NCBI RefSeq assembly: GCF_001645125.1
Contig: NZ_LXKA01000371.1
Span: 1 to 64,000, forward strand
Source of the DNA: Paraburkholderia ginsengiterrae
GTDB taxonomy: Bacteria; Pseudomonadota; Gammaproteobacteria; Burkholderiales; Burkholderiaceae
Direction of reading: 5' to 3'
Length of the DNA: 64,000 bases
Positions 1 through 64,000 of the stretch are shown one piece after another (within the stretch, counting starts at the first letter, position 1; each line of letters begins with the position of its first letter). The notes under the pieces were generated by a model. It ran no database searches. It saw nothing but the letters and a program-made list of their open reading frames with translations, and had not been told where the DNA came from. Position numbers and translations under genes: made by a program.

Positions 1-610
1 GAAATCGCTTTACGTGGCGGCGTCGTTTATCGAGGTCACGGGGCGGCTCGGCGGCGAAGACGTCACCATCGAGCGGCCTATCGAATTCTTCATTCCCACC
101 GGGCAGCGCGACGAATCGCAGCAATGGATCACGGCGACCATGCGTTCGCTGTCGCTGGCGGCGCGCGGCGGTTTTGTCGCGCGCAACTTGCAGGACATGC
201 GCAAAGTCTCGTGGGATCGCGGGCAGGTCCGCCTTGGCGAAGTGCAGCGTCTCGACGGGCATCGCACGCCGCGCTGGCACGATTCGGAAGTGGCCGCCCT
301 CGCCTTTGCGATCCAGCAGATCCTGCACCGGCGCGGTTTCCTCGATGCAGAAGGCAATCAGGTGCCCTCGCGCATGCTGGCGCGCTTGCCGCGTGGACAG
401 ATGAAGGCCGAGACGGCGTTGTCGGCGGATTTCGGGCTTCGCCCGCACCCGGCCGAAGCGGACGCCGCCGCGTCGATGCTGCATGGCGGCTCGCAAGGAC
501 TGCATACGATGCTCGGTCGCAAATGCGGATCGTGCGGGGCGAACGCGGTGATTCGCAAGGACGGTTGCGACTTTTGCACGGCGTGCGGGGAAGTGGGCGC
601 GTGCGGGTGA
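1..610 (+). CDS. nrdJ: Class II (B12-dependent) ribonucleotide reductase, C-terminal part
   Basis: The frame is open to the left edge, so only the last ~200 residues of a larger protein are visible. Class II reductases make deoxyribonucleotides in the cytoplasm using adenosylcobalamin. The visible part has a TSCPD-like region followed by a cysteine-rich tail: CGSCG, then CDFCTACG, then a final GACG. This is the usual ending of NrdJ-type enzymes, where the last cysteines relay electrons to the active site. The gene is followed by a tract of short direct repeats and then a strong hairpin terminator, and it looks like backbone rather than island DNA. A stand-alone TSCPD-domain protein is possible but less likely. 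Confidence 0.8.
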   Translation, partial: KSLYVAASFIEVTGRLGGEDVTIERPIEFFIPTGQRDESQQWITATMRSLSLAARGGFVARNLQDMRKVSWDRGQVRLGEVQRLDGHRTPRWHDSEVAALAFAIQQILHRRGFLDAEGNQVPSRMLARLPRGQMKAETALSADFGLRPHPAEADAAASMLHGGSQGLHTMLGRKCGSCGANAVIRKDGCDFCTACGEVGACG

Positions 611-649
611 GTGCGGATGAGTGCGGCCGCCACGTGCTGTGGGGTGCAC

Positions 650-705
650 CATAAAATGAAATATCGACCGCATAAAATGAAATGCCCAACCGCATAAAGT
701 GAAAT
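650..705. repeat. Three short direct repeats (CATAAAATGAAAT-like)
   Basis: The 13-mer CATAAAATGAAAT occurs at 650-662 and 671-683, and as CATAAAGTGAAAT at 693-705, at 21-22 bp spacing (about two helical turns). They lie between the reductase stop and its terminator. Repeated units of this kind occur at the ends of IS21-type elements and as phased regulator boxes. No transposase lies beside them, so the role is unknown. Confidence 0.55.
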
Positions 706-743
706 ATTGCATTTCGTGCAATGTTCAAGCGAATGGCCGTCCC

Positions 744-774
744 GCGCCCGCCTGCTACGCAGGCGGGCGCTTTT
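744..774 (+). terminator. Rho-independent terminator after the reductase gene
   Basis: An 11-bp GC-rich stem (GCGCCCGCCTG at 744-754 pairing with 760-770) has a 5-nt loop and is followed directly by TTTT. It is oriented to end transcription of the ribonucleotide reductase gene about 135 bp upstream. Confidence 0.75.
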
Positions 775-1395
775 AAATCGGCTTCCATCTCACCCGTTAT
801 CACCGTTGCCGCCCACGCGACCGCAGATGCCACGCACCGTGCTTGGTTAGGCTTTTCACGATTGGAGCTGTGCCAACCCTGATCAGAGGATCGGCCCGAG
901 GCGATATCCCGCGGTCTCCCGAGATGCCTCGCGCGTCATGGTCAAACCGTCATCTGCACGATTTTCCTGAACGGGATCGTGTCCCATGTGGACTCCCGGC
1001 AACGCCGTCGCCGGACAAAGTGGCTGCCCTGTGATCCGAGGAGAGCGTCGCCCGGTCTGGATGCATCGGGGCTCTACTGGAAGGTCAAGGCCGGATCTCT
1101 GGAGATGGCCTCTGCGATGCCCGCGAGCGACACGCTGCGCGTCTGGTTCTCGACTGCACCTCGGCTCACTGGCTAAGACATCTCTCGGGCAAAACGCTCG
1201 AAATTGATGAAAGATCCCGCTGCTGATCGCGGGAACTGCTTGGTCACGAGTCCATGCTGACATCCGCAGGTTATCGCCAGGCCGACTTCTCCCAGTTGCG
1301 CGAAATCAAGCTGAGCAGCTTCACGCTGCGATCCTCAAACGATGCGCCACAGCCAGAGCAGCAGTTCACACGTTGAGAAGATTGAGCTGCCCGCT
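775..1395. other. Stretch without a recognisable gene
   Basis: I see no convincing coding region here on either strand. The open frames are GC-driven and match no family I know. It probably marks the junction between backbone and island and may contain unrecognisable gene debris. Confidence 0.5.
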
Positions 1396-1422
1396 GCCCA
1401 CTTTTCACAGTGAAAAGTGGGC
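1396..1422. repeat. Perfect 27-bp palindrome
   Basis: Arms GCCCACTTTTCAC (1396-1408) and its exact complement (1410-1422) flank a single central A. It lies 20 bp past the stop of the XRE regulator gene. There is no T-run, so it is not a classic terminator. It could be an operator, or the relic of an IS end. Confidence 0.55.
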
Positions 1423-1442
1423 GTGAGTCATGGGTATACCGT

Positions 1443-1694
1443 TCACGTCCCCCGTTGTCGTCGTGGTGGTGGAGGTGACAGTAGCTCGCCGACGTCTCTC
1501 CCAAGAGCATGGGCAAGGGCGGCAAGAATCAGCAGTGAGGGATTTCCAACAGACCGCTCAATCTGACTCACGTAGGTTCGATCGACGTCAGCCTCTAGGC
1601 TCAGGCCCTCCTGGGAGAGCGCACGGTCTCGCCGGAACGTTTTAATGTTGATCGCGAGATGCTGTCGTAGCGTCTCATAGTCGCGTTGCTTCAT
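1443..1694 (-). CDS. Small XRE-family helix-turn-helix regulator
   Basis: An 83-residue protein made almost entirely of a lambda-repressor-like DNA-binding fold. The helix-turn-helix includes LSQEGLSLEADVDRTYVSQI, and a conserved ending (NPSLLILAALAHALG) fills residues ~10-72. A short Pro/Arg tail has no clear role. Such stand-alone XRE proteins usually repress a neighbouring operon or a mobile element. It is transcribed divergently from the hypothetical gene that starts at 1770, so it may control that gene. A perfect palindrome sits just past its stop. Confidence 0.8.
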   Translation of the reverse strand: MKQRDYETLRQHLAINIKTFRRDRALSQEGLSLEADVDRTYVSQIERSVGNPSLLILAALAHALGRDVGELLSPPPPRRQRGT

Positions 1695-1769
1695 TTATCG
1701 AAGCGTGACTATGTCGAGACCTGTGGTCCACGGGATATAATCTACAATTCGAATTTTTGTGAGTTCAAG

Positions 1770-2216
1770 ATGTTGTTGACCCATGCCCAGTGGGCCGAGT
1801 CAAATCCGGCAAAACAGAAACTTTCCGCCCCCCACCGTTCGTGGCGATGCGTTGGCATTTCCGCCGAGTCACCAGTCTTTTTTGTTGACCTCCTCTGGGG
1901 AGCTGACAATCAGGATCAGGCAATTCGAAGTGTGCTGGTATCTTCGCCCGAAGAGCTAATTGAGCTCGTGACGGAGATGGGATCGGAGCGCTGTCGCGTG
2001 TTCCATTTGAGCCTTGCCGATGGCCATCGTAACGAGTTCCCATTCCTGTCTGAAGTCATGGCACTGAGGAGTCACCGGGAGCCCGGAAGCTCAATAAAAT
2101 GGTACGTCTATAGAGATGCGCAAGGTTGTCAGCACGCGTGCTTTTCCTGGTCTCCACGCCCGGATGAGACTTCGGTGTGGGAAGATGAGCTTGTATTTGA
2201 CACCCGTGCGCTGTAA
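1770..2216 (+). CDS. Hypothetical protein divergent from the XRE gene
   Basis: I do not recognise this protein. From the ATG at 1770 it has 148 residues with a mixed alpha/beta composition and no membrane segment or signal peptide. The frame is open further upstream to 1686, but that extension overlaps the start of the XRE gene, so the shorter form is preferred. The arrangement suggests control by the XRE protein. Its codon use and even spread of charged and hydrophobic residues make it look like a real gene, but no motif supports a function. Confidence 0.45.
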   Translation: MLLTHAQWAESNPAKQKLSAPHRSWRCVGISAESPVFFVDLLWGADNQDQAIRSVLVSSPEELIELVTEMGSERCRVFHLSLADGHRNEFPFLSEVMALRSHREPGSSIKWYVYRDAQGCQHACFSWSPRPDETSVWEDELVFDTRAL

Positions 2217-2269
2217 TACTGCCAGCTTCGTCGAAGATGCGACTTGCCAGCCAATAGAAGGAGCGCGAA

Positions 2270-2473
2270 ATGATGAGCGTTGCTCGGTGTCTATTTCTGC
2301 GTGTCCAGGACAGGGAAGCCTTCGTCGCGCTGTCAGCCCTGGTGGCCGGTGTCGCCGGGTCGATCGCCACGCTGGTCACCGTGGCCATGATGATGGCTGG
2401 GGTACTGAAGGAGCCGCTCTGCCCACTAAGGCATTTTACGGCGCGGCTCCTACACCCACTTGGCTCGTCCTAA
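2270..2473 (+). CDS. Possible small membrane protein
   Basis: A 67-codon frame begins with ATGATG, preceded at 6 nt by AGAAGGAG (2256-2263), the clearest ribosome binding site in this part of the window. Residues ~18-44 form one strongly hydrophobic segment (VALSALVAGVAGSIATLVTV and onward), consistent with a single transmembrane helix. The C-terminal part is Leu/Pro/Arg-rich and looks less natural, so the end may be corrupted. No family recognised. Confidence 0.35.
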   Translation: MMSVARCLFLRVQDREAFVALSALVAGVAGSIATLVTVAMMMAGVLKEPLCPLRHFTARLLHPLGSS

Positions 2474-2527
2474 ACTTATTCAGTCAGGCCGAGTGTTCAA
2501 GGTGGCTGTCAGATAATAGGCTGCGAC

Positions 2528-3424
2528 ATGATCGAACTCACCCAGATTACCGAAAAATATCAGCCACCTTATATCGAGAAGCATTTTAGCTCTCTTGAAG
2601 GGCTGCACATATTCTCGGTCCAATTCTTCAAGGACGTCGCAGATATTTATGATGTGCTCACGCGGATGCGCAACGTCGAGCGTAATCCAACCGGATATTC
2701 GATCGATGACGCGCCTATCCTCGGGCTCCTCGTCCGCATCTGCAAGCTTCTCAAGGAATGCGTGAAGTATCACGAGCAGGATAACGCGGAAGTTATCGCG
2801 ATCTTCGAGCGCCCTCTCATCGAAGCGACGACGATCGCCAGCTATCTGATGCTAAACGACGACGCCGCGATCGCCGACTACCGCAAGTGCTCTTACAAGG
2901 ATCGGCTTAGGGTTCTCAGGGAAATGGAGAATGGATCGGCCTTCTTCGACACGAAGGCGGGGAAGCGCTTGCTCGCTGCCGTCAAAGACAAGATGGATTT
3001 TGAAGGCCTGACCAAGGATGATTTTGCGGAACAGAAGAAAAATAAATGGCGGCTTCAGGGCAAAAGCTTCCGGGACATTTTCGCCGAAATTGAGCATGAT
3101 GATCTCTATCCGGCCACTTATGGAATGATGTCTGAATCAATCCACGGCTCTTGGAATGAGTCTATGGATTGGGGATTGGTGCGCAACGAAGACGGCACTT
3201 TCTCCGCCTTCACCGACTACCATCCCGCTGACATCAGATACGTGACACCGATCATCAATTTTACAATTAAGCCTTTCCAGCTATGGCTCCAGCGTGTCGA
3301 CCTGTCCGATGATAATTTAAAAGGTACGATAAACTGGATTGAGCGGGTGAATACACGTCTCTTTCACACATTTGATAGCCTGTATGACGGTGGCTACGAT
3401 GCCAGGAAGACCAATGAGCCTTAA
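2528..3424 (+). CDS. DUF5677-family protein
   Basis: A 298-residue soluble protein, mainly helical. It resembles the DUF5677 family, with a central FERPLIEATTIASYLMLND segment (the family usually has R-P-L-x-E-A) and a later SESIHGSWNE segment. No biochemical role is established that I know of; members often sit in defence islands and may be HEPN-like. It is followed by a gene-poor stretch and then a convergent PLD-type nuclease gene. The start has only a weak ribosome site. The family call is from memory of its conserved blocks. Confidence 0.65.
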   Translation: MIELTQITEKYQPPYIEKHFSSLEGLHIFSVQFFKDVADIYDVLTRMRNVERNPTGYSIDDAPILGLLVRICKLLKECVKYHEQDNAEVIAIFERPLIEATTIASYLMLNDDAAIADYRKCSYKDRLRVLREMENGSAFFDTKAGKRLLAAVKDKMDFEGLTKDDFAEQKKNKWRLQGKSFRDIFAEIEHDDLYPATYGMMSESIHGSWNESMDWGLVRNEDGTFSAFTDYHPADIRYVTPIINFTIKPFQLWLQRVDLSDDNLKGTINWIERVNTRLFHTFDSLYDGGYDARKTNEP

Positions 3425-3747
3425 TCGTGTTTTTCTGATTTAATCTGCTCATCCCTGTCCTCGGTGGCATGGACGCTGCGACGTCGCCAGCGGCGACGTT
3501 CGGAAGGAATTCCTTCTTCGACGACAGTGTTCACGTGTCCGCTTATTCGTTTAGGTGGACACGATACTCCCAGGTGCTTTACCGGACTTCAAGATGGCTT
3601 GTCCGGCCGCTTACCATTGAACGGTCGATCGATGCGTGTATGCCTAAACGGCGATTCGCAGACTTCACTGTTCGATGGAGGGGAAAGTCTAGAATCGCCG
3701 CACAGCCAAGCGAGTCTCAGCGAACCGCCGAAACAGAAGTTTATGCG
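3425..3747. other. Gene-poor spacer between convergent genes
   Basis: No convincing gene is seen between the DUF5677 gene and the PLD-type gene, which converge here. The overlapping open frames on the plus strand do not resemble proteins I know. Confidence 0.4.
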
Positions 3748-4530
3748 TCAGCTGATACATGCACCAGTGTTATAGTCGATCTCCGGTGCAGCATATTCGC
3801 TTCTCCAATCCAACTGTTCTGATACTTCTATTAATTGTGCCCACTCGGCGCAGTATGCTTCCGCGAGAGTGGCGTCTTCGATGAAAAGCGCGTTTTCCAA
3901 TGACGCTTTTCCGTTCTTGGTTACGTTGTAAGAGCCGGTCCAGACTGCATATGGCTGATATGGCCAAGCTCCCTCAACAACTTCGGGATCTGTCTCGTCT
4001 TTCGCTCGCAAAAAAACGAAGAACTTGTGGTGCATGCGAGGCATTGCTGATTCCGTCCCCCTCCGATGACCGATACATCGGATTCCGACATCGTGCAATG
4101 GATGCCCATGGCCGACAGGATCCTCAGTCGTTCGTGTCTCCAGCCAGCCTGCCCCCCAATGACCAGGCGCACGGATGGGAGATAGAGCTTCATAGTAGGC
4201 GTGCAGTTCAGTTTTCCAATCCGCGGGCAAGGGATCGAGGTCCGGCCGCAGAAAATCCTCTTTTTGGACGATGACCGATGCCGCCTGTTTCGACGCTAGC
4301 GCATTCAACACGCGTAAGCTCGTGAGCCACGCAACACATCCGACGACTGCATCTGCACTTTGGATATGCCGAATCAATGGGCTTTCCAGATCACGGAAAT
4401 AGCACGCGGACTTTGTGCTTCTCGCCAATTCCACTTCAACGGACAGGTTCGCCAAAGGGACGTCTTCGGTGTTGTCTCCCATGTCGGTTTGACGCCGCTT
4501 AAGAGTATTGAGGTCTTGACGGTGACTCAT
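3748..4530 (-). CDS. Phospholipase D-family nuclease-like protein
   Basis: A 260-residue protein with one PLD-type half-site. The H-x-K pair is in RMHHKFFVF (H167, K169), followed by a TGSYNVTKNG loop (N202) and an SLENALFI segment (E212), the order seen in PLD nucleases of the helicase-associated type. One half-site means it would have to dimerise to form an active site. The N-terminal half lacks a clear second HKD. No signal peptide. PLD proteins of this size are frequent effectors in defence islands. It stands alone: the DUF5677 gene converges on it and an IS5 relic lies upstream. Confidence 0.65.
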   Translation of the reverse strand: MSHRQDLNTLKRRQTDMGDNTEDVPLANLSVEVELARSTKSACYFRDLESPLIRHIQSADAVVGCVAWLTSLRVLNALASKQAASVIVQKEDFLRPDLDPLPADWKTELHAYYEALSPIRAPGHWGAGWLETRTTEDPVGHGHPLHDVGIRCIGHRRGTESAMPRMHHKFFVFLRAKDETDPEVVEGAWPYQPYAVWTGSYNVTKNGKASLENALFIEDATLAEAYCAEWAQLIEVSEQLDWRSEYAAPEIDYNTGACIS

Positions 4531-4876
4531 AGCTGTTCAATTAATCTATGAAGGGGGACGATGAATTCCCAACGTCCGAGCCTTACGAAAAGGTGAGCGT
4601 TGGCGGTTATGATCACTCGATCATACTCAGACCGAATGGCCTAGCAGGACAGATACGCGACACTTGAGGAGCGTTTTATCTAATAAAGGTGTCTAATGTT
4701 CGCTTGGTTCTCACAGATTGCAGTACTAGCATTTCAACCAGTGCATACGACGTCCGACTTGTATTATCGGACGCGATTTGAAAAACTTGAGCCAAGATTT
4801 GTCAGCATTGGTGATTGCGTAATATGCATAGTTGAGGAGAGTCCGTTGACTGTGCGCAACCGCCGCTCAAAGATTC
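4531..4876. other. Intergenic stretch before the IS5 relic
   Basis: No recognised gene. A 39-codon plus-strand frame (4548-4667) begins just after the PLD gene start but matches nothing known to me. The right end probably adjoins the truncation point of the IS5-family fragment. Confidence 0.35.
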
Positions 4877-5467
4877 AAGCTGGTGCGACTTCGAGTGCAC
4901 GAATCGAGCACGGACAGCCAGGCGAACCTGTTTCGCAAGAGTCGGCGTACCGGTGCGCTGCTTTGCTACATCGGGCATCTGCTCACGGATAACCGGCATG
5001 GTCTGATGGTGATCGCTCAGGTGACGCAGGCCAGCGGTACGGCCGAACGTGAAGTTGCGGCAGAAATGCTCGCCGACGCAGCGCGAGCTGCCAGCCCCCC
5101 ATTGCGGTTGTGTCCGACAAGAACTACGACACGGCGGGCTTCATGGCGAGTTGCCACGCCAACCGTGTGAGGTCGCATGTGGCCCAAAATGACGGCCGCG
5201 CGGGCGGCTCGGCGATTGACGGTCGCACGACACGCTAGCTGCTACGCCATCAGCCAACGCAAACGCAAACGCATCGAGCAGGTCTTCGGCTGGGGCAGGA
5301 CGATCGGCCGGATTCGTCAGGCGATGAATCGCGGCTGCGAGCGGGTCGAGCAGTTGTTCCTCCTGACTCAGGCGGCCTACAACCTCACGCGCATGCGTAC
5401 GCTCGCAGCCAGAGCAGCGTTGACGCGCAAAGCAGCGTTGAGACGGCGTTGGTTCCACCTGAATTAA
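4877..5467 (+). pseudogene. IS5-family transposase remnant (5' truncated, frameshifted)
   Basis: This holds the C-terminal half of an IS5-type DDE transposase in pieces. The first part (from ~4880) reads HESSTDSQANLFRKS and GTAEREVAAEML. A middle part, in another frame from ~5104, reads AVVSDKNYDTAGFMA and SHVAQNDGRAGGSAIDG and ends at TAG 5236-5238. The last part, back in the first frame, reads YAISQRKRKRIEQVFGWG and QAAYNLTRMRTLAA. The YAISQRKRKRIE block carries the IS5 Y-R-E signature with the third catalytic acid. Two frame changes and a missing N-terminus show that it is dead. I saw no terminal inverted repeats. Confidence 0.85.
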
Positions 5468-5634
5468 GGATGCTCAGTATCAATTCGACACGGACCAAAC
5501 CGACGCGGCGGTTCTTTGGAAATGGATTCCTCGCGCTAGTGAGGTGTATTTCAACGGCCTGCTAGAGCCCAAATTTCCCGACTGGTTGATGCGCAAAGTT
5601 CGCCAGACACCACACTCCTAGAACGAACACTACC

Positions 5635-7071
5635 TTATTGGCCCGCGCGCATCTCATGGGCCACACTTTTTGCAAGATCCTCCATAACGCGCTGCACAAC
5701 CGAGGCGTCGAATGAGAGGAAACCGAGCGGCACAGGTATCCCATTGTTCGCCTTAATCGGTGCGTGCACCAGCACTGCGGCAACCAGACCCGGAACTAAA
5801 AAAACCTCGACGGACGGTGCAATTGAGGCTTGTTCGGCGAGGAACTGATGGTGATCAAAAGCTTCTACGAGGTAGCGCGGCAGCGGCTTGCGACTTATCG
5901 CAGTCGCACCGACCTGTTGAGCTTCGGCGTCTCCCAAAGGCTGCGGCAACAGCAGATGCGCAATGCTGTTCAGTGTGGCAGGAAGAGCCCTTGTATGACC
6001 CCAACGTACTTCCGGAACTATCCATTGGATTTCCGGAATTGGTGGTTTGCCTGCGCACCTTTCAAGTGCATATCTGACTGCACTGTGCAGACGCTCATTG
6101 TTTGTCGAAGTAAATAGCGTTCCCAGCAAGGGAACCGTTGGGCGATCGGAACGTAGCTCCCCTGCCCGAGCCGCCGCCGTGTGGAAATACCGTTCGACCG
6201 CGAGCCCGTCGCGACGCATGAACTCCCGAAGAAAATCCGGCGCCCATGTCGTCAGTAGCTGATAACCCTGAATATCGTCCGCTCGCTTGCTGACTTTCAG
6301 CGTCTCCATGAACGCGGTGACGGACTCCACCACGGTATAACGATCCTCGAGTTGCTGAGCCTCTCGCCAGTTAGACAGGTCGGCTTCAGCTGCATGAGGT
6401 CGGCCAGTCGAAGCGGTGACGGTGATTGGAACAATCGTCGAAAATCGGTCTCCGGCAACCACATGATCGATTGAATAGAGGGTTGGCTTTTTGCTGGCGA
6501 GTTTCCGGTCCGATGACAGGAACAGCTCGGAAAAGTGCGTCCGGAACGCTTTGGGCACACGTTGCCTCGCGTTTGCGACTACCTCGACGTCCAAAACCGG
6601 AAGCTCATCAAGCTTCATGGCGAACACGCTAAGTCCGCGAAGTTCAACCGGACACAAAGAAAGCAGATCGAACGACACGCTCTCAGTCCGCTTTTCGACT
6701 GCGTAAATTGCCGGCGACTGCTGATCTTCGAGAAAGAGACTTTGTCCAGAAGGCGTGAGCCACGCTTGTCCGTCTGAGCGGGAGACGTAGTCCCGCGACG
6801 TAACCTCTTCGAGCACGAAAGACAATTCCCGTTGGTTGAAACCGAAAAAGCTGGCTATATCGGCTTCCAGAATGCCATCCGCCGCGTGTAGCAGACGAAG
6901 CAGGAACTCACTTGTTGGTGATATCGAACCACGCTCAGATACCTTGTACGACACAGTAAAGCGACGGCACGGAAGCAGCACATCGATCGAGTCCAGGACG
7001 ATTACCTGTTCGTCAATTGAACCAGTAGCACGGGACGGTAGCTTGAGTATTGGGCGATTTGTCTGTGTCAT
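5635..7071 (-). CDS. Uncharacterised partner of the NERD-kinase-helicase
   Basis: A 478-residue soluble protein that I do not recognise. Residues ~53-113 look like a winged helix-turn-helix (TSEFLLRLLHAADGILEADI, then a turn and a basic wing ending in GQAWLTPSGQ). The remainder is a long alpha/beta region without catalytic motifs visible by eye. Its ATG overlaps the stop of the 1666-residue helicase gene by one base (TAATG), so the two are almost certainly co-translated and probably act together. It could bind DNA or sense the trigger for the helicase. It is the last gene of the unit; 167 bp separate its end from the IS5 relic. Confidence 0.7.
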   Translation of the reverse strand: MTQTNRPILKLPSRATGSIDEQVIVLDSIDVLLPCRRFTVSYKVSERGSISPTSEFLLRLLHAADGILEADIASFFGFNQRELSFVLEEVTSRDYVSRSDGQAWLTPSGQSLFLEDQQSPAIYAVEKRTESVSFDLLSLCPVELRGLSVFAMKLDELPVLDVEVVANARQRVPKAFRTHFSELFLSSDRKLASKKPTLYSIDHVVAGDRFSTIVPITVTASTGRPHAAEADLSNWREAQQLEDRYTVVESVTAFMETLKVSKRADDIQGYQLLTTWAPDFLREFMRRDGLAVERYFHTAAARAGELRSDRPTVPLLGTLFTSTNNERLHSAVRYALERCAGKPPIPEIQWIVPEVRWGHTRALPATLNSIAHLLLPQPLGDAEAQQVGATAISRKPLPRYLVEAFDHHQFLAEQASIAPSVEVFLVPGLVAAVLVHAPIKANNGIPVPLGFLSFDASVVQRVMEDLAKSVAHEMRAGQ

Positions 7072-10000
7072 TACGCGGCCCCCTTCACAGGCCTACGCGA
7101 TCGTCCTGATGACGCCGTGGAACGCTGAATAGCGTCCGTCTCTCTCAGCCCTCTGTACTCAACCCCGTCGATTTCCCGCGCATCGCCTCGGTCCATCTGC
7201 GTTTTGAATTCCTTGCGAACTTTCCCCATGGGACCGGTGGATCGCCAGCCTCGCATAGCACCAACTAACACCAGCCGATCCATCGCACGGCTGACGGCGA
7301 CATTCAACCTGTTGGGGCGCGACATAAAACCCTCGAGAATAGTGTTCGTTCCAGCTTCCACTCTCCCGTCGCAGTTATTTCGTACCAACGAAAGGATGAC
7401 GACCGGGTTCTCTTTACCCTGATAGCTGTCAACGGTGTCAATTTTGATTGTCGAACGCATGCCGTCGCTTATAAACGCACTGCGGAGCTTTTGACGAATC
7501 AGTTCACACTGCGCGCGATAGGTGCAGATAATACCGATAGCATGCGCGTGCTCGGTCTGTGTCTCAATCCATTCGCGAAACTTGGTGTGTTGATCCCACT
7601 CCTTAACAAGATCAACGATCAGCTCCGCTTCAATTGGATTGTTGATGGCGTATTTTCGACTGTCTGGTTCATTTTGATGACCAAGTTCACCAAATTTATC
7701 AGTCGTGAGCCACGCTAGCGGCTTATCGAGTGTAGCCGGAAGACACTCCCTTGGAATAATGGGATCGGTTCTGCCGTGCGTTAACGCACCGCCGTAGAAT
7801 GCTTCCGAGGCGATGCTCCCGATCGGCGACAGCATACGGTACTGTTCGGTGAGTGTTTCACCTGCCGCTGTTCCGTACCCTGAACCAAAAACTCGTTCAA
7901 AGTCGCTCATGACAACCTGACGTTCGGTGGTTGTGATTTTCTTTGCTACATGCTTTACCACCTCTGGACGATGTGTCGGTTCCAGCTGGCAATGATCTCC
8001 GACGAGGACGATCCAACGCCCGGCCTGCAACGGGACTGCCAATTCGCTTGCGGTGCATCGCGCGGCCTCGTCCACGACGACCAGGTCAAAGGAAGTGGAC
8101 GTCAATCCAAGCGAGGATCGCCCCAATCCGACACATGTACCGACGACAATTTGCCTGGTGCCGGCAAGAAATGTCTCGAACGTTCTCTCGCGAGTCGACA
8201 CGCTGCCGACAAAATCGCGCGCGAGATTCGCTATATCCCTGAAATGTTCCAGCTTTGCTGCGTTTGTAAATCCAGCTTGGCTTGCGATATCGAGCGCCAC
8301 ATCATCGAGGTCGTCCGCTGTGACGATGTCCTTGATGTCGAACGGATGCGAGAGTTTCTCGACCAACAATTCGAGTGTTTGACGCAGGCCGGATTCGCGC
8401 GGATCTGCAGACGAGCCCGACGATTCACCCTGGATTTGCTCCAGACGCTCAACGACTGGACGTATGAGTGTCTCGATAATGATCAGTTGCTCAAGGAGTT
8501 CATCCGGAATTCCGAGTACGCTTCCTGCCAAACGAAGACGTACCGACTGATCTGCCCGAAATCGATCCTTGAAAAGACTTTCAACCTTTCCTGTGTGATA
8601 AGCCATCAACCGTTCCGAAACGTTACTTTCATGCCCTACTCTTAGCAGACTTGGCGTTTCTCCCGCCTCATGAAAAAGTTTAACTACCGCTTCGGCTGCA
8701 CCATTCACTGCCTCGTGTGACTGGCTGGCCACGAGCACGTTGCGAGCCAACCCATGGGTGAGCGCGAAATGCACCAACGCTCCTATGAATCGCGTCTTTC
8801 CAGTTCCAGGTGGCCCCTGGAGCAAACCGACCGGCCGCGTCTCAAGGAGGTTCGAGAGCGCTTCTGCCTGGACCTTATTCAGCCCGTATCGCTCGGCCAG
8901 GTCAGATGGTTCGGCCGCCACGGGCCGTCTGGCAACCGAGTCCGCGCTTCTGCCATCGAAGACGTCAATAAGGTCGGGGTACCGTGCCTCGCGGGAAAGC
9001 AATCGCATAGTGGCGTCCCGCCGCCGCGAGCGACTCGTGATCTCAAAGTGACTTTCGAACCTCAAGCGCTGCCCGTCGGCTACTAACCCTTCCCCGGTTT
9101 TTCCGCCCCACTTGCGGACATCAATCTCAAGCTGGTCCGCCGTAGACGTGGTCAGGTCAAGCTGGCCGATGCGCGTCCATCGACCGCCTTTGTCCAATCG
9201 GCTGACTGTAACTGTGTCTTCCCGGCCGAAGTCAAACGTCCCGGACTCCAGATCGAACGGAATAATGTGTCGTTGCGTCTGAGGCTTATATGCGCTCGCA
9301 CCGGTCGCCTCACCCTCGATGACAAATTCGGCTTCCGAATCGATCAGGTGACGCCAAAGCGCCTGGACGTCGAGTTGTCCTGACCCGGACTGAGACGAAA
9401 TCTTCTCTTCAAGCTCGTCAGCTGAAACTTCGGACGGGGGTTCGACGTCTTCGCTGACGTCGTCTCCGGTGGATGCCTGACGGTCGGCCTCAGTATTGAG
9501 CGCCAGTGCGTAAGCCGCATCCCATGCTTCCGCGATATCCTTGTCGGATAGGACATTCTCGAGATCGCTGAAATCGTCTCGATCGGCAGCTACAAGCGTC
9601 AGCTCCGCCGCGATTGCGGCGAATTCCCATCGCGCAATACTCGTGATCTGTTTCTGGTCAATGGGTTCGCGGCGTACGGAAAGGGCTTGCCTCCGACCGT
9701 CCAGCTGAAAGATCAGTTGTTCGACTGCCCCGCGAACACGTAACTGCCTTCCCCCAGGCGTAATCCGGAACGCCAGAAATCCCTCGTCCGAGAGGAATGG
9801 ACGTGTATCAGTTACGCAAACGCGCAGGGTAATCTCACGGACAGCGTTGTCGGTGGTGGTGTCAAGAATGAAATCGAGGGCCTCTGCAAGAGGCAGTAAT
9901 GTTCCATTCTTCGGCGACTCGGTGCGGATTTTCAGAATGGCTTCATTAAGCCTCTCCAATCCGCCGGCTGCTAAGTTTGCTCGGGCGACAATTTCCTCGA

Positions 10001-12071
10001 CAATACATGTTGCGGCGTAGCAGTCTCGCTCGAAGCGGCCCCCTGTCGCTGGGGCATACGCCCGCGACATTTTCTCTCCGTCATCGACATGGACAAAATC
10101 AAGAATATCCACGAGAAGTGGCTGCGGCGATTCTTCAGCGATAACGAGAATGTTCTCAGGTTTAATGTCACCGTGGGCGATTTTCTTATCGTGGAGGGAC
10201 ACCACTGTAGCAATGAACGAGCGCAGGAAGGCAAGACCAAACTGAGCATCCATCCATGGAAGATCGGAGGTTGACAAGGATTGGGCGAGATTTGGACTAT
10301 CGATAAAATCCTGAATCAGCACAACTGCATCACCCAGCCAAATGGCTCGCTGAATTCCCGCGATTCCCGGAGGGCGCTCGATGATCATGCTTTCCGCCTG
10401 CTCAAGGAACCCCAGCAACCTTGGCGCCTCGCGGGTCTGGTCGCCCCACCCTTCGCGCTTCCACATTTTTACAAGGACCTGCTTCCCTTCAGAAGCGCTT
10501 CGCCACATCGCAATATTCGCGTCGTCTCTGATCTCTTTGACGACGGGATACTCACTCACGAGCTTCAGTTGTGACGACATCGTGCGGAATCGCTCGAGTC
10601 CTTTCAGAACCTCGGCAGCTGATGGTTTGGATTCTAGAGCTAGATTGAGCGCCTCGAGCATTGCGGACGCGTCGGCGTATCGATCGTCGGCAGACCACGC
10701 GAGCGAACGCTCAAACCAATTGTGCAGGGTACCGAATGCGTCATCCTTGTCCACCGACGCGTCCCATTCGGGAGGATCGTCAGCGGTCGCTGCAGGAGGA
10801 AAGGCAAAGAGCAATCGATGAGCAACACACCCCAGCAGAAAAACGTCTTTCGTTCGGGAGTCGACGTCGACTCCGAACGCGTCTTCCGGGAGTCTCACCG
10901 TGGAAAGAAACTGATAGCGGTGACTGCCGAGGGATTTAACGTCTTGAAAGCTCGCGGACATCAGATGCGACAGTCGAACAAGGGACGGTGGTTCTATCCA
11001 GACGCTGTGCGCGCCGATGTCAAGGTGTGATGCGTTAAGACGGTGCATCAACGCGGCCCTGTGTACGATCTGGCGGACAAGTTCGATCCGCGTTTCGCGC
11101 GTGAACTCGAGAATCTGGTTGCGACTCAGATCCAGAAGGCGCTGCAACCTCTTTCGACGGTCGAAGACTTCCCAATATTCGATGCCTTTTTCATCATCGT
11201 CGGTGCGAGGCTGGAGAATCGAGGTTTCAAATTCAGCATTTCGATCGTTAAGCCAAGCGATGATTTCGCGTTCGCGTCCCGCAATCTCACGGCGACCGTC
11301 CTCGTTCTGGAATCGTGTCTCCGCCTTCGTAAAGTCCCAGCGTCGCAATAGTCCTGTTGCCCCGCCGGCCGCGTTATCCGCGACGTCGTATTCACGATAA
11401 ATCTGCTTTGGATGTTCGAACGTGTGGGCATCCGACAAAGCCTGAAAGCTCCCGTATCGACGACTTGATGGCTTGAAGTATCCCTCTTTCACGTTAAAAA
11501 ACTGCTGCCACAGGTTCCGCCACGGGTCAGTCGTCAGATCCTTTGAATGGAATACAGCAGGAACCCCAGCAAGCATCGCAACCCGTTGCTTCGGGTCTTG
11601 AAGCGCCTTGATGAAAGCATCGAGACAAAATACGCGGTTAATTTCCGTTGGGGCTATTCCGGAACGGTCGTTTGTTCCCGTCAACACCACACAGCCGTCG
11701 ACTTTGGGACACGTTGTGACTCCGTTCAGTTTCGCTCGTGCCGCGGGCGTCTTCAGATAGCGCTGCAGCATCAGATACAGTTCCCGGGAGTTCGAAAGGA
11801 TCTTCTCGACGGGAGATCCACCCTCGCGAGGGTTTCCGTTTACGCTCCATGCTCCCCCCGAACTCGTAATCTTGCCGTGCCAATCTTTCAGGTCTACCGC
11901 GAGTACTCGATCTTCGATCACGAGTATTACGTCGATTTCACGACCGCCATAGGGTAGCGCAAGCTCCAGGTTGGTGAACGCCATCCACCCACTGGGCAGG
12001 TCAGTCTGCAGTCGGTTTATACCGTGTATCTCGCGATCGTGGATGCCACGGCCCTTGTTATAGATTTTCAA
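7071..12071 (-). CDS. NERD nuclease / kinase-like / SF1 helicase fusion
   Basis: A 1666-residue multidomain protein. Residues ~10-130 are a NERD domain with a PD-(D/E)XK-type core (D47, then VLAVDLKDW with D60 and K62). Residues ~300-480 look like a degenerate kinase fold. Residues ~500-700 are a second kinase fold with the catalytic loop HGDIKPEN (633-640) and a putative metal-binding Asp in LLVDILDF. Residues ~1060-1610 are a DNA2/NAM7-type superfamily 1 helicase: GPPGTGKT 1086-1093, VVVDEAA, GDHCQLEP, QYRMLSPI, VDSYQGKE, NVAVSRA. The start codon is TTG after a purine-rich GAGAGAAAAG. Helicase plus kinase recalls the Mokosh defence system, but the NERD front end and the partner gene differ. 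A defence role is inferred. Confidence 0.85.
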   Translation of the reverse strand: MKIYNKGRGIHDREIHGINRLQTDLPSGWMAFTNLELALPYGGREIDVILVIEDRVLAVDLKDWHGKITSSGGAWSVNGNPREGGSPVEKILSNSRELYLMLQRYLKTPAARAKLNGVTTCPKVDGCVVLTGTNDRSGIAPTEINRVFCLDAFIKALQDPKQRVAMLAGVPAVFHSKDLTTDPWRNLWQQFFNVKEGYFKPSSRRYGSFQALSDAHTFEHPKQIYREYDVADNAAGGATGLLRRWDFTKAETRFQNEDGRREIAGREREIIAWLNDRNAEFETSILQPRTDDDEKGIEYWEVFDRRKRLQRLLDLSRNQILEFTRETRIELVRQIVHRAALMHRLNASHLDIGAHSVWIEPPSLVRLSHLMSASFQDVKSLGSHRYQFLSTVRLPEDAFGVDVDSRTKDVFLLGCVAHRLLFAFPPAATADDPPEWDASVDKDDAFGTLHNWFERSLAWSADDRYADASAMLEALNLALESKPSAAEVLKGLERFRTMSSQLKLVSEYPVVKEIRDDANIAMWRSASEGKQVLVKMWKREGWGDQTREAPRLLGFLEQAESMIIERPPGIAGIQRAIWLGDAVVLIQDFIDSPNLAQSLSTSDLPWMDAQFGLAFLRSFIATVVSLHDKKIAHGDIKPENILVIAEESPQPLLVDILDFVHVDDGEKMSRAYAPATGGRFERDCYAATCIVEEIVARANLAAGGLERLNEAILKIRTESPKNGTLLPLAEALDFILDTTTDNAVREITLRVCVTDTRPFLSDEGFLAFRITPGGRQLRVRGAVEQLIFQLDGRRQALSVRREPIDQKQITSIARWEFAAIAAELTLVAADRDDFSDLENVLSDKDIAEAWDAAYALALNTEADRQASTGDDVSEDVEPPSEVSADELEEKISSQSGSGQLDVQALWRHLIDSEAEFVIEGEATGASAYKPQTQRHIIPFDLESGTFDFGREDTVTVSRLDKGGRWTRIGQLDLTTSTADQLEIDVRKWGGKTGEGLVADGQRLRFESHFEITSRSRRRDATMRLLSREARYPDLIDVFDGRSADSVARRPVAAEPSDLAERYGLNKVQAEALSNLLETRPVGLLQGPPGTGKTRFIGALVHFALTHGLARNVLVASQSHEAVNGAAEAVVKLFHEAGETPSLLRVGHESNVSERLMAYHTGKVESLFKDRFRADQSVRLRLAGSVLGIPDELLEQLIIIETLIRPVVERLEQIQGESSGSSADPRESGLRQTLELLVEKLSHPFDIKDIVTADDLDDVALDIASQAGFTNAAKLEHFRDIANLARDFVGSVSTRERTFETFLAGTRQIVVGTCVGLGRSSLGLTSTSFDLVVVDEAARCTASELAVPLQAGRWIVLVGDHCQLEPTHRPEVVKHVAKKITTTERQVVMSDFERVFGSGYGTAAGETLTEQYRMLSPIGSIASEAFYGGALTHGRTDPIIPRECLPATLDKPLAWLTTDKFGELGHQNEPDSRKYAINNPIEAELIVDLVKEWDQHTKFREWIETQTEHAHAIGIICTYRAQCELIRQKLRSAFISDGMRSTIKIDTVDSYQGKENPVVILSLVRNNCDGRVEAGTNTILEGFMSRPNRLNVAVSRAMDRLVLVGAMRGWRSTGPMGKVRKEFKTQMDRGDAREIDGVEYRGLRETDAIQRSTASSGRSRRPVKGAA

Positions 12072-12611
12072 TTGGCTTTTCTCTCAAATTCCACTTCGAC
12101 TACGACAGTCCGATCCGCTCTCGAAGAACGCATGCCGGCCGCGGTGATCGTTGCGTGCAGGCGCGCATGCGTAAATCCGCGTGGTCACGATTGCCAGACG
12201 TCGTGATCCCGATAGTTAACCGCTCTTCCACCCAATGCGCACAAACCGCCGGCTGGTAGCCGGGCCGTGCAACGCGCAACGAGTCACTCATGCAAACGCG
12301 TAGTCAACCTCTTATTGTCGCCGCATTCACGCGGCAACACAGCACGTCGAAATGATCGCGCGAATCGTCTTGCCGCTTTGCAGGATTACGACAGCATATC
12401 GGCAACTCGAAACAAATCTTGAGTGAAATCTCGCACGGTGCCGACCCGCAGAGCATAGTGGCACTACTGCCGCTATGCCGCACCCACCAGTCGCCAATAC
12501 CGGAGCGAATCGTGTGCGCCAGTGCCGATGGCCCACAGTGATCAGGGCGACCTCATATTCTCGCGGTATCCATCGGCCTCAAGGCAGCTTTCGGTGCCGC
12601 GGTCACAAAGA
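12072..12611. other. Intergenic stretch (promoter region of the helicase unit)
   Basis: No gene recognised on either strand. It should hold the promoter of the NERD-kinase-helicase unit, since that gene starts at 12071 on the minus strand and the next gene upstream ends at 12612. No clear promoter boxes picked out by eye. Confidence 0.4.
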
Positions 12612-15600
12612 TCACGACATCAACCGCCTCTTCGCTGCCTCAACGTCGAACTCACTGGCCATCTGTCGCCACGCCGCAGCGATCTTTCGACACAGTTGCT
12701 TGGCCCTTTGCCAACGCTCGGGAAGCGCCTGCGCCCGAAGCAGCCATTCTCCGGAAAGCTGTTCCTCGAGTGCGCCGCCATCAAGCACTCCCCGTGTGGT
12801 AACGCCTCGGCTATTGACGACCTCCATAGCCAGACCATCTTCAATCTGGCGCGAACCGAGTTTTTCGAGAGCATCGGCCACCACATCGCCTGGCCAGCGG
12901 CCATCGCGCTCAGGCGGGCTGTGTAATAGGACGGCTCCGATATACTGGTCAGCAACGGCCGCTCTGTCCGACTGCTCAGCAAGTGAGCGAGCTTGGGTTA
13001 TCCACTCCATCAACAACGGCATCTGCATCTCACCCGTCGCGTTCAGGCCGGGAGGGGTGCGCCAGGTACGAAGGACGCGCCAGGCAATAGTGGCATTCGC
13101 CTGCTCCAAAGGGTCGGGTGAGTCCTTGTCGGCATGCTCGTCCGCCGGGTTCGCAGGTGCATACGCGGCGCAAATTACAGCGATAAACTCATGAGGCTTC
13201 TGAGCCATGGTCCGATGAAACGACAACTGCTCTCCTTCCCCCAATTCAGCAAGAAGCAGAGGAAGGCAACGCAACTCCATGCTGTCGAGCGCTTCCTGCG
13301 ATACGTCGTTTTGCTTGCGCAACCAGCTAATTGTCTCTTTGACGTTGTACCCCAGCATCGGAATCGATTCCCGTTTTTCAGCCAGTTGACTCAGCGCTGC
13401 GTTCATAACCTCGATCGCGATTCCGGTACTCAACATCTTCATGCTCTGGTTAACCAACTCGGCTGCCCGCCCGTGAGCAACAAGCGCGACGGCGATCTCA
13501 TCATTGAGTGGTTTATCAGTAGAACGAAGGTATTGACTTCGCGTCGCCCAATAACGCGATGCCGCTGAAGGTGGCTTGCCCTTCAGACTGTCTATTAGCG
13601 TCCGGCTGTCCGCCATGTCCGCCAGACAAAGTCCGAGAGACCATTCGGGCCACCCACGCGAGACCGTCGCGTCTGAAAGCTGCCTCATCCAGTCGTCACC
13701 CGCGAGAGCAAAGCGCGTCGCACAAAGGACCGGTACGCCTCGTTCGTCTCGAGAGGAGAGTCGCCCAAACCACCGGTCGAGCAAGGCAAAGATCCCGTCA
13801 GTATCCTGTATGCTCTCGGCCGCCTGCTGCGCGACGAGATAAGGGTGGCGTGCCTTGCAGAACAAGTCGTCCACCGCGTCGACACCGCTTTCCAGTACTT
13901 TGAGAAATGCCTGGTCGCGCAATGCCTTTACCTTCTCCGAAGCCGCATTGATGTCCGATTCGACATCCGCCAGGTCCGGAAGAAATTCGTCGAAAAGCCA
14001 CCTGACTTCTTCCACTACCGTAGAACCCCGGAATTCCCGGCCCACTGCCTCCAGCGCGTCGGTTTCGACAGCCGGCATCGCCCAAACTGCGTTGGAAAAT
14101 CTGCGATGTCTGGCAACCAGCTGCCGAATCCCCTCCAGGATGCCTTCCCTTGTAGACGGAGCGAGATTCGGTGCTCTCGCTGTAGTCGTCAATTGCGCCC
14201 GCAGCATCGCGCGATGTTCCGAAGAAAACATCGGATAGTGGTCAATGAGGATCAGCTGACGCTCGGGAGCGGAATCACTCAAGGAAAGTGCAAAACTGAT
14301 ATAGGCCAGAAACGCTTCCCGCCTATGTTCTTCGGTCAACGGCGCGCGAGTAGACCGTCCAAAGTCTTTCCACACCGGCTCCTGCGTGGGGAAGCTAGTG
14401 TCCGAGGCTCGCGGCAGGATAGCCAGTGCTAGTCGCCACGCTACTGTCGGGAACGTTTCTGCAAGTCTGTTCAGGACGTCCAGCCGCTGGGATAGCGTCG
14501 CACTAGTGCTAGGACTCCACGCCAGGAAGATAGAACGGAGGCTGTTTGATGGTCTGTTCACGATCCTGCCGTCACCCTCGTACTCCACGAGACGCGCAAG
14601 CAGGATAGCGATGCGGGTGAGATACGTTGGCTCCCACGCGAGGCATTCAAGTGCGGATAGAAGTCCCGTATGTAATACTGGCCCAAAGAAGCCTTTGTCC
14701 TCGAATAACGGCTGCAATGTTACGGGCGAGCCCTGGAGGGCCTGCTCCAGGGCTTCAACAAAAGGGATAGGCGCCGCCTCCGCCATCGTCGGAAGATTGG
14801 ATGACAATGCGGCGAAAAAGCGCGGCTCATCGCGGAACATCGCAATTTTCCCGACGACCCTGTCGACGAATGCCTGACAACCTCCATACTCGTACGCGAT
14901 GTGTTCGTTGTCCAGCACCTCTTTGAAGGCAGAAATACGCAGTATGGTTTCCAGCAAACCATCTCGAAGCCAGCTGGAATGGTCCTGCACCATCACCTCT
15001 GCCGGAAGCGTGAGCGGTCCGTCCCACGCAGGAACGATCGTCGGATCGATTTTCGTGAAGACAGTCTCGATACATTGCTCCAGCGTCTTTAGTAGAGGCT
15101 GCGGTATGCGCTTCGCTGAGAGTGCAAATGCTACTGTCGGCGCTACCACAGAGAGCACGCTGTCCACGCGCTCCAGAAAGGGTGGGTCGCTCCGCATATG
15201 AAGGCCGATTTCCTGAACAAATGTCTGATAGTCGACACCGCTCAGAGTCTGAAGAATCTCCTTGTCTTCCGTTGCTCGCTCATCCCACCCCGACGCGAGA
15301 ACCGCAGGCAGTGTCCTTGCAAGGTGCCCCGGCTCGCACCACTGCGGCACGTTCATGAGGGCATTGCCTTCATGCCGATTCCAGACTGACCAGACAGAAA
15401 CGCTAGCGCCGCACGTTCGTGCCTCCTGCTCAGCGCGTTCAGCATCCATGCCCATCGACTGTTGGAGCGCTTCTGCAAAATCTCTTCGAAGTGCACGCCT
15501 GATAGCGACAGGCTTGTGGCTAGGTACAGCATACCCAATAGCGTTCACAACATAATGTCCAGCGTTAGCCAGAATAAACGCTGCTTCGTTGGCGGGCGGC

Positions 15601-16430
15601 AAAAGGACTGTGACCGGAAGTTGTGTGTCCGCGACAGGTTGCAGCGCCAGAATCTTTGCGGCGTCCAGTGACGAAACGACAAGTGAATTACTGAGCGCGT
15701 TCTCAGCCCCTTCCCTTTCACCTCGCTGTTTGAGATATGCATAGAGATATCCGGCTGTTTCCGCGGCCGAGTCCGTCAACAACGTGAGCGTCTGCCCTCT
15801 CTCTGGCCTGAACCGCTCATCCATCGCCTTAACGGGTCTTCCTGCCGTCACGAGTTCGGTAGATATCGGGGGACGGTGCTGCGTCGACCAGTTCCGCCAG
15901 AAAGTTTCCAGCGATACGCCGTACACGCCGGTACCAATCTCGAGATGTTCCGCACACCAGGCTTCAACGGCGGGGCACTTCTCGATCCATTGCGCCAACG
16001 CCGGCGCATCGATGACGTAGACCCTGCCCCAGGTGTTGCCTGGCAGGCTCGATATTTCCCTCTCCAGCTTTCTGACGTCCTGCAGCTTTCTCAATGTCAC
16101 CGCAACGTATGCAGTTCTGCTCTTGTCCCAACCGTCCGGGACCTCCCTGCGGAAGGATTTCTTCACATCCCTGATGATCTTGCTTCGGGTGGCGTTTTGA
16201 GTGCTTAACTCCCAAAGCGCGTTGAACGCCGGTTCACCTTCCGTCGCCCGCAGTTGCACATGTCCGTCCCAACCAGGAAGATTATTCGCGGTCCCAGAAT
16301 GGAATCCGATCGTCGCGAGCCGGTTGGGCACCCAGCAATAGATCAACCGGCGAATAAGCTCACCCAGGAGAGTCGGGCCCCGTTCCGCGGTTGCAAATCG
16401 TTCCAGGTCTTCAGTTTTGACCGTTGCCAT
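12612..16430 (-). CDS. Large protein with PD-(D/E)XK-like N-terminus
   Basis: A 1272-residue protein of unknown function. Residues ~40-90 resemble the nuclease front end of some large STAND-type defence proteins: PGWDGHVQ (D55), then WELS (E74) and a lysine in TRSKI (K84), spaced like a PD-(D/E)XK core. At ~211-230, where such proteins usually carry a Walker A loop, the sequence reads LTLLTDSAAETAGYL, which lacks the GxxxxGK motif, so the NTPase site is absent or degenerate. The rest, to the C-terminus, is an all-helical repeat-like region of ~1000 residues that could be a sensor. It is monocistronic between gene-poor stretches. Confidence 0.6.
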   Translation of the reverse strand: MATVKTEDLERFATAERGPTLLGELIRRLIYCWVPNRLATIGFHSGTANNLPGWDGHVQLRATEGEPAFNALWELSTQNATRSKIIRDVKKSFRREVPDGWDKSRTAYVAVTLRKLQDVRKLEREISSLPGNTWGRVYVIDAPALAQWIEKCPAVEAWCAEHLEIGTGVYGVSLETFWRNWSTQHRPPISTELVTAGRPVKAMDERFRPERGQTLTLLTDSAAETAGYLYAYLKQRGEREGAENALSNSLVVSSLDAAKILALQPVADTQLPVTVLLPPANEAAFILANAGHYVVNAIGYAVPSHKPVAIRRALRRDFAEALQQSMGMDAERAEQEARTCGASVSVWSVWNRHEGNALMNVPQWCEPGHLARTLPAVLASGWDERATEDKEILQTLSGVDYQTFVQEIGLHMRSDPPFLERVDSVLSVVAPTVAFALSAKRIPQPLLKTLEQCIETVFTKIDPTIVPAWDGPLTLPAEVMVQDHSSWLRDGLLETILRISAFKEVLDNEHIAYEYGGCQAFVDRVVGKIAMFRDEPRFFAALSSNLPTMAEAAPIPFVEALEQALQGSPVTLQPLFEDKGFFGPVLHTGLLSALECLAWEPTYLTRIAILLARLVEYEGDGRIVNRPSNSLRSIFLAWSPSTSATLSQRLDVLNRLAETFPTVAWRLALAILPRASDTSFPTQEPVWKDFGRSTRAPLTEEHRREAFLAYISFALSLSDSAPERQLILIDHYPMFSSEHRAMLRAQLTTTARAPNLAPSTREGILEGIRQLVARHRRFSNAVWAMPAVETDALEAVGREFRGSTVVEEVRWLFDEFLPDLADVESDINAASEKVKALRDQAFLKVLESGVDAVDDLFCKARHPYLVAQQAAESIQDTDGIFALLDRWFGRLSSRDERGVPVLCATRFALAGDDWMRQLSDATVSRGWPEWSLGLCLADMADSRTLIDSLKGKPPSAASRYWATRSQYLRSTDKPLNDEIAVALVAHGRAAELVNQSMKMLSTGIAIEVMNAALSQLAEKRESIPMLGYNVKETISWLRKQNDVSQEALDSMELRCLPLLLAELGEGEQLSFHRTMAQKPHEFIAVICAAYAPANPADEHADKDSPDPLEQANATIAWRVLRTWRTPPGLNATGEMQMPLLMEWITQARSLAEQSDRAAVADQYIGAVLLHSPPERDGRWPGDVVADALEKLGSRQIEDGLAMEVVNSRGVTTRGVLDGGALEEQLSGEWLLRAQALPERWQRAKQLCRKIAAAWRQMASEFDVEAAKRRLMS

Positions 16431-17021
16431 GTTGTTCGATACCAGTGACTAACCACTCGACGGTGGGTGGACAACCGCGATGCCGCCGACGTCTTGCAAC
16501 GACCGCGTGGAAAGCTGTTTATGAGTTATGGGACCGACTGAGATCAAGCTGACGCTGCAGACGAACCCTCGTGTGGTCCAATCCGCAAATGCATCGACCT
16601 CCGTCGAGAGCCGTTGAGCGCGCTCGGACAACATGCCCGCGCATGCGCGAGCATATCAGTGGGTCAGAAACATTGCACCTGGGCCGCTTGCCCGTCCAAA
16701 ATGCAATTCGCATTGCAAGCAACGGACGCTGCATTGCTGTTTTCGGGTACTGACGAAGGTGAGCCGAACCCGCAAGGAGCTGGTTTCGCCTGGATGACGC
16801 TCCGGTCCGTGCCTGCATCGACCTGATGTGAAGCGCCACTGTGGCGGAGCCAGTGTGTCGATGCACGTCGTAGCGTTAGTGCTCGCGTGCAAAGACTTAC
16901 AAGACAACGTGTATCTAGAATAAATCGAGTGGACGGATTCTACGACCAAACTGGCCGGTTCTCAGTCTGACGTACGATTCGATACCCTTCCAGCGGACCA
17001 ACGTCGGGATATGCCCGGAGG
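16431..17021. other. Intergenic stretch with nested dyad symmetry
   Basis: No gene recognised. At 16814-16865 there is a nested inverted repeat: outer arms TGCATCGAC (16814-16822) and GTCGATGCA (16857-16865), and an inner CGCCAC-T-GTGGCG (16834-16846). It lies ~160 bp downstream of the recombinase stop. It could be a structured RNA, a terminator-like element or a recombination site. Confidence 0.4.
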
Positions 17022-18716
17022 CTACCGCTTGAAATCACCCGTACCAAACGCCTGATCGAACTGTCGGGCTCGTTGCACTTCGTCGCTATGCAGATAGGTC
17101 GACGTCGTCGAGATTGAGGCATGGCGGAGGTTGTCACGGACCATGATGAGTTCGGCTCCCCGTGCCAGTGCGTGCGACGCATGCGTGTGACGCATCCAAT
17201 GTGGGCTCGCGCGGCGTAGTTTCTCGGCCGTCGCGGGTTGTTCGTCCTGAATCGTGTTGGCTACCGACACGAAGAACCGGCGTAGAACGCGCCAAAGCCG
17301 TGTGCTCTCGATACCGGCTCCGTCCTCGTCGATACTGCAGACGAGCGGCGTCGCCGGGTTCCAGCGCGCCGGCGTGACCGGCAATCCGCGCTGTACGAGA
17401 TACTGGTCGAGCGAGGTCCGCGCGAGCGACGGTAGCGCCACCTTGCCCAGCTTGCCACCCTTGCCAATCACATGCAGCCAGTGGTTGCCGTGCTCGTCAC
17501 GGTGGACATCTCCGAGCGTTGCGCCGACAAGCTCGCTCGCTCGCAAGCCAGTCGAGTAGCCGAAATCCAGCAGGAACCGCAACCGCTGCGCAGCCGGCAC
17601 ACTCCAGCCATATGACCATTCGAGTCCGTCGCTGACCGTGCGGATCAGTAGCCACTCGCCTTCGGAGAATCCACGGGACACATCCATCCCCGCGCGCTGC
17701 GTGTTGCTCTTGACCTTCACGCCGGCGAATGGGTTCGCGAGCACGTAGCGCTGTTCCATTAGCCAGCGAAACAGCGCGGACAGGACGTTCAGGGCGTACA
17801 CCGCCGAGCGTGCGGACAGCGGACCAGTGAACGGCCGCCATTCGACACTATGCCGAGGCCGCGACGGACCGATCCAACGCTCGCGTGGTGTCGGTCGACG
17901 CAGGAAGCCCCGGTAGGCAATCGTATCGTCTGTGTTGAGCGACGACAGTGCTCGACCGCGCTCGACGATCGCCCACAGGAGCAGGCGCTCAGCTTCCTTG
18001 CGGTATGCGCGCTGCGTAGCTGCGGATTCGTGCAGCGCCAGCCAGGACTGGATTGCCTCGTAGTCATTCGACGCGTTCAGCAGGCAAGTGGCATGCGGCG
18101 CCCGGAACTGCCCCTGCGAACCATCAACGTCGTGCGGCACGCGCAGTTGCTCCCACGGCACGATGTTGCCGGACGGCGCCGCGTCGATCAGCGCCCGCGC
18201 CCGTTCAGTCAGCGCCGGATGGGCCGCAAAGAACGCCTCGATGCGGCGCGCCCCCGTGACGCCGAGTCCGACAATTGCCGTCCACCAGCGTCGTCGCCGC
18301 GGAATCCGCACAGTCAGGTCGGCCAGCGTCTGGATGCCGTGTGCGTGCAGCGCCGCGAAGATGCGCGATGGCAGCCACACTTCGACGGCGTCTGTGATTG
18401 ACGGCGTCGGCATAGGCAGGCTCCGCAACACCGCTATTGCGTCGGCTACCTCTTCGGCCGACGCCTTCGACTGGCGGTCAGCGAAAACCGCAGCCAGATT
18501 CCCACGATGACGCTGCACGGCGAACGCGACGAGTTGCCGGCGGATGCGGCCCAGGATGGCGCGCGACGACGCACCAACCTCCCGCCGATCACCCAGATAG
18601 CGGGCGACCGCGGCGCGTGCGTCTAGGCCCGCGTACCAGCTACGTAGCGCAGCCAGCTCCGCTTCGTCGGGAAAGTCGGAGCTAGTCCTTTTGGGAAGGG
18701 TCTCACGCGTTTTCAT
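17022..18716 (-). CDS. Tyrosine recombinase / phage-type integrase
   Basis: A 564-residue site-specific recombinase. Residues ~20-165 form an N-terminal DUF3701-like region with a helix-hairpin-helix-like VGLGVTGARRIEAFF. Residues ~220-335 are the SAM-like core-binding domain. Residues ~350-555 are the catalytic domain with the full set of active residues: R392 (STGLRASEL), K419 (GKGGK), H506 and R509 (SPHWMRH), H532 (LRHASI) and nucleophile Y541 (TSTYLH). It looks intact and could move this or a neighbouring element. The attachment sites are not identified. A 14-bp sequence ~100 bp upstream of its start recurs inverted at 21698-21711. Confidence 0.9.
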   Translation of the reverse strand: MKTRETLPKRTSSDFPDEAELAALRSWYAGLDARAAVARYLGDRREVGASSRAILGRIRRQLVAFAVQRHRGNLAAVFADRQSKASAEEVADAIAVLRSLPMPTPSITDAVEVWLPSRIFAALHAHGIQTLADLTVRIPRRRRWWTAIVGLGVTGARRIEAFFAAHPALTERARALIDAAPSGNIVPWEQLRVPHDVDGSQGQFRAPHATCLLNASNDYEAIQSWLALHESAATQRAYRKEAERLLLWAIVERGRALSSLNTDDTIAYRGFLRRPTPRERWIGPSRPRHSVEWRPFTGPLSARSAVYALNVLSALFRWLMEQRYVLANPFAGVKVKSNTQRAGMDVSRGFSEGEWLLIRTVSDGLEWSYGWSVPAAQRLRFLLDFGYSTGLRASELVGATLGDVHRDEHGNHWLHVIGKGGKLGKVALPSLARTSLDQYLVQRGLPVTPARWNPATPLVCSIDEDGAGIESTRLWRVLRRFFVSVANTIQDEQPATAEKLRRASPHWMRHTHASHALARGAELIMVRDNLRHASISTTSTYLHSDEVQRARQFDQAFGTGDFKR

Positions 18717-18813
18717 GCTCGCCAGTTTAGACCAAATTTGGTAGCGGACTGATAAGAAGATTTATCTGCCCATCTGCGTGACAATGCTTACGTAATTATT
18801 TCAATGGCAGTGC

Positions 18814-18827
18814 TCAACTAAAGTTGT
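18814..18827. repeat. 14-bp inverted repeat, left copy
   Basis: TCAACTAAAGTTGT. Its exact complement is found at 21698-21711. Each copy is itself a dyad (CAACT, 2-bp spacer, AGTTG). The two copies bracket the metallopeptidase-like gene and the IS inside it. The pattern fits a recombinase core site or a repressor operator. Confidence 0.5.
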
Positions 18828-19491
18828 GGCGACCGCCCTCACCCTTTCCGAAATGCTTCGCTCGTCTGCGCCTTGGCGCACGGAACGGACCGGCGATGTT
18901 CAAATCGCCGGCCGCTTCACACTGGCCAGCGGAATCTCCTGTTGCTGGACGAAGTAGTCGAGGCAAGCACGGGGCAGTTTCGCGGGGACGAATGTCTCGA
19001 AGAGGCATAGCGTAGCGGCCTCCTTGGACTCATCTACGGCTTGGTGGAACCGATCGCAGGCTTCGCCCAAGCCCCGCTGGTCGACCTGCACCTGTGCTGC
19101 ACCAGACTGCCCCCCGCCCTTGAGGACTCGGTGGATGAATTCCCACACCATGACTGCGCCGTCATCCGGAAGCCGCGGCTCTTTGAGCACCTCGCCGATG
19201 CGCTCTTCCCAATAACCTCGCGCGCAGCTGTACCGCGCGAGCTCGATAGGCACAATGAACAGGTGCTCGATCTGATTGTCGAGGCTGGCAAATAGTTGCG
19301 GAGTCCGTGCGTCGTCATCGTCCTCGAATTCGTGCTCGTCGTCGCAGTAGACGAGCTTCGGCATGCCATCGACAAAATACCGCTTCAGGTGCAGTAGCTC
19401 ATGGAACACAGACGACGTGTCAACGCCGACTGAAACCTGACCCACATTTCGAGGTTTCGCCGAAGTAAATCTGACCCACCCGGGTCCTGTA

Positions 19492-21287
<1,796 letters not shown>

Positions 21288-21567
21288 CGGCGGCAAAAAG
21301 CCGCCATCGTCTCCCAGGTGGGTCAGGTTTACTTCGACGACTGGGTCATTTTTACATCGGCGCTAACAACGACGCGCGCGGCGGTCCGGCTTCGGGCACT
21401 TGGATGACCGCCTTTCGCTTGCCGAACTCACAGGCCATCTTCTCCTTCGCTGTCGACTCTGCTATCACGCGCAGACCCGCGTGGTGCTCGATATCGCAGA
21501 CGAGTTCTCGCAGATCCTCTGGCAGACCCGCAAACAAGGGTAGTTCGGTCAAGTATTGAGTCGGCAT

Positions 21568-22103
21568 AGTCTGCCCCTTTACCTTCGTCTTCAGCCGACT
21601 GTCCGTGTCGACGTCGCCCGGCATCGGATTGTCGTCATCGTGCGAGCATTCGACCGACCGTTGCGGCACCTAATTAGTTGCAGTCAGTCATCGCTCTACA
21701 ACTTTAGTTGAAACGGCGCAATATTCACACTGGGATCGTCGGAGGTCCGGTTGCAATGGATATTGGCACAAAAGGGAAGCGGCGACGGGAGATATTCGTC
21801 CTGGAACACGTCAGGAATGCGCGGTCTTCTCAACCTTCCGCCGTTGTACTAGCAAACCTATATGATCCAAAAAATGCGGAAATACTTAGCATCCAAGAGG
21901 CACGGGCCCACTACCGGGCCCGCGCGTGACGACTTCGCAAACCGCCATTGGGAGCGAAACTTTCGTAGAGAGAGCCAGCCGGATCAGATTCATCATGTCC
22001 ACGCAAGACTAATCGAGCGTCCCAACTCGACAGGTTTGCAGTTTGGCAACGACTGGAGATGGCACTTCACCCCCTGCTCATTCACCAGCAGACTCAGACG
22101 CTC
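21568..22103. other. Intergenic stretch holding the right 14-bp repeat
   Basis: The right copy of the inverted repeat (ACAACTTTAGTTGA) is at 21698-21711. A short plus-strand frame starting at the ATG 21756 and ending at 21929 (57 codons, basic: MDIGTKGKRRREIFVLEHV) could be a small gene, but it has no recognised relative or clear ribosome site. Nothing else seen. Confidence 0.35.
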
Positions 22104-22889
22104 TTAGCCGACTGAGGTGGAATCGACTGCGGTACCTGCAGCCGATTCGGCTACGGATGACTTGGATGCGCGCTTCGCGGGCACCGTCTTCTTCGGCGCC
22201 TGTGCTCGGACAGATTGCTTGCTCCTTGTCACCTTTTTCACTGCGGGTTCAGCTTTCGATGCAGCCCTCCTGGAAACAGCCTTTTTCGTTACTGCGACCT
22301 TCTTCGTATCCTTTCTTGCCGCTTTTGCCTTCTTTGCGACCGTGCCGCGTTGTACAGCGACGGACTTCTCTGCAGTCGCAATCGCTTCGCTCTCCGCGAT
22401 CAGGAACTTGGACGAATCCTTAGCGCCCGCGAGCCAAGCAGGTGCGCGACCTCGCCCACTCCAAGTTGCACCAGTCTTGGGGTCTCTGTATTTGGGTGCC
22501 TGCGGTCCCCGTACGTAGTTGCCGCTCTTTGCCACCTTCTTAGCGGGAGGTGCCGCTGTTGAAACAGACTCACTGATGAGAAACTTGCTCCTGTCCTTCG
22601 CACCGGCAATCCATGCCGGCGCGCGACCGCGTCCACTCCAACTTGCACCAGACTTCGGATCGCGATACTTCGCACCTCCGGCGTATTGATTCCCGGTGGT
22701 GCTCGCCATAACCCTGCGGCCTCGTCGTTTCCCGCCAACATACGAATCAATGTCTGCGGTCGTGACGCCATGCCTTTCCATAAGGGCTCGAATCTTCTCG
22801 AGAACAGCGGAAGATTGCCTTTTCGCGATTGCTTCCGCCTGAGACTGGAGCTTCGCAATCTTGGCTTGTATGTTCTCTAGAGTAGCCAT
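22104..22889 (-). CDS. H-NS-family protein with two DNA-binding domains and a histone-like tail
   Basis: A 261-residue nucleoid protein. H-NS proteins oligomerise on AT-rich DNA and silence acquired genes. The N-terminus (1-50) is the oligomerisation coiled coil. A first H-NS DNA-binding domain is at ~74-105 with core SGRGRAPAW, and a second, almost identical one at ~133-164 with the same core. The tail (~165-261) is rich in Lys, Ala and Val with KKAKAA-type repeats, like histone H1. Ordinary H-NS relatives have ~95-135 residues and one such domain. The start at 22889 follows GGGAAGAAA; a longer frame exists upstream but lacks the family's N-terminus. It sits beside a defence-like PLD module. 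Confidence 0.88.
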   Translation of the reverse strand: MATLENIQAKIAKLQSQAEAIAKRQSSAVLEKIRALMERHGVTTADIDSYVGGKRRGRRVMASTTGNQYAGGAKYRDPKSGASWSGRGRAPAWIAGAKDRSKFLISESVSTAAPPAKKVAKSGNYVRGPQAPKYRDPKTGATWSGRGRAPAWLAGAKDSSKFLIAESEAIATAEKSVAVQRGTVAKKAKAARKDTKKVAVTKKAVSRRAASKAEPAVKKVTRSKQSVRAQAPKKTVPAKRASKSSVAESAAGTAVDSTSVG

Positions 22890-23137
22890 TTTCTTCCCAT
22901 TGGTATGTAAAGCGCATTGCACTATGCCACAGTGCAGATTACAAAGACGCAAGTTGTGCGGAAATATAGGCGCTATTGCACCACGAGATGCACCACGTGC
23001 ACGCGCATCGCAGCACGGAACTATCGAAAAACCCAGATTCGAAGAAACTGCATGTTTGCTGCGACGGCCCGCGCATTGCCGCAAAGCAGACACACCGACG
23101 CTCACCTTCTCACGGCCGGAGAAGAGCGCCGACCCAA

Positions 23138-25615
23138 TCAACGCATACCCTGCGATACGTTCCCCTGAGACACAGCGCTAAGCAACGAGCGGTGCTCCTC
23201 TTCGAGCCTCGTTACGGACACGCCAAGGCGCTCCGCATATCGTGCACTCATCCCAGCAAAGATTGATCTGACCGTTTCACCGCCTAATTCCGATGGCAGC
23301 AACTGAGTGTAGCGGTACAGATCCTCCGCGATCGAATTCTCACTTTTCAGCGGGACAATAACCTCGCCGCGGTCAGAGGTTGCTACACGTGTCGCGCAGA
23401 TGGCCCAGTAGCACGTTGCCCAACACTCGAGTACATCTTTTGGCAAACCCACTTCATCGTCAATATCGAGGACGACCTTCTCGATGAGCGGCTTTCGAAG
23501 TCCGCCATGATTCCGGAAAAAGTCAAACAGCAAGTTTCCTATCAAGCGGCGCCAGCTGTCGTCACCACTGATGGGTAGTACGGCCCTAATACCAGTGGAA
23601 TCTGAGCCAGTTGGGACTGGGTCTGCCACCCTGCTACCTGCGCCGAGTACAACGGCAAGCAGAACGCGCAGCCGAAGCAGTTCGACCACCCCAAGGGCGC
23701 CAAGCGCGGCATCTTCCTGAAAGGTCTCCTGACAAGATCTCACCGCTTTTACAATGCTCTGTCGCGAATCACGCATTGCCTTGTACTTGCGACGCTCTTG
23801 TGATTCTTCCTCTTTGACTCCCTTGGCTTTCGTTCCGTGTTGCTGCTCGGTATTGAAGCGCTCGTCTTCCTCGAGCGCGGTTTCACCCGAATCGGTCTCA
23901 TCGCCCATCGATAGTTTCGGGACCTCATCTTCTTCGTCGGCGGACCGCACCAAAGGTCCCTTCTTGCCAATCAATGCGTTAAGGAACGTGCGGACGGAGT
24001 CCTGATGCGAAGCGCCGAGTAGGCTCGCGGGAGTATCGGCCTCGGGATTGATCCCCGACCTCCCCTCAATGAACTGCTCGTAGGTCAGCACGCGTCCTGG
24101 AGATCGCGCCGGCTTATCCGCCTTGGTACGCTGTCGAGCGCTGTTCTGGTCGGCTTCTGTCAGCGCTTTCTGCTCCGCAACCGCCAGCTTGTGCATGATA
24201 TCGAGCAACCACAAGCCCTCCGATGCGTCCACGTCATCAAGCTGAGATAACGCGTCGTCAACGGCACGGGTCGATGACTTGCGTTGTGCCTTTTGGATTG
24301 CCTCTTCGACAATCACGACGCCCGGCGACGATTTGAAGCCCGGCCAACACACAGTAGCAAAGTAAGGGGCCTCAGATCCCTCAAAGTGGTATCTGGCTGG
24401 CGCATCACTGGAACCGGAACGTGTTAGCTTTCCATCTACAGGTTTTCCGTCGCGATCGCTGAGCTCAATTTCGGCGTCTGTGACGCTTGCGCCCTTAGGG
24501 GGCCACCAGCGAAGCGTCAACTCGCTCAATTCGAAACGACCGGGCAAGTGGCTCTCGAGGTCCTTCAAGGGGATATCCTCGGCCGGCTCGAATTTGGGAA
24601 TGTCCCCAACACTCAATTCTTCCGCTAGCGCGCCTTCGAGTCCCAGGATCTCCACAGCCGTGCCGGGCGGCAGTTCCCGATACAGGCTCGCTTCCTCGTT
24701 TTCACCCGGCGCCACATCGACGCCTAGCGCTGCCTGAGTGCAGTTTGCGCTGCCATACAGTACGCAGTCGCCTGCATTCGTCTCGGCGATGAACACCTTG
24801 GCGTGAGCGAAGCGGGTCGTTGTCGTGCCCTTTACCCTGTCGATGCCAAACAGCTGAATCGAATCCTTTCGCCCAAGCGCATGGACGGGAAAGAGCGCGT
24901 TCTTTGGCTGCAAAAGGACAGCGACGCTCTTCGCGCCAAGCCTGGCGCGCAACCTACGCAACGCGCCAAGGTCTAGATCCCAATAAGGACTTGCAACGAG
25001 AAGTCTGGAGACTTTGCGCCGTCCTACAAGGTCAGCGAACTGCTCGCCAATACCTGTTTCACCATTACTCGAGAGGAAGCCAAGCCGGCCCTCCTCGAGA
25101 TCAACGATGGAACCGTCCGTCTGCTCATGGATCCACGGTGTTCTGCGCATCGCCCATTCGATCTGTTTGCGTGGCAGCGCGAAGTCAGCCACGAAGCCGG
25201 CAACGAACTCAAGTGCGGCGCGCAGAAGTGGCAATGCCGCGACGTCGTCATCACCGGCACGCACCTCGCCCACCACCTCAAGATTGCCGGCGAGGCCAGC
25301 GGCGGTCATATTCGCAGACGCAACCAGAAGCCGGCCGCCCTCTCGTCCCAGCTGCAGGATCAGTTTCGGATGAAAGACTCCGGTCGCCCGCGCTCCGACG
25401 ATCGAGTAGAGGCGTCCGGCATGCCTGGGTCTTGCATCGCTCGATCCGAGTGCGTATCCAAGCATCCGGTCGTCCGCGATGAGGATGTTATTGCGACATC
25501 CCGCTTCACGCAGCCGGGAAAGTGAAATCGATTCGTAAGCATTCAGATCAACGTTGAAGGTAGTTACAATGCTTGTGTGGAATCCCTTCTCTGCAAAGCA
25601 CTCGAACAATCTCAC
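23138..25615 (-). CDS. Large PLD-family nuclease-like protein
   Basis: An 825-residue protein with both PLD half-sites in the N-terminal third. The first is H82 and K84 in VFHPKLIL with N102 in SANMTAAGL. The second is H271 and K273 in FAHAKVFIAE with N291 in GSANCTQAAL and an acidic residue in ENEEASL. This pair matches PLD nucleases linked to helicases and restriction-like systems. After ~residue 320 there is an Ig-like or beta-rich segment, then an acidic linker (~560-610), then a helical C-terminal domain. The GTG start overlaps the stop of the upstream gene by 4 bases, so the two form one unit. No signal peptide, so it likely acts on cytoplasmic nucleic acid. Substrate unknown. Confidence 0.75.
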   Translation of the reverse strand: MRLFECFAEKGFHTSIVTTFNVDLNAYESISLSRLREAGCRNNILIADDRMLGYALGSSDARPRHAGRLYSIVGARATGVFHPKLILQLGREGGRLLVASANMTAAGLAGNLEVVGEVRAGDDDVAALPLLRAALEFVAGFVADFALPRKQIEWAMRRTPWIHEQTDGSIVDLEEGRLGFLSSNGETGIGEQFADLVGRRKVSRLLVASPYWDLDLGALRRLRARLGAKSVAVLLQPKNALFPVHALGRKDSIQLFGIDRVKGTTTTRFAHAKVFIAETNAGDCVLYGSANCTQAALGVDVAPGENEEASLYRELPPGTAVEILGLEGALAEELSVGDIPKFEPAEDIPLKDLESHLPGRFELSELTLRWWPPKGASVTDAEIELSDRDGKPVDGKLTRSGSSDAPARYHFEGSEAPYFATVCWPGFKSSPGVVIVEEAIQKAQRKSSTRAVDDALSQLDDVDASEGLWLLDIMHKLAVAEQKALTEADQNSARQRTKADKPARSPGRVLTYEQFIEGRSGINPEADTPASLLGASHQDSVRTFLNALIGKKGPLVRSADEEDEVPKLSMGDETDSGETALEEDERFNTEQQHGTKAKGVKEEESQERRKYKAMRDSRQSIVKAVRSCQETFQEDAALGALGVVELLRLRVLLAVVLGAGSRVADPVPTGSDSTGIRAVLPISGDDSWRRLIGNLLFDFFRNHGGLRKPLIEKVVLDIDDEVGLPKDVLECWATCYWAICATRVATSDRGEVIVPLKSENSIAEDLYRYTQLLPSELGGETVRSIFAGMSARYAERLGVSVTRLEEEHRSLLSAVSQGNVSQGMR

Positions 25616-27180
25616 GCGGCCTCCAGAATATTTTTACCGGCCGCCGTGAGACCGTTCTCAACCATCAAGTGGATATCAACGAGAAAATCAATTGCGGGCG
25701 TGAGCCGCGGGTTCGTTAGAGTCGGTGTGTCTTTCTGCCTCATCCGCACCTTCCCGTCGTCTGCTTCGATCAGGAACGTATAGTCGCCCTGCATTCGTAG
25801 CTTCTGGATCGCCACCCACAGATGGCGCTCAATGATCCGCTCACGCAACAGACAGCTTAACAATTGGGCGATCGGCTCCTCGGAGCGCGCCTTGAAGAAT
25901 TCCAGTTCGGAAACGATAGATGGGAGATAAATCGAACGCGAGAGAACAGGCAGTTCAGTCCTCGCCCGTTCCAGTTGCTCCTTAAAGCGGCCGTAGAGTA
26001 CGGCCAAGAGTCTCAATGCGTTTGCAGCACATTCGCTGGTGCTTAGACCAACGTCGCTAGCTCCGGCAGTAATCGCCTCGAGCAACGTACATTCGCTCGT
26101 TGCCTCTTCGGACCATGCGTTGTCGGCAATCTCGATCGAGTCCACCAGGTGCTGCCAGGTCGGAAGATTCTGCCCGATTTCCGAAGTAATACTCGGAATG
26201 ACGTTCGTCAGCAACCGTTGCACTGACATGCCGGAAGGACTGCCACCCAAAACGTCCAACACATACTTGAGAAGCGCACCATAGCACACCTGAAGCATAT
26301 CGTTCGCGTGGTACACCAGCCAAGCGAATGCGTGAGGCTCCGCTTCGCCTGGGACGGCGGGCAACAGTTCACCAGAGGAGTTATGAGACGAATAGAGCCT
26401 CCATCTGACGTCCCATCGGTTGGGCCAGTAGCCGAGGTTCTCTGCGGTTAACAGCACCAGCCTAAGTGTACTGCTGCGTCGCATCGCACCGGCATCCGGG
26501 TCACGCACATGTCCGAACAGGACGTCTCTGTAAAGCTGACACTCGTCACTGTCTTTCGTAATAGCAGAAGGCAGCATGCTCGCCATTCGCTTCAGTTCGC
26601 TCCGCTGGACAACACCGTCCTTCACCGCATCCAGGAAGATCTTGCCGGCACGACCGATTGCGGCAGAGAAGGCTTTGGCAAGGCGTTCGCCGGTGTCCCT
26701 GGTGGGCACTGGGATCTCGTGCGTCTCCAGATACTCTAGAAGGCCGATCTCCTCGATCTGCGAACCATAGGCGGCACCAAACGCACCAAACTTCTGCTTG
26801 AGATATTGGGGCTTGCCGCTTTGCCGGTCGGTGTAGCGGGAAAAGGTGATTCCGCTTCTGCTTCCCGCCTGAAGCGCTCGCTTTGCCCAACGACTGCCCG
26901 CAACTCCCCTCGCATCGCCATCGTCCTGCGCAACGAGCGCGTATAGCGCTTCCGCACGCCGCAGGAAAAGGCACCACGCGTCAACGGACGTATTCCTGAT
27001 CGACCTCGCGTAGTGGTCCGCCAGCCAGACGTAGAACCCATAGTAGCGCACGCGCAATGTCACGTTGCTGATGCCGGGAAGCAATCGCTGGTAGAGTGCC
27101 ACGCTGGTTGTTTGCATTCCGAGCGGGTCGAGTCCGCTCTTTTCGTCTCGGTCGGTCCATTCCGGATGGCCCGTCCCCAT
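25612..27180 (-). CDS. Unknown protein paired with the PLD nuclease
   Basis: About 522 residues from the ATG at 27180; a TTG six codons upstream is possible. I do not recognise the family. Near the start, after GLDPLGMQTTSV, it has LYQRLLPGISNVTLRVRYY followed by a GFYVW segment. A similar L-x-PGI-x-x-x-T-x-R-x-x-YY theme occurs at the start of DUF6361-type proteins found in defence loci, so a distant relation is possible. The rest is mainly helical. Overlap with the PLD gene (GTGA) indicates joint expression and probably a complex. H-NS-type genes stand on both sides of the pair. Confidence 0.65.
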   Translation of the reverse strand: MGTGHPEWTDRDEKSGLDPLGMQTTSVALYQRLLPGISNVTLRVRYYGFYVWLADHYARSIRNTSVDAWCLFLRRAEALYALVAQDDGDARGVAGSRWAKRALQAGSRSGITFSRYTDRQSGKPQYLKQKFGAFGAAYGSQIEEIGLLEYLETHEIPVPTRDTGERLAKAFSAAIGRAGKIFLDAVKDGVVQRSELKRMASMLPSAITKDSDECQLYRDVLFGHVRDPDAGAMRRSSTLRLVLLTAENLGYWPNRWDVRWRLYSSHNSSGELLPAVPGEAEPHAFAWLVYHANDMLQVCYGALLKYVLDVLGGSPSGMSVQRLLTNVIPSITSEIGQNLPTWQHLVDSIEIADNAWSEEATSECTLLEAITAGASDVGLSTSECAANALRLLAVLYGRFKEQLERARTELPVLSRSIYLPSIVSELEFFKARSEEPIAQLLSCLLRERIIERHLWVAIQKLRMQGDYTFLIEADDGKVRMRQKDTPTLTNPRLTPAIDFLVDIHLMVENGLTAAGKNILEAA

Positions 27181-27480
27181 TCTCTCGTTGTCGGCCAAGT
27201 CTCCCCCGCTATTCGTTGTTTTTCTGTCAGGTCGCTATCCCGCGATTTGTGCGTCCAGAGCCTGCGCTCCTGCGATAGCAAGATTATGCCAGCCCCCACC
27301 GGCACCAATTCATCGCGCCATTTCGTATTTTCACCTTGCGTCATGCATCAGGCCGCCGAGAAATCTCTTCCGGCGTCTGTTCGGAAACTCTCATCTAGGA
27401 CCGTTGGTGACGAGCGGCCGTGCCGCGCTACGCGAGGCAACCTGAAACTGTCGCCAAGGTCGAAAGACGGCTACCGCGGC

Positions 27481-27765
27481 TCAAATAGGAATGAGGTACT
27501 TCGTTCGATCTGCCACGCCTTTGATCCAGTTCGGCGGTTTGCCCCTCCCGATCCACTCTCGCCCCGACACGGGGTCACGATACTTTGGTACGGCTTTTCG
27601 TACTGCCACCGGCGCTGGGCCTCGTATCTCATCCAGAGTGATTCGATGAAGCTTCATCTTCCGAATAACTTCATCAAGCACATTGATCCGCTCCGCCTTA
27701 AAAGCGGCTGCAAGTTGTGCCTCGAGTTGTTCACGCTGAGCAAGCAAATCCTTCAGGTCGGACAT
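27481..27765 (-). CDS. Short H-NS-family nucleoid protein
   Basis: A 94-residue protein. Residues 1-45 are a coiled-coil oligomerisation segment. The DNA-binding domain is at ~61-92 (KYRDPVSGREW with core IGRGKPPNW), the standard beta-proteobacterial H-NS ending. The size is near the family norm. The gene starts with ATG after GAGAAATAA. It lies just upstream of the PLD module and may silence it or the wider island. It differs clearly from the two-domain H-NS at 22104-22889, so the two are not recent copies of each other. Confidence 0.88.
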   Translation of the reverse strand: MSDLKDLLAQREQLEAQLAAAFKAERINVLDEVIRKMKLHRITLDEIRGPAPVAVRKAVPKYRDPVSGREWIGRGKPPNWIKGVADRTKYLIPI

Positions 27766-28245
27766 CGTTTATTTCTCGGATTGGCATGGGAACCGAACTG
27801 TCAGTTTATCCTACCCGGCTATGGTGTATGGTGCCCGAGAGTAGGTCGAAGCTTTTCGGGAGTTCGCAGAGCCGATCGACGTTTGCGGGCCGGTCGAATA
27901 CGAATGCGCGAAGGTTGCAATGTCTGCTTTGGCGCTGGCTAGAACCACCCGCGGGTGGCACGAAGCCGCTATCTGGAAGCCGGGTGCTAAAGATTCGGCC
28001 CTCGAGCGCAAGCTGACCGACTCCATCAAGGCGGCGGAAGGGAAGCGCAACACGTCGCTCGAACGACGAACGGATACCATGGGTGGTCGAGGAGCTGATG
28101 CTCGATCATCCAAACAGCCATCGACTGCGTGAATCTTTGACGCTGGCGCACTCGCCTTTCCAGCATGGCTGTATGGCAAAATTCAGTTACCGTGCAGCGC
28201 CCGCAGCACGCCCGCCCCGGCCGGCAGCCGACGGCCAACCATTGA
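27766..28245. other. Intergenic stretch between H-NS and the HEPN-like gene
   Basis: No recognised gene. A 70-codon plus-strand frame at 27920-28132 (MSALALARTTRGWHEAAI) has no clear ribosome site or relative. The stretch should contain the promoters for the H-NS gene (leftward) and the next gene (rightward). Confidence 0.35.
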
Positions 28246-29349
28246 ATGACGCCCCTAACAACTGATACCGAACTCCGTGACGCTATCTTCGAGCATGAAA
28301 TGTTCGACGCAGGGAACATCCAATCGTGGTACGCGCTCGAGGCCATCCGCGATGTTGAAGCGACCTGGACCTTTTCTGCCGCTGAAGTGGGCAAGGAATT
28401 CATCCGCATGGAGCGCGAAGGTCTCGTTCTTCGAAGGAGCGGATTCGGTGGTGATCTCCGCGAGTACTGGGAAGCGACCCAATCCGGCAAGATCGCACGC
28501 GAGATGCGCTGGCAGGAACGAGGACGTCGGCACCTCGTTCTGTCAACGCAAGACGGTTCAGTCGAAGCCCTCGCCATCGCTCTTATTGCGAGCGGCGGCG
28601 AAGAGCGCGAGGTGCCCACCGGTTCTGGCTTGGCCGCCACGGCACTATCGGTCTACCTACACCGTTTCGGTGAGACGGCGTCCGAGGCAATGGTCAATGA
28701 GTTGATCGCAAAAGGACTGGTTCGACGCGAAGACGAAGACTTAATCAACTGGCCGTTCCGGTTAATGTTGACCGCGGACGGGCGCCGCCAGTACGCGCGT
28801 GAGGTCGTGCCACGCCTCGGCCTCCAGCCGCCGGCGACTATCCTTGCAGCCACCAAGCCCGAGCCAGTGCCCTTCGACGACCTTGGGCTCGAGCCCAAAC
28901 TCGCCGACAATCTTCGCTATCGCTGGGAGGAGGCGGCGCGATGTACAGGAGCGCGCGCCTGGCTCGCAGCTACCGCACTGTATGCCTCAATTCTTGAAGT
29001 GGTGCTACCCGACTGGCTCGGCCGCGACATTGAGCGCTGCAAGGCCGCCCTTGCAGCGCCGCGGGACAGGCAGAAGCAGCAGGTACTGCCATTCGAAGCC
29101 TGGCCGCTCGCCTCTCTTATAAAGGTTACAGTCGAGCTTGGATACATCGACGAAAGCCTCGGACGACATGCTCAAGCACTGCGAGAATCACGTAACCTCA
29201 TTCATCCGGACCGGCAGATTCGTGAGCGCAGCACACCGGACGGCGATCTCACCGCGATCTCGAAACGGGTTGTGCGTGCGGTACTGGATGCGTGCGCTCG
29301 CACGACTCAAGCACAAGCGGTAACGCTCGATCGCGAAAATTTGAAATGA
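28246..29349 (+). CDS. Uncharacterised protein with HEPN-like C-terminus
   Basis: A 367-residue protein. The N-terminal ~190 residues are alpha/beta, with two winged-helix-like stretches (for example MVNELIAKGLVRREDEDLI). The C-terminal ~140 residues are helical, with a long ARAWLAATALYASILEVVL helix and an ESRNLIHPDRQ segment near the end. That resembles the R-x4-6-H signature of HEPN/DUF4145-like domains, which are often RNases in toxin and abortive-infection systems. No partner gene is adjacent on the same strand. The HEPN assignment is inferred from this one motif and the helical context. Confidence 0.5.
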   Translation: MTPLTTDTELRDAIFEHEMFDAGNIQSWYALEAIRDVEATWTFSAAEVGKEFIRMEREGLVLRRSGFGGDLREYWEATQSGKIAREMRWQERGRRHLVLSTQDGSVEALAIALIASGGEEREVPTGSGLAATALSVYLHRFGETASEAMVNELIAKGLVRREDEDLINWPFRLMLTADGRRQYAREVVPRLGLQPPATILAATKPEPVPFDDLGLEPKLADNLRYRWEEAARCTGARAWLAATALYASILEVVLPDWLGRDIERCKAALAAPRDRQKQQVLPFEAWPLASLIKVTVELGYIDESLGRHAQALRESRNLIHPDRQIRERSTPDGDLTAISKRVVRAVLDACARTTQAQAVTLDRENLK

Positions 29350-29616
29350 TTAGTCGACGTCGCCAAGAGCGCGGCTAACAGCCGTCGGGTCTCGCACTGA
29401 TCGCGACTCCCGAATTTCCTCACTGTTCGCGCCCTCATGCCTCCTCGATATATGACGGCTCACGATCCCTGTACCAGCTTGGAGGTGCCTTCGGCTGTCC
29501 CGGGTGCTTCATTGTTTCCCCATAGATTGGTAGCTGGCCGATAATCTCGCCGTACGAAATGCCGGCCCCTCGAATAGTGAATTAAGCCGGGCCGCTCAGT
29601 TGCATCGCTTATCAGA

Positions 29617-30081
29617 TTATTGATTCCTTCCGTCGTCGTATATGACTGAAACTTTGTTTTCTGCTTCCCATTCGGCCGAATCTTCAGGCATCCAGGTTAC
29701 CAAAACCAAGGATTTCCAGCGGTCAAGAGCTTCGACATCTTGAATAGCGTACTTGGAACCCCACAAGACCAGATAGGCGTCGGCACGCCTATAATTTTTC
29801 AACGTTGCTTGAGCGCACAAGCTGATTCTTGAACCATCGTCAAACAGAATCTCTCTGTTTTTTATCAGTCTTTTCGATAAGTCTTCCCCAAGGATTGGAA
29901 CAAGCATAGTTCCGGATACCTTTCCCATTTCAGGAACTACGATCACGGCATCTTTATGATTGGGCAATAATTCCAAGAGCTTAACAAGCCCAGCAGTTAC
30001 CCCAGCGGGGTTGTCACCGTACGACTTTACCAAGAATCTTTCGCGGTTCAAGAGATTTCCTTTGCTGTTTATATTTTCCAA
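29617..30081 (-). CDS. Hypothetical protein
   Basis: A 154-residue soluble protein of unknown family. The start is TTG at 30081 (no better start is in frame nearby). A central segment reads DAVIVVPEMGKVSGTML and a later one ADAYLVLWGSKYAIQDVEAL, suggesting an alpha/beta fold. Composition appears more AT-rich than the neighbours, which suggests separate acquisition. An overlapping frame upstream (to 30238) may mean that the true N-terminus was lost by frameshift. Confidence 0.5.
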   Translation of the reverse strand: MENINSKGNLLNRERFLVKSYGDNPAGVTAGLVKLLELLPNHKDAVIVVPEMGKVSGTMLVPILGEDLSKRLIKNREILFDDGSRISLCAQATLKNYRRADAYLVLWGSKYAIQDVEALDRWKSLVLVTWMPEDSAEWEAENKVSVIYDDGRNQ

Positions 30082-30313
30082 GAGTGTCCCAAGCGTTCAC
30101 ATCTGATCCAAAGCATTTGACACCCCCACGTCGATCATATTTCCCGTCGCTCGCTTCGCACATAGACAGATCACTCGGAGACCAAGCCTGAAAAAGTCCC
30201 GTGTCAGCGTTGATTTGCCGATCAACACTATCGCGCAAATGAACAAAACACTTCGGATGCTACCATTGAAGCGGCGCTCGTCCTAATGGCGGCAACGGAC
30301 CGGTTACAGGCGA

Positions 30314-30450
30314 TCACGGCAGACGAAATCTGGAACGCGGAATCTCCGCGACCGCAGATACCTCGACCATCAGATCGGCCTTGCAAAGTCGTTCAATCTG
30401 TACTGTTGCCCGCCTGGCTTCAGAACGATTGACGTGTGTCGGGTACTGAT
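30314..30450 (-). pseudogene. Possible RidA-family remnant
   Basis: The minus-strand frame contains ARRATVQIERLCKADLMVEV followed by SAVAEI, which looks like the C-terminal strand-helix of RidA/YjgF imine deaminases (usually ARxTVxVxxLPKxxLVEIEAIA). The rest of the enzyme is missing or unrecognisable. Likely a decayed fragment left between two modules. Confidence 0.35.
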
Positions 30451-30530
30451 AGGCGGCGTTTGGACGCGCCGCGGTCGAGATTGATCCATGCGTTGGTCGC
30501 GAAGGTTTGGTTAGGGCCAGCACGCGCACA

Positions 30531-32516
30531 TCAAAGCCACCAATGCGGGATCAGCCCAGCGTCAGGCGCCTTCCAGTTGGCTGCTTTGACCGTATCAGGC
30601 AGTTCACCCCAAATGGTATCGTCGGCATGGTCGAGAACGATAATCTGGCACTTATAATCCGTTGCCCGGAGGCCCATTTCGAGCACCTCAAAAATTCGTC
30701 GGGTCGCAACGAAATCCTGATCCCGCGTCCGCCTCAGTTCGACCAGATGCTCAGCGTCCGTGTCGAGCTGATTCGCACCTGTTGCGGCACTTGGAAAGTA
30801 CACTTGACTCGGCTGATCGATGACGAGAAAGTTGAACACTGGTGAATTCGAGCGCTCTCGGTCAGACAAGAATTCGTGGATAGCGAGGAACGTTGCGATG
30901 TGATACCCCATCCAGTTCTCTCCGCTCCCGACCTCCCAAAGGTATTCCTTCTTGCTGTTCTCTCCTGCACTAAAGCTTAACGTTAGTTCTTGCTTGTCGA
31001 GTCCGACGTTGCCTCGTTTTTCGAGCTTGAACTCATCGGCGTACTTGCCAATGAGGGCGGCGAGCTTATTGTCAACGGTTTTCTCCCTCGCTTCCTTGTT
31101 TACACCGGTAAGATATTTGGCAACCTCGTCGAGAAGCCCGCTGACTCGTTCGATCTCTTTCGTAAACTCGTCTCTGCCCCGCACAGCTTCAATTCCCATT
31201 AGCAACGCCTGGATCCGCCCGAGAAGAACGTAAACCTTGCTTAACGAATCTCGTGTGGCGCTATCGGTCCTCTGCAGCCCCACTCGCGCAGACCGAGCCG
31301 AATGAAGCTTGCGCTGCGCGTCCACGAGCGCTGTCTTCGCAGCCTCGATCTCCTTATCCACGATGGGGCTCTCGAAGAGTGCGTCCGAGAGCTCTGAAAT
31401 CCGCTCCATCTCTGTTGCAAGGTGGCTGATGACGGTGTGGTGGCTGTCGGTCGCGTTGCCGCAGACAACGCATGTCCCTTGCTTCGACAGACTCGACTTC
31501 AGCCAGTCGAGGTTCACAACGCGGTTGCGCTCAATCTCAACCGCGTCGCTGAATTTTTGGGCCCGCTCCGACAGTCTTTCGAATCCACGGATCTGACGGC
31601 GTAGATCGTCTACAGTCGTCTGTGCCGCTTCTTCTTCGTCTTGAAGTTGTTTGTAGCGCTCGTTAGTAAAGCCATAGTCCGGCGCCTTGAGAGTAGACTC
31701 CAACTCACCCTTGGCATAACGCTCAGCCAACAATTTAAGAGCGGCAACGCGCGCATCGGTACCATCAACGCCTGTCGCTTCAACCATTCCCAGCTCAACG
31801 GCGAGCGACCACAAACGCTCAACCTGGCTCTCCCATGATGACATGACACTTTTGCGAGCCTCCTGCTGCTTTAGCAGTCGATCCAGCTCCCGCAGAAGCT
31901 GAGCGTGCTCGCGCTCCTTCATGAGATAGGTGCCATCGATGATACCGAATGCGAATGGCATCACCTTCTTTAATCGCTCTTTGTGGTCGTAAGTGTCCGC
32001 CTTGAAGAACAGCGTGTTCGGGTTGGCGACGATGTGCTGCGGCAAAAAGTTGAACGCAGCGAGATCTCGATACGACGGACGTCCATCGTGCTGTTTGACC
32101 TTATCACCCTCCTCAAGCGAAAGATTCGTGAGTCGGACGAGGTTATTGAATCTCTCTTTGAATCGCGTGTCGTTATGCGTGTATTCCGGGACCTCGGGAA
32201 GCTCCTCTTCATACGGTGCCAGATAGAATTCGTTGCTGGTCTGCCGCGAACCGGGAGTGCGCCGTGCGACCACGAACGACTTTCCGCTGATGTTCACGCG
32301 CAGGCCGAACCAGGACACGCTGTCGCGAATCTTTCCGACAGGAATCGCGCAGCGACTCGCACCCAGACAGTAGTCGATAATCGAGATGATTGATGACTTG
32401 CCTGTCCTGCTTCGCCCATAGATGATGTTGACTTTTCCTGGCTCGAAAGAAAGCGTATGTATGCCATTTTCCCTGTTCACTGGCCAGAGGATGAGTTCCT
32501 CGATGTGAAATTGCAT
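30531..32516 (-). CDS. ABC-3C system ATPase (DUF3732 type)
   Basis: A 661-residue Rad50/SMC-like ABC ATPase. Walker A is GRSRTGKS (34-41). A long coiled coil carries a zinc-hook-like pair CVVCG (C349, C352) in its middle. The signature-like segment VGSGENW (~529-535) and Walker B FNFLVIDQPS (D567) close the ATPase. The DQPSQVYFP ending of Walker B is typical of DUF3732 proteins. It is the last gene of a three-gene unit with a middle component (2 bp away) and a Cap4-like protein. This is the described ABC three-component (ABC-3C) conflict-system layout, in which the ATPase is thought to sense invading nucleic acid and trigger a nuclease. Confidence 0.88.
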   Translation of the reverse strand: MQFHIEELILWPVNRENGIHTLSFEPGKVNIIYGRSRTGKSSIISIIDYCLGASRCAIPVGKIRDSVSWFGLRVNISGKSFVVARRTPGSRQTSNEFYLAPYEEELPEVPEYTHNDTRFKERFNNLVRLTNLSLEEGDKVKQHDGRPSYRDLAAFNFLPQHIVANPNTLFFKADTYDHKERLKKVMPFAFGIIDGTYLMKEREHAQLLRELDRLLKQQEARKSVMSSWESQVERLWSLAVELGMVEATGVDGTDARVAALKLLAERYAKGELESTLKAPDYGFTNERYKQLQDEEEAAQTTVDDLRRQIRGFERLSERAQKFSDAVEIERNRVVNLDWLKSSLSKQGTCVVCGNATDSHHTVISHLATEMERISELSDALFESPIVDKEIEAAKTALVDAQRKLHSARSARVGLQRTDSATRDSLSKVYVLLGRIQALLMGIEAVRGRDEFTKEIERVSGLLDEVAKYLTGVNKEAREKTVDNKLAALIGKYADEFKLEKRGNVGLDKQELTLSFSAGENSKKEYLWEVGSGENWMGYHIATFLAIHEFLSDRERSNSPVFNFLVIDQPSQVYFPSAATGANQLDTDAEHLVELRRTRDQDFVATRRIFEVLEMGLRATDYKCQIIVLDHADDTIWGELPDTVKAANWKAPDAGLIPHWWL

Positions 32517-32518
32517 GA

Positions 32519-33007
32519 TTAATTTGTCAGGAATCTGCTGTAGAGCTGGGCTGTAGACTCACGCGCATACCAAATGGCGAGGCGGTCTATTGCCTGCAAC
32601 ATTTCAGGTGGCGCCTTGGTTGGCTTGCTGCCCTGTGGCCATCTGGCGAAGTTTATGGAGAAGACTAGATTCTCTTCGTCTCTCGCGTCCGTTCGCAAAA
32701 GCTTCGCCGCACACGCAAGGTTGAGCGCGCGACCTGTGACCGGGGCAAAGGCGCTTATCCTTTCCCGAAAGTCGGCCTTTATCTGCGGGCGTTCTGACAA
32801 GACGGCGTGCAATGGCGTGTCAAACTGACGTCGTCTGACCTCATCACAACTCGCCTGATGCCATACGATCGGCAAGACAAGAAGCAGCTTAAGGAAGTCC
32901 GGTCGTTCGGTATGCGCAGAGGATTCCTCAAATGCCCGTACAAATGTCGTCAGGAGCAAGCTGGCAAGTGCGCTGTTGTGAATGAGGTTTTCGTCACGGA
33001 CCTGCAT
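32519..33007 (-). CDS. ABC-3C system middle component
   Basis: A 162-residue protein matching the 'three component ABC system middle component' type by size and pattern: an N-terminal HNSALASLLLTTFVRAF segment, then FLKLLLVLPIVWHQ, then helical repeats. Its ATG overlaps the stop of the upstream Cap4-like gene (TAATG), and 2 bp separate it from the ATPase gene. In these systems the middle component is thought to link the ATPase to the effector. No catalytic residues are expected or seen. Confidence 0.8.
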   Translation of the reverse strand: MQVRDENLIHNSALASLLLTTFVRAFEESSAHTERPDFLKLLLVLPIVWHQASCDEVRRRQFDTPLHAVLSERPQIKADFRERISAFAPVTGRALNLACAAKLLRTDARDEENLVFSINFARWPQGSKPTKAPPEMLQAIDRLAIWYARESTAQLYSRFLTN

Positions 33008-34233
33008 TACGATGCCTCTCCGTCGCTATCATCTTTGGCTGGTGCGAAGGCATCATCCCAATACACAAAAACATCGTCTGCCCGGCGGTTCGCGAGGTCA
33101 TGGTAGTGCCCCAGTGTGAAGTACGGTTCGCTTGTCTCTCGACCATCAAGCGGCGCGCGGTGGTCACCACTCAAAGTATCTCTGGCGATCTTTTTTGCTA
33201 TCGCCATGCCATCACCCTCGTCGATATCACCTTCGAACTCAAGGTATTCATCTCTGATGGCCCGCCAGCGTTGATGAAGCGCGCCATCGCGAGCACTCCA
33301 TGCCCGCTGCAAGACTATCCCAGCGTTGAGTAGCCGGATGCGTTCGGAATAAAAGCTCCAGTAGTGACTTAACGCCCGCGTGCAGTACTCGTCGGATAGT
33401 CGGAGGTGTTGCAATTGTGCGATGAAGAGGAGATCCTTCGCGTCTCCTTTGTGGTACTCGCGCCATGCGATGGAAGCGAGGCTGCGCTCTAGGTACCGGT
33501 CCACCCGATACGCGTTCATTTCCGACCGCAAACGTTCGGCGAAGGGGGGCTTTCGCAACCAGGCTGGTTCACGGCTTATCCATGCCGACTGACAGCAATC
33601 GACTAGCTGCCCTAGCAATCCACGGTAGATTTCCTCCCCTTTGTCGACCAGGTCATCCGTTAAATGGAACAGACGAATCGTAGCGTCCTTGATCCGAACG
33701 CCATCGACCGTTCCGCTGGAGTCCACCAGTTCGATTCGCTCGATGACAAAGCGGAGGGACGCATCGTCGAATCCGCTCACAGCGGCGATCTCCGATTTAT
33801 CGTTCTCACCGACAACAGCCGCTTTTTCTCTAATCTCGGCGATGCAGGCTTCGACCTCCTCAGGCGTGGTTGCGTCACTCAGACGTCTTGCCATCGCCTG
33901 TACAGGGACAGATTTGTTTGTTACGAGGTAATATCGGATTTCGCTGTACTGCTCCCTTGCTTTGACCGCGCTGTCGAGCCAAATGTGAATCGTGTGCCAG
34001 AGATTTTTACTACCGTCCTGATAGGGCTGGCCGCTCTCTTTGATCGTATGCTTGTCTTGCTCGAAGACAGCGTCAATTGTTCCGTCGTCACTCATCCTCA
34101 GTTCAACAACGTCGTCGCCGGTCTCCACACCGATCAAAATGTTGCCGTGAACGCTGGAGAACATACGGTGAAGCGCGCGTTGAAGCTGATAGGTATAGCC
34201 GGCGATCTTTGTTCCCGCCTCGGCAGTTACCAT
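33007..34233 (-). CDS. ABC-3C system effector-type protein with Cap4-like nuclease domain
   Basis: About 408 residues from the ATG at 34233, which follows a GGGGCGGGG purine run; upstream starts at 34266 (ATG) and 34296 (TTG) are also open. The N-terminal domain reads GTKIAGYTYQLQRAL, then GVETGDDVVEL (E37, D40-D41) and VFEQDKHT (Q59, K61), the pattern of Cap4-type dsDNA endonucleases of the PD-(D/E)XK fold. The C-terminal ~200 residues are helical and match the ABC-3C C-terminal-domain proteins. First gene of the unit; the nuclease presumably cuts DNA when the ATPase is triggered. Confidence 0.8.
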   Translation of the reverse strand: MVTAEAGTKIAGYTYQLQRALHRMFSSVHGNILIGVETGDDVVELRMSDDGTIDAVFEQDKHTIKESGQPYQDGSKNLWHTIHIWLDSAVKAREQYSEIRYYLVTNKSVPVQAMARRLSDATTPEEVEACIAEIREKAAVVGENDKSEIAAVSGFDDASLRFVIERIELVDSSGTVDGVRIKDATIRLFHLTDDLVDKGEEIYRGLLGQLVDCCQSAWISREPAWLRKPPFAERLRSEMNAYRVDRYLERSLASIAWREYHKGDAKDLLFIAQLQHLRLSDEYCTRALSHYWSFYSERIRLLNAGIVLQRAWSARDGALHQRWRAIRDEYLEFEGDIDEGDGMAIAKKIARDTLSGDHRAPLDGRETSEPYFTLGHYHDLANRRADDVFVYWDDAFAPAKDDSDGEAS

Positions 34234-34612
34234 AGGCCCCGCCCCCGAAACTAGTCTGTTAAACATAGTAAGTATTAACCGTTCAGTTTCGCTCAAAATC
34301 TGCCGAGGAGGATACCTGTGTTTTTATACAGTCGTGTCGGGCGAAGCTTTCATCCACGGCTAGTCACCGTGGCCAAAAGTCCTTCTGATCGCCAGAACTA
34401 TGCGTTCTGAAACACCGATCAAACCGACATCACCGCGCGCGTATATCGCGTCGGCCGCGACCGGAGTTCGTCAGACGGTGCGGCACTCGCCCCAACCTCC
34501 CGGTAATCGACGCCAACGATATCACCCAGGAGATCTGAACCGTTGTCAACCGGCGTGAATAAGCGGGGGCCATTGTTCGCTAAAGCACTGACTTGCTCCA
34601 TGGATTTTCCGC
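34234..34612. other. Spacer between the two ATPase modules
   Basis: No gene recognised. It contains the promoter region of the ABC-3C unit, and the Rad50-like gene of the next unit ends at 34613 on the same strand. A short minus-strand frame at 34419-34601 has no recognisable content. Confidence 0.4.
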
Positions 34613-37600
34613 TTATGAGGATGACTCGCTAGGTAGCGGCAGAGATATGCGCTTGAATCTGTCGTTCCCCATGAACTCGAATTTTCGCTGGAACAGTGCC
34701 GCTAGCCGAATGTCGGCGGTAGCGAAGAAGACCTGCTTCCGGGTGCGGAGGGCAATCTCCCGCAGGTAGTCCAGGAACGACAGTGTGTTGAGGTCGTCGA
34801 TATGAGCAACAGGATCATCGATGAGAATGACTGGTGGTGCCGATTTGGCGCTGTCGTTTAGCGCAAGGAATATGGACAACGCGAGGGCAGCCCGCTGGCC
34901 AGTGCTCACCTGGGTAACGGCGTGCACCTGCTTATTCTCGCGTCGAATGATGAGTGATTCTTCTGTGAAATCTCCCAGCTCATACTCCTGAGGGGAGTGA
35001 ATTTGTGCGAAGACGGCACTTACCTTATCCTTTATCGCACCGAACGCATCAGCAGTCGCACGCTCCAGGGAGTACTGCTCTACAACCTTCGACAGGGTCT
35101 CGCTCGCTCGAAGAAGGTTGGCGCGCGTCGTTGTATCCGCAGCCAGGTGATCGTTTGCCGTCTTGAGCTCGAGCGTCTTCTCTTCGATGGCAGTTCTCGC
35201 TTGCTCCTCAGCTTGAAACGCATGCTGAGCCTTATCGAAAGCTAGCAAGCAGGCTTCCAGCTGAACCTGAATCTCCTCGATACTCGTACTCGGAGCCACC
35301 TGCAGGAGACGCGCAACTCCATCCAGCTCCAGCAACGCGTTCTCCGCCTGGCGTTGGGCTCGCTCTAGTACTGTGATTTGTTGCGTAAGGTTCACCCGCT
35401 GCAATTGCTCATCAAGCACTTCCGACACCAGGTCTGTAACATCTCGAGCAAGAGTTTTCGCCTGCTCCTGCTCGTTCTCTGCCACCTGCATCTCACTGCT
35501 CGCTTGTTCGCGCAAAGCGCCGAGTGCCGCCTCAATTACCGCTTCACTGACGGGGTCAGCGTCCGGCGGCAGTAACGGCGTTGCATTCGAATCACGCGTC
35601 CTCTCCCAACTTGTCCAGTCAACACCCTGTAGATCAAGCTGGCTTAGGGCATTCCGCCGAGACTGTAAATCTGAGTTGGCGATACTCAAGTCAGCAACCG
35701 TTCTCCGCAGGTCCTCCTGTAGCGTCCCACATGGTGTCGATGCCACCGATTCTGACGCCTCTGCGTACTTCTCCAAGGCATCGAGGATGGTCACGTCCTG
35801 CCGACACCGCAATGTCTGCTCCTTGGCTATTTGCGCATTGCGCCTCAGACTTTCAGACGCACCAGCGCCATGAGACGCGACTAGCGCCTCCAGCTTCGCA
35901 ACCAACTCGGGCGGCGAGTGCTCGGTCTTACACACCGGGCACAGGGCCGCGTCGCCACTACGTTCGATGTAGGCAACTGCGGCATCGTGGAGGTCTCTTC
36001 GGAGCGCGTCAAGAGACTGCCCCAGCTGGATGCTATGGGATAGGGCGAGGTCAGCTATCCCCTCCTGCTCTTGGGCAGAATCTAGTTTCTGCTCCGCGAG
36101 TTCTCGCGCGTCAGAAATGTTGAACGCAGCGTACTCGGCCGTTACCGGAGGCAGCGTTGCGCTGGGTTGATCTCGCAGCAATCGACGAAGGCTTGAAGCT
36201 CGTTCCTCTGCCTCACGAACACCGGACGCGAGTGCAGGTACTCCGGCCTCCAATAGCCGCAACCATTGCTCAAGTTGTGCCTGCTGAGCTTCATTCGACT
36301 TCGCTCTGGCTTGAGCCTCAGAACCTCTCTTCAATGAGGCCTCGTACCTTTCGTGAAGAAGCTTCACAGAGGCTAAGGCCTCGCGCAGTCGAGCCAGCCG
36401 ACGTTCGACCTTCTCGCGAGTGATCGGTGTCTCTGATACGGCCGACTGGAGTAGCCTCGTGGATCGAATCAAGGTGTCGAGCTTCTCTCGCGCTCCTGCA
36501 TCCAACGAACCGCTGTCCGCGCCAACCGACCACGCAGGCGACAATCGAGCAAGTCCATCGCGATACGCCGCAAAAAGAGTGTTTGCCTCAGATGGTGCCT
36601 CGCGGAGCCGCTTAACCTCTGCCTCGAGTAGTTCAACTGCTCGGATCTGATTCGGCAAGCGTTCGTTGAGATTGCGCAGACGCGTCTTTACATCGTCGTT
36701 CAGCTTAGAGAGGTAGTCCCAGAGCTTTGAAGTCTCGGGCCCAACGAGCAGCTTACCCAAATCTTCCCGGATGTCCTCGTGATTGGCATCGGACGATAGT
36801 CGGAACGCCGCGTCAGTGTCGAGAAAGTTGAAACGCGAAAAGCCCTGGCTTATCGCGTTGGACTGATAGTCTGCTCGCCCATACCAAAGGGTGTTCCTCG
36901 CCTTTAGTACCGGTGCAGTCGCGGGCGCCTTGACCGCCTCCCGCGTTCCCTGGTCGTTTTCCAGCGTTCCAACGATGTCGGCGAATGGCGCATCCGGGTC
37001 CCGACGTACCCGGCCGCAATAAAGTGCCTCGATAGCCTCCAACAGAGACGTCTTTCCGGTCCCGTTTGCGCCCACGATGAGGTTAACGTCTCCGAACGCA
37101 AACGACTTCCCCTGGTTAACACGTCTGAAAGACCCGACTTTCAGGTTACGGAGAAGGCCGTTCGCAAGGGGATCCGCCTTCAGAGCGGTCTTCGACGCTG
37201 GAGGCACTGCCTCCGCCTTGAAGGCTCCTCCGTTTGCGATCTGGTCGAGCGCTGTTTTACGTGCAGATTGCTCGATCAATGAACCGAGAGACGCCTCTGC
37301 TAGGAGGCCGGCCCACGTCACACCGACATCAACTACCTGCGCAGGCCCGGAACTTTCGTTCGCAGCCGGTTCTTGCAGACGCAGAACGAGGTCATCCGCT
37401 TCAAGCACGAACTTCCGGGCGAAGTGTCTGTCCGCCTCGATGCGCGCCTTGGCCTTTCCAAACTGGTCGCTCGTTACTGATTTCGGGCCGGCCAGGAAAT
37501 AAAGGTAACTGTTCCAACGCAGGTCACTGTCGGGCGAGAAGAACCCCGCGCCGAGCAGATTCTCCTGAAAGCCCGTCAAATCCTGAGAACGCTCGACGAC

Positions 37601-37741
37601 CGTATCGGATAGGTCAACATAGGCAACCGCGTATGGCTTGTCTCCGTAACGCAGCTCGCCTCGCATGACACCATTGCCAAGGTCTTCGACATGCTGAAAA
37701 TGCTGCGAGATCACCTCGCGCACTGAATCAATGCTGGTCAT
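34613..37741 (-). CDS. Rad50/SMC-like ATPase with an extra N-terminal domain
   Basis: A 1042-residue ABC-type ATPase. Residues 1-190 form a separate domain with a WNSYLYFLAG segment followed by RIEADRHFARKFVL. From memory this resembles the middle component 1 proteins of ABC-3C systems, here fused to the ATPase. Walker A is GANGTGKT (224-231). A long coiled coil spans ~330-900 with a zinc hook CPVCKTEH near residue 602. The signature segment STGQRAALALS is near 946, and Walker B VILIDDPVAHID (DD at 975-976) is followed by a D-loop-like turn. Its ATG overlaps the nitrilase-like gene's stop by 4 bases, so the two are one unit. A DNA-sensing defence role is inferred. Confidence 0.85.
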   Translation of the reverse strand: MTSIDSVREVISQHFQHVEDLGNGVMRGELRYGDKPYAVAYVDLSDTVVERSQDLTGFQENLLGAGFFSPDSDLRWNSYLYFLAGPKSVTSDQFGKAKARIEADRHFARKFVLEADDLVLRLQEPAANESSGPAQVVDVGVTWAGLLAEASLGSLIEQSARKTALDQIANGGAFKAEAVPPASKTALKADPLANGLLRNLKVGSFRRVNQGKSFAFGDVNLIVGANGTGKTSLLEAIEALYCGRVRRDPDAPFADIVGTLENDQGTREAVKAPATAPVLKARNTLWYGRADYQSNAISQGFSRFNFLDTDAAFRLSSDANHEDIREDLGKLLVGPETSKLWDYLSKLNDDVKTRLRNLNERLPNQIRAVELLEAEVKRLREAPSEANTLFAAYRDGLARLSPAWSVGADSGSLDAGAREKLDTLIRSTRLLQSAVSETPITREKVERRLARLREALASVKLLHERYEASLKRGSEAQARAKSNEAQQAQLEQWLRLLEAGVPALASGVREAEERASSLRRLLRDQPSATLPPVTAEYAAFNISDARELAEQKLDSAQEQEGIADLALSHSIQLGQSLDALRRDLHDAAVAYIERSGDAALCPVCKTEHSPPELVAKLEALVASHGAGASESLRRNAQIAKEQTLRCRQDVTILDALEKYAEASESVASTPCGTLQEDLRRTVADLSIANSDLQSRRNALSQLDLQGVDWTSWERTRDSNATPLLPPDADPVSEAVIEAALGALREQASSEMQVAENEQEQAKTLARDVTDLVSEVLDEQLQRVNLTQQITVLERAQRQAENALLELDGVARLLQVAPSTSIEEIQVQLEACLLAFDKAQHAFQAEEQARTAIEEKTLELKTANDHLAADTTTRANLLRASETLSKVVEQYSLERATADAFGAIKDKVSAVFAQIHSPQEYELGDFTEESLIIRRENKQVHAVTQVSTGQRAALALSIFLALNDSAKSAPPVILIDDPVAHIDDLNTLSFLDYLREIALRTRKQVFFATADIRLAALFQRKFEFMGNDRFKRISLPLPSESSS

Positions 37742-39498
37742 GTCTGTTCCAAGGTTTCGTTCGGATCAGCTGAGAGGATGTCTCGCTCATCCATCAACGC
37801 GTCATCAAAGCGGGTCATGCCAGGTAATGGTGCAAATCTCAACTCACCGAAGCGCCGGTAAAGAATGCACAGGCGCGTTTGGTGTGGTCCACCCGCCCGT
37901 CGCAACAGGTCGATAAGCATGGCCGGTATATTCTCCAGCTGCCGGGCCCCTGGCGCCTCCCCGAGATAGCAGATGAGGCCGGGCCTCCCGTCAGCGCAGC
38001 GAACATTGAAGTGGCACGCCCCGGCAGTCCACCCAATCTGCGCGTGGCTATCCGTGCCCTCAATCTGAGGGGGCCATGTCGGTCGAGTATCGAGCTCGTG
38101 GCGAATGTTCGCTATCATCTCGAGCCGGGCGTGGCGAAACTGCACTGCGCCCTGGCTGGTATCTTGTGCAACCGTGATCCGACGGACCACTTCGTCGGAC
38201 TCGATGCGAAACGAGTCGATGTTCTTTAGGCTATGCCAGTCGTCCTTGCCGACGATTGCACCGGCGGAAAGCGCCAGCAAGCGCTCTATGTTCAGGGCGT
38301 TCTCGCCGTCCACGTGCGCAAGTGCGGACCTTGCCTCCGCACTTGCGCGAAGTAGTTGATCGAAACCAGCTTTGCGCGTTTCGCCTTGAGCTCTCCATGC
38401 ACCGCCGATGTTGTCCCACTCATAACGGACCACCGCGTTCGGCCCGTTCTTGTTGGCAAGAACGGCTTGCCCCCTAGTGACGACCTTCGGAACGCGGCAC
38501 TCGAAGACCGCCTCGTCATAGTCAAAAAGAAGCGCATGCCGACGCTCTTTCATGTGGGTGTAGTATAGGCCGAGCCGATGGTTGGGAAGGACGATGTCGT
38601 CGATCTGGGTACAAGCATCCTCCGGGCAATACCAGGTTGAGCCGCCAACAGCCGGCCAAGTCTCCGTATGCCCGTTGTCATCATGCTGAACAATCGTCCT
38701 GGCCCAGTTCAAGCACAGGATGTGGCACTCCGATATCCTCGGGTCGAGATCGAATGCTGTCTTCCGATACTGTCGGTAAACGCTATTACGAGGATCAGGG
38801 TTCAGTTGGATGTGAATGAGAGTGGACCGGTCGACGAGGTCGCTGACATGCGCGTCATCCAGTGCAAAGGCGTCTGAACAGATGAATGCCAAGGTACTCA
38901 AGGTGCCGCAGCGCCCGCGAAATCTGTAGACCCTAGTCCCACGCTTCAGCAGACCCTCTTCGAAAAAGAGGTCGTCTCGCGATGGGTGAGTCTTGAACTG
39001 AACCAGCGCCACCAAACGTGAGTTTCCATCGGTGCGCCTTGTCGCAAAGAGCAAGACCACCGGGTCAAGCAATGGTCGATCCGCGGCCAAGGCGTCGAAA
39101 GGCTCGTGGACAACCTCGCAAGAAACAGCAACATCGCCTTTGAACTGAGCCAATTCCTCTTGGTGGATGCTCTCACAACCAAGTACCCACAAGGCACCAA
39201 GTGGTGGAACAATGCCTTGTTCAACTAGTAACCTGATGGCAGACCAAGGCGTAAAGTACTCTGGCGCTACCGCAAGGTGAGCTCCTCTCTCGTTGGCAAG
39301 CTTTGCAAATGCAATCGCTTTTCGAGCGTTCAGGTCCTGGTCGACCCCACCAATCCGCGCACCACTTGCAAAGATTGGACCGCTCGGCTGAAGAAGCAGG
39401 CAGGTATAAGAGGCCTCTGTTGGGCGAAGCATCTCCAAGTCAGGAGACTCCAAGTCGAGCTGTGCCAGCAACTCGCGAACTTCCCTAACTTCCATCAT
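37738..39498 (-). CDS. Nitrilase-superfamily (carbon-nitrogen hydrolase) fold protein
   Basis: A 586-residue protein. The first ~300 residues carry the three catalytic signatures of nitrilases in order and at normal spacing: E80 in VAPEYFTPW, K169 in VQFKTHP and C207 in LAFICSDAF. This triad hydrolyses or transfers amide or nitrile groups. The C-terminal half is unlike known nitrilases and may bind the partner. Metabolic nitrilases have ~260-350 residues, so this one is much larger. It is the first gene of a two-gene unit with a Rad50-like ATPase (4-base overlap). Nitrilase domains are also known in a defence setting (fused to a reverse transcriptase in DRT type 1). It could be the effector, for example an amidohydrolase or NADase-like enzyme; the substrate is not predictable. 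Confidence 0.75.
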   Translation of the reverse strand: MMEVREVRELLAQLDLESPDLEMLRPTEASYTCLLLQPSGPIFASGARIGGVDQDLNARKAIAFAKLANERGAHLAVAPEYFTPWSAIRLLVEQGIVPPLGALWVLGCESIHQEELAQFKGDVAVSCEVVHEPFDALAADRPLLDPVVLLFATRRTDGNSRLVALVQFKTHPSRDDLFFEEGLLKRGTRVYRFRGRCGTLSTLAFICSDAFALDDAHVSDLVDRSTLIHIQLNPDPRNSVYRQYRKTAFDLDPRISECHILCLNWARTIVQHDDNGHTETWPAVGGSTWYCPEDACTQIDDIVLPNHRLGLYYTHMKERRHALLFDYDEAVFECRVPKVVTRGQAVLANKNGPNAVVRYEWDNIGGAWRAQGETRKAGFDQLLRASAEARSALAHVDGENALNIERLLALSAGAIVGKDDWHSLKNIDSFRIESDEVVRRITVAQDTSQGAVQFRHARLEMIANIRHELDTRPTWPPQIEGTDSHAQIGWTAGACHFNVRCADGRPGLICYLGEAPGARQLENIPAMLIDLLRRAGGPHQTRLCILYRRFGELRFAPLPGMTRFDDALMDERDILSADPNETLEQT

Positions 39499-39834
39499 TC
39501 CAGTGTTCTCCCTGGTTGGTGGACCCCGTTGGGTCAGCCGAGCCTGTGCAAGATTCTACATCCTTGCCATCGCAAGGCGGGATTGTCGACTGCCGCCGAT
39601 GCGGTCATCGACCATTGAGTTCTTCGCGACATGGTGGACCATCGAAAGTGACCGGCTGCGCCGATTATCTGTTTTGCATAATTGCAGCCACCGGCTGTAC
39701 TCCCCAAGCGTCGCCAGGAACACTTCCCATTCAATCTTTCAGGGGGCCTTCGCTCTTAGCACTGTCGCGTGTTTACCGCGATTCCGGGCGTCGCGGCTTA
39801 TTCGCCGATCAGGTCAGCCCGGCAAGCCGGCGAT
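39499..39834. other. Stretch downstream of the antitoxin-like gene; no toxin found
   Basis: A RES-domain toxin would be expected here, downstream of the MbcA/ParS-like gene, but I find no RES motif in any frame. A short minus-strand frame (reading VFLATLGEYSRWLQL) is unrecognised. The nitrilase unit's promoter should be here. Confidence 0.4.
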
Positions 39835-40275
39835 TCACCAGATGGCCTCTGGGTCGCTCAGGAATTCCTCCCGTGCAACTGTAATCACCCGCATCGGATC
39901 GTCCATAAACATCTCCGCTGGCGCGCGGTCATCGAGCAAGGCATGCGGCGAATACAGCCAGAATGTGCGTCTCCAGCCTCCGCGATCGTCTTCGCCAGGC
40001 AGGACCGCGAGGAGTTCGGCAACATCCTTCCGAATGTCGCCTGATGAGTCGAACTGGAAGTCCGGGTACAGGAAGCAATGCGTGGGGGCCGACCAGACAC
40101 CCAGCAAGGAGCCTCGCGCGCGCGCCTGGACCGCGTACGTTGCAACTCCCGGACACGGCGCCTCACCCGCCAGTTCGGCAATGCGGCGATCGTCCGGCCA
40201 GCCCTTTTCAAGAAGCTCGTCGCGGAACTCGATCGCTGCTGTAGTCGGCAGTTCATGCTCAGGATGGCTTGTCAT
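39835..40275 (-). CDS. MbcA/ParS/Xre-like antitoxin
   Basis: A 146-residue protein from the ATG at 40275; a TTG two codons upstream is possible. The C-terminal ~50 residues read GWRRTFWLYSPHALLDD and then RAPAEMFMDDPMRVITVARE, matching the toxin-binding domain of MbcA/ParS antitoxins (consensus W-L-x-x-P-x-x-L-x-x-x-x-P-x-E-x-x-x-x-D-P-x-x-V). The middle GSLLGVWSA and YPDFQFDSSG segments are also typical of this group. These proteins normally neutralise an NAD-degrading RES-domain toxin encoded next door. None is visible here, so this is an orphan or its partner has been lost. Confidence 0.7.
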   Translation of the reverse strand: MTSHPEHELPTTAAIEFRDELLEKGWPDDRRIAELAGEAPCPGVATYAVQARARGSLLGVWSAPTHCFLYPDFQFDSSGDIRKDVAELLAVLPGEDDRGGWRRTFWLYSPHALLDDRAPAEMFMDDPMRVITVAREEFLSDPEAIW

Positions 40276-40340
40276 GGACAAATTCCAAAGGACCGTTCAC
40301 CCCCTGGTTGACCCAAGGGCGAAGTCGACGTTGTAGCTGG

Positions 40341-40722
40341 TCATATCGTGCTGTCGAATGGCAGAAAGCCATTCGCGCGCCGTGTCCGGATGCGGCTCAT
40401 AGCCGGGATATTCGATCCTGCTGGACGCGAGGTTTTCAGGATCCATTTCAGGTCGCCGAGATTGCAGTGGTCGTTATTCCAGTTCGTGATATGAAGCGTA
40501 TCAATTATCTCCTTTCCACAAAGCTTGAGCTCATGTACCAGGGGTTTGTAGCTCCGCTCTTCCGTGCGACGAGCCTCGATCAAGGTGAAATGCCCGTCGG
40601 CGAGGTATGAGTATGAGGCACGAGTCTCGCTGAGCTGATATGCACGAGGTCGCGTTTGAACGGACCGCAACTCGGGTCGAGCGCCCGCAGCGAAAGAAAA
40701 CTCGTTTCCTGACGTTATCCAC
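40341..40722 (-). pseudogene. Truncated ComEC-type metallo-beta-lactamase fragment
   Basis: The frame begins just after an in-frame TGA and has no normal start. It reads YLADGHFTLIEAR and then IIDTLHITNWNNDHCNLGDL, resembling the N-terminal part of ComEC/Rec2-like MBL hydrolases, in which H-I-T-x-W-D-x-D-H-C forms the metal site. It breaks off after SRPAGSNIP into unrelated residues. The C-terminal ~250 residues expected of the family are missing. A decayed copy, distinct from the MBL gene starting at 40976. Confidence 0.5.
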
Positions 40723-40975
40723 AGCCGCGGAAGACCAATTCATCGTTTTCTGGTTGCAGCTCCCGGCGGGCAAGTACGTTACCGTCGCGCCGACTCGCGA
40801 ATATCATTTGTACCAGAACGCTGAGGTATTGAGCGCGAAGTCCAGATAGAATCTTCATCGCATCCATCCTGGTTCAAGTTAAGACCGTAGAAGATGGCGC
40901 CGGCATTGAACATGCGAGCGCATGCGCCTCGCATGTTGCCAGTGAACAAGCACACAGACCAAACTGAGGGCTTAG
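40723..40975. other. Spacer before the MBL gene
   Basis: No convincing gene. A plus-strand 69-codon frame (40640-40849) overlaps the MBL fragment and reads plausibly in parts (FIVFWLQLPAGKYVTVAP), but has no recognised family. The promoter of the 40976 gene should lie here. Confidence 0.35.
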
Positions 40976-42301
40976 ATGAGTACGCTCGACGATCGCTTTC
41001 CTGACAGTAACAGGAACCGGTTTTTCTCGTCCGGAGAGCCTGGTGAAAGACCAAAGGGACGTTTTTATGCGGCCTTCGAAGTCGCAGAGCCTATAGAGAA
41101 CGAGGAACGGGGGGAGCCAGTTTACCTCGAGTGCGCTTTTGCAGACGACGTTGACCAGCTTGTCGACACTCAGATGGAGCCTGGGCGATTTTGGAACAAG
41201 GTTTCACTATCGGTGCTCGCGCTCGACGACGAAAGTGGGATATATGCGAACATCGGCAACAGCGAGCCCGGCGATATCGTATGGTTCGAAGTCGTGGTCA
41301 GTCCGGCAACGGTGAACGAAGACAATGGCATGCAGTATGGCCAACTTCTTGACGCCGGAGAACGTGTTCATATTCATTTCAGGAAGTTCAGAGGGTCGAC
41401 CTCACAAGGCTCCCCCATCCCGCCTCACTACTGGTTGAAGGGGAATCCGGACAGGGAGTTGAATCCCAATGTCCTCGGCGGATACTCATCGATGAAGAGC
41501 GCGGGCGTGGCTGTCTTCGACGTCGGCCAGGGCGCCAGTCAGGCGCTGATGTACGAGGATAGCGGCCATTTCTTTCCGATGCTCTACGTCGACGTTGGCG
41601 GCGGTGTGCTCCAGAACCTGTCCACCTTCCCGAAAAACTTCAAAGGATTTTGTCCGCATGACGTGCCGATTATCCTTTCCCACTGGGATTGGGACCATTG
41701 GTCGTCAGTTTGTCGATTTCCCGATCTCCTGAAAAGTGACTGGATTGCTCCCCTCCCTCCCCCGAAGCCGATCCAGCAGTCGTTGTCATGGATTCTGCGA
41801 GGCCTGGGGCGCCTGAGCTTGTGGGTGCGGGGGATGCCTCCGACGTACCGCACCAAGAGCATGCTTCTCGAGTTGTGCACGGGAAAGACGACGAACGACT
41901 CCGGAATCGCGGTGACGTTGTTTGGCGGCGCCAGGGGCACCAAACGTTGTCTGTTGCCTGGCGACGCTGGATACCGCTATATCCCGTCGGTTGTGGCAAA
42001 TGAACGGTTTAACGCTTTATCCATTACGCATCACGGCGGGCGACTGCATTCCAAACAGATTCCGATACCAAAGCGCGGGGCACGCGCGATGTGTTCTGTG
42101 GGAAGCGGGAACTCATATAAACATCCATTTTGGGAGACCATAGATGCGCACCATGACGGCGGATGGCCTACTCCCATATCGACGGGACACTATGGAAGTC
42201 GCCCAAGTCACGTCTTTCAGCCATGGAACGGCCCTTTGAGAGTCGTATCGGACGCTTGCCCCTTCGCCCATCCATGCAGTGTGGGGATTCCATCCATTTA
42301 G
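40976..42301 (+). CDS. ComEC-type metallo-beta-lactamase-fold protein
   Basis: A 441-residue protein. Residues ~1-170 are a beta-rich domain of unknown type. Residues ~175-430 are an MBL hydrolase fold: GVAVFDVGQGASQA, LYVDVGGG, the metal-site motif LSHWDWDHW (H236, D238, D240, H241), CLLPGDAGY and LSITHHGG. The second His of the usual HxHxDH is Asp, a variation common in ComEC/Rec2-like proteins. No membrane segments, so it acts in the cytoplasm. The ribosome site GAGGG lies 7 nt upstream of the ATG. It converges with the unknown gene at 42463. Nuclease or phosphodiesterase activity on nucleic acid or nucleotide signals is plausible. Confidence 0.7.
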   Translation: MSTLDDRFPDSNRNRFFSSGEPGERPKGRFYAAFEVAEPIENEERGEPVYLECAFADDVDQLVDTQMEPGRFWNKVSLSVLALDDESGIYANIGNSEPGDIVWFEVVVSPATVNEDNGMQYGQLLDAGERVHIHFRKFRGSTSQGSPIPPHYWLKGNPDRELNPNVLGGYSSMKSAGVAVFDVGQGASQALMYEDSGHFFPMLYVDVGGGVLQNLSTFPKNFKGFCPHDVPIILSHWDWDHWSSVCRFPDLLKSDWIAPLPPPKPIQQSLSWILRGLGRLSLWVRGMPPTYRTKSMLLELCTGKTTNDSGIAVTLFGGARGTKRCLLPGDAGYRYIPSVVANERFNALSITHHGGRLHSKQIPIPKRGARAMCSVGSGNSYKHPFWETIDAHHDGGWPTPISTGHYGSRPSHVFQPWNGPLRVVSDACPFAHPCSVGIPSI

Positions 42302-42462
42302 AAACAGTGCGTAAATCCATCGCGCGGTCTCGTATCCGTGCCGCGCAAGATGGTCGAACTTGGCGTGCCACAGTCGCTTGAGGGAAGTCTTGCACGATGC
42401 TGCTTTTTAGCGGGATGCTGGCCTGCGAGAGGACTGCGGTGTTTCCTGGCAGCCCAAGAACC

Positions 42463-43332
42463 TTAAGCCTGAGCGTTCTCGGACGCTGCACTTGTCCAAG
42501 ATGCCAACTCTCCGAATCTGAGCGCGACTCCCGCGTATGGAGAACTGAAATCGAGGTCGAAGCGGAAAGCATTCTTCTTGTCGGTCAAGCCGGGAATGGC
42601 GCCGTGCCAGAACAACGTTGCCTTCTTGTCTACCAGTGTCGGAAGGTAGTCGGGCAGCACTTTCTTTTTGCTCGACACCAGTAGCAGGGGAAGTTTCCTC
42701 GCTTCATGCAGAAATCGCTTTCTGCTTTCTATAAGAAAGCTATAGTCAGCCTCTCTGACGGTCGACGCGCCGAAAATGATCCGCTCACGCGGATTCAGCG
42801 AACTGATGTCATCGGAAACACTGCCAAGAAACGTAAAGGCAGTCTCGTACGTCAGGTGCTGCTTTCCGATAGTCAATGGCTGTAGCGCACGCTCCCCGGG
42901 CGTCAACTGGATCCAGGCATCAATCACCTCTTCCAGCGTTCCCGGGTAGTACGCGGGGAGTGTACGGACGGTCACAGCCAGTTGTAGCAATTCCGCCTTT
43001 GTGGGCTCTCCGGTTTTCTTCTTTATCGTCGGGCCGGGACCGAGAAGGTTTGGCACGCTTTTGCGTGGCTCTTCCGCGGGTCTTGGATGCGGCCGTCCAG
43101 GAAATAGCGACGTTTCAGTGGAACGGGCCTCGTTGGAACAGCCAGCGACATGTCGTTCGGGAGCGAAGAAGTAGGTGTTGATCCTCTTCTTGGGAAACAC
43201 CTTGACGAGGCAGGCGTCATTTGGGCAATAGCAGTCAAGATCAAATGCGCCCTTTATCTTGTATGCGTAGTCCGCGGTAACCTTTGATTCCACTTGCCAG
43301 CATAGCGCTTCGGTCATTAACTCATCGCGCAT
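42463..43332 (-). CDS. Unknown protein with N-terminal cysteine/histidine cluster
   Basis: A 289-residue protein; the ATG at 43332 is chosen because AGGAG lies 8 nt upstream. The N-terminal ~70 residues contain FDLDCYCPNDACLVKVFPKK and then APERHVAGCSNE, a possible zinc-binding site of the kind seen at the start of CoiA-like or restriction-like proteins. A Pro/Lys-rich linker follows, then a mixed alpha/beta region. I do not recognise the family. It converges with the MBL gene at 40976-42301, and the patatin operon lies upstream on the same strand, ~230 bp away. Confidence 0.6.
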   Translation of the reverse strand: MRDELMTEALCWQVESKVTADYAYKIKGAFDLDCYCPNDACLVKVFPKKRINTYFFAPERHVAGCSNEARSTETSLFPGRPHPRPAEEPRKSVPNLLGPGPTIKKKTGEPTKAELLQLAVTVRTLPAYYPGTLEEVIDAWIQLTPGERALQPLTIGKQHLTYETAFTFLGSVSDDISSLNPRERIIFGASTVREADYSFLIESRKRFLHEARKLPLLLVSSKKKVLPDYLPTLVDKKATLFWHGAIPGLTDKKNAFRFDLDFSSPYAGVALRFGELASWTSAASENAQA

Positions 43333-43560
43333 ACTTTCTCCTAACTTGGGATGTTCCTGTTGGCGCCCCGACAGCGGCGATCCTGGAATAAACCGTTCAT
43401 TTTGACAATTCCGGATCAACTGCCCCGCCCCGGTCATTACCCGATGTGTCGCATCGTTGACAACGCATCTGTAGTCCTGCGCTGAAGCGGCTATGCCCAG
43501 GCTGAACTGGCTTCATCATGCGCATATTTGATCAGCTCATCTGCAAAGGTTCTCCGATAT

Positions 43561-44757
43561 TCAGAGAGTAGACAGATATCGGTCGAGGATAATATGGGTA
43601 AGCTGCTCGCCACGTAACGACAACGCGTCAAGATCTGCCTGCCGCATCGCGGCGAAATTAGTTGGATAGTCCTTCACTTGCTCACGGCGCACCAGGTCCG
43701 GCGACGCATAAGGCAACTGTTCGTCCATCTGGCCCAGATACACCATGCCGAAGCCCTTCAGCAGTCCGTTGCGCGCGTATTGATGCAACCGGCTATAGGT
43801 TGCATCCTGTACCTTGCGATGGATCGTCTCGAAAGACAGCTTTACGCGACTGATCCACCAGAACGGACTGGACTCACCACCGACCTGCCCTGCCCCCGCA
43901 TTCAGACTGATGATATGCGTCGCGTTGAAGCTGTTCACACTGATGCCCGAGTTTCTGCCCGGTTCGAGGACGGTTACGCCGAGGTTTTCGAAGACGCCAC
44001 CGTCGGTGAGCACTACCTTCTGCGCCGATGTCCTGTTGCCTCGGACAAAGGAGAATTTCTGGATCAACGGCGGTAGCAGCAACGGAAACGCCGCCGACGA
44101 CGCAACAGCACGGGCAACGGGAATATGGTTGTCTTCAATGCGGCCATATCGCCAGCCTCCTGATGCTTCGGAACCAAAGCGAAATGCGGTGCCCGTGCGC
44201 AGATCACAGGCATTGATAATGACCTCCACGCCCTTCCACCGGACGTCTTTGATCACTGTGTCGCCGAAGATCGTCCGTGCGAGCGCATTTTCGAACGCGG
44301 TCGTCAGGCTGCCCCAGATTGGTAGCAGACCAGATAGCCGGGCGAGACCACTTTCGAGTCGTCTCGTCGGCAATCGCGTGATGACACGTATCACGGAAAG
44401 CACTGCTCCCAACGCACCGAGCGCGAAGGAGGGCAACGCAGTCAAAAGAAGGGTTGCGAAAATCTTGGGTGTTTCGCCGCTGAAAAAAACAGACCTTGCA
44501 ATCGACCCGTTGAAACCCCTGCGCAGGATGTCGACCATCCGCCGGTCGAACTCAGCGAACTCCGCGCCCCAGTACGCGAGGCAGGCGCCAATCACGCTTC
44601 CGCCCGATACGGTGGAAATTACTCTGACCTTGTCCAGCAGCCCGCGGTCATTGAGCGCACGCAGGCATCCAAGATGAAAGGCCATCGCTCGGGAGCCACC
44701 GCCGGAGAGCGCGAGCGTCAAAAATGTCCCGGAGGACTCTCGGTGTGCGTCAGTCAT
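43561..44757 (-). CDS. Patatin-like phospholipase
   Basis: A 398-residue patatin-family lipid hydrolase from the ATG at 44757. It has the oxyanion loop GGGSRA (19-24), nucleophile S51 in STVSGGS and catalytic D252 in LTDGG. Residues ~99-129 are strongly hydrophobic and may contact or cross the membrane. Patatins such as CapV act as membrane-degrading effectors in CBASS. Here the gene overlaps the E2-E1-JAB gene by 8 bases, so it is the last gene of that operon and probably its effector. No cyclic-nucleotide synthase is nearby, so the activating signal would have to differ from CBASS. Confidence 0.85.
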   Translation of the reverse strand: MTDAHRESSGTFLTLALSGGGSRAMAFHLGCLRALNDRGLLDKVRVISTVSGGSVIGACLAYWGAEFAEFDRRMVDILRRGFNGSIARSVFFSGETPKIFATLLLTALPSFALGALGAVLSVIRVITRLPTRRLESGLARLSGLLPIWGSLTTAFENALARTIFGDTVIKDVRWKGVEVIINACDLRTGTAFRFGSEASGGWRYGRIEDNHIPVARAVASSAAFPLLLPPLIQKFSFVRGNRTSAQKVVLTDGGVFENLGVTVLEPGRNSGISVNSFNATHIISLNAGAGQVGGESSPFWWISRVKLSFETIHRKVQDATYSRLHQYARNGLLKGFGMVYLGQMDEQLPYASPDLVRREQVKDYPTNFAAMRQADLDALSLRGEQLTHIILDRYLSTL

Positions 44758-46996
44758 CACGGTCGAATACATTGCCTGCTATTAGCGGCGCTTTCGCTGA
44801 CCCACCGACAATGAGCATCAGAAACTGATGGGCCTGAAAATCGGTACCTTCGAACAGCCGCACCATCGCGCTCCGGTCTGTATGGCTTGGATCGGGTTGC
44901 GAGCCCGGATGGGTATGCCACATGCCGATGAACGCCACCGAGCCTCTCGTTCTCGAGGTCTGTTCTGCATTCATCTCGGCTACGCCGCGGGTGCCGCAGA
45001 TAAAACCCACTGGACTTGCCTGACTATCGGGTGGCGGGCCGCTTACGGCCGTGATCCACACGATCTTGAGAAACCGGTCGATCTCGCCAAACAGGATTCC
45101 GCCTGTCTCCGGCGTGGGGCCCCACATCCTTTCCGACTTGCGCATCCATCCGAGCATTGCAGATTTAGCCGCAGGGGCAAGCCGGATCTGATAGCCATGA
45201 CGTGGATCGACAAGCACATCATCGGATGGCCACGAATACTCCGCTTCAGGCGGTTCATCGGCACGGACGCGTGGGGCCTCAGATGGCTGCATGCCGAACC
45301 CACGGGCGTGCTCATCCGTTCCGCTGGCTAGCCAGCCCGCTGCCACATTCAGCATGCGACCTGTCAGTACTGCGATATCCGAGGCGGAGCCAACGAACGT
45401 GGGATCAGAGCAACCGGGCTCTGGCTGGAACAGACGCGATGCTCGCGCATCTGTCGGCCAGAATTCATCGAGCAGCATGCGCGCGCTCGGCGCATTTGCA
45501 AACGCCAGTTTCATGCGTCTGTCGAGGTCGAGCGCAACGCCCGGCCCGTTGCTCCTGGCCAAGGTCATAAGACCTGCGTCTGCCCGATGCCCGACCGCCA
45601 TTGAGATGATCGGCGCATGGCTACCCGGTCGCTCACGCAGACACAGTTCCAGCGCAGTCGCAACGCGGATCGATGCCGTTGCATTGATGACGACATCCGC
45701 CTCGAACAGTGTCTGCGCGCTCTCGGGACTCCCAAGGACATGAATGATATTTGTTCGCTGCGGATCAGTGTCGATCGCCGGGTTGATGAGGCGGACGTTT
45801 GCGCGTGTTGCGTACGCTTTGTTGACGCCCACCTGGTGTCGGCTAAAGATTTGGCGCGCGAGCACGCCTGGCTTAACGACCGTCTTGTCGTACAACGTGA
45901 GCTTTCCCACACCGGCGCGTGCCAGGAATGTCGCGATCGTACTGCCGAGTGCGCCGCACCCCAGTATGGCGACGTGACGGCCGCGCCAGTATGCAGCTGG
46001 CGTACCGGCATCCCTTGGCACCACGATTTCCGGGCGATCCTCAAGCACCGAACACCAGTCAATGGATGCGCTCTCGGCCCAGTCATTAAACAGGCGCTCG
46101 TCAACTGGATCGTCGTTGGTTCTGGCGAGCACGGCCTTGCGCAACTCGATAGCATCGTCTGCCTTGATGCGCCAGGCCGCGAGATGCTGACGCCGCTCGC
46201 CGCCAGCAATGCCTCGCATGGCCGCGCCAAGCACGAATACCAGCGGCTTGTTCTCCGGGTTGTGCAATGCGCCGATTGTCAGCAGCAGCCGAATGACGTC
46301 AAGCGGGATACCTCGCGCCTGCAGCACGGTCCGCAGCGCCGCGAAGGTCTCCGGATACTCAAACGGCATGTCCGATGGAAGGAGGATCGCAGGCGCGACG
46401 CTCATTTGTGACGCGGGCGATTTGTAGTCCAGCCACTCGCCGAGTTCAACACAAAATTCGTTCTCGCGAACGATGCGGGCATAACCGGCCCAGAAAGGTG
46501 CGGCAGCAACAGGTGTGTTGACGGTCGGCACCACGACCAGCGCCCGACCGTCATAATAGGCGACGGGTGGGTGCAGCGGCAGTCCCACTGGGTCAAGCTC
46601 GTTTAGGGCTGCTGCCCGTAACCATTCGTGCATACGCTGGACGAAGCCGAGCATTCCATCCGCTGGATGCCATTCTGTTTCGGGCGACTGGTAAAGACAT
46701 ACCGTATGCCCCCACTGCACATGCGGGAAGCCGCCGTAGTCGGAATGCGCGAACCAGAGCGCCGGAATCTCGAGAGGGAATGTTGGCGGCACAAAAATCA
46801 GTAAGCGCTCTCGCGGCCGGAACGGAATCCCGCCCGCTGCCACGGTATAGGCGCTGCACGCGACGGAAACCGAGATCCTCAGGTCGGCGCCAGTCGAAGC
46901 CGGCTCCGTGACCTGGACGATCTCAAGCGCGTCATTGGATTTCTCGGCAATCTGCGTCAACTGCTCGAGTGCCCAGCGTTGACCTTCGGTCCTCAT
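44750..46996 (-). CDS. E2-E1-JAB fusion (bacterial ubiquitin-like conjugation enzyme)
   Basis: A 748-residue triple fusion. Residues ~1-135 are an E2-like domain with the candidate catalytic C100 in WGHTVCLYQ. Residues ~335-560 are an E1/ThiF adenylation domain with the nucleotide loop GCGALGSTI (346-354) and candidate catalytic C529 in EPGCSDP. Residues ~595-748 are a JAB deubiquitinase-type metalloprotease with E630 (ETGGILFG) and a perfect JAMM motif (H694, H696, S704, D707). In CBASS, separate Cap2 (E2-E1) and Cap3 (JAB) do these jobs; fused forms are described in other bacterial ubiquitin-like operons. Its ATG overlaps the MBL gene's stop (TAATG). It should attach a C-terminal glycine of some protein to a target and also remove it. 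Confidence 0.88.
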   Translation of the reverse strand: MRTEGQRWALEQLTQIAEKSNDALEIVQVTEPASTGADLRISVSVACSAYTVAAGGIPFRPRERLLIFVPPTFPLEIPALWFAHSDYGGFPHVQWGHTVCLYQSPETEWHPADGMLGFVQRMHEWLRAAALNELDPVGLPLHPPVAYYDGRALVVVPTVNTPVAAAPFWAGYARIVRENEFCVELGEWLDYKSPASQMSVAPAILLPSDMPFEYPETFAALRTVLQARGIPLDVIRLLLTIGALHNPENKPLVFVLGAAMRGIAGGERRQHLAAWRIKADDAIELRKAVLARTNDDPVDERLFNDWAESASIDWCSVLEDRPEIVVPRDAGTPAAYWRGRHVAILGCGALGSTIATFLARAGVGKLTLYDKTVVKPGVLARQIFSRHQVGVNKAYATRANVRLINPAIDTDPQRTNIIHVLGSPESAQTLFEADVVINATASIRVATALELCLRERPGSHAPIISMAVGHRADAGLMTLARSNGPGVALDLDRRMKLAFANAPSARMLLDEFWPTDARASRLFQPEPGCSDPTFVGSASDIAVLTGRMLNVAAGWLASGTDEHARGFGMQPSEAPRVRADEPPEAEYSWPSDDVLVDPRHGYQIRLAPAAKSAMLGWMRKSERMWGPTPETGGILFGEIDRFLKIVWITAVSGPPPDSQASPVGFICGTRGVAEMNAEQTSRTRGSVAFIGMWHTHPGSQPDPSHTDRSAMVRLFEGTDFQAHQFLMLIVGGSAKAPLIAGNVFDRDD

Positions 46997-48153
46997 TACT
47001 TGCCGAACCCGACCTTCGCCGCGGGTGGCGTATTCGTTCCACGAACAGCGGCGACGGCCTTGGCGAGATCGTCTTCGGCTTGCTCCGACAGCGTATAGTC
47101 GCTATCGACGAGGCGGATGCCCGTGTCGGTGACGGTGAAGATGATGGGACGCACTTTCTTCGACGTACTGTATTCGTCGGTGCAGAGAAAATTGCCCGGC
47201 GCATCGACGATTTCCAGATAACGAAACTTCGCCTTCGCATGGGGCGGGTTATCGCCCGGCATGTTCCTGCCGGGTATGGCTGGCGAAGACGACACAATAT
47301 ACGCGCCCTTGCGCTTCCCTGACTTCAGGTCGTCCAGAATATCCTGTTGCTCCACCTCGTCGTTATCGAACATCACTTTCCTGGAACAGTGATGCGGCGC
47401 AAGCAGCACATCCCACGAAAGCCGGCTATCGTTACCGTGCTTCCGGGTCTCATCGAACACGCGGCGCAGCGTAGGATGCGCAAGATCACCGAAGAACAAT
47501 CCAGCCATCGATCGCGTGGAGTTGCCGATCAATATCTGCAGCGCAAGGCTCGTTTCGTTCCGCTTGTCAGCCGAATCATCCTTGAATGGCGCATGGATAA
47601 ACGCGTTGAAACGGCTCCCTACGTTGATACCGTCCAGCAGGGTGACAGGGTTGCCCGGTATCGTGAGAAACGCTCTCGGCAAGCCTTGATATTTCTCTTC
47701 CTTCAGCAGATCGTCATAGCCGAACACCCGTACTCGGTTACCCGAGCCGGGATCACCCTGCACCGCGATGGTCTCTTCGCGCCGCCGCCCGGCTTCTTTC
47801 CTGAAAGCCTGCGCGTCCGCGCACAGATCCTTATGGTATTCGCGGAAGATCCGCGGCGTGTGCCACAACTCGCCGATCGTGACGTGCTTCAGCAGGTTCG
47901 CAAACCCACGGCAATGATCTTCGTCCGGATGCGTGAGAACAAAGCATGAGAGATAGGGTTTGCCATTCCGCTTGGGCAGCTTGGCAATCAGTTCGTCGAC
48001 GACGGGAATCCTGCCGTTGTCGATTTCGTCCGCGAGTGCACAATCATTTAGATCGATCTGCAAGACTTCGCTATCACTGATTACGACGGTGGTGGCATCA
48101 CCACAGCCAACCGGCCAGAATATAAACGACGGTCCATCGACATCCGCAAACAT
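46996..48153 (-). CDS. Metallo-beta-lactamase-fold protein of the E2-E1-JAB operon
   Basis: A 385-residue MBL-fold protein, first gene of the operon. The motifs are WPVGCGDATTVVIS, the metal site LTHPDEDHCRGF (H75, D77, D79, H80), LFFGDLAHP and LLAPHHCSR. As in ComEC-like members, the second His of HxHxDH is Asp. The ribosome site GGAG lies upstream of the ATG. MBL proteins beside E1/E2/JAB genes are a recurring operon type in bacteria; their role is not established, and nuclease or signal-nucleotide hydrolysis are candidates. No small ubiquitin-like gene is seen upstream, where IS3 debris lies. Confidence 0.75.
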   Translation of the reverse strand: MFADVDGPSFIFWPVGCGDATTVVISDSEVLQIDLNDCALADEIDNGRIPVVDELIAKLPKRNGKPYLSCFVLTHPDEDHCRGFANLLKHVTIGELWHTPRIFREYHKDLCADAQAFRKEAGRRREETIAVQGDPGSGNRVRVFGYDDLLKEEKYQGLPRAFLTIPGNPVTLLDGINVGSRFNAFIHAPFKDDSADKRNETSLALQILIGNSTRSMAGLFFGDLAHPTLRRVFDETRKHGNDSRLSWDVLLAPHHCSRKVMFDNDEVEQQDILDDLKSGKRKGAYIVSSSPAIPGRNMPGDNPPHAKAKFRYLEIVDAPGNFLCTDEYSTSKKVRPIIFTVTDTGIRLVDSDYTLSEQAEDDLAKAVAAVRGTNTPPAAKVGFGK

Positions 48154-48675
48154 GTGATTCTCCGTCCATCTGAAAACGTCTATGTGCGCCGCCAGGCGGA
48201 CGGCAACTTTTACCTACTCATCTCAAATCATATTACAAGAAATCACTAGATGTTGGGATTTTTTCGTTTTATTTCCAATATGTAGTGTTGCCTTGCGAGA
48301 TTCGCCTCGGCCGCCACGAGGAAAACGTTTGCGCTCTGCCTGAATCGGCAAGGAATGCCATTCGACCGGATCGTGACGACAGATCGCGCCGCAACTGGGA
48401 CCATGGCTGCTGACCGGTGTACGGTTTTCGGGTGGTGCTTACGTGACCCGGTCATGCTGAAAATGGCGACAGTCACAGCATTGTCGGCGTGACGAGTGAC
48501 GACCGCCGATGGTGAAGTAAGTGGAAAATCGGACTCTCGTCCAGCCCCGCAAATCGGGATAGAGCGGGACTGGCTCTCTTGTTCAACCGTTCCTCGGCAT
48601 ATCGCTCTTCGAGCAAGCGTTAAGTTCGGGCACCGTTCCATCTATGTTCGCTACACAGTTCGTCAACCACCTTGA
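48154..48675. other. Stretch upstream of the E2-E1-JAB operon
   Basis: It contains the operon's promoter region, with an AT-rich tract at ~48215-48270. No ubiquitin-like protein gene is seen in any frame, although one could have been lost here. The minus-strand frame at 48246-48641 does not look like a protein I know. Confidence 0.4.
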
Positions 48676-48948
48676 TCAGCAGTTCGGAGATCGCCCTCGC
48701 CGATTCCGTGAGCGATATGGTCTTCGATGGGCAAAGCGACAACGTTCGCGTAAGACGCCGGTCGCGTACCCGTAGCGACCCTTGCGTTGCTCAAAGAGCC
48801 CACGGATACGATTTTTCAAGCTTGCATATTTGTCCTCTGCCTGCAGTACCTTCTGCTGATAATAGAGAGTGCTGCGCGCCAACGATAGCCAGGAATCGCA
48901 CCTTCCCTCACGTCTAGGCGGCGATTCGGCGTGGCGCAAAAGTGGCAT
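48676..48948 (-). pseudogene. IS3-family transposase remnant
   Basis: The frame includes LSLARSTLYYQQKVLQAEDKYASL and NRIRGLFEQRKGRYGY (quoted in two pieces: LSLARSTLYYQQK; then KNRIRGLFEQRKGRYGY). This is the N-terminal part of the OrfB transposase of IS150/IS3-type elements. The sequence becomes unrecognisable before the DDE core. Only this fragment remains, with no clear terminal repeats. Confidence 0.75.
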
Positions 48949-49287
48949 TTACGTCCCGTGACTACATCTACCAGGCGGCAAAGCGCTTTCTAGAACAGCC
49001 GGCTCTTCCCGTTCTTCAGGAGTCTCAGGTTGTCATACACGTCGAACAGCTGAGCAAAGGCGAAAAAGAGCAGCTTTTCTACAACCATAGGCGTTGCGTC
49101 ATTAACGTCTGTTCCCCGTAGCGCGGAGTCTCAATCTGATTCCCACCTGATCAAGTGGGAACCAGAACGATGGAAACGAAGGCAGCAGTGCTCAGACGCA
49201 CTGAGGAAGAACAATTCGCTTGAGGGATGACCCGCGGTCTAGCCGTTATTGCTTATCACGTCGTAGGCGAGACTGCTGCCGATACGG
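48949..49287. other. Stretch without a gene, with an IS-like dyad
   Basis: No gene recognised. It holds a 32-bp dyad at 49135-49166: arms TCTG-A-TTCCCAC and GTGGGAA-C-CAGA around an 8-bp centre. The dyad could be an IS end remnant or a regulatory hairpin. It lies at the probable right border of the defence island. Confidence 0.4.
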
Positions 49288-49530
49288 CTAGCATTCACGC
49301 GTAATCCGGTTGGCAAGCCAGCGGATGGATGGCGCCGCGACGACGACAACGGGTAACATCGCAACCCAGGAAAAAAAATATGACCGCAGCCAGTGTGACA
49401 TAAACGTCCCCTCCGCAACGAACTGCATGCTTGCGATCGCGGATGCTACCGCACACGTTACTCCAGACTGAATTGCGCCGTACACAAAATGGCTGTATTG
49501 CTTCGGGATCTTCCACATCGTTTTGGCCAT
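49288..49530 (-). CDS. DUF2798-family small membrane protein
   Basis: An 80-residue inner-membrane protein. It begins MAKTMWKIPKQYSHFVYGAI and has two transmembrane segments, one around GAIQSGVTCAVASAIAS and one around SYFFSWVAMLPVVVVAAPS. This matches the DUF2798 family, common in Burkholderia and related genera, of unknown function. The ATG at 49530 is chosen over a GTG four codons upstream because it fits the usual length. It stands alone between the island border and the catabolic genes. Confidence 0.8.
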   Translation of the reverse strand: MAKTMWKIPKQYSHFVYGAIQSGVTCAVASAIASMQFVAEGTFMSHWLRSYFFSWVAMLPVVVVAAPSIRWLANRITREC

Positions 49531-49743
49531 TCCAACACTCACGAGCGCCTGTGCGAGTACCCAGGATTGTCTTCATAAACGGCAATCAAATACGCAAAAT
49601 CTTTATCGGGACCGTTGTCGAATCGAAGGGTTAAATTGTTGCGTGGCATCTTCTGGTATTTATTGCTAGGTTTGATTTGACTTTCATCGGTCCTGATGTA
49701 CCGATGAAATTCGCATCATAAAGTTAGCGCCCTGCGTGACCAT

Positions 49744-50622
49744 TCAGGCGGTGGGGGTGGTGTCTAGCACCAGGTTGCAGTGCATCGTGTAAAAAGCCGT
49801 ATTCACAGTGGTGCCATCCGGCGCGATCCCTGCTTTGTGCCGCAAGAACTGAGCGATGCACGAGGAGCGCACGCCAAACACAACATCCGAATCGAGATAT
49901 TCGTCAGTATCTGAAAACACGTGCGTCACCAGTGTGTCGAAACCAGGCTTTTGCACCATGAAGTGGATGTGAGCTGGCCGCATTGGGTGGCGATGCATCG
50001 CTTCCAGCATCAATCCAACTGTCCCGTCCGTAGGAATCGGATAGCTCCTGGGATACACAGTGCGAACCGATAAAGTACCCTTATCATCCGTCCGAAGCCT
50101 CGCGCGCAACGACGCGTTTTCAAGGTCCCAGCCGGCAAATTGAACGTCGTAGTAACCATCCGAGTCCGCCTGCCACACATCCACAAGCGCATCCGCGATG
50201 GGTTCTCCACCGGTCGTGCTCACACGAGCGAAAACAAAGCACGGCTCCCCGGCCGCTCCGTTTGTAATATCGGCCCCGTGAGGGGGCACTTCGGGGGCGC
50301 CCGGCACGTGGAATGGTCCGAAGACTGTCTGCTCCGTTGCCGAATCCGGGCGTCGATGGCTTTGTGCGACGACCAATTGCGACAGCCCCAGCGTATCGCT
50401 CAGAAGAATGAATTCCTGGCGCGTCTCTGTGCATTTGTGCCCAGTTTCCGTAAGAAAATCAATCCCGTACTTCCACTCCTCTTCAGTCAGTCCGGTTTCT
50501 TGAGCAAACGCATGCAGATGCTGGATCAGTTTGACAATGATTGTCCTCAGTCGCCCCTCTGGCATATTCGCGAGACTCGACAATACCGCCTGAGTGATGT
50601 TTCCCTCATTAAGATCGCGCAT
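49744..50622 (-). CDS. Intradiol ring-cleavage dioxygenase, probably hydroxyquinol 1,2-dioxygenase
   Basis: A 292-residue Fe(III) dioxygenase. The N-terminal ~100 residues are the dimerisation/helical domain of the catechol and hydroxyquinol group (TEEEWKYGIDFLTETGHKC). The iron ligands are visible: a Tyr in DGYYDVQ (157/158), Y194 in PRSYPIP, and H218 and H220 in RPAHIH. The length and overall pattern favour hydroxyquinol 1,2-dioxygenase, which opens 1,2,4-benzenetriol to maleylacetate. A maleylacetate reductase gene 8.5 kb away supports this. Catechol or chlorocatechol dioxygenase is the alternative. Start 50622 follows AGAAGGGA; the frame is open 26 codons further but lacks homology. It acts in the cytoplasm. 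Confidence 0.82.
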   Translation of the reverse strand: MRDLNEGNITQAVLSSLANMPEGRLRTIIVKLIQHLHAFAQETGLTEEEWKYGIDFLTETGHKCTETRQEFILLSDTLGLSQLVVAQSHRRPDSATEQTVFGPFHVPGAPEVPPHGADITNGAAGEPCFVFARVSTTGGEPIADALVDVWQADSDGYYDVQFAGWDLENASLRARLRTDDKGTLSVRTVYPRSYPIPTDGTVGLMLEAMHRHPMRPAHIHFMVQKPGFDTLVTHVFSDTDEYLDSDVVFGVRSSCIAQFLRHKAGIAPDGTTVNTAFYTMHCNLVLDTTPTA

Positions 50623-50978
50623 TCCCTTCTTCCGCTGGTGAGTTATCTTCGTTGAAAAGGAGCTGCGATGGGCAGGTTTTCGTTCCCGAAGCAGTCTCAC
50701 GCAAAGTGGATGACAGTTCTCGGCGAAAACCTATGCCACCGTTCCCTGCATGGTTCGCACACCCGCCGGTCGGTCTGAACTGCAAAGCAAATCCTAGACG
50801 CCCGCCATGCTTCGATAATCCTCACTGCCCTTGCGGCCATCGAGGATGACTGCATTCGCAATTCGCCGACACTTCTCATAGTGTCAGCGATATGCCTCCG
50901 TCATACCGTTTCATCGGCGCCTTTACCAACGTTAGGCACCGTTGAATTGCGATGCCAACCGCGAATTGCGTAGTCGTA
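50623..50978. other. Spacer upstream of the intradiol dioxygenase
   Basis: It should contain the dioxygenase promoter. No gene or clear operator was recognised. Confidence 0.35.
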
Positions 50979-51266
50979 TCAGGCACGTGAAACCTCGCTC
51001 TCTGAATTGACGGCTTCGCTATCCCTCTTGCGCTGCACGTGCATAGTGAGAGCGTTAGGAGCAGGTGGAAACACGCGCCACACGCCATCAGCGTGCCGAA
51101 AAAAGAAAACCTCGAATGGCATGACCGCTCTGGACGTCTGCACGAGCACACATCGCCCTGGTCTGCAGTTCGCGCGACCATACCGCGTCAGGCGAATCGG
51201 AAAATCGGGCGAAGGCGCCAACCACTTTTCGATGAGCCAACGCAAGGACTTCCCTTCCGAGTTCAT
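50979..51266 (-). CDS. Small conserved-type hypothetical protein
   Basis: A 95-residue protein; the ATG at 51266 has AAGGAG at good spacing. It begins MNSEGKSLRWLIEKWLAP and contains PFEVFFFRHADGVWRVFPP. Proteins with this EKW-L-AP start and FFFRHxDG-x-W-x-VFPP core occur, as I recall, in Burkholderia and Cupriavidus accessory regions with no assigned role. The charged tail (HVQRKRDSEAVNSES) looks disordered. No operon partner. Confidence 0.6.
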   Translation of the reverse strand: MNSEGKSLRWLIEKWLAPSPDFPIRLTRYGRANCRPGRCVLVQTSRAVMPFEVFFFRHADGVWRVFPPAPNALTMHVQRKRDSEAVNSESEVSRA

Positions 51267-51795
51267 TTTGATCTCCTTTAGTCGCGGAAGGCAGACCGAT
51301 AACAAATGCTCCGTGCACTAACCCGACCACATGCGCCCCGTCAACGTCATCATCAATGTGGCCGTCGTGCTGACGTTGCGCTTGATGAGGAGTTCAGCGA
51401 TGACCATGAGGTGGGCTTGGAAAGCAGTATGGACGAGCTAGAGAGAAGCCGCCATAGTCAGATGCTAATTGATCGAATTCCAAAACGGCATGCACCGTCA
51501 AATGGCGGTCGACTCACGCCTACCACTCGAAGATCCCACGAGTCGGTAAGTTGAGCGCGGTTAGTCACAACGTTCAGGTTGAACCGCCTCCTGGAAACCG
51601 GGCCAACCGCAGTCTAATGACGCTCACCGCGAAGAAGAACTTACCCAGAGATCCGATGCCTTGCGTATATGCTCCGGCGCCCCCGCGCCGGCAGTCTAGC
51701 GACTGCACCATTCGTCGAGCGCCTTTCGCGCTGTTGCATTTTGACCGCGCATATACGCCCACGGGCAGTTATCGAAAAAGGGGAACTACCATCGC
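51267..51795. other. Stretch without a recognised gene
   Basis: No coding region I can support. A plus-strand frame at 51306-51554 includes an acidic DEEFSDDHEVGLESSMDELE segment but has no recognised relative. Confidence 0.35.
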
Positions 51796-52512
51796 TCACG
51801 CTGGCCCCATACCGTGGCATTGCTTGAGCTCATCAGTTGCCTGCGAGCACAGGAAATCAAGCAGTTCGCGCGTTTCCAGGAGGTGCGTCGTGTTCGTACA
51901 GACTCCCGCAGAGAACGTCGTCACAATCGCGCAGTCGTCTGGCATCGTCCCCAGCACATCGATGCCCGGTAAGTTCATGAGTTCGCTAAATTGCTGGAAG
52001 CCTAGATCCACCACCCCGTCGGCAACAAGCTGCCCGACCGGCACGCCTGGGGGTGCAAGTACGAAACGATTGCCCATCGAATCGGTTATCCCCCAAGCGG
52101 CAAACAAACTCATAAGGGCCGTACCACTTGGTCCGGTGGAATATCCAATGCGGTTCGCAGCGCGTATGGATTCACGGAGCGCCCGCTCGTTGTGAATTGC
52201 AGGATGAGCTGTGCCGGCACGTACGGCCACGGCGACGTTCGAGCGGACGACATTTGTCTTGCTGCCACCCACCACGTGGCCGCTGGCAATCAGCGCGTCG
52301 ATGGCATCGCTCGCGAGCACAACAAGATCGAAGGGATTACCTTCACGCACAAGTCGCGCAGCGTCGACTCCGCCCACAGACCTGAAATGGACATCAATAC
52401 CGCATTGTTCGCGATAAAGCGCGCTGATGTCAGCGAGTAACAGCCGTGTGGCCATCGACGAGACTCCGGCAAGTCTGTCGTCGGAACGAGGAGAGGCAGC
52501 GAAGTTTTCCAT
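51796..52512 (-). CDS. ModA-like substrate-binding-domain protein
   Basis: A 238-residue type II periplasmic-binding-protein fold. Typical blocks are HFRSVGGVDAARLVREGNPF, DLVVLASDAIDAL, YSTGPSGTALMSLF and a VDLGFQQFSELMNLPGIDVLG region, as in molybdate-binding ModA and its relatives. No signal peptide is visible, so it may stay in the cytoplasm or its N-terminus may be mis-set; no permease or ATPase gene is adjacent. Such stand-alone ModA-like proteins often lie near aromatic catabolism genes. The ligand cannot be told from the sequence. Confidence 0.7.
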   Translation of the reverse strand: MENFAASPRSDDRLAGVSSMATRLLLADISALYREQCGIDVHFRSVGGVDAARLVREGNPFDLVVLASDAIDALIASGHVVGGSKTNVVRSNVAVAVRAGTAHPAIHNERALRESIRAANRIGYSTGPSGTALMSLFAAWGITDSMGNRFVLAPPGVPVGQLVADGVVDLGFQQFSELMNLPGIDVLGTMPDDCAIVTTFSAGVCTNTTHLLETRELLDFLCSQATDELKQCHGMGPA

Positions 52513-52742
52513 GGCCCGATTCTGCCAATCGGGATGTGCATTGCCTAGTGCGACGAACCGACTAGCTGTTATGACAATCCGCTATAGGAGGGGTGGACAA
52601 GCTTGCTAGCGGTTGCAGCAAGACACAACATACTGGAAAACCATGCTGGACATATTGAACACCCCTCGAGGCTGCACACTCTGATGGCCACCACCGCGAA
52701 GCTGCAGCCGTGCTCCATGCGTTCCGCACCGGACGCCATACG

Positions 52743-54299
52743 TCACCCGTTCTCCGGCAGGCGGAAGCTCGCGATCGACTCGCGCAGCGCGCTCACCTGA
52801 TCCTTGAGCGAATGGGCGGCGGCAGCAGCCTCTTCCACGAGCGCCGCGTTCTGCTGCGTTACCTGATCCATCTCGCCCACGGCGCGGTTGACCTGCTCGA
52901 TGCCGGCGCTCTGCTCGCGCGAAGCGTTGCTGATCTCTTCGAGGATCTCGTGCACGCGCCGCACCGACTGCACGATCTCGGTCATCGTCGATCCCGCATG
53001 GGTTACGAGCTGCTGGCCTTCGGTCACGGTGCCGGTCGACTTTTCGATCAGCGCCTTGATTTCCTTGGCCGCCGTGGCGGAGCGTTGCGCGAGGCTGCGC
53101 ACTTCAGCGGCCACGACCGCGAAGCCGCGGCCCTGTTCGCCCGCACGCGCCGCTTCCACGGCCGCGTTCAACGCGAGGATGTTGGTCTGGAACGCAATGC
53201 CGTCGATCACCCCGATGATATCGCCGATCTGCTGCGAGCTCGTCGTAATATCGCCCATGATGCGCACCACGTCGTCGATCACAGCGCTGCCGCGCGTGGC
53301 GACGTCGGCTGCCTGGCTCGCGAGCGACGCCGCATGCTGGGCGCTGTCCGCGTTCTGGCGCACGTTCGCCGTCATCTGATCCATGCTCGATGCAGTCTGC
53401 ACGAGCGCCGCTGCCTGCTCCTCGGTGCGCTGCGAGAGATCCGTGTTGCCAGCCGCAATCTCGTTCGCGCCCACGTTGATGTTTTCCGCGCCGCTGCGCA
53501 CGCGCGAGACGGTTTGCACGAGCGCTGTCTGCATCGTTGCGAGCGCGCGCGTTAGGCTGGCCTCGTTCGTGCCTTGCACCCGCAGGCGCAGGGTGAGGTC
53601 GCCCTGCGCGATGCGATTGGCCGCGTCCACCGCGCCTTCGAGTTCACCGCCGATGCTGCTGCGCACGCTGCGCACCACGAGCACCATCACTGCTGTGGCG
53701 GCGGCGCCCAGGAGGAAGGTCACGCCCAGCCAGCGCAGCAGGCTATCGTAGAACTCGCCACGCACGTCGTCCATGTACATACCGGTTTCAACCACCCAGT
53801 CCCATGGTGCGAAGCGGCGGCCGTAGCCCAACTTGGGCAAGGGCTCGCTGTGGCCCGGCTTCACCCAGACGTATTCGAGAAAGCCACCGTTGGGCTCGCT
53901 CGCGACCTTTATGACCTCTCTAAACAGATGTGTGCCTGCGGGGTCGGTCAAGTTGGCGAGATTCGTCCCATTGAGTTCGGGCTTGATCGGGTGCATCAGC
54001 ATGATCGACTGCGAGTTGTTGACGGTCAGATAACCGTCAGTGCCATAGCGAATCGCGCCGATCACAGAGAGCCCTTGCTTCTGCGCGTCGGATTCGGAGA
54101 GGATCTTACGTTGCGAGAGGCCATAGTAATAGTTCGCGACACTCATCGCTTCATCTACGAGAGTCGTGAGCTGTGCTCGCCGCTCAAGGATCATTGATTC
54201 GCGGCTTTGCCAAGCGCCAAAGGCGACGATCAATAGCATGCCGATCCAGAGGATCGCGATCATCGAGCGGAGCTTCTTGTTGAGTGTCATCTTTTGCAT
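52743..54299 (-). CDS. Methyl-accepting chemotaxis protein (single-cache type)
   Basis: A 518-residue chemoreceptor. TM1 is at ~14-32 ([17 protein letters not shown]). A periplasmic sCache-like sensor follows at ~35-190 ([33 protein letters not shown]). Next come TM2 ([20 protein letters not shown]), a HAMP domain and the cytoplasmic signalling rod with the conserved tip [20 protein letters not shown]. It controls swimming through CheA/CheW. No CheR/CheB docking pentapeptide at the C-terminus (ends in FRLPENG). Start 54299 is set because the preceding codons lack family homology. The neighbourhood suggests sensing of aromatic compounds or organic acids. Confidence 0.92.
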
Positions 54300-55262
54300 G
54301 TTCGGTTTTCCACGTGTGGTACATGACTGGCGGGACAAGGCCGCCAAGGAATGTTTACGGCGCGCACAAATACGCGTGAGAGCCAGGAAGTACCCTATCA
54401 ATGGAATACTCATCATGCAGAAAATGCATTCACTCCCACGCATACGACGCCGCGCTCAAAATGCGCTCTAATACAACGTCATGGCGCACAAGCTTCACGT
54501 ATTCTTTTCAGTTTTGGCTGCATGCGCTGACGCACCGAACTAAAAGGCGCATTCCCCGATTGCGTTCGAGGCCGCCAGGTGACGCACTGCTTATTGATTG
54601 GTGGGTCCGGATGTTGCCCTCACCGGTTGTATCGCCGACGTCTCAGCGCGGGAAAAGTGGCCGATGAGAGCGGCTGCCACCAAGGCGGCAGATTCCGAAA
54701 AGTTACCTTCGGCGGAATACCTGTAGAACGTTGCTTCTGCGTGGCTCAATCTAGATAAGTGCGCGGATCAGATGTCGGTAAACATCAACATACATGTCTG
54801 CACAGACTAAATGAGAGACCCACCAGTGGCGCGTTGCCGGCGTCTCGTAAGGCCGCCTCCCGATATATTTGTATTGCTCGTGCCGTTCGATCTGCCGCAT
54901 CACGCCCGCTGTCGTATCAATGACAGCTATAACGAGCGTGCGTCACAGTATCAAATGTCCGAACCGGAAGGAAGGCCCAACGAGCATCACGCACGATTTG
55001 ATGAACAATGGATTGAACAACCTACATCTGTTCAATTCAATCACAGCAACAGAGACACAAGTCATGCGGCGATACCATGTCGTAACGGCAAGCGCGAAAC
55101 CTATCCTGCCATGCACGACGCCTTCAACCGGTGCCCTGCAATAGCGTCAGAGAATTTCCTATACGTGTCATAGAAACGTTTAATCATTGAGTGCGGAATA
55201 TCGCGTAAGCAGAAGTGTTTGTGGCAGTGCAAATCCCCCTCGTCTCCGATAAGGAAATTCAA
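54300..55262. other. Long intergenic stretch
   Basis: It holds the divergent promoters for the chemoreceptor (leftward) and the secreted hydrolase (rightward). A 120-codon plus-strand frame (54811-55173) has no recognised relative and an unnatural composition. No RNA gene recognised. Confidence 0.4.
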
Positions 55263-56054
55263 ATGAAACCCCATTCGCTTTGCGCTGCCGTGACCATCAC
55301 GATGGCCACTTTGATAACCAACGCAGCCTGGGCTCAAAGCACCACAGTAATCTCCGCCACACCTGTGCATAACGTTGTGCTGGTACATGGCCTCTATGCC
55401 GATGGATCGAGTTGGGCCAAGGTGATTCCGCTACTGCAGGCAAAGGGCTTGCACGTAACTGCGGTGCAGAATCCAACGACGTCGCTCGACGCGGACGTGG
55501 CCGCCGTGAACCGTGTATTGGCCGAGCAGGACGGACCGACACTGCTGGTTGGTCATTCGTACGCTGGTATGGTCATCAGCCAGGCCGGCGACAACCCCAA
55601 AGTAACGGGACTTGTGTATATCGCCGCACGAGCGCCTGATGCGGGTGAAGACTATCCTGCGCTGACTCGCAAGTTCCCCGTCGCGCCGGCCTCGGCAGGA
55701 CTGAAATGGTCGACTGACAGCTACGCCAAGCTCTCCGAAAGCGCCTTTGTCACTGACTTTGCCGGCGACCTCCCCAAAGCAGAAGCCGAAACCTACTACG
55801 CCGTACAGCAGCCGATGGGCAAGGCCATCACAATAGCCAAAACCACCGTTGCGGCGTGGCACGATAAGCCCAGCTGGTATGCCGTATCAACCCAGGACCG
55901 CACCATCAATCCCGACCTCGAGCGCTTCATGGCCAAACGCATGAAGGCCCAAACGATCGAAATAAATGCAAGCCATGTCTCACTGCTGTCTCAGCCACAA
56001 GAAGTGGCTAATCTGATTCTTGAGGCGGCTGGACAGGATGTGTCAAAGCCATAG
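55263..56054 (+). CDS. Periplasmic alpha/beta hydrolase
   Basis: A 263-residue esterase-like enzyme with a Sec signal peptide (residues 1-25; cleavage after NAAWA). The fold motifs are VLVHGLYADGSSW (oxyanion region), nucleophile S99 in VGHSYAGM, an acid probably in TQDRTINPD, and the catalytic His in NASHVSLLSQPQEV. It resembles the exported alpha/beta hydrolases related to EstC/salicylate-esterase-like proteins of Burkholderia. The ATG at 55263 follows AAGGAA; a longer frame upstream lacks a start with ribosome site. Single gene. The substrate is unknown and may be an ester of an aromatic compound. Confidence 0.85.
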   Translation: MKPHSLCAAVTITMATLITNAAWAQSTTVISATPVHNVVLVHGLYADGSSWAKVIPLLQAKGLHVTAVQNPTTSLDADVAAVNRVLAEQDGPTLLVGHSYAGMVISQAGDNPKVTGLVYIAARAPDAGEDYPALTRKFPVAPASAGLKWSTDSYAKLSESAFVTDFAGDLPKAEAETYYAVQQPMGKAITIAKTTVAAWHDKPSWYAVSTQDRTINPDLERFMAKRMKAQTIEINASHVSLLSQPQEVANLILEAAGQDVSKP

Positions 56055-56690
56055 GTCCGACTGAGGAAACACTCGGTGGGTACCTGAGAATCTCCGGGAT
56101 CACCCCGTCGATCGTGCTGGGTGTCGTCGCCCAGCACTTCGCCTCACAACGGCACGCCGCGGGCTTCGCAACTGACCTTCGCACCCCGTGGCGAACAAGA
56201 AGACCGCCACGAAAGGTGTGCCGGCAATATCCGGCCTGAACCCCTGACGGGTCTGCACTTTGTCGTTGCCATATCCATGCCCGCTCACGCAGGTCCAAAA
56301 TCCGGTGCACATGCTGGAGTGGACGGGTCGGAGAAGCGCTGAGCGAAGATGTCTGCGAGCCGTTGCACCAAGTGGTCATGCGCCAGGTCATCGCAATTCG
56401 GCCCTTTCGGCTGGCATCGTAGTTCAGCTTCTGCAACCCAGCGCCTTGTCGAAGATGAACCGGCACATCCCAGCGAAGTGGCGCAAGTTGCGCAAACGGC
56501 TCGCCATTAAGTAAGACCTCGAGCCCGCAAGCCTAGAAGCCTAGAATCCTTGCATACGGGAAAGCTCGCCAGCTCTAACGCGTAGTGAGCGATGCCTATG
56601 AAATTCGCGGCATCGTTCCCTGACGTAACGGGCAAGCCTTGCCTCGCACCCGATCAAAATACCGCTGGTCGCACTGCCACCAAGCAGAAA
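56055..56690. other. Gene-poor stretch
   Basis: No gene I can support. Frames on both strands are open but fragmentary, and the sequence may contain decayed mobile-element DNA. Confidence 0.35.
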
Positions 56691-57617
56691 TCAGGCAGCC
56701 GCATCCGGCACAAGGATAAACTTCCCGGGAGCGTGAGGCTTCTTCAAAGCCTCCTGAGCGGCGGCTGCAGCTGCCAGCGGCCAAACGGCCGCAATAGGCA
56801 CCTTTAGGTGACCGGAAACTACCTGATCAGCGAGCAGGCTCAATATCTCGACGCTTTGCCGCGCAAAGACTGTCGTGATTCCAGGGCCACCAGCTGCTAT
56901 CGAGCACACGCGCGTAGCGGGCCCAATTAGGGCAACGGAGGACTCGAGTGCACGATTCCCGGCACAATCGAATACTGCATCGAACTCGTGAGAAAATATT
57001 GCGCGAATCTTCTCAGAAAGCCCTTCACCGTAAACGACGGGCTCTACGCCGATCGACGCCAAAAAATCCTGCCCAACGATAGACGCGGACCCGATAACCC
57101 TTGCTCCACGGCTAACCGCCAACTGCGCGGCAAGCGCACCAACGCCACCCGCTGCACCATGAATCAGCAAAGTTTCGCCGCGTTCAATCGCGAGCACCTG
57201 GATCACTGCCCTAAAGGCAGTCAACCCTGCCAGAGGAAGTCCAGCGGCAGCGTGCCAGCTCATCGCGTCAGGTTTCCTGACGAGCGTCTCCACGGGCACG
57301 CTGACAAACTCGGCGTACGAGCCGTGCCGCAAAATCTCGTTGCGAATATAGCCAAATACCGCATCGCCGGGAGCGAACTCCGTAACCCCCGCGCCTACGC
57401 GCTCCACGACTCCAGCAACATCCCAGCCAGGTATGACTGGAAACCAAGCGTCCGTAAAGCGATCTGCCGCCCCTGACTGGAGAATGTGATCGGCGGGATT
57501 CATGGCTGCCGCCTTCACACGCACCAGAACACTATTTTGTGAAATCTTTGGCTCGGGCACGTCGACGTACTCGAGAACCTCTGGGCCACCATACTGCTTA
57601 TACACTATAGCTTTCAT
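56691..57617 (-). CDS. NADPH:quinone oxidoreductase-type (zinc-less MDR) enzyme
   Basis: A 308-residue medium-chain reductase. It begins MKAIVYKQYGGPEVLEY, the classic start of quinone oxidoreductases, and has the substrate-side segment VRVKAAAMNPADHILQSGA and the nucleotide-binding GAAGGVGALAAQLA. No structural-zinc cysteine cluster is seen. It reduces quinones or alpha,beta-enones with NADPH in the cytoplasm and may protect against the quinones formed in hydroquinone catabolism. Start 57617 lies 1 bp after the stop of the SnoaL-like gene, so they form one operon. Both are likely controlled by the divergent Rrf2 regulator. Confidence 0.88.
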   Translation of the reverse strand: MKAIVYKQYGGPEVLEYVDVPEPKISQNSVLVRVKAAAMNPADHILQSGAADRFTDAWFPVIPGWDVAGVVERVGAGVTEFAPGDAVFGYIRNEILRHGSYAEFVSVPVETLVRKPDAMSWHAAAGLPLAGLTAFRAVIQVLAIERGETLLIHGAAGGVGALAAQLAVSRGARVIGSASIVGQDFLASIGVEPVVYGEGLSEKIRAIFSHEFDAVFDCAGNRALESSVALIGPATRVCSIAAGGPGITTVFARQSVEILSLLADQVVSGHLKVPIAAVWPLAAAAAAQEALKKPHAPGKFILVPDAAA

Positions 57618-57618
57618 A

Positions 57619-58104
57619 TCAATTCTCGGGCGCGGGCATCGGTATTGGCAGATCCAGCACAATTCCATGAGTTTCGATGAGCCAGCGTCCGTCAACACGT
57701 ATCAGCCGCGGCAGATAGTAGCCCGATTCAATTGGGGTCACCGTCCCCTGTGCCCCTGAGGTACCTTTAGGCCAGCCGCCGGCGGGTCGTTCAGCACCAA
57801 CCACATTGTAGACAATGAACTGCGCGTCAATTTCCGCTCTGTTGCCGTTTATCGTGACAATTGGATCGTGCGTCGTGTGGTGGCTCCAGCCGCGCTCAGG
57901 ATGCGGCTTCATCATATGAGTTACTGCCGCCGCGATAGCTTCGCGGCCAACCAGTTCCCCAACGAGCTCTGGAACACCGGCATTGTTATATAAGAGCTGA
58001 ACGCGCCCCCCGGGGGTAAATAGTTCTGCCATAGCAGAACCATCTCGTCGATCAGCCGCACGCACATAGCGCGCAAGCACTTGCAGCACTGCGAACTCTT
58101 CCAT
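57619..58104 (-). CDS. SnoaL/NTF2-like protein
   Basis: A 161-residue protein of the NTF2-like cone fold: LQVLARYVRAADRRDGSAMA, LFTPGGRVQLLY, HHTTHDPIVTINGNRAEI and GYYLPRLIRVDGRWLI. Such proteins act as small isomerases, dehydratases or ligand-binding partners. First gene of a two-gene operon with a quinone oxidoreductase. A perfect 17-bp palindrome lies 20-36 bp upstream of its ATG, overlapping the expected promoter, so it is probably repressed by the divergent Rrf2 protein. Confidence 0.8.
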   Translation of the reverse strand: MEEFAVLQVLARYVRAADRRDGSAMAELFTPGGRVQLLYNNAGVPELVGELVGREAIAAAVTHMMKPHPERGWSHHTTHDPIVTINGNRAEIDAQFIVYNVVGAERPAGGWPKGTSGAQGTVTPIESGYYLPRLIRVDGRWLIETHGIVLDLPIPMPAPEN

Positions 58105-58123
58105 TCAGTATGCCCCTAAAACG

Positions 58124-58140
58124 GTATCTTTTAAAGATAC
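58124..58140. promoter_or_regulatory. Perfect palindrome, likely Rrf2-family operator
   Basis: GTATCTTT-T-AAAGATAC (17 bp, no mismatch) lies in the 115-bp region between the divergent SnoaL-like and Rrf2 genes, 20 bp upstream of the SnoaL-like ATG. A further half-site GATAC occurs at 58171-58175. The position fits control of both genes. Confidence 0.65.
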
Positions 58141-58144
58141 ATAT

Positions 58145-58157
58145 TGTTATGGTAACA
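58145..58157. promoter_or_regulatory. Second small dyad next to the Rrf2 palindrome
   Basis: TGTTA-TGG-TAACA, 5-bp arms around a 3-bp centre, 4 bp from the larger palindrome. It may be a second regulator site or part of a promoter. Confidence 0.4.
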
Positions 58158-58219
58158 TGCAAGAGTTATTGATACATTTTTGAACCCCTCCCTAGTGGAC
58201 TCTTAGGGTCTCTTCTGAC

Positions 58220-58714
58220 GTGATTGACCTACGATTTCCTACGGCGTTGCAACTGATGCTCAGTCTGGCGCTAGCTGATGCGGAGCACGTGGAACGTGTA
58301 AGCTCATCGACACTGGCGAAAGGCATCGGCGCAAACCCAAGCTTCCTGAGGAAGTTGATCGTCCCATTGGTTCGCGAAGGTCTAGTAAGTGCGGCGAGCG
58401 GCCGCGATGGAGGAGTTCGTCTCGGTCGATCGCCGGATACGATTACCCTGTGCGATATCTACAGAGCCGTTATCGGCGAGAAGAGCATCTGGAGTCCGCG
58501 TGAAGACGTTCCCCATCAATGCTTGGTGAGCTCAAATGTAGAGCAGTTTTTTCGGAGCCTGGCTGACCAGGCGAACGAAGCTGTATATGAGGTTCTTGAA
58601 AAGCAAACGCTCGCGCAAAGTCTGGACGCCCTCAGGTCGATGAACGCGACCACCCCAAAACGGGTTCGCAGCACTTCAACTCGTCCGAGGCCAAAGCCCC
58701 CCCAAGTCGGGTGA
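58220..58714 (+). CDS. Rrf2-family transcriptional regulator
   Basis: A 164-residue winged-helix regulator. The N-terminal ~85 residues carry the family pattern (DLRFPTALQLMLSLA, SSTLAKGIGANPSFLRKLI, LVREGLVSAASGRDGGVRLG). Only one cysteine is in the region where Fe-S Rrf2 proteins have three, so it probably does not hold a cluster and may respond to quinones or oxidants through that Cys (HQCLVS). The start is GTG. It is divergent from the SnoaL-like/quinone oxidoreductase operon with palindromes in between, the usual layout for local auto-regulation. Confidence 0.88.
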   Translation: MIDLRFPTALQLMLSLALADAEHVERVSSSTLAKGIGANPSFLRKLIVPLVREGLVSAASGRDGGVRLGRSPDTITLCDIYRAVIGEKSIWSPREDVPHQCLVSSNVEQFFRSLADQANEAVYEVLEKQTLAQSLDALRSMNATTPKRVRSTSTRPRPKPPQVG

Positions 58715-59111
58715 CCGGGATCTGCTGGTTGGTTCGCATGTCGGGCTTTGGCATTTAGAAGCGCCCCCCGCGGCCGTTGGTCCCGCCGGGTCATCGCCAT
58801 GTGGCTTCAGAACCTGCCGCCAGCCACGAAAGGCTGCTTCTACAACGCCAGCACCTTGTTGTAGACAACCCACCACACAGCAGCGTTGCGTTGCGGTCGC
58901 GCAAACGACTCATCATTGGGCATGAGCTCGAGCCTGACGGCCGAGAGTCATTGCATACGGGGGAAGTCCACCAGCTCGCACGCGCTGTCAACAACGCATC
59001 CACCCCACCGTCCACCGCTTCAGGGACGTGTTTCCCATCGGATAAATGACGGCCGCTGAATACCGCTGACTCACTGCCAGTCGACCACGCTCCCCCCTTG
59101 CACCACCTGGC
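58715..59111. other. Spacer between convergent genes
   Basis: The Rrf2 gene and the maleylacetate reductase gene end here from opposite sides. No further gene recognised; possible decayed sequence. Confidence 0.4.
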
Positions 59112-60182
59112 TCAGACCAGCTCTGGGCGGTGACCCCAATATGCATTCTCAAGCAACGCACGGATTGCCTCGCGATTTAGGGGACGAGGATTTGGATAGG
59201 GTTTGGTCAGTGCGGCGTCTGTTACACGATCAAGGTCGAATTGATTCACGCCAAGTTCTCGCAACGACTGAGGGATACCCAGTTGAGCCGCCAGATCAAA
59301 CAAACCTTGTGCCGCATCCTCCGCCCCCAACGCGCGGCAAATGGACGCCATCGCGTCTGGCGCCGCCCAAGCGTTGTACGCCGCCACATGGGGCAACACA
59401 ATTGTATGCGTTTCCGCATGCGGGAGATTCAGCATTCCCCCCAACGTGTGGCACAGCTTGTGATGTAGCGCAACTGAGGTCGTCCCAAGCACCGTCCCCG
59501 CGAGCCAGGCGCCATACAGGCACTCCTCTCGTGCATCGATATCTGTCGAATTTTGTACAACACGCGGCAAACCCCGCGCTAAATACCTTATGCCTTCTTC
59601 GGCGATCATTGACGTGACCGGATTGGCGTTCGCTGCATAGAGTGCCTCAACACAATGCGCGATTGCATTCATGCCACTAGTCGCGCTCATTCTGACCGGC
59701 AATGAAAGCGTGAGTTCCGGATCGTAAATGACCGTGCGTGGCAGCACCCTGATATCGTTCCCCGTCTTCTTCGCGCCGCCCTCAGTGATGCCATAGATAG
59801 GCGTCATCTCAGAGCCAGCGTAGGTGGTGGGAATCGCCAGAATCGGTATGCTGGACTCCAATGCAATAGCCTTTCCGAGTCCAATAGTTGAACCGCCACC
59901 GACAGCCACAATGCAATCGGCACCGAGACTGGCCGCAAGCAAACGTGCCTCGCGCGCTACCTCGATCGGCACGTGCATGGCCGCTTTGGGAAAGACACCG
60001 CTGCATCCACTGCCGAGCTTGCCGGCAATTGCTCGGGCGAGATCGACCTGCTCAGGCGTACAAACGACAAGGGCGCGCCCGACCCCCAACTGAGAGAACT
60101 CGGCAAGCAGATTGCTTAAGGCACCTCGACCGAAAACCACCCGCGACAAGATAGGCGAGAAAATGAAAGAACGCTGGAACAT
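59112..60182 (-). CDS. Maleylacetate reductase
   Basis: A 356-residue iron-alcohol-dehydrogenase-type enzyme that reduces maleylacetate to 3-oxoadipate with NAD(P)H. Typical blocks are VVFGRGALSNLLAE near the start, the dinucleotide-binding VAVGGGSTIGLGKAIA, AIPTTYAGSEMTPIYGIT, HHKLCHTLGGMLNLPHAETH and a PYPNPRPL segment near the C-terminus. The length is that of MacA/TfdF/LinF enzymes. Last gene of a probable operon after the hydroquinone dioxygenase and an alpha/beta hydrolase (161 bp gap). It can also drain maleylacetate from the hydroxyquinol dioxygenase at 49744-50622. Confidence 0.92.
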   Translation of the reverse strand: MFQRSFIFSPILSRVVFGRGALSNLLAEFSQLGVGRALVVCTPEQVDLARAIAGKLGSGCSGVFPKAAMHVPIEVAREARLLAASLGADCIVAVGGGSTIGLGKAIALESSIPILAIPTTYAGSEMTPIYGITEGGAKKTGNDIRVLPRTVIYDPELTLSLPVRMSATSGMNAIAHCVEALYAANANPVTSMIAEEGIRYLARGLPRVVQNSTDIDAREECLYGAWLAGTVLGTTSVALHHKLCHTLGGMLNLPHAETHTIVLPHVAAYNAWAAPDAMASICRALGAEDAAQGLFDLAAQLGIPQSLRELGVNQFDLDRVTDAALTKPYPNPRPLNREAIRALLENAYWGHRPELV

Positions 60183-60343
60183 AAAGATACCGAAATGTAT
60201 TTGTAGCTCAACAAGAATGCTGGCGCACCGCAGAGAATATATGCGTGCCCCAAATGCAAGTCGCCGTAGGAAGGGGCGCCTTTCCAGTAGACCGATTTCG
60301 CGATCTGGCGCCCCACCCAGCGTTTCTTACACCATCGTAGAGG

Positions 60344-61132
60344 TCAATGTGCGCCTTCGCCATCCGCGGCATTAGCGCTCGACGGATCCACGAAGCGCTC
60401 GATCGCCGATATCGTTGCGGCCGGGGTTTCGAACGTCGGATAGTGGCCCGCACCACGCAATACCTCTAGAGCCACATGTCGATACCACCGCAACGTGGTC
60501 TCGCGCGCAGCCGCCTCAGTACAGTTCGGATCATTCTCGCCAATGAGCACGAGCATTTTCGCATCCAGGCTCTGGACTTCTGCATGGATGTCCGTGCGAC
60601 TTGCATCAAGTGCATAGCTGGCGAGCGCGCGGCCGTCGATTTCACCCCAGGTGGATGCCACAATTTTGCGCGCAGTGGCTACCGAATAGCGGCCGGCCGT
60701 GCCCATCCGCACCAGTGCTTCGCGTCGCTCACGCGAATCGGCGAGCGATTGCATGAACGCAACCCGCTCCGGATCAGATCCAGCACCCTTTGCGCTTAGG
60801 CCGGCAATCGAAATGATCGCGTTCACGCGATTCGGCAACGCGGCAGCGAGCATTTGCGCGACTAACGCACCCAGCGAGTGGCCTGCCACAGCGAAGCGGC
60901 TCCAGCCCAAATATTCAATCAGTCGCACCGCATCAATGACCACTTCGCGCAAGGTCAGCAAGCCAACCTCCCCACGCGCCTCACCGTAGCCGCGGTACTC
61001 CGCGATCGCATATTGAAAGGCGTCCAAGTCCGCGTAGCGCAGCATGTCGTCAAAGGCGTCACGAGTGCCGAGCAAACCTGGAAACAGCAACACTTTATTC
61101 CGACCGCGCCCAACGAGTTTCATCGATTTCAC
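60344..61132 (-). CDS. Alpha/beta hydrolase of the hydroquinone operon
   Basis: A 262-residue cytoplasmic hydrolase without a signal peptide. Motifs are VLLFPGLLGTRDAFDD (oxyanion side), AEYRGYGEA, nucleophile S86 in AGHSLGAL, an acid in IGENDPN and catalytic His in GAGHYPTFETP. The GTG start follows AAGGAGG at 7-8 nt. It lies between the hydroquinone dioxygenase (45 bp upstream) and maleylacetate reductase, so it likely acts on the ring-cleavage product, for example by hydrolysing an acyl intermediate to give maleylacetate. Plain hydroquinone pathways use a semialdehyde dehydrogenase at this step, so a hydrolase hints at a substituted hydroquinone substrate. Confidence 0.85.
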   Translation of the reverse strand: MKSMKLVGRGRNKVLLFPGLLGTRDAFDDMLRYADLDAFQYAIAEYRGYGEARGEVGLLTLREVVIDAVRLIEYLGWSRFAVAGHSLGALVAQMLAAALPNRVNAIISIAGLSAKGAGSDPERVAFMQSLADSRERREALVRMGTAGRYSVATARKIVASTWGEIDGRALASYALDASRTDIHAEVQSLDAKMLVLIGENDPNCTEAAARETTLRWYRHVALEVLRGAGHYPTFETPAATISAIERFVDPSSANAADGEGAH

Positions 61133-61177
61133 GAGCGCCCCTCCTTCGTACTCGGATGTTGCAGCCGATTCTTCCCG

Positions 61178-62134
61178 TCATACATGAATGGGATCCTCCA
61201 CCTGCATCATCTTGCGCAAATCATCGTGCGACATGTCGAACTGCGGCGAGATCTTCAGCTCCGTGCCGAGCATTGACTCTTCTTCGTCCATCTTGAAGCC
61301 CAGCGATTTCGTCGCCTCAAACATGACGCCTCCCGGCGTGCGTACGTAGACGGACTCAAAATAACCCCGGTTCTTCCGGTCGGAAAAATCAGTGAACCCC
61401 ATACCCTCTGTATCAAACTTGACGCGTGCCTGGGCATCGTAGTCGGGAACGTCAAACGCGCCGTGATGAACAATGCCTTCCGCGAGCGTCCACGTACCTT
61501 GGCGCAGATCGGGGTCATGGAGGACATCGATCCGGCGGCCCGCCCCCCCCACGTCCGCTTCGTAGCGCGCGAAACGGCCGTCCGTCATGGTCAAGCGGAA
61601 ATGCCACGCATCTTTCATGAAGATGTCCATGTCCTCCAGTTCGCGCACGGTTGCAGTCCAATTGTGGAAGCCTCGTACAGCATACTGCTCGGGAACGTAC
61701 TCCGATTTCCATGGCTTGCGTGTGTCCAGCGGATCCTCGACAACCTCGAAGTCGATACCCGCGTGCACTACCCGAAGATACTTCTCACCAAACCGTTCCG
61801 ACTCCTCCGCGATCTCCACACCATTGCGGCGGAAATGCTCACGCCAGAACTCAAGCGAACCACCAGGGATGGAGTACGCAATAGCCGTGAACTGCCCCGA
61901 CCCCTTGCGGCCCATTAATCCCGTACGGCGCATCGGGAACGTTGTCATAACCGTGCCAGGCGTCCCGTCGGCATCGCTGAAGTACAGGTGGTAGATCGGA
62001 ATACGTCCGTCGTAGAACAGCGTGCGTTTGATGAAGCGCTGCCCAATGACCTTGACGAAGAAGTCAACGTCCCCTTGCGCAGTCGACGTGCAGAGCGTGA
62101 TGTGGTGGAGCCCACGGATTAGCCCAGTTTCCAT
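61178..62134 (-). CDS. Hydroquinone 1,2-dioxygenase (PcpA/LinE/MhqB type)
   Basis: A 318-residue Fe(II) extradiol dioxygenase of the vicinal-oxygen-chelate fold. It begins METGLIRGLHHITLCTS. Iron ligands: H11, H224 (AEGIVHHGAF) and E273 (GGVMFEATKS); the 49-residue gap between the second His and the Glu equals that in PcpA (227 to 276). This group cleaves hydroquinones (chloro- or methyl-substituted, or plain) next to one hydroxyl. The ATG follows AGGAGACGCA. First gene of an operon with the alpha/beta hydrolase and maleylacetate reductase; a LysR regulator gene lies upstream on the same strand. The exact substrate cannot be told from sequence. Confidence 0.88.
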   Translation of the reverse strand: METGLIRGLHHITLCTSTAQGDVDFFVKVIGQRFIKRTLFYDGRIPIYHLYFSDADGTPGTVMTTFPMRRTGLMGRKGSGQFTAIAYSIPGGSLEFWREHFRRNGVEIAEESERFGEKYLRVVHAGIDFEVVEDPLDTRKPWKSEYVPEQYAVRGFHNWTATVRELEDMDIFMKDAWHFRLTMTDGRFARYEADVGGAGRRIDVLHDPDLRQGTWTLAEGIVHHGAFDVPDYDAQARVKFDTEGMGFTDFSDRKNRGYFESVYVRTPGGVMFEATKSLGFKMDEEESMLGTELKISPQFDMSHDDLRKMMQVEDPIHV

Positions 62135-62287
62135 TGCGTCTCCTAGTTGATGAACAGCCCATCCGGCACAACTTCTTTAGAGCCGGTAGGCATGGGAGCG
62201 AGTATGGATAAGGGGGGAAAGAAGCGCCACCCTCTTCGCTGAATGGGCTGCATGCCGAATCAGCATGAAACTAGGAAAGTGAAGGCG

Positions 62288-63265
62288 TCAGCCGCCCAGC
62301 GTCGTCGAATCGGGAGGAGCAAGCCCGTCGACGCCCTCGAGACCATCAGGATTGGCCAGCAAAGTGTAGATCAAATCCCGGAACCACTTGTTCGCGGAGT
62401 CCTTGTGGAAGCGCTCGTGCCAGAATTGCCGCACGGTGAAACCAGGGATATCGACGGGCAATTCCAGGACCTGGGCGCCAAGGAGTTGTGAAATCTGCTC
62501 GCCTGCTCGCCGGGAGACGGTGAAGAGCGCGTCTGAGCTCGGGAGTGTAGTGATTGCTGTAAGGAAGTTCGGGACAATGACCGCGAAGCGCGCGGCGGGA
62601 ATATTTTCCAACAAGAAGCGTTCCAAGGCTTCATAACCAGTCGGAAGTGGAGCAACCAACGCGTGAGAAGCGGACAAATAGTCACTACGCGTCAGGTTCC
62701 CATGTATCGTCGGATGCGCGCGGCGCACGAGACAAACATAGTCGGAGTAATACAAGCGCCGCTGGTAGAACGCTTGCCGGTTGACAGCGAAGCTGCCCAC
62801 GGCCACGTCCACCTCGCCCTGCTCCAGCATTTCATCGACCCCGTGACGCGGAGCATTGGTAGCCCGGACGCGAATTCCCGGTGCATTCCTCGACAGGAAT
62901 GAAAGCAGCTTTGGCAATAGGAAGGCAGCGCCAAAATCCGTTGCCGCAAAACTGAACGTGCGGGACGAAGTAGCAGGGTCGAAGTCGGTCGAGCCCTCTA
63001 GCGCCTCCTGCATCAGCTGAATCATCAAGGCAATCTTTGGGGCAAGTTCATGCGCTCGCGGCGTCGGCGACATGCCGCCAGATACCCGCACGAATAAAGG
63101 GTCACCAAAATACTGCCGCAACCTTGCGAGCGACTGACTCACTAGCGGCTGGCTCATTCCGAGACTGTCACCCGCTACCGTGAGACTACCTTTGCGCATA
63201 ACCGCGTCGAACACGACCAACAGCCGTAAATCGAGCGACGCAGCGAGACCATTGCTGACTGTCAC
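62288..63265 (-). CDS. LysR-type transcriptional regulator
   Basis: A 325-residue activator/repressor. The N-terminal helix-turn-helix reads LRLLVVFDAVMRKGSLTVAG and LGMSQPLVSQSLARLRQYFG; an effector-binding domain follows (VDVAVGSFAVNRQAFYQ and a LALVAPLPTGYEALE-like segment). Start: GTG at 63265 is chosen because GGGAGGT lies 7 nt upstream; a longer frame to 63358 exists without a ribosome site. It lies upstream of the hydroquinone operon on the same strand and divergent from the porin gene, and probably controls one or both in response to an aromatic inducer. Confidence 0.9.
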   Translation of the reverse strand: MTVSNGLAASLDLRLLVVFDAVMRKGSLTVAGDSLGMSQPLVSQSLARLRQYFGDPLFVRVSGGMSPTPRAHELAPKIALMIQLMQEALEGSTDFDPATSSRTFSFAATDFGAAFLLPKLLSFLSRNAPGIRVRATNAPRHGVDEMLEQGEVDVAVGSFAVNRQAFYQRRLYYSDYVCLVRRAHPTIHGNLTRSDYLSASHALVAPLPTGYEALERFLLENIPAARFAVIVPNFLTAITTLPSSDALFTVSRRAGEQISQLLGAQVLELPVDIPGFTVRQFWHERFHKDSANKWFRDLIYTLLANPDGLEGVDGLAPPDSTTLGG

Positions 63266-63354
63266 CGCTGAGACCTCCCTTGATTTCGCAGCGATCCTCA
63301 TATACCAGCGCTTGCACGTCAATAGGGAAAGACCTTGACCGCTGCCAAGGACGC

Positions 63355-63382
63355 GCATTCATATTTGGCATAACGTGAATGC
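63355..63382. promoter_or_regulatory. 28-bp dyad between lysR and porin genes
   Basis: Arms GCATTCA (63355-63361) and TGAATGC (63376-63382) around 14 bp. It lies midway between the divergent lysR and porin starts (~90 and ~84 bp away). Size and position fit a LysR-type recognition site. Confidence 0.5.
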
Positions 63383-63465
63383 AGGTTCATGTGTCGACAG
63401 CACGCGGTTGGCCCGTTAGTTTGCTAGGAGCAGCAAACGACAAACAGAACGGGTTTAGGAGACAA

Positions 63466-64000
63466 ATGAGCAAATCGATCATCAAGGTTGTGGTGCTTGC
63501 TTCAGCGATAACCATGACCGCAGCCGCACATGCGCAAAGTTCAGTGACACTCTATGGGATCATCGACACTGGGATTGACTGGGAGAACCACGTTGCCAAT
63601 GGACCTGGACAAAAAACCTCCAGTGGCTCTGCTGTTCGCATGACATCCCTGTCATCTTCACTACCATCGCGGTGGGGACTGAGAGGCGATGAAGACCTCG
63701 GCAACAACTTGCATGCGATCTTTGAACTCGAGAACGGATTTTCGCCCAGCACGGGCGTTCTGGAGAACGGCGGGCGTCTGTTTGGACGCTCAGCGTGGGT
63801 CGGTGTGCAAACACCTTATGGTACGGTTAAATTCGGTCGGCAAATCAACATGACCTATGTTGGGCTACTCAGAAGTACCGTGTTGGGCCCCAGCCTGTAT
63901 TCCATCGCCTCGCTTGATCCGTATTTGCCGAACGCACGCTCCGATAACGCGGTTAGCTACCTCGGCACTTATCAGCACTTCGTCCTGGGCGCAACATACA
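63466..64000 (+). CDS. Outer-membrane general porin, N-terminal part
   Basis: The gene runs off the right edge; 178 residues are visible. It starts with ATG after TTTAGGAGAC. The signal peptide is MSKSIIKVVVLASAITMTAA plus AHA, with the mature protein starting QSSVTLYGIIDTGIDW, the standard first strand of Burkholderiales porins of the OmpC/Gram-negative trimeric family. Further typical blocks are SRWGLRGDEDLGNNLHAIFE, RLFGRSAWVGVQTPYGTV and FGRQINMTY. It forms a diffusion channel and, beside LysR and the hydroquinone operon, may take up aromatic acids or phenols. Confidence 0.95.
   Translation, partial: MSKSIIKVVVLASAITMTAAAHAQSSVTLYGIIDTGIDWENHVANGPGQKTSSGSAVRMTSLSSSLPSRWGLRGDEDLGNNLHAIFELENGFSPSTGVLENGGRLFGRSAWVGVQTPYGTVKFGRQINMTYVGLLRSTVLGPSLYSIASLDPYLPNARSDNAVSYLGTYQHFVLGATY

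Follow-up and report, generated by a model that had tools for sequence, protein, structure and literature searches.

The window, by which we mean the whole 64,000-nucleotide stretch of Paraburkholderia ginsengiterrae DNA that was analysed, contains two overlapping open reading frames on its reverse strand, the first encoding a nitrilase-fold protein, the putative effector, and the second an SMC/Rad50-like ATPase (Table 1). The initial annotation had singled out this overlapping pair, and the observation was confirmed. No tRNA was found in the window, nor was there a clear excess of promoters or terminators.

Table 1. Coordinates of the two genes and their features in the window.
Feature	Position	Strand	Support
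Nitrilase-fold protein, 586 aa, LmuA-like putative effector	37738..39498	(-)	
Nitrilase (C-N hydrolase) domain, ~residues 23-354	38437..39432	(-)	
Catalytic Glu E80 codon, motif PEY/PEW	39259..39261	(-)	31/31 alignment rows; aligned with Glu region of host's own nitrilases
Catalytic Lys K169 codon, motif Q[FLI]K	38992..38994	(-)	31/31 alignment rows
Invariant E180, candidate fourth (tetrad) glutamate	38959..38961	(-)	31/31 rows; assignment inferred from position
Catalytic Cys C207 codon, motif CSD, strand-helix junction	38878..38880	(-)	31/31 rows; secondary structure
C-terminal half, residues 355-586, putative docking part	37741..38436	(-)	model low-confidence past residue 370; faster diverging
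SMC/Rad50-like ATPase, 1042 aa, LmuB-like	34613..37741	(-)	
ATPase N-terminal domain, residues 1-195, ABC-3C Middle Component 1 (PF20289) match	37157..37741	(-)	
Walker A GANGTGKTS, residues 224-232	37046..37072	(-)	alignment
Zinc hook CPVC, residues 601-604	35930..35941	(-)	CPxC in 31/31 rows
ABC signature STGQR, residues 946-950	34892..34906	(-)	alignment
Walker B ending DDP, residues 971-977	34811..34831	(-)	DDP in 25/25 bacterial rows, DEP in 6/6 haloarchaeal rows (5 distinct records)

The predicted structure of the 586-residue protein contains an N-terminal domain with the alpha-beta-beta-alpha nitrilase fold around E80, K169 and C207, and this Glu-Lys-Cys triad is present in every row of a 31-row alignment (25 bacterial and six haloarchaeal rows, the latter from five distinct records), the most distant members of which share ~19-20% identity with the window nitrilase. 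The full-length model is of moderate confidence only; taken together with the conserved residues, it shows a predicted nitrilase fold with a conserved E-K-C site. The initial annotation had described this fold, its complete triad and a long extra C-terminal half, all of which were borne out, the last amounting to ~230 aa. Past residue 370, block pLDDT values fall to 26-68, and identity in the C-terminal half was below that of the nitrilase half in all nine pairs compared. This half gave no Pfam C-terminal-domain match, and the known ABC-3C C-terminal docking domains were not found in it.

In sequence, the protein resembles classical nitrilases very weakly, the best E value of the nitrilase profile against PDB sequences being about 0.8. 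When profiles of the family and of the nitrilases of the host itself were compared (reading frames picked by motif score, the sequence of one locus, L046, being truncated), the Glu region alone was aligned (probability 49%, E=0.00017). Hence, the lysine and cysteine assignments rest on conservation, secondary structure and the alignment with the LmuA model PDLC03850 described below.

The partner was proposed to be a Rad50-like ATPase with a zinc hook, and this identification holds: the CPxC motif is found throughout the alignment, the residues of Walker A and of the signature do not vary across the 31 rows, and a Walker B motif is present. Its best sequence match among solved structures is Rad50 (E=3.3e-16), and the PtuA-type ATPases of retron and Septu systems are weak sequence relatives. 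Canonical Rad50 and SMC proteins carry a catalytic Glu in Walker B at the position where the window ATPase has an Asp (DDP). The suggestion that the added N-terminal domain resembles an ABC-3C middle component is supported by a match to MComp1, which in the window protein is below Pfam's cut-off (E=1.4e-4); 17 of 28 family ATPases match at E<=0.1 (best 5.1e-6), and the related ATPase of locus L037 lies above the cut-off (E=1.3e-7). The sole PDB sequence match of this N-terminus, to an engineered protein (at positions 84-127 of the profile, E=0.00041), was taken as coincidental.

The two genes are conserved together elsewhere, the pair being retained, with genes that abut or overlap, at 27 of the 28 genome loci and in all three plasmid matches. 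The distance matrices of nitrilase and ATPase correlate at r=0.985 over 30 records, a value reached by none of 2000 permutations and to which the shared descent of linked genes contributes. The pair is rare: it occurs in two of 300 genomes of the same order, one of them the window's own. Its hosts are bacteria and haloarchaea, and some haloarchaeal copies reside on plasmids, as does the pair of an environmental Polaromonas naphthalenivorans (L003). Neighbourhoods change, and no family of adjacent genes recurs in more than three of the relative loci; the haloarchaeal copies adjoin nuclease and helicase genes. In an uncontrolled scan of one or two large neighbours at each locus, PADLOC matches at E<=1e-5 lie near only seven of 26 relative loci, which counts against a defence role. 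Carriage by phages was not supported: no match was obtained in phage records or in two viral-contig scans, and the single match at E<=0.001 in a viral structure library was the CN-hydrolase of a Prochlorococcus phage.

The window also carries a separate Lamassu system, an E1-E2-JAB plus patatin locus and Mokosh, which supports the defence-island setting put forward for the pair. A single five-gene operon comprising the pair and the downstream Lamassu (30531-34296) was supported neither by hhalign nor by the relative loci. In hhalign, the LmuA and LmuC of that system did not match the pair's nitrilase and ATPase N-terminal domain; its LmuB aligned to the pair's ATPase over a Walker A stretch only, and both ATPases matched the LmuB model PDLC03859. 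In the relative loci up to L034, no ORF of at least 60 aa matched the three downstream proteins at E<=1e-3.

The closest known system to the pair is probably Lamassu. The window ATPase finds its best PADLOC matches in LmuB models (E=7.5e-30); it is SMC-like, with an ABC Walker A, signature and zinc hook, and in 27 of the 28 loci a protein with a predicted enzymatic N-terminal domain is encoded beside it, as is LmuA with its variable N-terminal domain beside LmuB. None of the PADLOC LmuA models matched the window nitrilase, whether at E<=0.1 or at E<=1, or any of ten relatives given singly, which indicates a divergent clade. One such model, PDLC03850, was matched by three of 28 family nitrilases at E<=1 (best 2.2e-4); since only these members are recognised, such systems may be under-counted. 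A PDLC03850 member, locus L037, aligned to the window nitrilase family in such a way that the E, K and C of the two coincide (hhalign 92%, E=5.5e-7). The alignment spans the nitrilase part only, and the C-terminal halves did not align. For its partner LmuB (PDLC03861), the N-terminal piece aligned with the ATPase profile over the middle-component region and onward into the head that bears Walker A (97.6%, E=3.7e-12). PDLC03850 was found in one of 200 genomes of the order and one of 398 of the phylum, the same broken copy (L037) in both, and was not found in plasmids; thus, the model is represented here by no intact pair.

The pair is most likely, judging from its sequences, a divergent form of Lamassu, a known anti-phage system, with a metabolite-cutting enzyme as the putative weapon in place of a nuclease. 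We consider it probable that it forms a two-gene Lamassu/ABC-3C-type defence, in which an LmuB-like sensor with a fused middle component holds a nitrilase effector that is freed on DNA sensing, oligomerises and hydrolyses an amide. Against this reading stand the miss of the window nitrilase by the LmuA models, the search for a known docking domain that found none, the sub-threshold middle-component match in the window ATPase, the moderate confidence of the nitrilase model and the broken state of the one PDLC03850 locus. At rest, the ATPase would keep the effector inactive through the C-terminal half of the nitrilase and its own N-terminal domain. The SMC heads may then bind a DNA structure, such as ends or hairpins, arising from phage or plasmid replication, whereupon the nitrilase would be released and activated by oligomerisation. 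LmuA itself is reported to be liberated on activation and to assemble into a homotetramer (PMC12409362). Once active, the nitrilase would hydrolyse an amide group in a small molecule that the cell needs, whether NAD(+), glutamine or some other, leading to growth arrest or death of the infected cell. A bolder version is rather doubtful as a whole: a distinct defence clade spanning bacteria and haloarchaea, whose SMC-like sensor with its fused middle component frees a nitrilase-superfamily amidase for the destruction of a carboxamide metabolite essential to the cell (e.g. by deamidation of NAD(+) or glutamine) in abortive infection, with a middle component possibly derived from a catalytically dead restriction-endonuclease-like fold.

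A metabolic nitrilase, against which the initial annotation had argued, was rejected because of the strict pairing, the plasmid and island settings and the rarity of the pair, the host possessing eight other CN_hydrolase genes above Pfam's cut-off. These eight genes, along with the rarity of the pair, its presence on plasmids and its changing neighbourhoods, also count against a DNA repair or nucleotide-salvage module, in which the ATPase would act with an amidase on modified nucleotides or repair metabolites. Rad50 being the best solved match, and nucleases and helicases adjoining the haloarchaeal copies, would fit such a role; the best PADLOC match of the ATPase, however, is LmuB, and we regard a repair function as distinctly improbable.

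The Walker B motif bears on an arrangement of the toxin-antitoxin or retron type, in which the ATPase would mainly be a scaffold or antitoxin that inhibits the nitrilase. The trigger would then be loss of the ATPase (e.g. through an inhibitor made by a phage) and not the sensing of DNA. In its favour, the DDP of all 25 bacterial rows suggests slow hydrolysis, LmuB is generally substituted at the catalytic position of Walker B, Glu to Gln (PMC10586767), and the weakly related PtuA-type ATPases come from retron and Septu systems. Against it, the DEP of the haloarchaeal members, with the invariant Walker A and signature, makes a nucleotide-driven function likely, and the gene order, effector then ATPase, matches Lamassu; this arrangement seems unlikely. 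Least probable is that the nitrilase domain lacks catalytic function and serves as a scaffold binding a peptide or ligand, with the ATPase as effector. The very weak similarity to classical nitrilases is compatible with this idea, but E80, K169, C207 and E180 are invariant in rows down to ~19-20% identity, which would not be expected of an idle site.

The earlier statement that such a pair is not a described defence system was too strong, as "C-N hydrolase" is listed among LmuA effector domains (PMC10586767 section 9) and the PDLC03850/PDLC03861 locus has the same architecture. The nitrilase clade looks undescribed in the literature searched; the idea of a C-N hydrolase Lamassu effector is not new. 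With Lamassu/ABC-3C (LmuA-LmuB with or without LmuC; DdmABC), the pair shares an effector gene followed by that of an SMC-like ATPase with a zinc hook, the LmuB match, a middle-component match that is sub-threshold in the window protein, and a listed effector type. It differs in that its middle component seems to form part of the ATPase, where Lamassu can have a separate LmuC, in the length of that ATPase (1042 aa against roughly 650 aa for LmuB; PMC10586767), in its DDP in place of the reported Gln, and in the miss of the window nitrilase by the LmuA models. The L037 locus likewise encodes a nitrilase-type effector of ~600 aa and then a large SMC ATPase whose N-terminus matches MComp1, the E, K and C of the effector aligning with ours; known here from its broken copy, it barely cross-matches in full-length profiles.

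Of Wadjet (JetABCD), the kleisin, KITE and Toprim JetD gave no Pfam match in the pair or eight neighbouring window proteins, and no partner genes recurred in more than three relative loci. The canonical amidases of the nitrilase superfamily (Nit2, formamidase AmiF and the glutaminase domain of glutamine-dependent NAD+ synthetase) have the same fold and catalytic residues at 9-19% identity to the window protein, which adds the ~230-aa C-terminal half and a constant partner ATPase. DRT1 (class 3 RT-nitrilase) also employs a nitrilase-superfamily defence effector; its activity is reported to depend on oligomerisation, namely tetramerisation, and the authors suggest an essential amine- or amide-bearing substrate, e.g. 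ATP, GTP or NAD+ (PMC13275509). The PADLOC RTasNitrilase model was matched by five of 28 family nitrilases (best E=8.5e-4). The 586-aa ORF shows a nitrilase match only, with no fused reverse transcriptase, and its partner, encoded by a gene of its own, is an SMC-like ATPase. Nitrilase effectors would be combined with two kinds of partner that are unrelated to each other, a reverse transcriptase in DRT1 and an SMC-like ATPase here, and a stand-alone nitrilase with a separately encoded sensor offers a simpler protein than DRT1 for finding the substrate.

The nitrilase and ATPase genes overlap in the sequence ATGA on the minus strand, confirming the four-base overlap reported in the initial annotation. 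The nitrilase protein has a single, sub-threshold match, to CN_hydrolase (E=0.0064), and a PADLOC search with it returned no match. The ATPase matches SMC_N (E=2.8e-10) and AAA in Pfam, its top PADLOC match is LmuB (E=7.5e-30), and residues 51-116 give a sub-threshold match (E=1.4e-4) to MComp1, the ABC-3C Middle Component 1.

A profile search of genome contigs yielded 28 loci, in 27 of which an ATPase homologue lies downstream on the same strand; L032, the one locus that lacks it, is a short, decayed stretch interrupted by stop codons, whose adjoining ORFs look like site-specific recombinases. The pair is also present in all three plasmid matches (Polaromonas and two haloarchaea), and the expectation that the two genes are kept together in other genomes is thus borne out. 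Since genome locus L034 and one of the haloarchaeal plasmids are a single record, the 31 rows of the alignment represent 30 distinct records, across which the ATPase start lies between 8 bases before and 14 bases after the nitrilase stop. The proposed catalytic triad (E80, K169 and C207) is invariant in these rows, as are E180 and the CSD and NW motifs of the nitrilase and the Walker A residues, CPxC and SxGQR of the ATPase. Between records, nitrilase distances and ATPase distances are correlated (r=0.985); none of 2000 permutations reached this value, to which the common descent of linked genes contributes.

The nitrilase/ATPase system is rare. Among 300 genomes of the same order two carry the pair, and the phylum sample gave matches in 2 of 299, the window's own genome being one of the two in each case; the second match in the phylum sample is a short nitrilase frame of 278 aa (E=8.4e-4). 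With at most ten candidates scored per genome, the ATPase N-terminal domain occurs in 2 of the 300 order genomes, the same two that carry the pair.

Features of the window surrounding the nitrilase/ATPase pair
Feature	Coordinates	Strand	Remarks
Mokosh-like genes	5635-12071	(-)	MkoA, 1666 aa (NERD, kinase and helicase matches); MkoB, E=9.1e-121
1272-aa protein	12612-16430	(-)	weakly similar to PD-Lambda-4_A, E=1.2e-6; nothing in Pfam at E<=0.001
Phage-integrase-family gene	17022-18716
Three-gene run with 4-base overlaps between neighbours	22104-27198	(-)	H-NS C-terminal-domain protein; 825-aa PLD-like protein with ZacB, E=1.7e-10; 528-aa protein with ZacA, E=7.3e-6
Second, separate Lamassu/ABC-3C, three genes	30531-34296	(-)	316 bases downstream of the pair; LmuA-like with CTD7, E=8e-8; MC3 middle component, E=2.6e-17; LmuB with DUF3732, E=2.5e-44
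ATPase, downstream gene	34613-37741	(-)	1042 aa, ORF uninterrupted
Walker B (DDP) of ATPase	34811-34831	(-)
Nitrilase, upstream gene	37738-39498	(-)	586 aa, ORF uninterrupted
441-aa protein	40976-42301	(+)	carries HWDWDHW; no Pfam match at E<=1, no PADLOC match at E<=0.1
Patatin-like phospholipase and E2-E1-JAB fusion (748 aa)	43561-46996	(-)	
Locus including the two preceding genes	43561-48153	(-)	adds 385-aa protein, weak RTasMBL match

The locus in the last row of the table looks like a candidate CBASS-type or ubiquitin-like-conjugation defence system. The HWDWDHW stretch resembles a metallo-beta-lactamase metal motif. For the relatives, the PADLOC search covered 27 large neighbour genes, drawn from 26 of the 29 loci and from these loci only; 7 of the 26 gave a match at E<=1e-5 (L007, L012, L014, L024, L026, L029 and L031). 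Furthermore, the Polaromonas plasmid (L003) has, at 2542-4044 and 6911-11172, an annotated GmtY recombinase and an annotated HamA with a helicase (Hachiman) near the pair. The proposed defence-island setting is therefore clear in the window, with its Lamassu, Mokosh and E1-E2-JAB/patatin genes, and no more than suggestive at the relative loci.

When 165 mechanically picked neighbour ORFs (at least 110 aa, at most three per side) from the 29 loci were clustered, no family occurred in more than three loci. Four families reached three: a nuclease, a helicase and an integrase (the last at 76-83% identity), all haloarchaeal, and one common to L014, L017 and L018 at 29-44% identity. The nuclease and helicase are two extra same-strand genes of 862 and 953 aa that follow the pair after roughly 190 bases in L030, L033 and L034 and are annotated in the Natronorubrum record as a PD-(D/E)XK nuclease family protein and an ATP-dependent DNA helicase; they share 89-95% identity and did not cluster with neighbours from other loci.

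The demonstrated part of the mechanism comprises the catalytic residues, the pairing and the kinship, along with a nitrilase fold that is predicted. Going by family precedent, a nitrilase that takes the place of LmuA would suit a scheme of release followed by oligomerisation, in keeping with LmuA and DRT1. A passage of PMC12409362, an addendum on three preprints, has activated LmuA liberated to form a homotetramer, switching on its Cap4 nuclease domain, and a table in PMC12904381 lists hairpins and DNA ends as what Lamassu senses. Similarly, PMC13275509 describes a DRT1 nitrilase domain activated by tetramerisation, whose activity leads to abortive infection and whose substrate is given as unknown; monomeric RT-inactive DRT1 confers neither defence nor toxicity.

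Of the 28 members, 3 are hit by PADLOC's LmuA model PDLC03850 (604 positions; best E=2.2e-4) and 5 by its RTasNitrilase model (best 8.5e-4). A copy of the PDLC03850 type was found in one genome only, G056, where the pair (L037) is disrupted by a frameshift and an insertion sequence within the ATPase gene. Its nitrilase piece has no Pfam CN_hydrolase match at E<=0.1; against our nitrilase profile, its Glu, Lys and Cys are in register. Its ATPase piece matches the LmuB model PDLC03861 from residue 1, with MComp1 above the cut-off, and aligns with our ATPase profile across the MComp1 domain and Walker A. The nitrilase/ATPase architecture is therefore already catalogued, and the window's pair is a divergent clade of this LmuA/LmuB architecture.

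Our literature search found no paper pairing a nitrilase with Lamassu, ABC-3C or an ABC ATPase in biological conflict, and among the matches listed for nitrilase, C-N hydrolase or Lamassu amidase in phage defence, none describes the pair by title or start of abstract. A 'Lamassu-Amidase' type exists in DefenseFinder. The suggestion that this is an undescribed kind of system is not supported, since the review PMC10586767 counts 'C-N hydrolase' as one of the effector domains predicted for LmuA, and PADLOC includes models of like architecture. The review also notes that some systems have no middle component, and PMC8934634 reports that reverse transcriptases of unknown classes 1 and 5 can carry a fused nitrilase. 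The Walker B Glu is retained in all six haloarchaeal rows (five distinct records) and an Asp (DDP) stands in all 25 bacterial rows, which suggests that the bacterial ATPases may hydrolyse ATP slowly. This Asp parallels the Glu-to-Gln change at Walker B of Lamassu LmuB noted in that review (PMC10586767).
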